A DNA stretch of 64,000 nt. It comes from Tubiluchus corallicola. Lineage: Eukaryota > Priapulida > Priapulimorpha > Priapulimorphida > Tubiluchidae. A program made the translations under genes and the position numbers. The notes under the pieces were generated by a model, which was not told the DNA's origin, did no database searches, and worked only from the letters and a program-made list of their open reading frames with translations. Within the stretch, counting starts at the first letter, position 1. Every line of letters starts with the position of its first letter. Where the stretch lies: positions 82,720 to 146,719 of the forward strand of contig JAQGDQ010000542.1 in NCBI GenBank assembly GCA_030141605.1. The letters are read 5' to 3'. Below, piece after piece: positions 1 to 64,000 of the stretch.

Positions 1-110
1 TTAGAACTGACATTTGAATAATAGCATACTAAAATAAGATCTGATATGCACAGAACCTAAATGACGAATGCTTAAGTTCTAAAATTCAATTTATTTTCAA
101 TATAATAAAC

Positions 111-224
111 TAACAGAAGGTTTTGCTGTTGCTGTAAAGTATACTTTCCCCCGGCAGCCATTGCTGATAAATGGATTGCTTCAATAGCGCGGTCAACTGA
201 CAACAGTACGTCGTCACACGGTAC
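111..224 (-). CDS. NCKIPSD: NCKIPSD/SPIN90-like, coding exon 2
   Basis: 38 codons in phase 0, bounded by acceptor TTTCTAG (ending at 225) and donor GTTTAT (from 110). It reads on directly from exon 1. It contains SVDRAIEAIHLSAMAAGGKY, closely resembling the conserved stretch after the SH3 domain of NCKIPSD (an SVDxAIEAIH...AM..GGKY pattern recalled for the vertebrate protein). A glutamine-rich run follows (LQQQQ). The donor is not a strong consensus, so the 3' border could move slightly. The rest of the gene, including the leucine-rich Arp2/3-binding region, lies beyond position 1. Confidence 0.8.
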
Positions 225-530
225 CTAGAAAGTACATAACAAGTTAATTACTAGCTCACTAATTACTAAAAATACAAAAATTATATTGTGATTAACACAC
301 TCACCTTACTTAAATGAAAAAATGATTATAATTATGCATGCTTCTATAGATAACTTAATAATGTAAATAAGGATGAAGTAAATAATGTAATAATAGCAAT
401 GGTATAAGAGCAATGAAACTGAAAGTTGAGAAAGGAAAACATCATATGTAATTACGACTTTGAGTGAGCCTTAAAGAGTGAAAAAATTTTAATTACGAAT
501 TTGAATTATCTGATTATCTGTCAATGCACC

Positions 531-683
531 AACATATATATATATATATGTGTGTATGTATATATACATACATACATACACACATGTACACACATACATA
601 TATACACTACACATATATACAATACATACACTCATGTATATAAACACACACACGCATGCACACATACACATATATGTACCCAT
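531..683. repeat. TA/CA/CATA microsatellite in NCKIPSD intron 1
   Basis: Imperfect run of TA, GTAT, ACAT and CACA dinucleotide-type repeats. Open frames through it on both strands are compositional artefacts. Confidence 0.9.
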
Positions 684-723
684 ATTTAAATGGGGGAGAA
701 AACAGTTTACTCTTCTTACTGAC

Positions 724-891
724 CTCATCTTTAGTAATGTAAGTCACAGGTACAAAACCTATTTTCCGTTCAGCATTTTGTACTTGCCACCAATTCTGGT
801 TAGAAGAATCCAAAATAACAAAACTTTCGCCTTCATTGAAGCTCAAACTTCTGGCATCATTTGCACGAAAATTATATAGCGCTTTGTACAT
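724..891 (-). CDS. NCKIPSD: NCKIPSD/SPIN90-like, coding exon 1 (SH3 domain)
   Basis: First coding exon, 56 codons, phase 0, with ATG at 891-889 and donor GTCAGT following GATGAG. It encodes a nearly complete SH3 domain starting at residue 1: the ALYNF motif, an acidic RT-loop stretch (FNEGESF), the WW pair and GFVPVTYI at the end. An SH3 at the extreme N-terminus beginning MYKALYNF is the hallmark of NCKIPSD/SPIN90/DIP, an Arp2/3- and formin-binding actin regulator that also binds NCK. The second exon (111-224) supports this over other SH3 proteins. A longer frame upstream starts only at a TTG, so I use the ATG. An acceptor-like TTGACAG ends three bases before the ATG, so a non-coding leader exon or a trans-spliced leader is possible. 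Only the N-terminus is in the window. Confidence 0.85.
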
Positions 892-1767
892 GTCTGTCAA
901 GTCTTTCTAACAAATACAAAATGTAGTAAACTAGTGCCCAGTGAAAACCTTAAGTTATAACATTTTTCATCAACTTGAGAGCCCGGACAAATTTAACTGA
1001 CAATCTTTTAATTGGGTCATGGTTATTTTCAAAGAACTTTGAAGATCTCCCATATTATTGATATAGTTTTTTCGTCCGCGAATTTTTGGTTTTGAGTCTA
1101 CACACAGAATGGTAGTTTAATAATTAAGAAATTATAAAGCAGTTTTTTAGCCATTGAATCTAATATTATGATACCAAGTATCACGATGTAATATTGATTG
1201 TTTACCTATTGTTTTTAATGGGTGGCAGATTATTTCAAATAATTTTACCTTCAGACTTCTATTTACAGTCATTAGACATTACTTATGCCACATAATAATG
1301 AAATGCTAGTCGAATGAAGTTACACGTTTTTAAATCAAACGAGCGGTCATTATTGACAAAACTGCGTAGCAGCAGTTGAAAAATGAATTTTAATTTTAAT
1401 GCATTCTTATTTGACAATAGTGGCTATTTGCTAATTCTATTCAAAACTTCATTTATCTCCAATACTATATTCATAAGACAATTACAACAAATTATGTAAA
1501 GCGTGTAGAGATGGGGTGACGAAAGACCAGGAGGTCATCGAATCAGTCACCCCTATATAACTTAAGAAGTGTAAAGGACTGCAGACGTGATAGTGGTATT
1601 TCGCTATTTTATAGCTTTGTTGGAACACCAAGATAAAGGATGTTTTATTAGAGGCCTCTTTTCTTAGTGTTCTTCAAAGAAGACACGTTTGTATCAAAAA
1701 CAATAAAGTATTTCCATTTAAAGTCGCTTGTGTACTATTTAGTCACTTCATTTCTCTATCTGAAATC
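892..1767. other. Intergenic, upstream of NCKIPSD-like gene
   Basis: No coding exon, RNA gene or recognisable repeat was found. This is the 5' side of the minus-strand NCKIPSD-like gene, so its leader exon or promoter may lie here, but no specific element can be named. Confidence 0.4.
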
Positions 1768-2993
1768 TTAAGAGCGCGTCCGCGAGAAGACCATGCAAAA
1801 TCGAAAAATTCCGGCACAAGGCTAGGTAACCGATTCGGACCAAAGTTCGGGTATGAGGTCCACTAGTCACTAGTATTCACTGTGTGAATCTGCTTGGCCC
1901 AACTCCTCATAGTAGCAGAGGTACGGCATAAGCCGATTTTCATGAACAAATACCTATTTTTCTCTATTTTTTACTCATATTTGAAGGATTAGCCATGCAG
2001 CAACCACTGAGTTTGAATAGATCTGACTCTGCACAGTATTGGATCTTGTTATCTTCTCCAAAATGACTTTTCGACTTTTGTCCTAAACCCCCCTCTTTCG
2101 GCTCTACTGGGGGTCTTTAAGCTCACATTACGTGCAAGATGCAAATACTCAGTCATTTCAAAGTCTTATATCTCACCCACTGCGGGGGCGGGGACAAAAA
2201 TATCGACATGTATGTGAATAGAGCATCCCATCCCACTATGCTGCAGTGACAATTTCGATGGAGCGAATTTCCATCCTATTGTAAATGACCCCTGAAAGAG
2301 GCATATATCAGGGTGAAAATATAGCTAACAACGTTCATCAAAAAGCTTCGTGTAGGTAAACATGAGTTGTCAAATCTTGTCAAAATACTTCAAAACATCA
2401 TAAATATTCATCTTTGGCAACTAGGGGCCTGGCCAGCACATTGGTTAAACTACCGACAGGATTGGACTCCAGCATTCAAGATGGCGCCCACTGCTGAAGT
2501 AAAATGTTCGTTTTCTGGGCTGTTTACCAGCGTTAAATGCGGCATTGTGACTAGTTATCCGCACGAAACGAATATTGTGAATCTATTAGCCTGTACTAAA
2601 GACACTGGACCGCATTTAGAGCGCTTCCAATCTTAAAAAAATGAAATATCTACGGAATGGAAATATCTACGGAAGATTTTCACTTTATCACTTTCCCCAT
2701 GATATATTTGTCTATATTTCTGTATCTATCTTCTAGTGATAATCTACCTGCATCGATAATTCTTTCTCTATTATTTAGATATTATGGTTTTGATTACTTG
2801 TACTACTCTTCAGTGATAGGATTATGCTGCTACAATAGGAACAGTATTTTGGACTTAGAGAAATTAATTCTGACTGAGTTTTGTAGTTTTTTCATTTTTG
2901 CACTGATATTCATAATCTTCTATGTATAGCCATGAAGCTTATTCATATAAAAAGTATAAAAAATGAACGGACGTATAAAAATGAACGGATTTC

Positions 2994-3032
<39 letters not shown>

Positions 3033-4165
3033 AAGTGTTGTCAGATTCTTTCGCTAGCAATGACTCTCAATCTTGATAATCGGTACTTCTTTTCTATTAG
3101 AGGGCTTATTGTTTAGTCTTTCCTGGTATCCACTAGCGATTCAGTGTGTAGAGAATGCCCTGAATAAGGGTCGGACTCGGTACTAGGGGCATGCATGATG
3201 TCCTGTCCAGAAATCCATCAGAAGAGGCAATTATTCATATTTGTAGTCATATGAAAATTCCGACATAACTAAACCAATTTAAGATGAAATTCGCAAATTT
3301 CTAGTAATTTCCATGGCAAAGGAATCTGTTGCTACTAGGAATGGAGAGCACTAGTCACAGAAAATGCAGGTTAAACGTGGCTAAATGTCTACTGTCATAT
3401 ACGACCTGAGCCAAGTATGTCTACTTTTTACACATGGACGGAAGTACTATGGAAAGTAAAAAAGTGTGTTGATATGGTAATTTTTTCTAACAGTGCCCCT
3501 CTATATAATGTCATTCATGATATTATCTCAGCTCGTGCGTTTTCATGAAATTTAGAATACAGATTTGTCACTTATAATCCAGCACATAGATAGAAAAAAT
3601 ATTGAAAAACTACAAAAAAAGCGAATTTTGCTGATTTTTGTGAAATTGTAAAGTGCCAGTACTAAATACTCAAACAGGCTCCAGCGAATTTTCTTTTTTA
3701 TATTATTAGTGAGGATGATGGTTAACACATACATGAAAACCAGAAGTTCTGTAGCCCCGCAGTGGGCGAGTTATGAGCCTTACAACTTAACCTCTCCCTG
3801 GACTCTTAACAAAGAGCCGAATTTGAAAAATCCCGTTCTCTGATACTATTAATAGTATGTCAGAAAAAGTTAGGATATCAGAAGACAATGTCTGGGTCTA
3901 TGTACCAGCCAACTTACATCGACCCATCTATAATAGTTTCTACAGGAGAAAAAGTTAAAATAACCCCCCAAAATAGCGATTTTTTGCCTCTTTTGAGGTC
4001 AATTTCTTGATGTGGTCATTTCTCTGCTAATAGTAGCTCGATCGATTTGATATCTTGGTTACATGGTTTTGGGGGGTCGCCCTTCATATTAGAAAAAAAT
4101 GATATAAATTCGTCACCCCTCATGTGCCACCCTCTGCATGGTGCTCTCGCGGACTCCTTCTTAAA
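1768..4165. mobile_element. Possible 2.4-kb foldback/TIR DNA element, decayed
   Basis: The two ends are imperfect inverted copies. Left GTCCGCGAGAAGACCATGCA (about 1777) matches right GTCCGCGAGAGCACCATGCA (reverse complement near 4160) at 18 of 20 positions. Internal inverted matches include a CCCACTGCGGGG block (near 2176, and inverted near 3763), a TTCGGCTCT block and a TAGCAGAG block. No transposase frame is visible; the short open frames inside are not recognisable. It resembles a non-autonomous foldback element with long degenerate arms. A chance combination of shorter repeats cannot be excluded. Confidence 0.45.
2996..3030. repeat. (TA)n microsatellite
   Basis: About 17 TA units within the putative foldback element. 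Confidence 0.95.
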
Positions 4166-4377
4166 TGTGTTGTTTAAGGATGGCATAGCCTTAGCTTAAC
4201 TCAGTATCTTTATAATGCTACAGAATAATTTTCACCACTTTGTACTAGATTGCAGCATAAATGACCATAAATTTTTTTGGTCATGACATTGTGGTGATTG
4301 TATTGTTTTTGTGTTTTGCATTGTATTGTATTGTGTGTATTTTGATATCTGGAAAGAGGTGCAGCAAGTTACATAAG

Positions 4378-4660
4378 TACAGTAGGCGCCGCTTAATACA
4401 CTCATTTTGGGACCGAAGTCTTTTGACCCAATTAACCGATGGGTGTAGCATTATTGGTATAGAAGTATGAGTCATCAGTTTAGCACTGCAAAGACTTTAA
4501 TGAATTTTTGAAACGAAGTAATGCCTAAATTCCTTTGAGCAGTTGAAAAAAATTTTAAAAAATATTTTAGATATTAATTTATATAAGTGAATTAGCAATA
4601 AATTAAAAAGTATACTTTTCTAAATCACACAAGTCTGTTTATTTGCAAAAATTACTGTAC
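4378..4660 (+). mobile_element. Pogo/mariner-like repeat, copy 1
   Basis: Starts with TA followed by CAGTAGGCGCCGCTTAATA and continues through GACCCAATTAACCGATG, a stretch around AGTATGAGTCATCA and an A/T-rich tail. It is a diverged copy of 38113-38400. The TA-CAGT start is typical of Tc1/mariner/pogo ends. No coding capacity is left and the right terminus is not clear. Confidence 0.65.
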
Positions 4661-4971
4661 CCGCATCAGTGGCTGTTAACTGATTAAGCGTGAAAGTGTG
4701 TTTTGCAATGAGACTTACAAAAGCAAACTGCTAGACAAGTGATTAAATGTTTGAATTCCAGAAATTCTTGGGTAACACAGTGGAAGAGCAACAGATTGAA
4801 AGCAAATCCACTAATTCAGAATTTATATATCCATGGCCATATTAATTAAATCATAATTTTTAATATTTGTGAATAGTTGTAAAGACGTTTTATTTTTATT
4901 CGTTATTTCTTTTCGTTATTGCACAGTGGCTTAGATTGCACTGATGCATTTGCCTTTAGCAGTGTAAGTTT

Positions 4972-4986
4972 ACACACACACACACA

Positions 4987-5062
<76 letters not shown>

Positions 5063-5112
5063 TATTATATTATTATTATTATATGTATATTATAAATATA
5101 TATATATATAAA
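4972..5112. repeat. (CA)n-(TA)n compound microsatellite
   Basis: About 25 CA units, then a long TA run and ATT/TATA-type repeats, directly before the BEL/Pao fragment. Confidence 0.95.
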
Positions 5113-5149
5113 TATCAGTATTTAAATACAACATTAAGTCGTTAGTGTA

Positions 5150-6540
5150 TTAGCGATACTCATCGATGAAGAGTGTGTCATCATCTCAAATGAAAGGAAG
5201 CAGAATGTAGCTGTAGCTAAACAAATTTTGCGCGACATTTATGTTGACAACTTTATTTCAGGAACTCCCACTCTAGATGAAGCCAAAGTTCTTTACAGTC
5301 AGAGTAAACTATTATTTTCGTCGGCAGGCTTCAACCTTAGAGAATGGGGGTCGAATGACGCAGATTTTTTGCATAGTATTCCTGTCGAAGACTGCATAAA
5401 ATCAAGTGTTGTCAAAGTTTTAGGTATCACTTGGGACTTACAAAATGACACGTTATCTATTGCAAAGGTAGACCCTGATCGGTTGTTACAGGCTAATACA
5501 AAGAGACAGGTATTGAAAGCCTTAGCAAGCCTTTTTGATCCGTTGGGCGTCGCAAGCATTATAACAGTTAATGCAAAGTTGTTTTTGGCATCTTTGTGGA
5601 AAGAAAAACTAGATTGGGATGAACCCCTTTCTGAATCGCACTCAAAACGCTGGTGTGAAATTGCCTTAACGTTGCTTTCTATATTCAATTTGCACCTTCC
5701 AAGGTGTATTAGCGCATGTGGGGCAGTATTTCAGTTAGTATGTTTCACAGATGCTTCTGAACTCCTAAACAGTTGTCGGTGTTCGTCGAAAATCGAATTT
5801 GTGAAATTCGAAAGCAGGTTCACACTCAGTTTCGATACGTTCCGTCTCAATCGAACCCTGCGGATGGCACAACTAGGTCAGGTGTCACTAAAATAGATTC
5901 GTTCTGGCTACACGGTCCGCACTTTCTCAAAGAAAATGAAAGTAACTGGCCTGAGAGCCAGTTGCCACCTCTAGAAGCTGAACGACTGACAGGTGTAAAT
6001 AGCGAATTAAGAAATAGCATACTTTATGAGACGCAGTTTTTAACACTCGATCAGTCCGTTCGAATTAATGAGCTGTCTATGTTTGATATAAACCGATTTT
6101 CTAGTCTAAACAGACTGTTAAGCACTACTAGCTGGGTGTATCGAGCTGTAAAGCGTTTTAAAGGGGAAAGGTGTGCTATAGGCCGTATTACTACAAATGA
6201 ACGCTCCTATGCTAAGTTAAACTGGATAAAACACGTCCAAAGACAAACATATGTAGATAACGAAGGACGTGCGGCAGCGGTTAACCCAGCACTACAACAG
6301 CTAAGTCTTGCTTTAGATGAACTTAGATTATCAGATGCTTAGGTAGGTTGCAAAATGCTAATCTCACACAAGGTACGTCTAGGCCCATTCTCCTACCTAA
6401 AAACAATCAGTTTACAGTTCTGTTGGTAGAACATGTACACAAACTAAACCTTCATGTTGGCGTATCGCAGACGTTAGCATTATTACGTAAAGAGTTTTGG
6501 GCAATTGTCGTGGTGACTTTTGCGACGACAGTAAAATGAA
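5150..6540 (+). mobile_element. BEL/Pao LTR retrotransposon pol fragment, decayed
   Basis: The frame at 5228-5780 encodes the end of a Pao-type reverse transcriptase and the following conserved region: VDNFISG, then LREWGSND, KVLGITWD, and ASLFDPLGV before an LFLASLW stretch, an order characteristic of BEL/Pao pol. The reading then shifts: 5773-6342 resembles the RNase H/connection region (FRYVPSQSNPADGTTR) and 6348-6500 an integrase zinc-binding region (ILLPKN, then LHVGVSQTLALLR). RNase H sequence is missing between FTDASE and the next segment, frames are broken, and the integrase core and LTRs are absent. This is a dead remnant on the same strand as GCP6. Confidence 0.88.
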
Positions 6541-6976
6541 AACGAGAACTTTTCCTTGTGCCATAACGCTAAATTTATTCCTTTTACGAGAGCGCAATAT
6601 ACATGTTTTCTTTTCCATATCAACTCAACAACTAACTAACTTCTTTTAACTAGGTTAACTCCTTGAACCAGTTCCTACAGTTACACGTAAATTAACTCAC
6701 AATGGCTTCTTTACGAAGCCCAAACTTCACGACAATACCTGCTTACAAACAAAACGGTACTTAACATGATTTTTCTACATATATTATAGTGCACAAAAGC
6801 GAAGTAAAGATGACATAAAAGTAGGAAAGGTTCTGTTTACCGTGATTCTATTAAGTGGTGTCTACTGTATATTCGTAATTCGTATAAAACATTTTTGAGC
6901 TGCAAAATTGGTTTTAGCATTTAAATTTTCTCTATTTTTAGAAGTTTTGAATAGCTGACTGCCCCAAAAAATAAAG
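6541..6976. promoter_or_regulatory. Region just upstream of the GCP6 start codon
   Basis: AT-rich, with no coding exon. It should hold the GCP6 leader and part of its promoter if transcription starts nearby. No TATA box, CpG-rich block or other named element can be supported. Confidence 0.25.
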
Positions 6977-7154
6977 ATGGCATGCGAGTCAAGTATTTTG
7001 CAACAGCTGAGGGATCTTGCAGCTATCTGTGTGAAATCTGATTCCACTGAAATTTATTATCCCAACACTGGCAGACAACCGGAACCTGTGCTACAGCGCC
7101 GTCTTCGGGAGATAACCTTTTCTACATTGTTTTCTCACTTAGCTGGACCACTGG
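6977..7154 (+). CDS. TUBGCP6: GCP6 exon 1
   Basis: Residues 1-59, ending in phase 1, donor GTATGT. The segment LREITFSTLFSHL corresponds to the N-terminal helix conserved in GCP6. It is preceded by A-rich sequence giving a good start context. Confidence 0.88.
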
Positions 7155-10100
7155 GTATGTGCAACTTTTGTGTTGAAGTTATCATTAAAGTCAAAGTTAC
7201 TGCCAGGTGGAAGTACTTAAAATACGGCAAGTGTGTCTTGTGTTATTATACGTCAACTAAAAGCTTGTAGCGCTTGGAATGAGTTAAATTACGGGTGTCA
7301 ATTTGGCCTCAGAGGTCATTTGAAAGTGCAAACAAGAGCAGGGACAGATTAGGTGAAGCCGCAATTTGTTTCTTTATGATACAATGATTACGTTTCTTCA
7401 TAAATAAATAAGATTATTGTTTGCACAAATGTTTCAGTTTAAACTTAAAGGATGAATAGTAATATAGAAATATTAACATAGCGAAAAATATGTGTATAAA
7501 ATTAAATATCGGTTGTTTGTTTTTTGGCAAAATAGTTTCACGTTACTATTTTTATAGTTGGAGGGTTGGTTAAATGTTTTTTACGTCAAAATGTTGCATG
7601 TGAACTATCGCTTATTTTCAGTTTTAGTTAAAGTTTTTTATACATTTTTCCAGACTAAAAAGTTTTAGAAAATTTAAATTTTGCTTTTGCAACTTAAAAA
7701 ATCCTACTCTCATTACGAATATTAAGTTTCTCTTGATTGTAAGCGCTATTAAATTTAAAGAATCGCCATTTTTCGTTGTGCGAGACGAGTATCGTAATGA
7801 GTACACGCACCAGGTGACCAAAGACTGGAAAACAAACATCCATAACCAAAGACGCTTTCTGTACCTCTCCACTCGCGCCAAAGATGTGAAACATGGCAAT
7901 CTTTACGGCAGTACATGCATTCAAAATTTGCCAAAAAAGGTTAAGTTTTTTAATTTATAAGTCTCTTTTGTTTAATAATAACATGAATTCTTTGTGTGAT
8001 CATAATAATGTGTTAAAAAAACTTCAATGTCTCTTGGGGTTATTTAGACCTTTCATGTTTCTAATTCCAGGTACAGCATCTGGGTTTTCCCAAACCACTA
8101 CTGAGACTCTAACGCCTCTCCAGCAATTATTAGCTGTCATTTACAAGATGCGCTTACACCGGGACTATGATCGTGCCGCCTGTCTTGAAGATTGTATTGA
8201 TCGTCTTAAAGGTGTGCATAGTTCTGGCAATTTATAGTTGGAGTGTTTTAAAAAAAAATTTAAACATTTCAACTTTCGTTTTTGCGTAACACTGGTATGC
8301 TTGAATCTTATCTTAACACAGCTTTCCGTGCTAAATGCCTGTCAGAGAATGCCATATCAACTCCAAAGACATATAATTTTTTATTTATTCTCTTAATTGC
8401 AAAAAGTGTAGCAATGAAAAGTCGCATATAAAAAATTGGTACTACAGTTTCTATCTTGGTAAATAGTGTAGCATGTGGTAATGAGAAATTAGCTTCTTTA
8501 CTTAGAAAAGCATTGGCAGAGTATTAAGGTGTGTTCTGTGATGTTTGCTGAATATTGTTAGAATGTTTTTGAATTACCATGTTTGTTCTGAATCTCTGTG
8601 CCAAATTGTTGAGCTTACATGTTTCTCCTGAATCTTTTTGCCAAATTCTTGAATTAGCATGCTGGCTCCTTCCTTCTTATTGTTAGACGTGCATCATGCA
8701 TAATCATACAAAGTCAAGTTTTCAAGTGACAAGTTTCTTAAAGTCTTAAATTTTCTTTCAATGTGTGCATCAAAAGTCGCGAGCGAATACGATGCCGAAA
8801 TTTCCAGTGTGCCAAGCTTTGTGTATGACACATTTTAAGCTTAAGAAAACATTTGTGGTCAGAACTAATCAGAACTAACAGATTCACTGATGATCAGATG
8901 AAGGAAACACTAATGCCCATTCTAGCTGTAATATATCAACTAAGTGTGGCCTGGCAGTCAATGACAGTACATTCATCATTTTCCAAGGTATAGAATCTGA
9001 AGACTAAAACAGTTTTTTTTAATAGCATGTCAGGGCATAATTATATTATATAATTATATTATATTATATTATATTATATTATATTATATTATATTATATT
9101 ATATTATATTATATTATATTATATTATATTATATTATATTATATTATATTATATTATATTATATTATATTATATTATATTATATTATATTATATTATATT
9201 ACATTACATTACATTACATTACATTACATTACATTACATTACATTACCTTACCTTACCTTACCTTACCTTACCTTACCTTACCTTACCTTACCTTACCTT
9301 ACCTTACCTTACCTTACCTTACCTTACCTTACCTTACCTTACATTACATTACAGTAGTATACTTAGTACTCATGTCCAGTAGAATGCTTAGTGCTCATGT
9401 CCAGTAGAATGCTTAGTGCTCATGTCCAGTAGAATGCTTAGTGCTCATGTCCAGTAGAATGCTTAGTGCTCATGTCCAGTAGAATGCTTAGTACCCATGT
9501 CCAGTAGAATGCTTAGTACTCGTGTCCAGTAGAATGCTTAGTTCTCATGTCCAGTTAAAAACTGATTTCATTTTCAGAAGTGGCAGGAAAGGACGGTGTG
9601 CTAAGTGAAGATGTCAAGAGCATGATACAGCTACTGTTATCGCTGGCAGGCTCGGATGAGAGAAGAATCGAGAAACGTCCCATTTTTCGCATTCCTCAGA
9701 AATGCGTGACCAGACAGGTGTTACACCTTGTTTAAACATTTTATGGCTAATTTATTCATACCTGTGTTTTAAAATTAGATATTAAGTTTGTTTATTTATC
9801 TCCTTTCAGTTTGACTAGATAAGGTGCCTACCACGTATAACGAGATATCCCATATTGAACCTTGTTGTAAGCCGCGCTGCTTCAGCATTGATCATCGGCA
9901 ATTTCTTTTGCTAAGTACCTGTTCTAGTTTACAAACCCATTTTATCTTCATTTCTAGAAACTGAGAAAACTGCGACTCAATTTGCCTTCCGGTCCACCGG
10001 TGTACGGTGACAGCAACTATCGATGCGTGGACGACTTACAGTATATGCAGTACCCAAGGTAACGGAATATTGTTGGGCAAAGACAGTACTTGAGTTAGCG

Positions 10101-13100
10101 CAATGTTTTCGTGGTTACAATATTAAGCAATGCCGGGTCCGGTTGATAAACCGATTGGTGACTTGTGAGAACTGCTTTTTGGTGGTTTGAGTTGCTGTAC
10201 TGCCCACTCCGCCAGTGTTTCTAGTGAGAGAAGATTCGTATGATTCTGGTTGTAGTTAAGACATGTCAGCTACTTCTTTGTCTCATCACACCTTGATAAT
10301 AGGCTGATTTCTAGTCCCACCAAGTGCTGCCACATACATTGCGCAGTCATTGCTTTTTGGTACTAAATCTAGGCCTTCCAGCATACCAAGCTGTATCGAA
10401 AAGAACATGTGATAATGACGATGTATTTATTGACCTCGTGTATCAGCTCTGATGCCAAGTGTTTGATGAATGGACAGTGGAACATTTGAGAGGAAACTGC
10501 AGTTTGATATTTTTGAGTGTTCTTAACTTTTTTCATTGTGTGAGGTGACTGTCTTGTGGCATTATGTAATGTCCTGTTGATTTTAGTTTCTTGCGCATCA
10601 AATAAAAGTTCTATGAAACTAGGAAGTAGTTTTTTAATGTAGCAGTCGACTTTGCTATAAGTGATTTCTCATCTCTGTGAATCTGGGACTGTGTTTTTGC
10701 ACTAACAGCACCCCTTCCAAATCTTTTTTTTTGCATAACCATAATTATAATAATTGACAAGATAATTAATGATAAAATGGGGTGAATGAGTTGGCAATAG
10801 TACTAGATTTTTCTTATACTTTCATGAAACTTTTTAATGCTAATAATGATGATTGTAAACTTACTTTTTTCACCTTAAGAAGATATTTGTATGTAAAATT
10901 ATAATAATTATATATTTAGAAAGATTTTGTAGTTACCTGCTGTATGTTTAGTTTTTTTAGTTTCAAGTGGGAATGTGAGAATATGTTTACTTAGCCTTGT
11001 GGATTATGGGATGAGTTATTCTTTTTATTTCAGGGAATTGCTGCAGAATGGATCAGATTCTGCTGCTCCAAAGTTTGACTCCGCTTTATTTAAAGCTAAA
11101 GTTGGTCTTGATTTGAAAAGACGAGAGCCTCCCAATTTCTGCTTTAATTTGCGAAAAACCGGTTCTTCGCCTCCCAGTGTCATGCCGAAGTTGCTGCTGG
11201 GTTCTCAGGCAGAAAGCTGCACGAGTGATGCAAACATAGCACTCGCAGTGCCATCTATGGACACAAATAAACAACTAACATTGAAGACATCAAAATTTTA
11301 CTGCCAGAGAAGCAGTGAGGTAAAGTAAATAAACTTGAAATAAAGTTAAATTAAATTTAGCAAATTTATGGACTGATTTTTTATGAAAGATCCAGTTTTG
11401 GGACTTTTGAAATTAAATACGGAAATCTACATGCTTGTAACTTTCTGTCTGTCTGTCTGTTTATCTGTCAGAAGGTTTAGAATTCTTCGTTTTCAGAGAT
11501 TAAAATGATTTCTATTCTTGGCGAGATGTTGGGCTGAACAAAGTTCTTAAATACTTAAGAAGTATCTAAGTATATACATAAATATATATTGAATTCTTAC
11601 TTAAATCCTTACTTAAATTCTTCAGACTCTAAAACTTTCATGCTAAAACAAATCGAATGATGATTTTATCACATTGGCAAATGGGCCATACACAGACTAA
11701 ACCACTGACACAGATATTAAGCAGAAATTTTCAAATTAATAACAGAGGAGTAAGAGAGAAGGGGAAGCAATGGCAGGAGGGTGTGAGAGAAAGAGTGGAA
11801 ATGAGGAGATGGGAGAAAGAGTCCTTGCAGTTTCCCTTTGGCGATATTAACTGAACTGATGTCATAAATCGTTAGACATTTTGCTAATTAAAGACAAATT
11901 TAATTTTTATTAAAAGCTTGTGAGTAATCTATAGCTACATTTATATGTGTAAGAAAATTCAAGTCCATTTTACTGTTTCTAAAAGAGCGAAGGTTAGCGG
12001 TGCACCGAATATTTGGATCACCCAGTTTTTTCAGTGATTTTATATCAGTATAAAACCTGGTACAGCAAACTATCAGTTGTGATCACTAAATGTTCAGCAA
12101 ACCTTCAGCATTCCGAAGTTACTTTTTAACAATTGTCACATTTGGTGAAAATTATACAAACCAAATATTTCCCTATAATGCTTAGAAATATTTATGTGAT
12201 GAAATCTGATAGTAAACAGCGAACGCGACGTAGCAGTCGACATTTTGCTTTCTGTATGATAACTCGAAAAGTGTGGTGCTCTGTCGGTGCACAAGTCATG
12301 CCAATGCGCAATGGCATGGCGGTGCTGTAATTGTTTATACATGCTATACACAGGAAATAAGTCAATGAGTATTCTAGCAAGTAAACAATTATACTATTTC
12401 AGTTCTGCTTACTATTTTTTGTTGATTATAGAAAATAGTTTGAACAGATTTTGAAAGAATTAGAGTTGCTTTTAAAATACGTGATACTTTACTGTATAAT
12501 ATTCCACAAACACAAATTTAGTAATCAGAACAATTTTATACAACTCACCAATCACCACTAACTTAAACGATAAAACTTTACAGAGTTTGTAATTCTTTTC
12601 AATTAGAATTACAATAAAATTTGCTTCAGTTTCAGTAAAAAAATTCGGTTCAGCTTCAGTCTGAAATTCCAATTTAACATCATATTTTTTTCGGAATTCA
12701 CTTTGGCAGCACAGCCGATCATTTGGTTAAACTTTGGTGTGGTAACACAAATAAAAAATTTGGTTTCGGTTCTGTTGACGAAAATGTGCCTTCGTTACAT
12801 CCGTAGTGAAGGATTTATTTACTAAGATATTTTTTCCATCATTTTTCATTTTTTTTTTGCTTTTTTGCCACCATTTGTAGGAAAAGACAAAGTTTTTTGA
12901 GCCTGACGAGGGCTTCACGCAACTTTCGACTCCAAGTTCTGACACTGACGTAGCAACTGAATATGAGAAGTGTGGCGTTGTGCCAAAGAACATCTGGGAA
13001 CGGGCGCTTGACTACATACCCAGTGATCACTATACTTGGGAGACCATTGGTTGGTAAGCATTTACCTTTCTCTCTTGCTAACTTAAAGGAAAACCAGCTG

Positions 13101-16100
13101 ATTGTGTAAACGTGAGTTCAGAATAAACTTAATATAACTTAAGCTTTCCACAAAATGAATAAAATTGTATGGCAATGAATGCAACCTAAGTGTCCAAAAT
13201 CTTGCAAATGGTACAATGAAGTATTATACAAGCAGTTTCGAAATTACACTTAAATATTTAAACACAATTTGGATGGCCAGTTAACATAGCGAAAGCTTTT
13301 CTAACGCGTGCCGTCTTGTCAGAGTTAGTTAAATTATTGAGGCGACCTTGCAACTTACATTAAAAAAGTACACTATGTAATCCCTTTTCAGCGAGAAAAG
13401 ATACTGATTAGATATTGATTAAAAAAATATTGAATAAGTATTAATTAAGTATCAATTGATACCTGATTTGTTGCTCTTCATGTCTCTTACAAGTTCTAGT
13501 GGAAGCACGGAGGTGAGTAAGATGGAGATAATCTTCTTGTCTAATTCACACAAAGCTCCAAACACTTGCAGCATCAGTATTCTTATTGACACACGGCTTT
13601 CCTAAAACAACATTCTCAACAATAATTACAGCCTTCTTACAACTTGTCTAAATAGGTGTATTTTTTTACTATCAATTTGAACATGCTACAGCACAATGCA
13701 AGCCAGAATGCAGAACTCAGCGGGGATCTATTAATGAATCGCTTGTGGCGGTACTGGAGCCCGACTTATTATTAAAGCAAAACCGGATGATTGTGTAGAC
13801 ATTAGTTCAAAATAAAATATGCTCTAAAATATTGAAAACTATAATAGTTAATTTTAAATCACAGCTTAGATTAAATAATAAATACCTCGGATACTCAAAT
13901 TTCGTTAAAGTTTCAAAAGTCAGTGAATCTACTAAGATTGGCAGCAGCGACTTTTTGTCACATGCGCGTGGCCGACAAATAGAAGGCGGTACCGTGATAA
14001 TAATGATCATGAACTGCTGTGTCAGTTTCACGATGTCATATGATGTAAAGCCCATTTTTCGTGACATCATGTGTTTAAGCAGTGCTGTAACACCTATGCA
14101 AGTGTGCTTGGATGCGCAAGGGAAGATGCCTGCCATTGCACAAATTGTGGTTAGTTTCTGATGTAAGCAATACCTGTGTTGCCGTTAATTAACTTTCTAA
14201 GCTAATTAGTAAAATATAAGGAACATTTGTTAACTTTTATAGGCAAGAAAGTGTACATTTTGGATAGTAAATTAAAATGAAATTGAGTCTAAACAATCGT
14301 CCAGTCTTCTTTAAGTAATGAGCTACTTTGCCACGTTTTTAAATGGGTGATTTTAAATTTTTGTAATTCCATTTTGATATCACTGTTACTTTTTTTGTGA
14401 CAATTTTTTTAGTATTCGACTCATACTTTTCAACAATTGTATTTAATTATTTATTTACAGTAGGCCAGGTCCAACCGAGAAGAAATATATGACAGAAGCT
14501 GGGCCAAAAATAGTTGATGAATTGTACAGGAGGCAGATTCGCGATGAAGCCATCTTGTGTCGAAATGTGGAAATTCCGGCAATAAGGGAAATCTCAGAGA
14601 GACAACTCGTTGCCGACTTGGTGAACTTAATGTGTGGCATTGAATCGGAAACATTTAGACTTGATACGGTAAATGTCTGTAAATAAACGACTATCACATG
14701 AAAATTGAGTGAATTTATCGTTTCTCAAAGCTTTTTCAGAAAATTGATTTTTAGTATTCTGCATTGATAAGAAAAAATGAAAAGGTAGTTAATTAATAAC
14801 AAGGTCTATTAGTAAATATATAGTAATAGCGCTATTTTGCTCTCCTTTTTCAAGTTACATTTAATGAATATCATAAAATTTCATTCTCATTTTAGTATTC
14901 TATATGTGATGGTTAGTATTCACATAAAATACTAAAATGTGAATGGAATTTTATGCTTTTCGTTTTATGCAACTTGCCAAAGAGAGTAGTGGTTTCCCGA
15001 AATATCTCTATTATTAATAGACCTTGTTGTGATTAATTAACTGCCTTTTTATTTTTATCAGTTTAAAAGGGTTTTCAGAAACTATAAATTCGCTTATTTA
15101 TTCTCATAAATGATCTATGGTTTACTCGCATGTGGTCAGATCTATGGTTTACTCGCATGTGGTCAGATCTATGGTTTACTCGCAGATTAATAAGCTTTGC
15201 AAAAAATATGTATTTACTAGTTTACATAGAATTTATGTTTGCTCGTATATTTTTCTAGGAACAGCAAAAATTTTGCATTGCTCCTGGCTTGTACATTTCC
15301 GGGATTGATCCGGAATGCCTCACAGACATGCTGTCCGACAGCGCAGAATGCGGCACTTTTTTTTACAGGTGAGTTGATTGTAATTCTTATTGTACTTATT
15401 GTCTTATTGATGCTTGAATAGTTTCATAAATAAAAGCATCTCTAAATTAATTCAAAAGACTCCTTTGATTTTTTTTAGAAGCCGACACTTTATCAACTTA
15501 TGATTTTCTCAGTAGTCATCCATCCATTTAGAGGCTTGACTCAACACTGTTTAACCTCGGCATCTAAACATGCACAATTTACATTCTTCTCGCTTGGTAT
15601 ATTAAGTATTTTATACACAAGCAAATGTTTTTTTAGCTACTTTTTTGTTTAAAACACCTAAACGAAACTTCATGTTTATTAACTTTTTTTGGAACCTTGT
15701 CGATGATATACTAAGCATAATGTGAATGGAATGCTTATCATTTATACTTTCATAGGTTAATCGATTGGTCCAAGCCACCTGTAATGAATTCAAGTTACAC
15801 TCAAGGTTTAGTCTATCAGTCGTTTTTATCTGGACTGCGCAACTACTTACGCCAGTATCAGGCTTGTATTCTTGCTGTACCGCTGACTAAAACTTTATTG
15901 GAAGTTGTCTACCTGTTTCAACCGTTGCGTGCACAAATCAGGTGAGTTTAACTATTTAGACAAAATTGTATTATAATCACATTATAAAAGCTTCATCAAT
16001 AGATCTTCAAGCACTCTGGGATATGATGGCAACATTTTTTATCTTATTTTTTGTTCAAGATAAAAGTAATACAAAAGACACATTGTTTTTTACGGTCTGA

Positions 16101-19100
16101 GCACGGTTTTTGTAAGTGCATGTGCAGTTCTGCATACTGCAAACTGTGATGCCATACTTATTTCCATGCTTCAACTAATGTTCTCAGCATTGTAAATAAA
16201 CATAGTTACAGCATAGGACATGAAACTCACCAGAGGCTGTTTTCTCAGTAATCACTAATCCATTTAGTGGCATGACTCAACATTGCTTAACCTCTGCAGC
16301 TAAGACTGCACCAGTTATTCTTCTCGCCTGGTATTTTATACATAAAAACTTTACAAAAGTGTTTTTTACTTAGCACACCACAAACAATTATTCAGTGCAT
16401 CAGTATTTGTTGAAGCAGTAGAATCTCTTCAGCTCAGTGTTACTAGTGTTAGCTGAAGCAGACAAGGAATAGACAGCTATTATAGCATAACAAAGTGGCT
16501 ATTTTTTCTTGATAATAAATTGAATCGTATAGTTGTAGAAAATACCATCTGAGAAATGCCTGAAAACCAATTAATTAATTTCTGTGGCCTAATTTTTGCT
16601 ATTTTTAGATATTTTACTATACACAAGCAAATGTTTTTTTAGCTATTTTTTTGTTTAAAACACCACTATTTTTAGATATTTTACTATACAGCGCCATTGA
16701 AAACATTTTGCTTGAACGTGCACTTTGTAAAATATATTTTATTATCGTAAAACTTTTGTTTACTGTTCAACTGAAAGGTTTAAATATAGTACACATTGAT
16801 TTTGAAATCAAGTACATCTGCAAACAGTTGAGCCTCAAAGTTTTAATATTCTTGTTTACAGAGACTAAATTCAGATATTGTACATTTAGGTACCTATCTC
16901 ACCTATGTATGATTGAGACATACGCATCTGCCGCATCATCGGCAGCATTTCCTACAGGTATCTCTCTTCTCTCTTACCTGTACAACGAAGCGTTGCATCA
17001 CGCAAGCTCTTCTCTCTACCCCGTGCTCTTGTCACTGCTGCAGATAAGTTGTAAGCCGTATCTGTGCTTCATTCGTGATTGGGTGTTCCACGGCACGTGC
17101 AGGGACGACTACGGTGAATTCATGATGAACGTCAGCGACATTTATGTCAATGCTAAAGGTGAGTTTATATATTTTTTATTCTTTCCTTTATTGTTCTAAC
17201 AATGTTCTACACTTGGTTTTGTTACTAATGCTAAGTATGTGCATTTATAACGCACAATAAAATTGGACGTGTTGGATATCGACAACTTTAATGAGCGTCT
17301 TGAGTAGCATTGAGTGTGAAAAATTATTGCTGGGATTTGGAGCTCAGAGAAAATAGGGATTTTAAATTTACAGATTATATTTGACCAAATTATTTTGTGT
17401 CGTGTGTAGCGAAACAAAAATGTCATCAGTAAGATTGGCTTAACAATTATTGAGCATGCGTGCACGTGTGTGCGTGCATACTGTGTGCATGTGTGAGCGT
17501 GCATGCATATGTGTGTTTAATCAAAAGAGCAAACTGTAACTTATAATTTGACATAAATATTATTAAATTTCATTGCTTGCTTCCTAATGAAATCAGACCT
17601 CGAAGTTGCATTTTCTCTCAAAGCATTTTGTTTGGTTTTGCTCGTGAAACTTCTGAAAATCACAGGCTAGACAAGTGTCCTAGCAACGGCTTACTTGGTT
17701 AACGCATTGTTTCTGTGATGTTGGATTTGTGTTAGCAACTGCTTCCTTGGTTACTGCGTTGTTTCTGTGATGTTAGATTTGTGTTAGCAACTGCTTCCTT
17801 GGTTACTGCGTTGTTTCTGTGATGTTAGATTTGTGTTAGCAACTGCTTCCTTGGTTACTGCGTTGTTTCTGTGATGTTAGATTTGTGTTAGCAACGGCTT
17901 CCTTAGTTACTGCGTTGGTTTTGTGATGCTGGATTTGTGTTAGCAACTGCTTCCTTGTTTACCGCGTTGGTTCTGTGATGCTGGATTTGTAAACTATGCT
18001 GCACAGTGAAATGTGGCAAGTGATGACCAAACTAGAACACTGTTATAACTAAGGAGTAAGCAGTTCCTGGCATCACTTAATGAGTAAAACAACAAAATGA
18101 AGTTCCAGACTTTCTTTAGAAACGACCCCTTCACACCAGATTTCCTGTTATGCAAACCACTAAGAAAAAGTTAAAAACATCTGAAAATCTTAGTTAGGGC
18201 ATTTTTTCTATTTGTATATGCCTTTAAAACCTTTTAAAGTGGGTTTTGTTGTTTTGTCACTAAAAGCATTCAGTGTTTGGTTTTCTTGTCAGTAAAAATG
18301 TTCTGCTATATGACAGAATTTCTGTTTGTCCACGTAATATCTCAAAAAGCTGTCAAATAGTTTCGTTGCAGTGAAGTACAATTGCCCACCTGTTTATCTT
18401 AACATCATTTGCAGAGTGTAATTAAAATTTACCTTATATGGGAGGTGACACTGTTGCCATAATTATGGGCTGCAGAAAAGTGCAAAGCTGCAGATGAAGT
18501 TTGTTTACAGCATTTAGCGGATGAAATTTGTGGAATTTGTATTCCAGATGAAAGATTCTGGAAGAAAGCTTTCACCATGGCAACCAAACCAGATGCAAGT
18601 GTCCCGTCATTTTTACGAGATTTGGCGGAAGAGATGTACGTTTGCGGGAAAACCGTTTATTTGATGAGGCTTAATTGTCCGGAGGTAAATTTTTACAGAT
18701 TAGTTAAGTCTGGAAATTTTGTCTTATTTCACTTTCAAAACAAGGTCTTAGGTGGCGTAAAACATGGCAGCCATTTTTGTTTCGCACTTTTACTTTTGTA
18801 TCTATTTGCTTGATGTCTGTCTGAGAGTTTAACTTAGCTTCAAAACACTAAGATTTTTTCTACTAAAATTTCACCACTTCGCTGCCTGTATGACGAGGCT
18901 GTACCATCATGCTTAGTCCACTGACGCCCGCCAGTAGTAATGATACCTGCACATGCCAGACACACTTCGTGAATCAGGCTATTGATAATAAACTGCAGTG
19001 CTGCCCTCTCTTAGCCAAAAAGTTAATATATGTGCTACAAAATGCTTGTAGCCAAAAACGTGGGTAAAACTTGCAGAAAAGATTGCTGTTATTGTTGAAT

Positions 19101-22100
19101 GTACAATGCGCTGCAGTCTAAGCAAATCATAAAGCTGAAATCGATGCGTTTCAAAGGCAAAATTACAGAAACATTTTGGGTATTAGATGGCCAAAGAAAA
19201 TTTCAAACAAAGATCTATATGAAAAAATAAAAGAAGAACCTTGGACAAGAAAAATAAAAACATGTCGTTTAACATGGATTGGGCATATGCTTAGACTACC
19301 TGATGATATTCCAGTGAAGATAGCTCTTCAACAACCCATAGAAGCAGCTAAAAAACCAGCAGGAGGACAAATGTTAACATATTTAGATTTTGCACAGAAA
19401 GATTTAAACACTTCGGCATTGATTCTTAGAAATAAGTGCACATGGGGCACTGCAGCGAATAGGGAATCCTGGCGTAGGGAGGTGAGCAGAATCATGTCCT
19501 TGGAAGTGTGATTCATTGGATGATGATAATGAGTCTGTTGCTTTATGACTTTTGTTTTCTATCCTATAATTTTGAAACATATCACACAAAACAAAACTAC
19601 TTTTGAAATAATTCGATGAAACTGGTGGACATGAAAATGGTGGTACTCATTATGGAGGTGGCGGACAGCAACTGTGACGGCAGTAGTGGAAATTATGGTG
19701 ATGTCAACAATTACGGTGGTGGCAATGACAGTTTTGACAATAAAACTGATGGAGATGAAGCAAAAGTTGCAGTAATCAGTGGTCTATAGTAGTATCTCGG
19801 GCAGTAGCAACTTTTCCTTTTTTTTACATATTCCCTTACACAATTTAAATTACACACCAGTGGAGAGGATAATATAAATTCCAAAACTTTATCGTAAAAT
19901 ATTGATTATAAGATCGCTGTGAACTTTGAATAAACCTTAACTAGCCACGTTGTTTTTCAGCATTACATTTGCAATCTGGGAAATCTTCCTCCAGCATTAA
20001 CTATAACATTCTCATCTGCTGAATTATCAACCACCGTAGCAAAGTGTGAATTATACTCTAGTCGTGTTACTTCTCTGGCTGAAGAAAGGTTCGCTTTTGT
20101 ATTTCTGATATTATTATTTCTTATACAATGTTCCCTCGCTTACCGCGGGTGTTCCGTTCCAGCCCACCTGCGATAAGTGAATTTCTGCGAAGTAGGGACG
20201 CTATACTTATTTTAGTAGTTATACTTTATTTTGAGTCTTTATAAACCCTCCCCACACTCTTATACATAACCCTTTCCCAGTCTTATACAACACATCGTGT
20301 GTCTCACGTCAGCAAGTAGCATCTTAAGCGGGCGCAAGTACTGCATTTCATTTTTGGTGTGTATTCATCCGCCAAATAAATACACTATTTACTGTAAATG
20401 GTAATTTTTTATTATTTATAATATTCTTTTAATGTTAGAATTAATACTTTTAATATATTTCTATACATTTCGTGATTTTTTATGCAAAATTCATCAAATC
20501 TATACATTACTGTACAATACGTACTACGCATGTGCAAAAATACTTTAGACAGAGTACCGCAACAACCCGTGAAACAGAGAATATACCGCGACAAACGAAC
20601 CCTGAAGTAGCGAGGGAACACTGTACTATTTCTTGTATTAGCTAAGCAATTGCTAAAGCCACAATGAGTTGTTACGTTTGTCAACATGGTAGGGCTAAGC
20701 AGTCTTTATCAGAAAGTGAATTCCAATCGAATTTTTAGCTTTCAAATTCGAATTGATTTTGAACTCAGTTTTAAAGGTTTTCATACAAATTTTTTGAATC
20801 AGTAGCGGAAAGCGGTATCACAAAGATCGTGCATATTGCTTGATTTTGTTCTGCAGCAAAAACACTAATAATTTGTTTAAAAATTGTGCATAGAAATCAC
20901 AGCTAAATTGTGCTGACTGCACGTTTTAATGATAAATAGCGGTAGCTGATGTGGCGAATGATTCGAATCCATACTCTTAGGTTCTAATCGAGTTTAAAGT
21001 AAAAAAACTGGTTTGAATTCGATTCAAACCTTCAAACCTGACTACACGAATATTTTAAACTCTTCTCTAAATATTTAACAGAATTCTGAGAGACGAGGCA
21101 AAATTGGCCCAAGTCAAAGAAGATAGGAGGAAAGTATCACACGAAGTCAGGTTGCAATATATGAACGATTATAATAAAATGCAAGGTACAAAAAATATTT
21201 TTTTATTATTAAGTAAGTGAATCCAGTGTGTCTTACTTAACGTAACCTTATGCACATAACTACATGTAGGTGAAACACGTGGTTATTCTTATTATTATAC
21301 TACACGTGTAGTTTTCAATTAACATGTTATTCTTATCCGAAAACATTTAGCAAAATAGCAGCAGTAATCTGTGTAAAATGAAATAATTGAAATAAAAATT
21401 ATCACCATGAACTGTTATTATTACAATGGAATGGCCCTCAAGGCATTGTCTAATGTGAACAAATGCGTTGTTTGGTTCAGGTAACGTTATTAGGTTCACT
21501 TAACCTTTGCCGTTTTCACAATCATCATCAATCGCTGGAACTATGAAAAGGCTTATTTCAAGGCCACATTTGGTACCAAATTCTAATAATGATTGATATT
21601 TATAAAAGCTATATTTATTACTATTCCAGTTTTCACGAATTTAGTTTTTGCAGAATCTTTTACTTTCTTCTAACAAAACGTGAAATACTTTTCTCAAATT
21701 AGCTGGCAACTAACAATATCAGTCGGATTATGAGTATGATTGCCAACTATAGGTAGAGCTGTTGGATTGTGTACTACAAGGAGGAAATCTGAGGCCTGCT
21801 CTGTCATTTTTAAGTAAATGCTCAGCTGACAGAGCATGGGAGTATTAATCCCAGATCTCTGGTTCAAATCCCGACTAGTAAACAATTTTTTAGTGTCTTT
21901 TTCTCCAACTCATTACCCACAAACAGGTAATAATTGTTAAAAATAAACCGCAATACAAACACTCTGGTAATCAAAGTCATAATCTAACTAATTAATAAAA
22001 ATCTCGACCTTACTTTTAATTAGTCTCACATTCTTTTCATATTGAAACTAAAGACATTGTTCATTACACGCATCAGTGGCCAGTGGTCAGTCAGGTCGGG

Positions 22101-25100
22101 GCTACAATAAACTAAGTGAAATGGGCTACAATTTTTGAAACTCTTTGCTGATGACAGGAGGTACATGTTAACGTTCTTCTTAAAATACAGGGTAGCAACT
22201 TTCTGGTAAAGAATTCCAAAGAAAAGAAGCTTGAGGAAAAAACTTTATTGAGATAAAGCTGTTTTACATCTAGAATTGTCCGCAGTAAAATACGATGAGA
22301 AGTCTTGAGAGTATCATCCATTAAATCAGCAAAAAAGAGCATTAATACAGCAACAAATTTTTGATTTACTTATTCTTGACTTTTATTTGTTTTCTTTCTG
22401 CAGATCAGCAAGAGCAAAAGCGGAAAGCCGAAGATGCAGCAAAACGGCAACGGCTCGAGGAGATAAGAGAGCAAATGGAAGAGCAAAAAGAGGTATAGTT
22501 TCACAGATCTATGTATGTAAGAACATTTTCTTGACTTTTGGGTACATTTTGTTTTCAGCATTGACCTTTACCGTTTTTTTTATGTAAACTGGTCATGCTA
22601 AATTGTTTACCTGAACCTGAATGCAAACGTATTCATAATAGCAGTGATAATAGTAATGATGATGATGATGATACTGTTGCAGAGGTGGCCAGGGTTCTCA
22701 AGTCCAGGGTTCAAATCTGGATCAGTCAAACCATGTTGCAGACGAATATTGTAGATGAGAAAATAAACGACAAGTTTGAAAATTCAAATAGAAAATTTCT
22801 CGTATAAATTAGCCAGAATCTTTTCCTGCGTTTCTCATGCTGATCATGATTACGGAACAGGTGCTTAGGTGGTAAACACACCTGTCCATCTGCAGACTGA
22901 ACCAATGAAGCCATTCCATACCAGCTACAGTACTTATAACTGCTATGCAGTGCTGATGTGCAATGGTTTCGTAATGGATCGAACCATCACAATGTAGAAG
23001 GGGTCGAAAATAAATGGCATTACCCCTGTAACAGTACAATAATAATAATGATCAAGTGCCCTTGTTATTTGTTTGATTCATATTCAAAATAGTTTGCTTT
23101 TTAAATTGTTGACTAGTAATGTTCTAGATGAATCATTTTGATTGTGGCATTTATACCTATATAGATGGCGTTGTATTATGTTTATGTGTGAGTTGCTAAA
23201 GTTTCATATTTGGACATTTACCTACTTGGTTAGAGAAAGACAAGAATTAAGCAACGGGAAGCTGATGAAGATGCTGATAGGGTACGCAAAGCAACGAAAC
23301 AAGAAGCAGAGAAGGCAGAGGATGAAGCCGATCTTGAACGAAAAGTCAGGTAAATTACTCTGCCGGTCTTGAACCAAAGTCAGGTAAATTACTCTGCCGG
23401 TCTTGAACCAAAGTCAGGTAAATTACTCGGCCGGTCTTGAACCAATGTCAGGTAAATTACTCTGCCGGTCTTGAACCAAAGTCGGGTAAATTGCTCTGCC
23501 GGTCTTGAACCAAAGTCAGGTAAATTACTCTGCCGGTCTTGAACCAAAGTCAGGTAAATTACTCGGCCGGTCTTGAACCAATGTCAGGTAAATTACTCTG
23601 CCGGTCTTGAACCAAAGTCGGGTAAATTGCTCTGCCGGTCTTGAACCAAAGTCAGGTAAATTACTCTGCCGGTCTTGAACCAAAGTCAGGTAAATTACTC
23701 GGCCGGTCTTGAACCAATGTCAGGTAAATTACTCTGCCGGTCTTGAACCAAAGTCGGGTAAATTGCTCTGCCGGTCTTGAACCAAAGTCAGGTAAATTAC
23801 TCTGCCGGTCTTGAACCAAAGTCAGGTAAATTACTCTGCCGATCTTGAGCAAATAGTCAGGCAAATTACTCTGCTGATCTTGAACCAAAGTCAGGTAAGT
23901 TACTTTGCCGGTCTTGAACGAAAGTCAAATAAATTACCCTGCCGGTCTTGAACAAAAAGTCAGGTAAATGATCCTGCCGATCTTGAGTGAAAAGTCAGGT
24001 AAATTACCCTGCTGATCTCAAATCTTCTAGACTATATACTAGAGTCTATGGCTATATACTAACGAAAATATACTACTTCTGAATATAAATTCTCGGTCGT
24101 GGTGGGTGCCGCCTTTCACTTGAAAATTATGACGTAACTGGGAGAGTTCGTGACTTTTCGTAAGTGCGTCGCGGGTTTCCATAAGCGATGCAGCTTAAAC
24201 TATTTCAAACTTCTGTACTTCACCTACTGTTCTGGCGAAAACATGGCAAAATTAGCTATGTAATTTTTTGGTAAAAACTTTTTATGCTTTGTTGAAGATT
24301 GACAGTGTGCTACTTTTCTTCAAGACGAATGATATCATTGGAAGAATTGGACGTCATTTGGACATGCAAAATGAGAATGCCCATGCATGAAGTGATTGCG
24401 ACTTTAAAGTGATTTTACTAATGACACGAGGCACTTATTGCAGTTTTATTACTAAATCCTACTAACTTTTTTAGTGAACATTTCATAAACAGTAAAACAG
24501 GCGTACAAAAATCTGATTCTCTATGAGCAATGAAATACTTACACGAATGCCTCTCAGATCACTAAATTGTATGAAGTATAACGCCTTCCTGCATTTGTTG
24601 TGGTTGATCATACACTCGGATTTGGTGAAGTCATATAATAATGTAGCTATATTAATTCTTCACAATATGTAACTACTTGTAAGTGTAATGAGTTGGAAAC
24701 TCTTAGAAATGCCCGCACTGGGTTGTGAACCAAGGTCTCCTGCATTGAGGACAGTATTGGTAATAGCTTGCATTGTTTTCAACTTTTCCATCAACTGAAA
24801 TGTCAAATTTTGATAAAGCTCAACTTTGTTACCAAGCTTTACTCAGAAGTTTGTTTTTGTTTGCTTGTTTGTTTGTTTGTTTATTTGTATGTTTGTTTGT
24901 TTGCTGATTTTTTGATCAACTGTTTTCTGTTTATTTTTTGTCTATTTTACACTACAGTATTCAGAATTCCTACAAGAAACTTTGCTGTCTCTTCAGGTCT
25001 GAGTTGATAGAATATTACGCTGTCATATCGGAGAAGATGGAAGCCAGAGAGCAGTTGGCGATTTGGAAAACGCAGCGATATCGGCTTACTGCCAAGAGAA

Positions 25101-28100
25101 ACCAGTTTCTTCAGGCAGAAGACGACACTTTACAACAAGAAATGGCAAAACTGCGCCGTACAGAAGCCACCTCAAAATCGTCATCAGACGATTCTGTCAG
25201 CGCCGCATTCGGTCGTTCGGCAACGGAATCTAAAGTTGATGTGGTGAAGGACCTGGCAAAGTCTAATACTGATGCATCAGCAGTTTCAGAAGATACTACA
25301 GATACCCATGTAACTGAAAAACTTGTAGATGTCGCTTTGCCATCCACGGTTGCTGGATTATCGTCGGATCAAGCAGTTGGTAACTTGCTGGATTTTTCCG
25401 TGGATCCACAGATTTCCTCGCAGCTTTTACTCCCAGAAGAAAAGTCTAGCAATGTGTCTATGACTTGTGATGATTTACTGATAGACTTTTCTGTAGACAA
25501 GTTGGAAATAGCCTCGAAAAGTGAACCAAGTGTTGATGAAATTATTTACATTGGCAAAAAAGTTGATTTTGAAAATGCTACAGAATTTAATGGCAAAGTT
25601 GCTCAACCAGAACCGGTTGAGGAAAAACTTAGTGATCTGACATTCGGAGAAGTGAATCCCGAGGAAGAGCAGCAGAAAGGCCGTGCAAGTGCTGAGGCAC
25701 CATCGCTCCGGCAGAAACTGACTAAGTCACCATTAGGTGGTGCTTTTACTAACCTGATGGATTTGTCTATTACGAAGTTGCCAAAGTGGGAAACGAAAGT
25801 TTTGCCAAGTAGTACAGACGTAGTTAGAAAAATTGAGAAAAAATCCACTGATAGCATAAGCAGAACAGAAATTGATATACTCGATGAGCCAATCATAATG
25901 TTGCCTGATGACGCTACTGAAAAGTCGGAATCGGGAACGAATCTTATTGCAAAGAGTGCCGGCAGTGAAATAAGCGTCATCAGTCAACCTGATAGTGCAG
26001 CACAAACTGTAGCAAGTGAGGTGAATGCTCTTACTTCTAAAGACTCTAATACTGAAATAATAACTGTTTTTGATGATGCCTTAGAAACGCCAGTACTGGA
26101 AGAACAGAGTATTGTTTCTAAAGCTTCTGCTAGCGTATCTGATGATAGATCAGAGAAGCGTCAAAGCTTGCCAAGTGATGCTGCTGCAGCATTTGATAAT
26201 GGTGCCAAAACTCTAGAAGCCGAGAAAACGATGATTGTTGCCAAGGAACACACTGCAGGGATGCCCATATCAGTATCTGATCTTCTTCGAAATTCTCTCT
26301 CACCAACATGTGTCAGAGTTGTTGAAAGTGTAGATCCAATAGAAAAACAGAACAGTGGCGTGTCCGTGTCTGCAAAAAAGGCCCATGTGTCTGATATGTC
26401 CGAAGGATCGATGGTATTCATTCCTCGGAAAAAGAAAACATTTTCCCAGATATCAGATACGACTTGGGAGCCAGGAAGTGCCCTGAAACAGAGGTCTGGA
26501 TTGCTGAAAGTTACGTCTTTGGCACCACACGTGGAACAGCCTAAACTTCTTGGAAGCGGCCGTTGTTTAAGCGAACAAGAAGATGATTCTACAGATTTGG
26601 GAATAAGTGCACAAAATGATGATGATAGAAACGAGGTTCAGACAGTTAATGCTAAAGTACCGTTTATTTCTGAGGCAGTTGACAATGATTCTGCTGATGG
26701 AAGAGCAGTTCCAGATATGCTAATGGACACTGAAGCGTACTCGACTCACATTGTTCGTGAGCGAAACGTGCACGGACACGCCTCGGATGCCACCGTGCAG
26801 GATCTACTTAGGACCCGTGAAGTGTTGGGAAATGACATCGCAATAAGACGGGTACGCAGCGCAAGAGAACAACGTGTTCAAATGCGGTTTGATGAATTGA
26901 GCGAAGCTACTCGGGAGAGGAAAGCTCACGGTAGCCACTCATCTGATTCGACGGTGCAGCGTTATTTAGGAGGAGATCGTGAATTGAAGTCTGCACCATT
27001 AGGTGAGTTTATTAGTTGCACCATTAGGTGATTTTATTAGTTGCACCATTAGGTGATTTTATTAGTTGCACCATTAGATGAGTTTATTAGTTGCACCATT
27101 AGGTGATTTTATTAGTTGCACCATTAAGTGAGTTTATTGGTTGCACCATTAGGTGAGTTTATTAGTTGCACCATTAGGTGATTTTATTAGTTGCACTATT
27201 AGGTGAGTTCATTAGTTGCACCATTAGGTGAGTTTATTGGTTGCACCATTAGGTGAGTTTATTAGTTGCACCATTAGGTGATTTTATTAGTTGCACTATT
27301 AGATGAGTTCATTAGTTGCACCATTAGGTGAGTTTATTAGTTTATGTATTTTGTATGCAGTTAATGTAAAGTCCTGTCTTCAAGAACAAACATGCAAAAA
27401 ACCCTAGATTTCTAATAAGTACTGCAAATCTAGTAAAATTTAATGTAACAAATGTTCATGTGTGTCAGCAGTAGAATGGTTTTTCAAAAATCTTAGCCTA
27501 ACAATGAATAACAAGGCTAATTATGTTACAATTTTGGCTCAAATCTTACTATTTTACCTTTCAATGTAAGCTTATAATCATTTTTGTTGCTGTGTCTTGA
27601 CATTTGGAATAATAAATAAAAAAACAAAATAAATGAAATGAAATAGTGGCAAATGACAGGTATAGAAAAAATGTAAAGCTTCATCACCACTAGGTTTATT
27701 AACAGCAACTATACCAGAAGGTTTTGACAGTGTAATGTTTTTATAATTATTATACATATACATTTTTGTATACTCTGTGTATCTCCGGTTAAACTAGTAC
27801 TTTTTGTTGTTTTTTGCATAGATGTTTCTACCATAGACGAAGGTTGGTTAGAGAGACGATATCATTGGGAAGAGATTAAACCAGAATCGTACACAAGTGA
27901 TTATGAACGCCTTAGTCCCAGGCTAAGTATGGACTAGCTATTATAATAGTCATTTTTTTATTACAGGCACTTAAAACATTTATACTTTATTAAAAACACC
28001 ACAATTTGATTTAAATTTTTAATTTACATTGTTAATTTACATAGCTTTTAACTATCTAAATTAAAAGTTGTAATAAAGTTGTGGCATTTTAACTATAAAT

Positions 28101-31100
28101 GTTATTATAGTGTTCTCGAAATTACGCATTCTTCCAAAATTGAGAAAGACAGATCTCTTTAGCGTTTCTGGAAGAACTGGAAGAAATTTTCCAACGATTT
28201 TTATATCTAAAAAGATATTTTCCAAAGAGTTTTACATCTAATACTATCAGGCGCTTCAACTTATTATGGAAATGGATTACTGGAAACAAAACGTAGTAAT
28301 AAAATGTTTTAAGAAATTTAAACACGCTTACAGTATAATATAATTATCAGTTATGCTGATGGACTGAAATTGATTTTGAAATCTATTTTGTATTTAAAAT
28401 GATGAAGATCATTCTTACTCTTATTTTGAAATGATGTTGAGTTGATATTATTGATGGAATTTAGATTTATTGAAATATATTGATGATAATGAAAATAATG
28501 ATTTCATCAGTCATATGCCACATTGCTCAGTAAGACAGACATACATGCATTTAATAATATCTTCAATCCTTAGTATCGACATTTTATTGTCAATTGTAGT
28601 GTGTTTGTTTGTTCCTTTACAAAATTGTTGTACAAACAATAAACTCAGTGATTACAGAAGTCATTATAAGCACGTGAGGGCCAGACCTCCGCTACATCAC
28701 TGGCATTCTCTTCTGGACACTGTCAGGGGCGTAGCCAGGTTCTAAAGTTAGGGGGAGCATGCACATAAAAAGGCATCGTGAAACGTACCAACATTTTTAG
28801 CGTGGTGGTTATACATTTTAATTTTGTGTTTAAGATCAAAATACGAGGGTTATACAGTTTTAAAGGAAGTACATAATTCTTATTTTGTATTTAATACTAA
28901 AACTTCTTAGCGCTTTTCCACTGCACTCCTTACCAAAAAAATTTACGGTAGCATAATTGTTTTTCTGAACAATCTTAACGATTGACATGATATAACTTCT
29001 TCATAATAAAATATAAAGACACTGAAACTTGCCTTTGCAATATCTAATTGGCAGTAGGCCTACTACCAGACAATCTTGTGACAAAAACATTTTATAATAA
29101 TTAGATTTGGGGCAATTTGATCTTTAGTTTGATCAGTCAACCTTGACAAACAAGTTGCATAAGTGCACTCCTCATTTCAAAAACACGTGAAGCAGATTGG
29201 TCAATAAAGTAATGACTCCGGAAAATTCTTCCAGTGCCATGTGATTAAAAAAAAAAAAAAATTCAACTTCCATCGCACAGGTGAACTAATGAGTTAAAAA
29301 TTGTTAGAAAGGTGCCAATTTTGAAAAATCTGCTTGGCAAAATCGGGAAAGTGTCGCCCCCCTTAACCCCCCCCTTCCTTCTCTATCTCCTACATCACTG
29401 CACTCTATACCATTAAACTTCAAAATTCTACTCATACAATAAATGTTGGGTGGCTTGTTTGGAGTAAATAAATCTGAAATTATACGTAGAAAAGTGAAAA
29501 TATGTTTATGCTTCGTTTATTCATCATTACGTATGTATCTTGACTTTTGTTTTGCAGAGGGAAGACCATCTGGTGACGTCATGGCAACGGTGCGTGACTC
29601 TGTACGAAATTTGAGTGTGGATCTCGCCGTTTCGTCTGATGGCAGTGATGTGGACGCTTGTGATTACCTTCCTCTTCCTGTTCTGCTGGAAAGATGCATC
29701 ACCGTTCCACTGCAAACTCAGTGAGTATTGTTAGTTATGCATCACCGTTCCACTGCAAACTCAGTGTGCATTGTTAGTTATGCATCACCGTTCCACAGCA
29801 AACTCAGTGAGTATTGTTAGTTATGCATCACCGTTCCACTGCAAACTCAGTGAGTATTGTTAGCTATGCATCACCGTTCCACTGCAAACTCAGTGAGTAT
29901 TGTTAGCTATGCATCACCGTTCCACTGCAAACTCAGTGAGTATTGTTAGTTATGCATCACCGTTCCACTGCAAACTCGGTGAGTATTGTTAGCTATGCAT
30001 CACCGTTCCACTGCAAACTCAGTGAGTATTGTTAGTTATGCATCACTGTTCCACTGCAAACTCGGTGAGTATTGTTAGTTGTATTTTATGCCTCATTCAC
30101 ACTAGCAAGCTTTCTCGCCAGGGCATTTGCAAGTGTTTCAGATGAAAGAACAAAATTTGTTGCGAGTTTCTCTTCGACAGTAAGGGCAGTCTGACATTCA
30201 TTTCTTTATTCACTGCGATACGTGTCGTGAGTAACTCCTTCAGACATTCAGATTAAAGAGGAAGTCAACTTACAGCACTCACATTTTTGAAGAGTTTGCA
30301 ATTTCTTGTCGGCAGTAACTTGCAGTCATTCACACTTGCGAATTTCCTGTCAGAGAGAAAATTGGTAATCAGAGCGCACTGTTTAACCAATTTTGAGATT
30401 GCATTCTTGAGTTTTCAGTTTTCCTCGGAGAATTTTTTCATCTTTTGAAAAAAATCACACCCACTGTTTGTGGTGCCTTAGCATTTTATCCGAGGTTTGT
30501 AGAACTTTATAGTTTACATAAGAATTGTAGTGTTTTGAAGCGGCTATCAAAATATTGTGTAAATAAGACGTATAAAAATTTCTTATGTCACAGGTTGAAT
30601 TAAATATGTAGTAATTGCAAAGAGCTAGAAAACACTAATTACTGCGATAAAAATTCATATTTACAAAGTGGAAATCTTCAACGGTCACCCTTTGCTCATA
30701 TGAAAGCTTAAAACACACATTTTTTATATCTGTAACTGGAAAACAAAATTGGATGACAGAACCTGAGGAATGTAAAACTATATGGTATTCTGAACTTGAA
30801 ACTTTGCAAGATCATTTTGTTCCATCTCGCATTTTTGCAAGACCGGTCTCGTAAGACAAATATTAGTTCGTATAACTTTCTTTTGTTTTTTCTTCTTCCT
30901 TACTGCTTCTCACATGAAAAATTGTAGCACGTAGAAAATAGTTTTAAGTCTGTAATAATGTTTATTGATGTTAAGTTACACCTGCACTACTAAATACAGT
31001 TAATAATACAATTAGTTAATAAATAAATAAATAAATACACAGTAAATAAACTGATTTACTGATTTATTTTTTTATTAAATCACTAAAACACCAAACTTCG

Positions 31101-34100
31101 TAAAACTGATTTACTGACTTACTTATTACTAAACCCACTAAAATATTGACCTTCGCACTCGAGCCTTCAACGGTGGAAAGTTGGCAGTGTATCACTTTAG
31201 TAAGAAATAGGAGAAACCTTAGACATTCACTTACTACCAGTTTCATTTCCCCTCTAGTTTTCATATTCAAATCAGGATTAGCCTGATGTCTTTGTTCCTG
31301 AATACACATGCATAAACTTTAATGCCCTTGGGTTTTATAATTTTTGACAGTTATTGGCAAATAATCTTTGAAAGTGTTATCCGTTCTCATATAAACAATG
31401 ATTAGGTAACTTCCTGTCTTAGCTCAGAAGCGTCCCAATTTAGGTTTTAGATTAACTTATTTGTCCATTTAACACAATATTACAATATACGAACTATTAC
31501 AATTACAGAATTGACATGCACTGCAATTTAATGAGCGTAGCAAATTGTATAAGTTTCGGTTCTGTTCACACAATGGCTAATCCTGCACATCTACATTGTA
31601 ATCACATTTGATGTTTTCAGCGTAAGTCTAGTAAATGCTGCTGTACTGCGATACTTCATGGTTGAACTGGATTTGGCAGAAAACTTTGCGGCATTGCGAA
31701 GATTTCTGCTATTGGAAGATGGTGAATTTGGGCAGATGCTGAGTGATTTGCTGTTTGATAAGGTGAAAATTTGTGCTTTTTTGTTATTTTAACATATGAT
31801 GCAAATCTTATCCTTGATAAATTATTGCTAATATTTTTCATCTATTATTTTTTTATTTCACCTTCTACTATATTTTATTTTTATTATTGCGAAAACTATT
31901 GCAGAATTATAACCTAATAAAAAATTGTGTGAAAAAGTTAAAAGTGTGATATTAGATTTATTTCGTTTTAGATAGTACTTGAAGTTGTCTCATTGCAGTC
32001 TTGAAAGTGCTTCTGCATTGTTGTGAAACAATCGTCTTTTTTATTGTTAAGCAAGAGAATTCAATATTCAAAAAACAATGCACTGTTATGGATACCTGGT
32101 GATGTGGCTCAGTATTAGTATGCTTGCTTCTTACCCGGGTTGTTGTGGATTCAACTCCCGGCCAAGTCATATCTAAGACGTAAAAACTCGATCTTTGACC
32201 AGGCATGCAGGTTTATCGAAGCAATGTGCGGGGTAATAAAAATCAGAACCACCTTGAAAATAAGTATTGAGGTACTTAAGGTGTTATTCCTGAGTTATGT
32301 CCTAAATGATATTATTATTATTATTATTTTATACATTAGTGTTACTTAAGTCATGGTACTTATGCTGTTGATATCAAATTTTTGTCGTTAAACTTTAAAT
32401 TACTCATGATCTCAAAATGGATCTGCAAAAGTGTGTTATTACAAGGCACAAAAAATTAATTAGTTGTTTGATTGAGATGCCATGACACTCATCTGCTTAA
32501 GTTAACATGTTCATTAAGCTCACAGATGATCGTTTCAACTTAGCAGTCATTTTCAATGCTAAAAATAAGGCAAAAAAGGAATATTAAGTACATTTGATAC
32601 TGCAATATTAACGCACACAATACAAAACCAAACACTAGAAATTAAATTGTCAGAATAATCGTCGTTGTAACTGGAAAGAAATTCAAAAGAAATGTAAAAG
32701 TTACCTTATGTATGAGATTCAGAAAATATTGCAACACAGTAAACCATTAGTGCAAGTCTACGTAATGAAGATCCACGGTTACAAGCATTAGAATGATAAA
32801 ACAAAAACTTCTACACAGACCACTACAGGACCTGATGGAAGAGTCAAATTGGTCTAGAACACAGAGATAGTTAGATCTGCAGCATGAATGGTGCTACTGA
32901 TTATAGTGGGATGTTAGGAACTGAGCGGCGCTTCATAATATACAAGGCCTCTTCTATCTTGAAATCCTGAATAGTTCTTGTACCATGTAAGATGTTAAAT
33001 GCAGAGTCGAGTCAGTGCCGGATTAAGGCATGGGCTTTATGGGCTGCAACCCAGGGCCGCAGAGTTGAGTCAGTGCCGGATTAAGGCATGGGCTTTATGG
33101 GCTGCAACCCAGGGTCTCTGCCAGCTGAGAGGCCTCCAGAGGTTAAGTGCAATTAACTTACTGTGAAAAGTTACTAACTACAAAATGAGAGTAGAAGTAT
33201 GCTGAATTATCTCTTTAAAATGGTTCCATTATTTAATATGCTGTATAATGATACACTGGAATTATTTTCTTATCCATTATTTCAACTCACAAGGCACTGG
33301 TAATCCTAATTACATTGACACAATGTTGTAGTAATTGAGGCCACATCTCCTGTGACAGAACTAAGAAATCTTTTTGTTGTGAGAGACTTCCACCCATCTA
33401 TGTGGTCCTATGTTGTCATTAGGTTGTAGAAGTTGAATAAACTGATTTGATGAATCCAACATTCATGCTTTTGTAAATTGTCACTGGTGCTCTACAAAAT
33501 CAAAATCCGCGCTGAGTCGAAGCTATAAGAATAACATCTCATTATAGATTGCCGTGTGTTCCAATCCAGCAGAATTCTTCACGCCTCTTGTTCTGCAACC
33601 ACTTCTTAACGAAGCACTACGATCTTCACTTTACGGCGAGTCTCCTCATGCGGACAAGGTGAGCTTTATGTTGAAGCGTGTGCCTGCGAAGCTCTTTCCT
33701 ACAGGTGAGTAACAGGTGCTGAATACATTTTTAGGGGAAGCTCTTAAATGAATTAACTGATTATTTCTGTGTGTGTGCGTCAAGCAGTGTAATATACATT
33801 TTATGCAAATAGTGCAATTCTGCTTTTACGCAATAGTTGTTAATTTTATTACACTGAATATTTAGGCAAAATCAGCTGATGACTCTATTAAGACAGGTTC
33901 TTAAGCTTTGTATTGATCACGTTTGTATCAAGTGTTTTGTTGCATTTTGAGTAAATTTATCAAGATTTTGTGCTATTTTGTTCAGTAAATGAAACGTTTT
34001 TCATGGGGTGCTAGCAGACTTTTCTCAGGTAATCAAATTATCTGAACATTTCAACAAAAACAAAAAACCAACACCTTCAATTAGCTAAACATGTTATTAG

Positions 34101-37100
34101 CTAATTAGCCAATTAAATGATGAACATCGATTTAGTGTGTGCTGATGTTGTATGTATAAAAAAGTCCTACAATTTCATCTAACAGCAAGCTAGAGCTTAG
34201 CTGAAACAGTAGGTTGCCATGGTGTTCGTAACATGCAGCCTGTTATGTGCATTGTTCTGCTGTACATTCCAACAATGCAGTACGGACTGCTCATTGGAAA
34301 AAATTGTGTTGCTATGGCGACCGAGTGATCTTTTGTCTGCCATCTAGTGGTAACTTAAAAAAGCATTGCAAGTGTGTAATTGCGCTATTTGCAGTTGTAT
34401 ATATATATATCTTTATATTATTTCAGCAATAGATACGTTTGACTGCCTGGAGCTTCACTACAAGGTTGACTGGCCGTTAAACATCGTCATAACAGAAAGC
34501 AACATGTCTGCTTACAACTCAATACTCGCCTTCATGTTGCGCTTGAAGCGGACAATTTGGGTTCTGAATGACGTCTGGCATAATTTGAAAGCTTGTTCGG
34601 CAGTAACTGATATCGGAGAGTCGTCACAGTTTCGGAAGCTGCAGTTGTACAGGTAGATTTTTTGTACTATTGTGGAATTGTTCATTTATGGTGACCTAAA
34701 TACTTAAAATTGCAAATTTTGTTTGTAGAGAGCCCAAAAAAGCTTCAGGGAGAAAAAAGGAGAGACAAAAAGAGGAAGAGAGTGAGAGAAAGGTGGAAAG
34801 GAGAGACAGTGAGACTAGATCAGTTTGTAACAAGTTTTTTCATTGGTGGTTTGACAGGCACGAGATGCAGCATTTCGTACGAGCAATACAAGGTTACATC
34901 GCTAATCAAGTGGTTTACGTCTCCTGGCAAGAGTTTCAAACAGAGCTAGAGCAGCAGGTGTGTAACCTTGACGACCTGCGCAGGTGTCACACACAGTATC
35001 TTCGTAAAGCTGTTCTCAGGTAAATGAAAGGTGACAGTTTTGAACCCCCACATGAGTGCCACGCCTAAGATAAGGTTGTCATAAAAATAGCATGTCCTTG
35101 TTGATGACCTAAGTATGTTGATTACTCATGTGTGGGTAAACAGTTTAGCCTAATTTTTACGTTTTTGCTCCTATATCAAGTCTTTAAATGATCACAGCTT
35201 TTTTAACCATACCACTATCTTAGCCCTACCGCAGGTGTCTACCCTGCTTCAGGGCCGGATTGTTCTATAGGCTAATATAGGCTGCAGTCTAGGGTCCTTC
35301 CAACTTAGGAAGCCCTGCTAAAACATTTTCAAATATAAATTTGGGTTTAGTGGTTATAAAAAATCTATTTCTTCGCTAAACTTTTGCTGAAATATGTGCT
35401 AATTTGGTATGCAATAGACAGTTGAATAGTGGTATTTCTTAAAGAATATTTTTATTGACAAACAAAAGATAGATCTTATAGTTACTAAAATATGAAATAT
35501 GTAAATGCTACTAAAATATTTCATGGGTAAAAGTACTCAAATGGGATGCAGGGGAGTTGTGGGGTGGCTCCATCTGAGGGTCCCTATAATTTCATTTGCC
35601 TAGGGAGCTCAGAAGGTCACAATCCTACCCTGCCCTTCTTACTTACATGACTCTATGTGTCATAGTTTTTGACTTAACACAATGTTATGCATCCAACTGA
35701 CCAATGTCCTATACTCTTGAGCCTTTGACTGTGAGGTCACCATTCACTGTACCATTGTCAATGTCCCTAGCCCAGTTGTTTTGGGCTGGTTTCGTGTGTC
35801 TAGCCCTGTGTGTTTGTAATCTAATATGAATTTTTCATGTCTTCACAACAACAACAACAAGGATGCGTTACAACCTCTGATTACTGGATCCAATATGCAG
35901 AAAACTCACCATTGTGACCAGTGAGATTTTTCCTGCAGTTTAGCCCTGTGCAAGCAATGATCCAGCTTTCCATGGCAAGGTCTACTCAATGTAGATGATT
36001 GTGGCATGACTGGGATCTAGATCGTTATCAAGAATAATCTTCTAACATGAGACTATGGACTAGCCGGGGGGAGGGGCGGCTCAATCATGTTCGGCTGTGT
36101 ACGCCTTCCTCCAACATGGGCAATGTGGCAGCTGAAACTGCAAAGAAGCTGAAGATCACCTGTTCTCTCGGTTGCAGGGCTTACCAATTTAATTATCAAG
36201 CTCATTATCAAAGATAGTTCTTGTCAAAAACACTTAATTTTATTACGATGAATGATTGATTTTTATTCTTCGAAAACATTTTATCTGATTTTAGCGATTT
36301 AATTGAATGTTTTTAACTGTATGTAAACAGTTCGAATTTTGTAAAAATAGGCGGGAGAGCAAAACAGGGCGACCGAATGACCTAAATTCAATTACTTTTG
36401 CATTTTCGATGCAAACAAACACTGAATTGAGTTTAATTTGCAACAATTTTCAAAATGTATGTATTTCACTTTTTTATCAAAAAAAAGAACAAGTAATTGA
36501 AATATGCGCCTAGTTATTAATAAATATTAGATTTTTACGATGACGATGAAGCAAGATTAATTAGTACATGTTTAGTAATAAAGGCTTACTGGTCTATTAT
36601 AAAAGACCTACGTTATGTATATATATAGGCAATAATCCTAATTCAGCTAATTGCATGACCAATTGAGCAACATGCCAGCTATACTATAGACTTGAATGAC
36701 AGTTACATAGGTAATTGATTACGATGCAAATTTACATTGACATTCAAGAACCAGTTTGCACGAGCAAATCCATGCAAACAGGGTAAAAAATACTTTAACT
36801 TGACACATGCCATACTGACGTAGTATTGGTAGTTCTCGACAGTCCCGTTAAGATGAGGCACTGAACTGAATGGGGTGTCTCAGTCATGTTCGTATATGTG
36901 TGCATCTTCTCTCGGCAAAGCACATATTCTTGGGCAGTACAACGCTAGAAATTACGAAGAACCCACATGTTGCCAACCCATTCTTTGATCAGGCACAACC
37001 ATACTTAACTTTACTTACTAGATGTAGACCTGCGGCGATTCATCTCGCTCATGAACAGAGTAAGCACTTCATTCCATTATGGCTTGTATTTTCAGATGTT

Positions 37101-37973
37101 TACTGAATAAGAAGGCCAGTCCAGTAGTGAAGATAATCAATGACATCTTTCACGTCATCCTCGAGTTTCACGAACAAGTACTCTCATACTCCTGGCGGTG
37201 GAACGAGGAGGCGGAGGAACTCCAGCACCCCCTATTTCCACGAATTGTGACCAGTTACGAAAACTTTCAGCGGTACTCAACTTTCCTGTTTAGACGTAAG
37301 TAATTTTTTCTTGATTGGTTAGAAGTTGCGCTGACAAGCCACTGATATGGAAATTTCTAGTTTTTTGCTGAATTACTGCTGTGTTTACTTGTCTTGAGGG
37401 CAGAATGCAAAATGCTGCAGCCTGCATTGTAAGCAATTTTATTTGACCATTACTGCTTTCTGATAAAATACAGGATAGATTTTAAAATACTCCTGCTTGC
37501 TTATAAATGTGTGTGCCAGTTGGCTCCCTGTTATCTTCAAGAGTTAATTTCATGGAATATTCCACAGTGTAATTTGCCTTCAGCAAATTCAATGAACTTG
37601 GTCAACCTAGAACAGAACTAGTCAATTGTGGAGGACGGTAATTCTCGTCTGTCGCTCCTCTGTTAGGAAAGCAAACGCTGTATGGTAGTCAGAGTCATTT
37701 TCAATTTTTATAACATGCCTCAAAACCTTTTTATTTCAAAAAAAAACTTTTAAGTTTTTGTAATTACTTAATCAAATTAATTTAAATCAATGTAGGTTGT
37801 GATTGCATATTAAATTTTATATGTAGAATTGTAATGTATGTATTATTTATCTTTGCTTTTAGTTTTATCGTAGTGTACAACTTTTAAACCCATTCCTGGT
37901 ATGTTTTTACTCACACTGTGTAGCTATTATCATTGTGAAGCCCTACAGAATTTTATGGATTTGAGGCTAAAAA

Positions 37974-38063
<90 letters not shown>

Positions 38064-39448
38064 GTTATTATTCTTATTAGTATTAGTATTATCATCATCA
38101 ACATCATCATTACAGTAGACGCCGCTTAATAGATTCACTTTGGAACCGAAATGTTTTGACCCAATTAACCGATTGAACCTATTAACCGATGGTTGTAGTA
38201 TTACTGGTGTAGCAGTATGAGTCATCAACTTACTGCGCCCTGCAAAGGTTTTTAATGAATTTTAGTAATGCCTAAATTCTTTTGTGCAGTTAAAAATCTA
38301 AAAAAAGTATTTTAAATTATTAATTTAGGTAAGTGAGTTAGAATAAATTAAAAAGTATACTTTTCTAAATCACACAAGTCTTTTTTTGCAAAATTTACAA
38401 AAATTCCTTCAAAGTCGGCTGTTCCATTTTCTCCTGAAGAAGTTGACTCACAAAGTTCTCGTAATTATAAAAACGTTGAAAATCTGTTGCAATGTATTTT
38501 CCTAAAACATTTGCTGGCGGCGCACTGCGAGTTGGTGGTACTGTCAATAAAATGCACATGAATGAAAACAGTTGCAGTAAAACACCATGAATACTATGTA
38601 GAATAAACAAGTTCACTAGTGTTTTGCAGGTTTAATAGTTTGCTTATTGTATTATGCTCAATAAGTGTGTTCATTAGTTCACCTGTTTAGTGGTGTTGAC
38701 AGGTAACAATGGGCTTCACTCGTCTCGCCTGTTTGTGGTGTTGACAGGTAACAATGGGCTTCACTCGTCTCGCCTGTTTGTGGTGTTGACAGGTAACAAT
38801 GGACTTCACTGGTCTCACCTGTTTAGTGGTGTTGACAGGTAACAATGGGCTTCACTGGTCTCACCTGTTTGTGGTGTTGACAGGTAACAATGGGCTTCAC
38901 TGGTCTCACCTGTTTAGTGGTGTTGACAGGTAACAATGGGCTTCACTGGTCTCGCCTGTTTAGTGGTGTTGACAGGTAACAATGGGCTTCACTGGTCTCG
39001 CCTGTTTAGTGGTGTTGACAGGTAACAATGGGCTTCACTGGTCTCACCTGTTTGTGGTGTTGACAGGTAACAATGGGCTTCACTGGTCTCACCTGTTTGT
39101 GGTGTTGACAGGTGACAATGGGCTTCACTTGTCTCACCTGTTTGTGGTCACACGCTGTTGCGTTTCTGTATGTTGTAATGTTGAAACACTGTAACAAAAT
39201 TTACCAAACACACTTAATTTTAGAGTAGGTGTGATGCCAAGCAAAATTAATTCAGAATTTGATGGATACATCTCCACTTGCTGATCAACTATTATCGTTG
39301 TAAGCATGTTGCATCATGTAACCCATCACTTTGTTTTTTAATTGCAGTGCTGCACAAACTGGCTAGTCGTGGATACGAGACACACTTGAAAATACTTCTC
39401 AATATTCTCAACCTCAACGACTATTATTCTGCACAAACGGAGAGCTGA
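6977..39448 (+). CDS. TUBGCP6: Gamma-tubulin complex component 6, complete gene (24 coding exons)
   Basis: GCP6 is a scaffold subunit of the gamma-tubulin ring complex, which nucleates microtubules at centrosomes and spindle poles. Joined exons: 6977-7154, 8071-8211, 9578-9717, 9958-10058, 11034-11319, 12881-13053, 14461-14668, 15259-15368, 15756-15941, 16890-17158, 18548-18684, 19961-20088, 21082-21185, 22404-22492, 23234-23349, 24997-27002, 27822-27926, 29558-29720, 31621-31762, 33548-33704, 34427-34652, 34858-35019, 37096-37295, 39348-39448. The total is 5,628 bases, in frame throughout, or 1,875 residues. Domains: divergent N-terminus 1-340, GRIP1-type domain about 341-690, charged coiled-coil region 690-790, long acidic Ser-rich linker 800-1490, GRIP2 gamma-tubulin-binding domain about 1493-1870. 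The long insert between the GRIP domains and motifs such as AAFPTG, DYGEFM, YKVDWPLNIVIT and HEMQHF identify GCP6 rather than GCP2-5. ATG context is AAAGATGG. The gene is expanded by intronic minisatellites. Confidence 0.95.
7684..7985 (+). repeat. Dispersed repeat, copy A (GCP6 intron 1)
   Basis: About 300 bp related to 63374-63698. Shared blocks are AATCCTACTCTCATTACGA, a GGTCACCAAAGA/GGTGACCAAAGA segment, TTTAATTTATA and CTCTTTTGTTTAA. The open frames within it are not gene exons. Family unknown. Confidence 0.75.
8071..8211 (+). CDS. TUBGCP6: GCP6 exon 2
   Basis: 47 codons, phase 1 to 1, acceptor ATTCCAG, donor GTGTGC. Contains a helical segment LQQLLAVIYKMRLHRDYDRA. Confidence 0.85.
9046..9352. 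repeat. Block-structured pentanucleotide microsatellite
   Basis: About 30 ATATT units (9051-9200), then 9 ACATT (9201-9245), then 19 ACCTT (9246-9340), then 2 ACATT. Adjacent blocks differ by one substitution each. Located in GCP6 intron 2. Confidence 0.97.
9361..9556. repeat. 25-bp minisatellite, about 8 copies
   Basis: Unit around CATGTCCAGTAGAATGCTTA plus GTGCT. Late copies vary (GTACC, GTACT, GTTCT). It ends about 20 bases before the exon 3 acceptor, and each unit carries a CCAG. Confidence 0.95.
9578..9717 (+). CDS. TUBGCP6: GCP6 exon 3
   Basis: Phase 1 in, 0 out. Acceptor TTTTCAG, donor GTGTTA. Encodes VKSMIQLLLSLAG followed by a basic stretch (RRIEKRPIF), matching the leucine-rich helix plus basic segment of the GCP6 N-terminal region. 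Confidence 0.87.
9958..10058 (+). CDS. TUBGCP6: GCP6 exon 4
   Basis: Phase 0 in, 2 out; donor GTAACG. Encodes PPVYGDSNYRCVDDLQYM, aligned with the VPYSGYDCDDL segment of vertebrate GCP6. Confidence 0.88.
10059..11033. other. GCP6 intron 4, no recognised element
   Basis: AT-rich, nothing identifiable apart from short T and ATAATT runs. An open frame at 10975 simply runs into exon 5. Confidence 0.5.
11034..11319 (+). CDS. TUBGCP6: GCP6 exon 5
   Basis: Phase 2 in, 0 out; acceptor TATTTCAG, donor GTAAAG. 95 residues, polar and poorly conserved. Confidence 0.85.
11320..12880. other. GCP6 intron 5, no recognised element
   Basis: Contains a short CTGT repeat near 11444 and AT-rich sequence. No mobile element or RNA gene recognised. 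Confidence 0.5.
12881..13053 (+). CDS. TUBGCP6: GCP6 exon 6
   Basis: Phase 0 in, 2 out. Encodes EPDEGFTQLSTPSSD and IWERALDYIPSDHYTWETIG, matching the DEGFxS...LTPDS and WE.AL.Y region just before the GRIP1 domain of GCP6. Confidence 0.92.
14461..14668 (+). CDS. TUBGCP6: GCP6 exon 7 (start of GRIP1 region)
   Basis: Phase 2 in, 0 out. Encodes KKYMTEAGPKIVDELY, equivalent to the YLTEAG motif of GCP6, then the first GRIP1 helices (RQLVADLVNLMCGIESETF). Confidence 0.93.
14781..15049. mobile_element. Foldback MITE in GCP6 intron 7
   Basis: Long palindrome: AAGGTAGTTAATTAATAACA at the left end recurs inverted at the right end (TTAATTAACTGCCTTTT), with AAGGTCTATTA and TTTTAGTATT/AATACTAAAA arms inside. 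It is non-coding and should fold into a hairpin of about 270 bases. Confidence 0.85.
15112..15185. repeat. 27-bp tandem repeat, 2.7 copies
   Basis: Identical units around ATGGTTTACTCGCATGTGGT in GCP6 intron 7, about 75 bases before the exon 8 acceptor. Confidence 0.95.
15259..15368 (+). CDS. TUBGCP6: GCP6 exon 8
   Basis: Phase 0 in, 2 out; donor GTGAGT. Encodes GLYISGIDPECLTDMLSD then AECGTFFYR, matching the conserved SG.SPE....L..VAE.GT.Y.R stretch of GCP6. Confidence 0.93.
15505..15665. repeat. Intronic dispersed repeat, copy 1 (intron 8)
   Basis: Segments CATTTAGAGGCTTGACTCAA, TTCTTCTCGCTTGGTAT and ACACAAGCAAATGTTTTTTT recur in intron 9 (16245-16670), on the other side of exon 9. Confidence 0.8.
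15756..15941 (+). CDS. TUBGCP6: GCP6 exon 9
   Basis: Phase 2 in and out; donor GTGAGT. Encodes VYQSFLSGLRNYLRQYQACI and TLLEVVYLFQPLRAQIR, the QAF.SGLRRYL.YYRAC core of the GRIP1 domain. Confidence 0.95.
16245..16670. repeat. Intronic dispersed repeat, copy 2 (intron 9)
   Basis: Diverged partner of 15505-15665. It also carries a short internal duplication of a TTTTTAGATATTTTACTATA segment (about 16603 and 16672). Confidence 0.78.
16890..17158 (+). CDS. TUBGCP6: GCP6 exon 10
   Basis: Phase 2 in, 1 out; donor GTGAGT. Highly conserved GRIP1 segment: AAFPTGISLLSYLYNEALHH, YPVLLSLLQISCKPYLCFIR, DWVFHGTCRDDYGEFM. Confidence 0.97.
17679..17990. repeat. 52-bp minisatellite, about 6 copies
   Basis: Unit includes TTAGCAACTGCTTCCTTGGT and TTTCTGTGATGTTAGATTTG. 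Central copies are near-identical and edge copies diverged. GCP6 intron 10. Confidence 0.95.
18548..18684 (+). CDS. TUBGCP6: GCP6 exon 11
   Basis: Phase 1 in, 0 out. Encodes ERFWKKAF then VPSFLRDLAEEMYVCGKTVY, matching the VP.FL...A..IYVCGKTI.LL motif ending GRIP1. Confidence 0.95.
19130..19511 (+). mobile_element. RTE-like LINE reverse transcriptase C-terminus, fragment
   Basis: Open frame with ILGIRWPKKISNKDLYEKIK, then LTWIGHMLRLPDD and a short AKKPAGGQ...YL stretch. The order (ILGIRW, then L.W.GH..R.PD, then GG/GRP..W/Y) is typical of the C-terminal domain of RTE/Jockey-type non-LTR retrotransposons. It is 5'-truncated, lies inside GCP6 intron 11 on the sense strand, and is not a GCP6 exon. 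Confidence 0.82.
19961..20088 (+). CDS. TUBGCP6: GCP6 exon 12
   Basis: Phase 0 in, 2 out. Encodes LTITFSSAELSTTVAKCELY, matching the IS.IFSLEEL segment. The donor (AG then GTTCGC) is weak. Confidence 0.85.
20126..20623. mobile_element. Pogo/Tigger-like MITE, 498 bp, with TA target duplication
   Basis: Ends CAATGTTCCCTCGCTTACCG and, inverted, CAGTGTTCCCTCGCTACTTC, flanked by TA on both sides (20124-20125, 20624-20625). The CAGTGTTCCCTCGC terminus is typical of non-autonomous pogo/Tigger-class elements. No transposase. Inserted in GCP6 intron 12. Confidence 0.9.
21082..21185 (+). CDS. TUBGCP6: GCP6 exon 13
   Basis: Phase 2 in, 1 out. Charged helix (LRDEAKLAQVKEDRRKVSHE) opening the central coiled-coil region; acceptor TTTAACAG. 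Confidence 0.87.
21821..21880 (+). repeat. tRNA-like SINE remnant (intron 13)
   Basis: Contains AGCTGACAGAGCATGGGAG and a B-box GGTTCAAATCCC with tRNA-like spacing, but no matched acceptor stem. Not an intact tRNA gene. Confidence 0.45.
22404..22492 (+). CDS. TUBGCP6: GCP6 exon 14
   Basis: Phase 1 in, 0 out; acceptor TTTCTGCAG. Strongly charged heptad-like helix: QQEQKRKAEDAAKRQRLEEI. Confidence 0.87.
23234..23349 (+). CDS. TUBGCP6: GCP6 exon 15
   Basis: Phase 0 in, 2 out. Encodes KQREADEDADRVRKATKQEA and ends DLERKVR, equivalent to the E.ELERKAR stretch of human GCP6. Its last bases plus the donor GTAAAT are the seed of the 34-bp array that follows. Confidence 0.9.
23334..24020. repeat. 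34-bp minisatellite, about 19-20 copies, seeded by exon 15 end and its 5' splice site
   Basis: The unit runs from CTTGAACCAAAGTCAG into GTAAATTACTCTGCCGGT. The first unit is the real exon end and donor. Central units form a 4-unit, 136-bp higher-order period marked by TCTGCC, TCGGCC, CAATGTC and GTCGGGTAAATTG variants. The last units (23880-24010) are diverged and again resemble the exon (GAAAAGTCAG). Every unit carries a complete AG/GTAAAT donor. Confidence 0.97.
24050..24490 (+). repeat. Dispersed element, copy 1 (GCP6 intron 15)
   Basis: About 430 bp whose reverse complement lies at 61930-62340. Shared blocks include AAAATTATGACGTAACTGGG, TTTATGC/ATTGACAGTGTGCTACTTTT and TTACTAAATCCT. Non-coding, probably a DNA-element family member. 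Confidence 0.82.
24997..27002 (+). CDS. TUBGCP6: GCP6 exon 16 (large central exon)
   Basis: 2,006 bases, phase 2 in, 1 out, residues about 789-1457. It begins with the end of the coiled coil (LAIWKTQRYRLTAKRNQFL, matching ALWRIQRHRLESARLRFL of GCP6), then a long acidic, Ser/Thr-rich linker expected to be disordered. Near the end are two related motifs, NVHGHASDATVQDLL (about residue 1380) and KAHGSHSSDSTVQRYL (about 1433). These correspond to the HGHVSDASI repeats that are amplified in vertebrate GCP6. The exon end seeds the 25-bp array that follows. Confidence 0.95.
26991..27345. repeat. 25-bp minisatellite, about 13-14 copies, seeded by exon 16 end and its 5' splice site
   Basis: The unit reads TTGCACCATTAG then GTGAGTTTATTAG; the first CACCATTAG/GTGAGT is the real exon-intron junction. 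Copies vary between GTGAGT and GTGATT, so only about half keep a good donor. Confidence 0.97.
27822..27926 (+). CDS. TUBGCP6: GCP6 exon 17
   Basis: Phase 1 in and out; acceptor TTTGCATAG, donor GTATGG. Encodes EGWLERRYHWEEIKPESY, comparable to the YHLERYPDSYE stretch before the GRIP2 domain. The frame would end at a TAG soon after if unspliced. Confidence 0.82.
28724..29400. mobile_element. hAT-like non-autonomous element, diverged (intron 17)
   Basis: Begins CAGGGGCGTAGCCAGGTTCT, a terminus common to hAT-type MITEs. The inverted right end reads CAGTGATGTAGGAG followed by a C/G-homopolymer-rich stretch, an imperfect match. Flanking octamers match only partly, so the limits are approximate. 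Confidence 0.5.
29558..29720 (+). CDS. TUBGCP6: GCP6 exon 18
   Basis: Phase 1 in, 2 out. Encodes YLPLPVLLERCITVPLQT, matching LLTLPVLMKRSITAPL at the start of the GRIP2 domain. The junction CTGCAAACTCA/GTGAGT seeds the following 43-bp array. Confidence 0.95.
29690..30085. repeat. 43-bp minisatellite, 9 copies, seeded by exon 18 end and its 5' splice site
   Basis: Each unit holds CATCACCGTTCCACTGCAAA, CTCA and GTGAGTATTGTTAG. The first unit's first half is exon 18 coding sequence. Copies are 95% or more identical and all but the second carry GTGAGT. Confidence 0.97.
31621..31762 (+). CDS. TUBGCP6: GCP6 exon 19
   Basis: Phase 2 in, 0 out. Encodes VSLVNAAVLRYFMVELDLAE and LRRFLLLEDGEFGQMLSDLL, near-identical in pattern to the vertebrate GRIP2 start. 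Confidence 0.97.
32101..32170 (+). repeat. tRNA-like SINE remnant (intron 19)
   Basis: A-box-like TGGCTCAGTATTAG and B-box-like GGATTCAACTCCC, spaced as in tRNA-derived SINEs. Stems do not form an intact tRNA. Confidence 0.45.
33004..33118. repeat. Tandem pair of hAT-like ends (intron 19)
   Basis: Two near-identical 55-bp copies carrying AGTGCCGGATTAAGGCATGG and GGGCTGCAACCCAGGG. These resemble the termini of the element at 35250-35632. Confidence 0.8.
33548..33704 (+). CDS. TUBGCP6: GCP6 exon 20
   Basis: Phase 0 in, 1 out. Encodes FFTPLVLQPLLNEALRSSLY and GESPHADKVSFML, the NPLVL...L..AL..SL.GD.PHA motif of GRIP2. Confidence 0.95.
34427..34652 (+). CDS. TUBGCP6: GCP6 exon 21
   Basis: Phase 1 in, 2 out. 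Contains DCLELHYKVDWPLNIVITES, the signature GRIP2 motif, then SILAFMLRLKRTIWVLNDVW. Confidence 0.97.
34858..35019 (+). CDS. TUBGCP6: GCP6 exon 22
   Basis: Phase 2 in and out. Encodes HEMQHFVRAIQGYIANQVVY and CHTQYLRKAVLR, conserved gamma-tubulin-binding helices. Confidence 0.97.
35250..35632. mobile_element. hAT-like MITE, 383 bp (GCP6 intron 22)
   Basis: Terminal inverted repeats CAGGGCCGGATTGT and (inverted) CAGGGTAGGATTGT. Flanked by octamers CCCTGCTT (35242-35249) and CCCTTCTT (35633-35640), one mismatch, as expected of an 8-bp hAT target duplication. No transposase. Confidence 0.85.
37096..37295 (+). CDS. TUBGCP6: GCP6 exon 23
   Basis: Phase 2 in, 1 out; acceptor TTTTCAG, donor GTAAGT. 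Encodes LLNKKASPVVKIINDIFHVI and YENFQRYSTFLFR, matching LLTEKAAPVMNVIHSIF and YNTFKYYSHFLF of GCP6. Confidence 0.96.
37395..37965 (+). mobile_element. CR1/L2-like LINE 3' end, decayed (intron 23)
   Basis: With frameshifts and stops, it reads through ILLLAYKCVCQLAPCYLQEL, then SANSMNLVNL and a VAPLLGKQT stretch. This is the order (LL.FK.L...AP.YL..L, then R...L) seen at the C-terminus of CR1/L2 reverse transcriptases. It leads into the TTA-type tail at 37973. Confidence 0.78.
37973..38088. repeat. (TTA)n microsatellite
   Basis: About 35 TTA units, probably the expanded tail of the adjoining LINE fragment. Confidence 0.97.
38113..38400 (+). mobile_element. Pogo/mariner-like repeat, copy 2 (intron 23)
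   Basis: TA then CAGTAGACGCCGCTTAATA, a duplicated ATTAACCGAT motif, and the same tail AAAAAGTATACTTTTCTAAA as 4378-4660. Confidence 0.7.
38680..39152. repeat. 45/46-bp minisatellite, about 10 copies, with AG/GT junction in each unit
   Basis: The unit includes GTGTTGACAGGTAACAATGG and CTTCACTGGTCTCACCTGTT. TTGACAG/GTAAC is an acceptor fused to a donor. Located in GCP6 intron 23, 200 bases before exon 24. Confidence 0.96.
39348..39448 (+). CDS. TUBGCP6: GCP6 exon 24 (terminal, stop TGA)
   Basis: Phase 1 in; acceptor ATTGCAG. Encodes LLHKLASRGYETHLKILLNI then DYYSAQTES and TGA, immediately followed by TAA. Matches the NRGYQPHLEDFLLRINFNNYY end of human GCP6. Its last bases seed the following array. 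Confidence 0.95.
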
Positions 39449-41040
39449 TAACTTGTTAACAGATGGGAGTAGTATGTTAATTTGATCGTGCGCCACTTCT
39501 TTATTCTGCAGAAACGGAGAGCTGATAACTTGTTAAGAAACAGATGGGAGTAGTATGTTAATTTGATCGTGCGCCACTTCTTTATTCTGCAGAAACGGAC
39601 AACTGATAACTTGCTAAGAAGAACTTGTCACAGATGGGAGTAGTATGGTTTATTTGATCGTGCGCCACTTCCTTATTCTGCACAAACGGAGAGCTGATAA
39701 CTTGCTAAGAAGGATTTGTCACACATGGGAGTAGTATGGTTTATTTGATCGTGCGCCACTTCCTTATTCTGCACAAACGGAGAGCTGATAACTTGCTAAG
39801 AAGGATTTGTCACACATGGGAGTAGTATGGTTTATTTGATCGTGCGCCACTTCCTTATTCTGCACAAACGGAGAGCTGATAACTTGCTAAGAAGGATTTG
39901 TCACACATGGGAGTAGTATGGTTTATTTGATCGTGCGCCACTTCCTTATTCTGCACAAACGGAGAGCTGATAACTTGTTAACAGATGGGAGTAGTATGTT
40001 GATTTGATCGTGCGCCACTTCCTTATTCTGCAGAAATGGAGAGCTGCTAACTTGTTAAGAAGGATTTGTCACAGATGGGAGTAGTATGTTGATTTGATCG
40101 TGCGCCACTTCTTTATTCTGTACAAACGGAGAGCTGATAACTTGTTAACTTGTTACAGATGGGAGTAGTATGGTCGATTTGATCGTGCGCCACTTCTTTA
40201 TTCTGCAGAAACGGAGAGCTGCTAACTTGTTAAGAAGAACTTGTCGCAGATGGGAGTAGTGTAATTGATTTGATTGTGCGCCACTTCTTTATTCTGCGCA
40301 AACAGAGAGCTGATAACTTGTTAACTTGTCACAGATGGGAGTAGTATGGTCGATTTGATCATGCGCCACTTCTTTATTCTGCAGAAACGGAGAGCTGATA
40401 ACTTATCAGGAAGACCTCGGAGTAGTATAGTGGATTTGTCTGTGCGTCACTATTCTTTATTCTGGGAACAGAGAGCTAATAACAGTTGTGAATGGCAGTA
40501 GTAGTCCATCTAGTTTGCAACAATTACTGTGCATTCGTTTCAACATTCGCAACCTTGCTGATGACTTGTTGAAAGACATAAGAGTGGTATAGTTGATTTG
40601 CCTGTGCTTCACTTTTCTTTATTATGCAGTAACAGAGAGCTGTTAACTTATTAAGATGACCCCTGTTATAGATGGGAGTAGTATAGTCGATTTGCTTGTG
40701 TCCCAATTTTCTTTAGTCTATAAATACATGATAACAGTCATTGTGGGTGTAGTATAGTACATCTACTCTGCATATGACTCAACATTCTCAATCTCAACTG
40801 TTATTCTGTAGGGAGATGATGACTTGTTAAAACACATAACAGTTGTATAGTCGATTTGCCTGTGCGTCACTTTTCTTTAATCTATAAACTGGGAGTTAAT
40901 ACAACCATTGATGATACTAGTATAGCTGATTGGTCTATACAACACGTTTGTTCATTCTACATAAATGGAGCTTGTCAGCAAGACATCAGTCACAAGTGGG
41001 AGTAGTATAATCAATTTGCTGTGCGTCACTTTTTGTGCCA
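39424..41040. repeat. Array of about 80-100-bp units copied from the end of the GCP6 coding sequence
   Basis: At least 13 units carry TTATTCTGCACAAACGGAGA plus GCTGATAACTTG, i.e. the last codons, the TGA-TAA stops, and a 3' flank ending GATCGTGCGCCACTTC. Units near the gene are close matches; beyond 40,400 they are progressively diverged. It probably forms most of the 3' UTR. Confidence 0.95.
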
Positions 41041-41405
41041 GCTTTCACACTGGAAACTGATACACAGACAAACTGATATACTACATTTCTAGTTCGACAA
41101 CGAAGTGGTAGAAGTTCAAATTGATGTATCACTGAACTGTCTCCTTTTAAGAATTTGTTTTGCCTCTTTCAAAACAACAGTCCTTAGGTCAGATTTCGAG
41201 GAAAATTTGAAGTTAATTTTCTGAACATATTACAAAGTGCCAAAGTGTTAAGCAGCATAACCAGTATTGCCTGTTCTAATGTTAATCTACAGGGTATTTA
41301 CCTACAGGTTCAAAAACAGCTAAATTCGAATGTCACGTATGATTTTCGTGTTGTAATTAAATTATTTTATTGATTAGTAAATCATTGTGACTTGAATTAT
41401 GATGC

Positions 41406-41411
41406 AATAAA
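41406..41411 (+). terminator. Candidate polyadenylation signal for GCP6
   Basis: AATAAA 1.96 kb after the stop, just beyond the array. Position is plausible; other signals cannot be excluded. Confidence 0.35.
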
Positions 41412-41464
41412 ATCATAACTGGCAATAATAACAGTATTGTTTCATTTTTTTGACTTAACAGCTT

Positions 41465-42212
41465 TAAAGGAGAATTTTTTATGATTTTTTATACCTACCC
41501 CATTTTGAAGTATGGTAAAAAGTATACATTTTAATGCCAATAACATTGCAAAAGCATTTCTGATAATTAAATAATAGGTAAAAATCTTATTTAATAGTGG
41601 GCGAGCTCAATCATTTGATGACATCACAAACAAACATAACTTTCAACAACAAAAATGTTCCATGAGTTTTTGTTACACATGTTTGCAATAGTGAAAATTG
41701 AATTACAGCACTACTGTAAAAGGTTCAGTGTTGTGCTAAAACTCAGTAAGTTGTATGATAAAAATTCAAATTTACTGCTATGCTGTCGAAAGCGTGCAGT
41801 TCATCACAAACTAACACATCTGAACTGAGAGGTACAGCACCTATTTCTGTGCACTGCATTTCAGAAGTGCAGGTGCTAGTGCCCGTCTAACTAGTGAATG
41901 GCGAACATTACCGCTATGCTGTCGAAAGCGTGTAGTTTATCACAAACTAACACATCTGAACTGAGAAGTACAGCACCTATTTCTGTGCAGTGCATTTCAG
42001 ATGTGCAGGTGCTAGTGCCCGTCTAACTAGTGAATGGCGAAATGTATGTAGCAGCAAAAATCTAGTGGCACGAATGAGAAATTGTGCTTGTGTGGTAATA
42101 ATTCTTTCACGCAAGTCATTTTTGACAAAATAGTGTGTTTCTTTATAATATTTTAAACAGTAGATTGTTTTGACCTACAATTTAAGAATGGGTCTGGTTT
42201 TCCTTTAAAAGA
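41465..42212 (+). mobile_element. TIR element with TTTAAAGGA ends, copy 1
   Basis: Ends TTTAAAGGAGAATTTTT and (inverted) TTTAAAGGAAAACCAGACC. The outer arms recur inverted at 53338-53825. The centre carries a 134-bp tandem duplication (about 41776-42040) containing TATGCTGTCGAAAGCGTG. Short end-like pieces also occur in GCP6 intron 6 near 13087 and 13777. Confidence 0.75.
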
Positions 42213-42544
42213 GCAGGATGATGATGTTGTTGGTGGTGACAGCTGCAGTGGTGGTGTGTGTCTTAATGTTGAGGGTTGCGATGCAAACAATAATGCTCTG
42301 TAGTTTTACATTTCCAGTTTAATTGTAATAATAGCAAATTAATTATAATTAGTTAGACACAGATCATTATTACTCTCACTATAACCTCAAAATTCCATAG
42401 CAGCATTTTCATGACCTCCCCCCAGACAGCTTGTCCGTTGAGTTACGAACAGCACACAGCAGTATTCAGCGTAAGTTACGCTGGAAGAGAGTAATCACAG
42501 CTACACAGCTACAGATAAACTTCTTTGTACCGCCTACTGTACTT

Positions 42545-42795
42545 GGCACTGCATTGTTGTGAGTTTGGCATTATATCGACGTACATTAATACGTGCAAGT
42601 CTATGCAAATATAGATATTTTGTTTTGCCAAAATTTTGGGCATTGAGCGAGTTTGGCATTATATATCATTTTTATTCGTACTCGTGGTACAATCACAACA
42701 AATAAACAAAGAGATCAACAAGCAAAATAACTTTAATTAACAAGATTAGCAAGCAATGTGAAAGGGGGTTATAACAAGGTTTGACTATACAGTGA
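42545..42795 (-). mobile_element. Tigger-like MITE, copy 1
   Basis: The right end, read inverted, is TATAGTCAAACCTTGTTATA, a Tigger/pogo-type terminus. The inner part with TTTGGCATTATA and CATTAATACGTGC matches 45786-45947. Confidence 0.65.
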
Positions 42796-42883
42796 TTTGC
42801 CCATTGAGCCACAAGCAATACTGATATATACCATTTATTGTATATACCATTATTACCATTAATATACCGTGCACCATTATTTA

Positions 42884-43193
42884 GCCGAATCTCCACAAGC
42901 CACTCTTCCTACCCTTTTGAACATTCTTTTATCCATCACATCTATCCTTACTTTGCACAACTCTTTTTTTTAAATTGCCTAAAAACCTTCGTTTTTTTTT
43001 TGTTCTTTTTTTCTCATTATTTCGACGTGTTTATAATGGTGCAAGTACCTAACAAGTTTTACTTCTGGTTCTTGCCATTTATTATATGCACGCTGTCATA
43101 TAATCATTATTATTAATATCTATTTTTTCCCAGTGTTTCTTGATATTGTATTTGTATTTACACTTCCAAATAAATTTATTATTATTATTATTT
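42884..43193 (+). repeat. Dispersed repeat with ATT tail, copy 1
   Basis: About 90% identical to 53971-54275, starting at GCCGAATCTCCACAAGCCAC and ending AATAAATTTATTATTATTAT. The simple-repeat tail suggests a LINE or SINE 3' end. Confidence 0.85.
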
Positions 43194-43867
43194 CTATGGG
43201 TGTACTCGCTTTAAAATCGCGAGTTAATATAGATTAGAATGGTGACTAATAACTATATAAGAAGTTTAGCTTGTACTGATTTAAAAAGAACGGAGCCAAG
43301 TACTGCAGCGCGCTTTCAATTTAATTCATAGTGGGGCATTTATTTCCACTCTTAATATAGTAATTCAAATAAAATTATGCACATCTGAGTTAATATTCAC
43401 CTGTCACATACATATCACTATTGAAAGAAAACGTAGTTTGACACCCTGCAATCGTGAAGTCCTGCGTTCAAGTCCTAACTGGTTCACATTTTTTCAGCGC
43501 TTTCTTACTTCAATTAATTAGCACTTGCAGTAATTTTTATGCGGATTGCCTTGTATTTACTAAGTCTGATTTATTATCATTTAAAAACAATTTTGCGTAA
43601 AAAATGAAAATAAAAAATTCATGTTCAGATAAAAGAAACTTCGTCGTTGATGTTTAATTAGTTGAGAGTTGATTTAATTGATATCTAAGCCAGTTAAGCG
43701 TGCACACTAATCACCTCAGCAACATCAAAACTGCGTGACCTCACAGATTCTTATCACACCTGGTTTCTATGAAACATCGCTTTAGCAACCGCAAATCTCA
43801 TACACGCGCGCGTAGAGAGATTAATGGGAATTACGCACGCTAACTATTGGTAACTATCACGTGTAAA

Positions 43868-52869
<9,002 letters not shown>

Positions 52870-52948
52870 TTCACAGTTATTTATTAGAGTTTTATACATC
52901 TCTCATTGTACATGTCATTTTTTATTATGTAAATTAACTTTGAGATGT

Positions 52949-52954
52949 AATAAA
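52949..52954 (+). terminator. SAXO polyadenylation signal
   Basis: AATAAA 80 bases after the stop codon, a typical spacing. Confidence 0.7.
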
Positions 52955-53337
52955 ATGGGATTTATTTCTTGACGTTAAATTCAGCTTCGTTTTTCTATTC
53001 TCAGATGATTCAAACTGCTCAAAAAGCTACAGCAGGGTTTAGTATATCACAGGATGAATACGAAAAGTGAGTGCGCATAAAATGCTGCCTAAATACTGGA
53101 CGAAATCTTGTAACTTTATGAAATTACCCAGACTGGAAATGGCGCATTACCTGTGGCATAGCTAATAAGGGAACTGGAGAGGAGGCAAGAGGAGCAACCG
53201 CACCCCTGAGCACATTTTACAAAATTGGCACCTTTTCAGCAATTTTACATTTAAAAATTAAATTAATTAAATAACACGTTTTTATTATGTTTTGAGATGT
53301 ATGAGCTTACTGTAATTATTCTGTTTTTTAAATTTAA

Positions 53338-53825
53338 AGCAAAACAGGACCCAATCTTAAACTGTAGGTCAAAACAATCTACTCTTTAATATATTGAAGA
53401 ACACGTACTATTTTTTTTCAAAAATGACTTCCGTGAAAGAATTATTACCACACAAACACAATTTCACACCGTCAACAGCTCATGCGTGAGTACAGCGGTA
53501 ACTATGAAATTTGAATTTTTAACTTAAAACTTGCCTAGTTTTTGTACAACACACTGAATCTCACACAGTATCACTGTACTTTATCGCTTTCACAAACACG
53601 TGCAACACGCTCGCGGAATATTGTTACTGTTGGAAATTATAATGTTAGTGTGTGATGCAATCAATAGTTGGGCTCGCCCGCCTCTAATTAAGATTTTAAT
53701 TATCAGAAACGCTTTTGCAGTAATGATTGTCTTAAAATGTATACTTTTTATTGACTTGAAAATATGAAAAATCATCCTGTCTTCATTTAAATACAAAATA
53801 CCAATTATGTACTTCCTTTAAAACT
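53338..53825 (-). mobile_element. TIR element with TTTAAAGGA ends, copy 2
   Basis: Inverted copy of the arms of 41465-42212 (shared GTAGGTCAAAACAATCTAC, GTGGTAATAATTCTTTCAC, CTTTTGCAGTAATG-type blocks), lacking most of the central tandem duplication. Confidence 0.78.
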
Positions 53826-53970
53826 GTAACTTTAAAACGTCAGTTAAACAATATCTGTTTACTTCTTATATAAACTACTCTTAATAACCATCTACTGTTC
53901 CTGTGTGACACAACAGTCACAACTTTGTGTTCTTTTTGAGTAGAATCCAGAGTGCTTCGTCATCTCATGA

Positions 53971-54275
53971 GCCGAATCTCCACAAGCCACTCTTCCTACC
54001 CTTTTGAACATTCTTTTACCATCACTTCTATCCTTACTCTGCACAACTCTTTTTTTAAATTGCCTAAAAATCTTCGTTTTTTGTTCTTTTTCTTCATTAT
54101 TTGGACGTGTTTATAATGGTGCAAGCACCTAACAAGTTTTACTTCTGGTTCTTGCCATTTATTATACGCACTCTGTCACATAATCATTACTATTAATATC
54201 TACTTTTTCCCAGTGTTTCTTGATATTGTATTTGTATTTACACTTCCAAATAAATTTATTATTATTGTCATTATT
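53971..54275 (+). repeat. Dispersed repeat with ATT tail, copy 2
   Basis: Close copy of 42884-43193, with the same start and simple-repeat tail. Confidence 0.85.
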
Positions 54276-54665
54276 AAAAAAACAAAAGAACTGTATCTTC
54301 CTCCACTGCTTGTCTTGTTTTAATTTTAAACAGAAAATCAAAATGTGTAATGAATTGTTTGGTGTGTGTTACAGTGCCTTTTTATATGTGCTTGCTTGCC
54401 TTAACTTTACCACCTGCCTATGCCCCTGCCCATTACTCTATTCTAGAAAAGATGTCTAACAAAATTGCAAATACAAGTTTTTACGAATGATGATTTACGA
54501 CAAAAACTAGTTTATCCCATTTCATATAAAGCTGATGAAATGAACATTAATAAACTTGTTGTAACTAAACAAATTTTGTTGTTATTATGGATAGACAACA
54601 CAATTCAACAATTTCTAAGGCAAAACACATGTTGCAAGTACCCGACAAAGTAAGTATATAACTTG

Positions 54666-55070
54666 TTGTTGGCATCCTTCTGTCTCGGAAGACAATGGAG
54701 TGTGCGCCAAGAGAGTCAGTTATTAATCACATTGATGGAGCTCCTTGAACCACTGGAGTGGCCTCTCCAGGGCAAGGTGTATGGAGATCCTGAGTTGCCC
54801 AGACAACAGGAACCCCCTCTCTTCCTCCCTGGTGTAGTCCAAAGGAAAGCGGAGCGACACGTTTGGCACCAGGTTGGCTGCAGGAGCTGCCGGAGTCAGT
54901 GAGCATGCTGCACTAGTCCGTCTTCGGAGCTCCACTCCTGATTTGGAAGGTTTACTCCTCTACATATGGCCGTTGGATCACTTGACCTCCTCTGCCCTCT
55001 AGCCGTTGGCTGCTTGTGCAGCTAATTTGGTAAGACTGTACAAGCCGCATTCTTGAGCGGGCTGACCAAA
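54666..55070 (+). repeat. GC-richer block, probable dispersed repeat of unknown family
   Basis: About 400 bases clearly richer in G and C than the surroundings (TGGCATCCTTCTGTCTCGGA, GGAGTGGCCTCTCCAGGGCA, CCTCTAGCCGTTGGCTGCTT). It contains short open frames on both strands with no recognisable domain. It looks like an inserted element or SINE-like unit, but only one copy is in the window. Confidence 0.45.
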
Positions 55071-55229
55071 ATCAAATTGTGATCCTACTACTAAGTAAAG
55101 AACATCACACATACAATATTTAAAACCGAAAATCTGTGATCACGATGACTGAAGAAACCTGAATTTACCGTAGAAATTACCAGTATGTAGTGTATAACAG
55201 TGACAGGACATAATTGTGCTTCATGCACG

Positions 55230-57293
55230 GACTGTAACTTAATCACACACGTGTGAGCAGGCGTGACTGACTGAATCACACGTAAGCACGAGTGGATATG
55301 GATCGTGGCCAAAACACACGTGTCTGCATGCATGGGCTATGACCAAATCACACATACATATGAGCATACATAGACTGTGACCGAATCACACACGCACATG
55401 AGCAAGCGTGGGCCGTAACAAAATCACATGTGAGTAAGATGGACTGTGACCGAATCACACTTGTGGGAGCAAGCATGGACAGTAACGAAATCACATGTGA
55501 GTAAGATGGACTGTGACCGAATCACGCGCGCACTGTACGAGCAAGCATGGACTGTAACAAAATCACCTGTGAGTAAGATGGACTGTGACCGAATCACACG
55601 TGTGTGAGCAAGCATGGACAGTAACGAAATCACATGTGAGTAAGATGGACTGTGACCGAATCACGCGCGCACTGTACGAGCAAGCGTGGACTGTAACAAA
55701 ATCACATGTGAGTAAGATGGAAGGTGACCGAATCACACGTGTGTGAGCAAGCATGGACAGTAACGAAATCACATGTGAGTAAGATGGACTGTGACCGAAT
55801 CACACGTGTGTGAGCAAGCGTGGACTGTAACAAAATCACATGTGAGTAAGATGGACTGCGACCGAATCACACGTGTGGGAGCAAGCATGGACAGTAACGA
55901 AATCACATGTGAGTAAGATGGACTGTGACCGAATCACGCGCGCACTGTACGAGCAAGCGTGGACTGTAACAAAATCACATGTGAGTAAGATGGACTGTGA
56001 CCGAATCACACGTGTGTGAGCAAGCATGGACAGTAACGAAATCACATGTGAGTAAGATGGACTGTGACCGAATCACGCGCGCACTGTACGAGCAAGCGTG
56101 GACTGTAACAAAATCACATGTGAGTAAGATGGACGGTGACCGAATCACGCGCGCACTGTACGAGCAAGCATGGACTGTAACAAAATCACCTGTGAGTAAG
56201 ATGGACTGTGACCGAATCACACGTGTGTGAGCAAGCATGGACAGTAACGAAATCACATGTGAGTAAGATGGACTGTGACCGAATCACGCGCACACTGTAC
56301 GAGCAAGCGTGGACTGTAACAAAATCACATGTGAGTAAGATGGAAGGTGACCGAATCACACGTGTGTGAGCAAGCATGGACAGTAACGAAATCACATGTG
56401 AGTAAGATGGACTGTGACCGAATCACACGTGTGTGAGCAAGCGTGGACTGTAACAAAATCACATGTGAGTAAGATGGACTGCGACCGAATCACACGTGTG
56501 GGAGCAAGCATGGACAGTAACGAAATCACATGTGAGTAAGATGGACTGTGACCGAATCACGCGCGCACTGTACGAGCAAGCGTGGACTGTAACAAAATCA
56601 CATGTGAGTAAGATGGACTGTGACAGAATCACACGTGTGTGAGCAAGCATGGACAGTAACGAAATCACATGTGAGTAAGATGGACTGTGACCGAATCACG
56701 CGCGCACTGTACGAGCAAGCGTGGACTGTAACAAAATCACATGTGAGTAAGATGGACGGTGACCGAATCACGCGCGCACTGTACGAGCAAGCATGGACTG
56801 TAACAAAATCACCTGTGAGTAAGATGGACTGTGACCGAATCACACGTGTGTGAGCAAGCATGGACAGTAACGAAATCACATGTGAGTAAGATGGACTGTG
56901 ACCGAATCACGCGCGCACTGTACGAGCAAGCGTGGACTGTAACAAAATCACATGTGAGTAAGATGGAAGGTGACCGAATCACACGTGTGTGAGCAAGCAT
57001 GGACAGTAACGAAATCACATGTGAGTAAGATGGACTGTGACCGAATCACACGTGTGTGAGCAAGCGTGGACTGTAACAAAATCACATGTGAGTAAGATGG
57101 ACTGCAACCGAATCACACGTGTGGGAGCAAGCATGGACAGTAACGAAATCACATGTGAGTAAGATGGACTGTGACCGAATCACGCGCGCACTGTACGAGC
57201 AAGCGTGGACTGTAACAAAATCACATGTGAGTAAGATGGACTGTGACCGAATCACGCGCGCACTGTACGAGCAAGCGTGGACTGTAACAAAAT
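55230..57293. repeat. 67/72-bp minisatellite with a 623-bp higher-order period
   Basis: Two monomer types sharing CACATGTGAGTAAGATGGAC and GTGACCGAATCAC. One (72 bp) contains GCGCGCACTGTACGAGCAAG; the other (67 bp) contains ACACGTGTGTGAGCAAGC. From about 55424 to 57293 there are three near-perfect copies of a 623-bp block (five 67-mers plus four 72-mers). Before 55424 the monomers are old and diverged. Open frames within it are repeat artefacts. It lies 2.3 kb after SAXO, between convergent genes. Confidence 0.95.
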
Positions 57294-59133
57294 CACTTCC
57301 AACAAACAACTTTAACTCAGCATTACGGAATTTATTCTGATGATATAAAAGTACTATTTTGACAACTTATAAATATGACACCTTATTTACATTATGTACA
57401 AAGTAACAAAGGACTTGAGCCACATCAGAAAAATGCTCAAAAGTGTAACAGTTAGAAAACTTGGCAAAATATGATGTACTGCATTGTGTAAAAAATGCAA
57501 TTTCTAATATACAAAAGTATTTTACAGATTGTTGTACGTATCAATAATGATAGCATACCGGTTTAATATCTCATCTCAAACAAATATAGTTGATAAACAC
57601 TAGGTTTTGGTCCTGCCATAACCACTAGCAGAATAACTATACATTGCTGCTCAATACTAATACCTATTTGCAGCATGTGAAACAGTTATAAAAACAGATA
57701 GTCTGTTATTTCTTGCCAGATATTAAAAATAAATTTAAATGGTATAACAACTGCTATTGCCAAGCACATTTTACAGTGAGGATGCAAGTAAAGTGACGCA
57801 CGTAACTGCTGTTAGAAAATTTCCGATTTATTCTCGAAATCTTGTGCAGCAAGGAAGATCGTTTCACATTGAAACTGCACGTTTTTTCATGAATCATTAG
57901 CTGTGCAGCAACTTTGCAACTTACAGGCTTGTAGCTGTTACTCGTCAACACAGATAGCGAAGATGATGTCATATTTATACTAAGTACTGACTATTACTAT
58001 AGTACCATTAGCACCATCATTGCTATGTACACCCAATTAACTGAACGAGACAGTACTGTGGTGTTGTTGCAATCTTGTATAGGCATTTGAGAGACGATTG
58101 GGAGAATATGGCCAAGGCTGTTGCATGAATAAGAGAAATTAAATTTTATAATTTTATGCTGAAATGTGTTAATTGTGTTCATTAAACAAGAAAGAAGTAA
58201 TCAAGCAGTTAAATTTTTATCTGAATTTCGCGAAGATTCCTCAGGAAAATGGAACACAGCATTTCTACCATGCAACAATTTCCTCGTGAGGAGGATACAT
58301 AGCTCCTAGCTAGTGGCAGAATTTCTCACGAGGAAATGCATGGGGAAAATTTCTCCTGAGGTGTCATGTGAAAAATGCCATAGAAAAATCCCATAGAAAA
58401 TGTTCCATTCTCACTGTGAAATGGGCCTTACAGTTAAACTTCAGCAGTGAATATGACATTTATTGAAAAACAGATTTATGCAAAAGTGACTAGTAAGTGA
58501 GTTCATTACTTTCTGCTTATGTGCTTTTATAGTTTAGTAATACCTGATCTATATGCAGTTGTTTCTTTTTTCTTAGAATATGTGAACATGATACACAAGC
58601 CACTACAAGATACATTTATATTATTGCTACACTTACGCTGTTACAAAACAAGTAAATGTTGTGAGTAACTTGTAATACTGATTTATACTTGTAAACACTT
58701 TCAAAAATATGCAGTACAAAAACAGCAAGAGGCCAAGCTGCATTTCTTCTGTACAACAAATAGGTTGTTGCTTGCCAGTTTAGAAATAGGGGCATAGCAA
58801 GTGCGGTTGTGTATGGATATCACACTTAACATGAACAAGAAGTATAAACCGGTATCAGAATCATACGGAAATTAAATGTTTTAGAAAAAGGTTTTGCAAG
58901 CTATGACAGTTTTAATTGTAATATGTGTGCTTGCAAACCAAAACTACCCATAAGTCGGCGTAGTTAAAGCTACGTTATGGTGCTTCAAGTAGAAGCACCA
59001 AAAATTTGGTCAAATATCAATTTTTTATAAAGTAACTGTAAAAAAATTTATTTCCTGATAGTAGTTCATGGAAACAGTCATTTTCCTCTGGGTTTTTTTC
59101 TGTTGCCAAGCCCAGATCTTTGTCAGGAACGCC
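57294..59133. other. Intergenic; likely includes the MADF-BESS 3' UTR
   Basis: AT-rich, no coding exon. The right part (below 59134) should be 3' UTR of the minus-strand MADF-BESS gene. Minus-strand AATAAA-like motifs exist (for example TTTATT near 58461 on the plus strand), but the true end is not determined. A small self-similar stretch at about 58255-58405 repeats TTCTCNTGAGG-type sequence. Confidence 0.35.
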
Positions 59134-59551
59134 CTATTGTTCTTCTGATTTCACATAAGTTTGAGAAAACGTGCCCTCGACCGCCTCCTGCACTGCAGTG
59201 GGTGAACTCATCCCTTGCTGCTCTGGACTAAACATTTCACCTGTCAGGTACAACTGTTCCGACATCACCGGATCTATTTGGCTCGCCAACTCCGCCTCTT
59301 CGATCACCTGACAAACTTTACGCTTCACTTCGGACTGGATATGTTCGGGTAAACCCTTAACCCTTTGCGCCAAAGAGAAAAACAGCGAGTCGACGTCATC
59401 TAAACCTGTGGGAGCGGCGATGCCTCTCTTTCCTGCAAGTGTTAATGAAGACTGCGATTCGTTGTCCAGTTCGATGACCTCCTCGGCATCATCGTCGCTG
59501 CCGCTGAACCCATATGAACTGTCGTTTTCAATATTCACAAACGACTGGATG
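59134..59551 (-). CDS. MADF-BESS gene, terminal exon e (BESS)
   Basis: 418 bases, phase 2 in; acceptor TTATTCTAG, stop TAG at 59136-59134. Acidic stretch SGSDDDAEEVIELD, the BESS motif, then a Gln/Ser-rich tail. Confidence 0.9.
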
Positions 59552-62500
59552 CTAGAATAAGCAAAGAAATAATCACATTTTAATCAATCAAGCTATACTT
59601 CTCAGATGCTTGCTGGAATGCAAAAAACAAACAAACATGTAAATATTAAATGAACAAACTAGCTCACTGAATGACTAAGTTACTAACTAACAATATAAGA
59701 AGCAGCATCGTTTACAATTTATGTAAATTTGCAGTATGAGATTTTAAATGCACAGCAATGTGCATAAACATGAAAACTGTGAGATTGCTATAAACATCTA
59801 AATAATAAACAAACAAACTAACTCACTGACTGACTAACTTACCAACAAACAATATAAGAAGCAGTATCATTTACAATTTATGTAAATTTGCAGTATGAGA
59901 TTTTAAATGCCCAAACATGACAAACTGAATTTTTAATTTTATTTCTCTGCTTTCCAAGCATCATACTTATTATTACTGAAACGTCTCCATCACGATAGTC
60001 CAATAAAAAACTTAGGATCAAGGTAAGATTTCGTTATTTTTAACCAGAAATATGTTTTGCGATTGGTCACATGACCATATTCTGTTCAGGTGTAACGCTC
60101 ATATGACAACACCACCTATGCTACCTGTGCTCAAGCCTTAAGTACTGTTTGTATGCATAATGTAAGCTACCTTGCACCCAAATAATCTTTTTCTTATCAA
60201 GAAGGCTAAGAGATGCCAAAATGTAAGTCTTATTATTTTTTATCAAAATATTCTAATATAGTTACAATGCTTTTTAGTTTTCCAAATAATGCAATTAGTT
60301 TAAAATCTTATGCTAAAATTGGCAAATTTACTTATAATATATAAATTGTTTTCAGATAAAACGTAATAAAGCTACTGAAATCTAACTGAGGACTATTTGG
60401 TATATACTGGCATTAAAAGTAGCACAAGATCCATCTTTGCAGAAGAAAGTCTACAAAGTGTGTCTCAGAAGAAAATTTTTACTCTTTGGGAGGAAACCAG
60501 GGTCTACTATGATGTGGGTCTTATTTACAAATGCCTCTATCAGGATGAAGAGTTATAAGATTTTCCGGAATCTTTGTTTCAAAATCAAATCCAGTAACTT
60601 TTGATCAAGAAGTAAGTCAACAATATATAGTCACTCACTCTCTTTCATGTATAAATGGGTTTAGGAATGTGAATATGGGAAAGAATTTCCACCGTCGAAT
60701 TTTCTCCCCTTCTTTCGTTCCTGCTTTTGTCCGTAACACTCTCCTTTTTTTCACATACGTGTCTCTGAGATTCTTCCACTTGTTTTTACAGTCTTCACCT
60801 GCATGGAATACAAAGACTAATCAATGGGGATATGATGGCTTAGTGATCCAGGGCATCTACAATATAAGCAGAAGGCCCCTGGTTCAAATACAGGCTTTAT
60901 TCCACTTTTTCAAATGTCTTTTCTTTCAGCTTTGCAAATTGTCATCATACTGCCTGGAAACAGTGTTGTTTTGAGCCACTCCTTTAATTTTGTTTAAAAA
61001 TTACATAATTCAATTGCTCGACTGATAATCAATTACAGCATGTCTTCGCTTAGCGATTCCCAGTTTAGTGACATTTTATTTTAATTACTTTATTATTTAT
61101 TGTTATTATGTAATTTAATGTAATGTAATGATATATCTAATATAATTATTTATTTACTGGTTTATTCCTCTTATAGGAACATTTCAATAGGTGAAATTTC
61201 AGTTGTTTTAAAACCTGAGCGTAAAAAAAGATGACTTCTCCTTTAATTCTAGAAAAAGATCACTGGCAGTTAGTTATTTTTCTACTTCTGTACGTTAGGT
61301 TTTAGTTGTTTTAAAACATTAGCATGAAAAAGGATGACTTTTCCTATAATTCCGGAATAAAGATTACTGACTGACAGTTTTTCAGTAGTCTTGAGGTATT
61401 GGTATCCACAGGCAGATGAACAAACACAAACAGCAAAAGCTACATTTTTTGAAAAACACAAACCAGGTATGTGTAACTTTCGGCCAATATCCTCCCACGC
61501 TTCTGCCCTTTTTTCTGAGTTTTTGTAGTTCAAATCTGAAGGATCGTACAGTTCCATGTGCTTCTGCACCTCCAGTATGATGCATTCCTCCAGTGACACC
61601 TTTGAACAAAAAAAGGATAGAGAATTAAATTAGAGAAAAACTGTTGAATTATCTTTGAAAACACTAAATAACATTCTTCTTCAATTGCAAATTTATAATG
61701 ATTATAAACTGCCTGATGGTATACCACCATCTACAAGGTAACAGAAATTTACATCAGCAAGATCTTGCAATGTTTTCCTGCTATAACACCAATTAGCCGA
61801 TTGATTCACTGGTGCGGTTCATACTGACATTGCATTATAAAGCATTCAACAATCATCAATAGTAGCAAAACAGTGGTGAATCACAAAAGCAATCAAAAAC
61901 TTAAAGAAAGGGCCGAGCCTTCTGGAAAGTTTCTATGTTCGCAAAAACGTTAGAAGGATTTAGTAATAAAACTGCCATAAGCGCCTCGTGTAATAAGTAA
62001 AATCACTTTAAAGTCCTGATCACTTCATGTTTGGCGCACCCATTTTCAATGCCCATTTTTCTTCAAATGACGTCATTCATACTGAAGAAAAGTAGCGCAC
62101 TGTCAATCTTCGTCAAAAGTATAAGTTTTTACAAAAACACAGACAGCTGATTTTGTAACAATTTGCGTGAATAGTAAGTAAGCTGCAAAAGTATGAATTA
62201 GTTTAAGCGGCGCAAGCACGAGGAAAGTCACGATGTACTTACGAAAAGTCACGAAGTACCCCAGTTACGTCATAATTTTCAAACGAATGGCGGCAACCAC
62301 CGTGCTTGAAAATTTCTATTCAGCGGTAGTATACTTTTAGATTTAAGCTCTATGGAAAGTTTTTTGCAAATTTCTTTGTTATATTCTTCCAAGTTGTAGT
62401 GATAACAGTACTAAAAATAAAACCAATTTACTGAGTGACTTGTTCGTTCCTTTAAGCAAAAGGAGTCACATTATTAAGAGTAGATTAATTTACCATGCTC

Positions 62501-63838
62501 TATCATGCTCTTGATTGGCAATCTGCACCATTCTCGGGAGTTTATGACTTAGAAAAAAAGGCTGAATAAACAAATAAAAGTGATGAGGTTTTCAAACCTT
62601 TTTCCTGAAACGCCTTGAAGGCTTGGCCTGCTGCTCCAGCAATTCTGTCGTGAATAAAGCTTTAACAGGAGAACCTTGGCTCGGCATTTCTACATACGGC
62701 TGCTCAGTGTCACGCTTTTCACTCAAGCCGTCGCTATCATCACAGTTCACCATCGATTTAGTCTCTTCTTTTTGCACTCTGGAGTCATCAGCATCGCCGC
62801 TAGTCCGCACAGACGTAAACCCGTGATGATTCTGATTCAAGTTTTGCTCAGAAGTTTGTATGCCGTCACTGCGACTTTCACCAGTTTCACCACAATTATT
62901 ACCACTACATGCATTTGTTACAAATGATAGTCTATCTGCCAGAAGTTTTTTGCGATCGATCTCGTACGGCATGATCACCGAGTCGCCGTTGCCGTCCAAC
63001 ATTTTCTTGTCGTAACAACCAGTTTCAGCTGAATCCGGACAAGGAGCAAAGTTAGCAGAATCTTGTCTAAAGAGCAAAGAGACTTTTACAACATAGCAAA
63101 ACACAGCAAAACAATGCATATCAGACAATGATAAAAATTAAAAACTGGTAAAAGATGATCGAATTGATTGTTCATAAGTGGCCTTTGGTTAGAGAAATGT
63201 CTGATGCTTGTCATGGTTAGAGAAATGTCTGATGCTTGTCACGACACAGTACACGATGTACTGTGTTAGTGTTCACAGATCTATTGCAGATCATCTATAT
63301 ATAACACCTACAAAATGCTGCCTCTTTCCCAGAACTTTAAATTCAAACCAAGCCCTCACCATAGTATAACCTTTTACAACTTAAAATCCTACTCTCATTA
63401 CGATTATTCAATTTATTTTATTATAAATTTATTGTAAAACTTGCTTCTTTTGATTTTCTATAGCTTCGATGTTAGCGAAAAACCACCATTTTTCATTGCA
63501 ATGACACTATGAGTACAGTTACGAGGTCACCAAAGATCGGTAAACAGACATCGGTAACCAAAGATCAGGCAGGGCTTCTTTACTACACTTCATTCTCCCG
63601 TATTTGCGCAAAAGACGCTATGCACGTGTTCGAAAGTTGCCAGAGAAAGCCAAGTTATTTAATTTATAGGACTCTTTTGTTTAACAAACAAATTTATTAA
63701 ATTTCCATTAACACAGCTCACCTAGTGTGTTTGTCGTTCGCTACACCTTGGCCAAAATATTCATCAATAGTTATCTTTGGTTTCTTTGGTTTATTTTCAC
63801 TGAGGTCGTGTGCATCTGAGTTGTGTGAATATTCGTAC
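59134..63838 (-). CDS. MADF-BESS domain protein, 3' five coding exons (partial)
   Basis: Minus-strand joined exons in transcript order: 63838-63722, 63066-62598, 61599-61464, 60798-60639, 59551-59134. Phases agree at every junction and the partial protein is about 432 residues. After an acidic/polar N-terminal part comes a MADF domain (Myb/SANT-like helix-turn-helix) split over two exons: SLEECIILEVQKHMELYDPS, NYKNSEKRAEAWEDIGRKL, then CKNKWKNLRDTYVKKRRVL and RRWKFFPIFTFL. A BESS motif near the C-terminus reads DDVDSLFFSLAQRVKGLP then EVKRKVCQVIEEAEL. In the family MADF binds DNA and BESS mediates protein contacts, so a nuclear regulator is likely; targets are unknown. The 5' exons lie beyond the right edge. 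Confidence 0.88.
59638..59918. repeat. Diverged direct duplication (MADF-BESS last intron)
   Basis: Two copies, offset about 162 bases, sharing AACAATATAAGAAGCAG and TTTACAATTTATGTAAATTT. Confidence 0.88.
60639..60798 (-). CDS. MADF-BESS gene, exon d (MADF second half)
   Basis: 160 bases, phase 1 in, 2 out; acceptor CCATGCAG, donor GTGAGT. Carries the recognition helix CKNKWKNLRDTYVKKR and the closing W.F....FL. Confidence 0.9.
60827..60900 (+). repeat. tRNA-like SINE remnant
   Basis: A-box-like TGGCTTAGTGATCC, a CTGGTTCAAATAC B-box, no intact acceptor stem. Lies just upstream (in transcript terms) of MADF exon d. Confidence 0.5.
61195..61380. repeat. About 100-bp diverged tandem duplication
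   Basis: Copies share AGTTGTTTTAAAAC and AAGATGACTTCTCCT/AGGATGACTTTTCCT. In the intron between MADF exons c and d. Confidence 0.8.
61464..61599 (-). CDS. MADF-BESS gene, exon c (MADF first half)
   Basis: 136 bases, phase 0 in, 1 out; donor GTTTGT. Carries MADF helices 1 and 2: ILEVQKHMELYDP, YKNSEKRAEAWEDIG. Confidence 0.9.
61930..62340 (-). repeat. Dispersed element, copy 2 (MADF-BESS intron)
   Basis: Reverse complement of 24050-24490 at moderate identity, near full length. It ends with a TATACTACCGCTGAATA terminus equivalent to TATACTACTTCTGAATA of copy 1. Confidence 0.82.
62598..63066 (-). CDS. MADF-BESS gene, exon b
   Basis: 469 bases, phase 2 in, 0 out; acceptor CTCTTTAG, donor GTTTGA. 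Polar, acidic, low-complexity linker (GETGESRSDGIQTSEQ) ending in a basic KPSRRFRKK just before MADF. Confidence 0.82.
63190..63242. repeat. 30-bp tandem repeat, 2 copies
   Basis: Identical GGTTAGAGAAATGTCTGATG units between MADF-BESS exons a and b. Confidence 0.9.
63374..63698 (+). repeat. Dispersed repeat, copy B
   Basis: Partner of 7684-7985, with the same block order. The open frame inside is not a gene exon. Confidence 0.75.
63722..63838 (-). CDS. MADF-BESS gene, exon a (5'-most in window)
   Basis: 117 bases, phase 2 in and out; acceptor TTTTATTAG, donor GTGAGC. Encodes KPKKPKITIDEYFGQG, a basic patch that could serve as a nuclear localisation signal. Confidence 0.75.
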
Positions 63839-64000
63839 CTAATAAAAGAAATTACACATTGACAAAACCCTGTCATCTATTTATTTATCAATAATGGTTA
63901 CACAACTAAGCTCATTTGATTTATTGCCTAACTAACAAACACTTATTCCCAGGTGTCTCTGAAAATCTAGTCACTTCAAAAAAATATCTAAAATATAATA
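63839..64000. other. Right edge: intron of MADF-BESS gene
   Basis: No exon recognised. Exon a needs two bases from an upstream exon, so this stretch should be intron. Confidence 0.5.

Follow-up and report, generated by a model that had tools for sequence, protein, structure and literature searches.

Three introns of the TUBGCP6 (GCP6) gene of Tubiluchus corallicola begin with a minisatellite whose first unit lies across the end of the preceding exon and its 5' splice site, and a fourth array runs outward from the last codons and stop codon of the same gene. The reading that we favour, with a probability of roughly 80%, is that the donor arrays are exon-border minisatellites of the 'mirage' type, in which a tandem duplication across the exon end and its donor has grown into the intron. 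A short tandem duplication would have chanced to cover the 3' end of an exon together with its 5' splice site, and would then have expanded into the intron through unequal exchange or slippage. Selection for an intact protein and a working first donor would have preserved the exon-side copy, while the remaining copies would have been free to mutate or to be homogenised, and splicing would take the exon-side donor and skip the 7 to 17 copies downstream of it. The growth mechanism and the choice of donor are the steps of this account that we infer.

Four minisatellites at exon ends of TUBGCP6

The window, the whole stretch of 64,000 nucleotides that was analysed, corresponds to positions 82720-146719 of contig C1038, in an assembly of 343.5 Mb and 2,344 contigs. 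Splice signals and the reading frame were used together to assemble a model of the TUBGCP6 coding region on the forward strand (6977..39448), with 24 exons, 1,875 amino acids and one terminal stop; the exon numbering of the initial annotation agrees with it. The C-terminal part of the predicted protein matched TUBGCP6 chains in the PDB, which we take to be vertebrate, with an E-value of 1.6e-104 over 338 of the 343 residues of the query. The middle, coiled-coil part also matched TUBGCP6 chains (E = 2.1e-34), and the Pfam domain GCP_C_terminal was found with E = 3.1e-62. A GC-AG donor considered for exon 17 was dropped, since the frame needed CTAA/GTATGG.

The G+C content of the window is ∼36%, that of Branchiostoma being near 41%, and an Rfam scan of the window gave no match. 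Searches of the assembly for the GFP, COX1 and GH6 protein families were negative; as a check on cephalochordate affinity they are weak, the controls of the GFP and GH6 searches having been negative too. Upstream of TUBGCP6 there is an SH3-domain exon on the minus strand at 724-906 (Pfam SH3_1, E = 2.4e-14), presumably resembling the N-terminus of NCKIPSD, and an open stretch at 5262-5881, reported by the exon finder described below, which we take to be a fragment of a retrotransposon polymerase. Tandem Repeats Finder (TRF) located an interstitial, telomere-like AACCCT repeat at 44141-44247. In a downstream gene, arrays at 48214-48404 and 48655-49104 lie ∼80 and 50 bp past predicted exon ends (48132 and 48607, respectively) and do not cross the donors.

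In the model, exons 15, 16 and 18 end at 23349, 27002 and 29720, and exon 24 ends with the stop codon at 39448. An array starts inside each of these four exons, at 23, 11, 27 and 25 bp from the respective end, so that the earlier description of four arrays beginning in coding sequence is borne out. All lie on the forward strand. Exon 15 (23234..23349) ends in GTCAG/GTAAAT, and its array (23327..24012) consists of 20 copies of a 34/35-bp unit (TRF, 34 bp × 20.1), of which the first 23 bp are the exon end. Exon 16 (24997..27002; 2,006 bp) ends in CCATTAG/GTGAGT and leads into 14 copies of a 25-bp unit (26992..27342; TRF, × 14.0), the first 11 bp being exonic. For exon 18 (29558..29720), which ends in CAAACTCA/GTGAGT, the array has nine copies of a 43-bp unit (29694..30080; TRF, × 9.0) and the first 27 bp are exonic. 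These extents come from TRF and from dissection of the units, and TRF and the gene model together confirm the exon-end-plus-donor units of 34, 25 and 43 bp that had been read from the sequence initially. The array at exon 24 (39348..39448, including the stop codon after LNDYYSAQTES) has units of ∼91 bp with a 182-bp higher order and occupies 39424..41032, its first 25 bp being coding; TRF reports the 91/182-bp repeat at 39424-40404, and a unit search extends it through degenerate copies up to 41032. The four arrays had been placed in the interval 23334..41040, of which the right-hand end is within 8 bp of ours and the left-hand end needs correction to 23327.

The base immediately 5' of the array start breaks the repeat at each of exons 15, 16 and 18. 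When the 400 bp following each of the 23 donors of the gene was searched for sequence similar to that donor, only exons 15, 16 and 18 were above the null. Searching the assembly with the four array regions, by a method that skips very common words, gave matches to this locus only; the exon 24 region had two matches, both within the TUBGCP6 locus. The arrays were apparently seeded locally.

The initial annotation took the exon ends to be the source of the arrays, and this stands for two of the four. The exon 15/16 and exon 18/19 borders both lie inside unbroken alignment to the PDB TUBGCP6 chains, which passes through them at LERKV/RSELIEYY and VPLQT/HVSLVN, respectively. Since this alignment takes in the exonic half of the unit at both exon 15 and exon 18, the exon should be older than the array, and judged by these alignments the exon is the source at both places. 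The exon 16 border is placed by frame and splice consensus, without homology support. At exon 24 the homology stops at NDYYS, and the coding bases of the array fall at or past this conserved end of the protein; copying there may have run in either direction, and the array may have arrived at the end of the gene from the 3' side.

The internal structure of the exon 15 array bears on the same point. The exon copy and the copies at the far edge have several features in common (a length of 35 bp, GATCTTGA and GAAAAGTC), whereas units in the middle of the array have been homogenised at a length of 34 bp and recur in blocks of four. Such a pattern of edges and middle would follow from an ancestral exon sequence, and the layout fits what unequal exchange would leave with the edges preserved. 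Copy numbers of tandem repeats are frequently wrong in assemblies, and arrays of this kind could arise if repeats had been collapsed or expanded at exon ends by the assembler. However, the copies differ from one another by substitutions, and those of exon 15 show the four-unit higher-order pattern. Since distinct substitutions among the copies imply that at least several of them are real and distinct, an assembly artefact is very improbable.

Lengthened introns and the choice of donor

Tandem duplication across AGGT had been proposed initially as the process at work here, the arrays being seen as intron gain repeated many times. According to the available part of the source (PMC4974935), the Rogers model of intron gain predicts tandem copies at AGGT sites, with both splice sites of the new intron coming from the copies, and under it the arrays would have created the three introns. 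The array units of exons 15 and 16 do contain AG/GT; that of exon 18, in contrast, has CA/GT and not AGGT. More telling is the position of the acceptors, which lie 984, 479 and 1,540 bp beyond the ends of the arrays of exons 15, 16 and 18, respectively, the arrays making up 19-42% of each of the three introns. Origin of both splice sites from repeat copies therefore fails, with the acceptors 479-1,540 bp outside. Since the acceptors are outside the arrays, the arrays lengthen introns that already existed and create none. Intron gain at exons 15, 16 and 18 was rejected on these grounds, and creation of the three introns by the Rogers route has, in our judgement, hardly any likelihood. What the arrays do show is that introns can lengthen from the exon end, and that a tandem duplication of the border need not make a new intron.

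The arrays have added 17, 11 and 7 donor-like sites downstream of exons 15, 16 and 18, respectively, 35 in total, and several of these score as high as the first donor or higher. When each array donor was joined to the normal next exon, none of the 35 kept the reading frame. The first stop fell at codon 1 in the case of exons 15 and 18 and at codon 9 to 27 in that of exon 16, so that use of any array donor would truncate the protein. Since no array donor is in frame, we infer that the exon-side copy must be the productive donor at all three exons. If splicing does pick the exon-side donor from among 8 to 18 similar ones, genes of this kind are natural experiments on 5' splice-site choice.

Chance, selection and preferred seeds

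The next question is whether exon ends are preferred as seeds, or whether arrays arise anywhere and selection fixes the copy on the exon side. For the former, the number of exon-end arrays in TUBGCP6 was compared with a null in which nine arrays of the gene (units of 15-200 bp, at least 2.4 copies; a 2.0-copy array at 33001 was excluded) were given random tolerated placements. Over 60,000 simulations the mean was 0.24 exon-end matches, and three or more were reached with a probability of 1.4e-3. The value for four or more, 6.7e-5 (4/60,000), is in keeping with the earlier claim that chance would rarely give four exon-border matches, but it is post hoc and overstates the case, because TUBGCP6 was picked for showing the pattern. 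The four matches nevertheless exceed the random-placement null and would not be predicted by simple random seeding, and TUBGCP6 hints that exon ends may be preferred seeds.

The data from outside this gene, beginning with a sample chosen without regard to the pattern, are mixed. Of 20 requested stretches of the assembly 15 were obtained (L002-L016; five contigs were too short), giving 137,856 bases that are biased to longer contigs and include one stretch, L010, that is half N. The reading frames of L002 (contig C151:20001-30000) look bacterial by eye, and this contig is probably a contaminant. The sample contains 38 arrays, or ∼1 per 3.6 kb. Donor motifs were not enriched in the units of these 38 arrays (mean p 0.52); three of the 38 reached p ≤ 0.05, including two from L010, where the null is poor. 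Exon-border arrays are thus at most a minority class.

We also looked for exons in the sample, with an exon finder trained on TUBGCP6 alone whose rate on random single-strand sequence, at a cut-off of 22, is 3 exons per 200 kb. With the same cut-off the unselected sample yielded 29 exons, including four from the bacterial-looking L002 and at least two transposon-like reading frames, and one of the 29 had an array at an end. Eleven of the 29 exon peptides, some cut to the first 70 residues, were checked against Pfam or the PDB; three were unmatched and eight were matched, to five genes (G6PD, ALDH, SLC6, PEX13 twice and ARPC3 three times). The exon with the array is that of G6PD (L006, 6135-6469, minus strand; PDB E = 1.1e-11, with a Pfam score under the curated cut-off). 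It ends in GSRYK/, and a 20-bp array begins at the first base of the intron. As this array abuts the exon and copies none of it, we count it as closely related to the pattern but not as a complete example.

Further cases came from a search of the assembly for CAGGTAAGT, a donor word, in tandem. Seventeen loci (L017-L033) were fetched, of which 13 have a TRF array holding the word and four do not (L023, L024, L028 and L033). Exon-finder cut-offs of 14 and 12 were applied to them, and all scores quoted here are above 22. There is fair support for arrays spanning the exon border in three other genes, and to that extent recurrence at exon ends does hold. The first is a carboxypeptidase exon (L022), supported by the PDB, with a 30-bp duplication in two copies of which 14 bp are exonic, perhaps an early stage. 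The second (L026; score 35) has 33-bp units with 26 bp exonic, in an exon that we take to be TXNDC9-like; it had no match in Pfam or the PDB. The third is a coiled-coil exon (L030; score 38) with 47-bp units and 36 bp exonic, a locus picked partly for its coding-looking unit. L017 is a weak case, with what looks by eye like a first exon encoding a signal peptide and a 4-bp overlap with the array. L018 is weak also: its exon scores 24, compared with up to 23 for stretches within the array itself; TRF places the start of the array 27 bp past the end of the exon, and by eye an older-looking copy precedes it. At L021 the exon scores 58 and the array begins 13 bp after it. No exon was found at seven of the 13 donor-word arrays (L019, L020, L025, L027, L029, L031 and L032). 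Two of these share a 44-bp unit, arrayed in 24 copies at L019 (1989-3032) and in four at L029 (1878-2066); since the flanks differ, some arrays or seeds may move.

At first sight the tandem word counts speak for a strong excess. Tandem copies of the donor word number 520 assembly-wide, compared with 41 for the reversed control word, and a second raw count gave 391 versus 87; single sites number 5,468 and 2,250, respectively. The 520:41 excess is inflated, because many of the copies sit in dispersed satellites, and copy-level counts were abandoned as an argument for strong enrichment once dispersed families appeared among the places listed. Two such satellites carry a 5' splice-site consensus: a 15/30-bp repeat, GGTACAGGTAAGTTTG, on at least seven contigs (C507, C557, C676, C823, C854, C864 and C911), and a 26-bp repeat, AAGGTGAGTCAGTGGTGCACACTGGG, on at least seven others (C5, C29, C48, C100, C101, C227 and C567). 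Among the matches listed, on contigs C1-C417, 14 contigs have the donor doublet and four have that of the control, a ratio of 3.5 compared with 2.4 for single sites; three of the 14 (C47, C58 and C390) have no TRF array holding the word. The control word forms tandem doublets at seven loci from its 2,250 sites, and with so few control loci the doublet comparison gives no clear excess.

Two explanations have to be weighed against these data. On the first, minisatellites are born anywhere at a uniform rate, an array that spans a donor persists since its first donor still works, and GCP6 is simply a lucky gene that caught the eye. The density of arrays, the unenriched donor motifs and the modest difference between doublet and single-site ratios are all in its favour. 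It is harder to reconcile with the simulated probability for GCP6, and with the fact that an array adjoins one of the eight Pfam- or PDB-supported exon ends in the unselected sample where ∼0.07 would be predicted, a loose comparison in that the G6PD array abuts its exon and the prediction concerns spanning arrays. Random seeding with an exon copy frozen by selection, the alternative already raised in the initial annotation, is enough to explain most of our measurements, and we put pure chance with selection at a little under even odds.

On the second, the junction itself promotes tandem duplication and there is a real genome-wide excess at exon ends. This would account for the GCP6 cluster, for the G6PD array in the unselected sample and for the spanning arrays in the three other genes; against it stand the lack of donor-motif enrichment and the many satellite copies within the raw excess, and we consider it unlikely. 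Slightly less likely again is the bolder combination in which exon-donor junctions are true minisatellite seeds and splicing strictly takes the first donor, passing over as many as 17 near-identical copies, with arrays accumulating repeatedly, even several per gene, and possibly outside the lineage of the mirages.

Comparison with amphioxus mirages and other tandem duplications

A genome-wide count of exon-border arrays was not found in the open-licence PMC literature. In the available parts of the reports on amphioxus, mirages are tandem duplications resembling minisatellites that cover exon-intron borders, and they are described in a handful of genes: Adh3, the globin genes BflGb6 and BflGb9, and also TnC and PGBD5 (PMC3087553, PMC3902484). 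Many of their units carry AG/GT, splicing is reportedly undisturbed and copy number reportedly variable (PMC3087553, PMC3902484). The units at exons 15, 16 and 18 of TUBGCP6 likewise span the exon-intron border and carry splice signals, repeated in the downstream donor-like sites, and in their predicted anatomy the donor arrays of TUBGCP6 are minisatellites of the mirage type.

There are also differences. The units at the TUBGCP6 donors, of 25-43 bp, compare with 10-72 bp in Adh3 and 150-160 bp in the globins, as given in those parts of the amphioxus reports. Mirages as described there include arrays on the acceptor side, whereas no TRF array lies over an acceptor in TUBGCP6. Unlike the amphioxus mirages, TUBGCP6 has three donor arrays and one stop-codon array in a single gene.

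The known cases of intron gain, which in the accessible text of PMC4974935 include vertebrate ATP2A1, 24-bp AGGT repeats in fission yeast and the potato RdRp gene, likewise involve short tandem duplications of AGGT. The TUBGCP6 arrays are unlike these, having their acceptors outside the array and no new intron. With ordinary intronic minisatellites they have in common the size of the unit, the homogenised middle and the divergent edges; what sets them apart is a first unit that is partly coding and that is predicted to hold the working donor.
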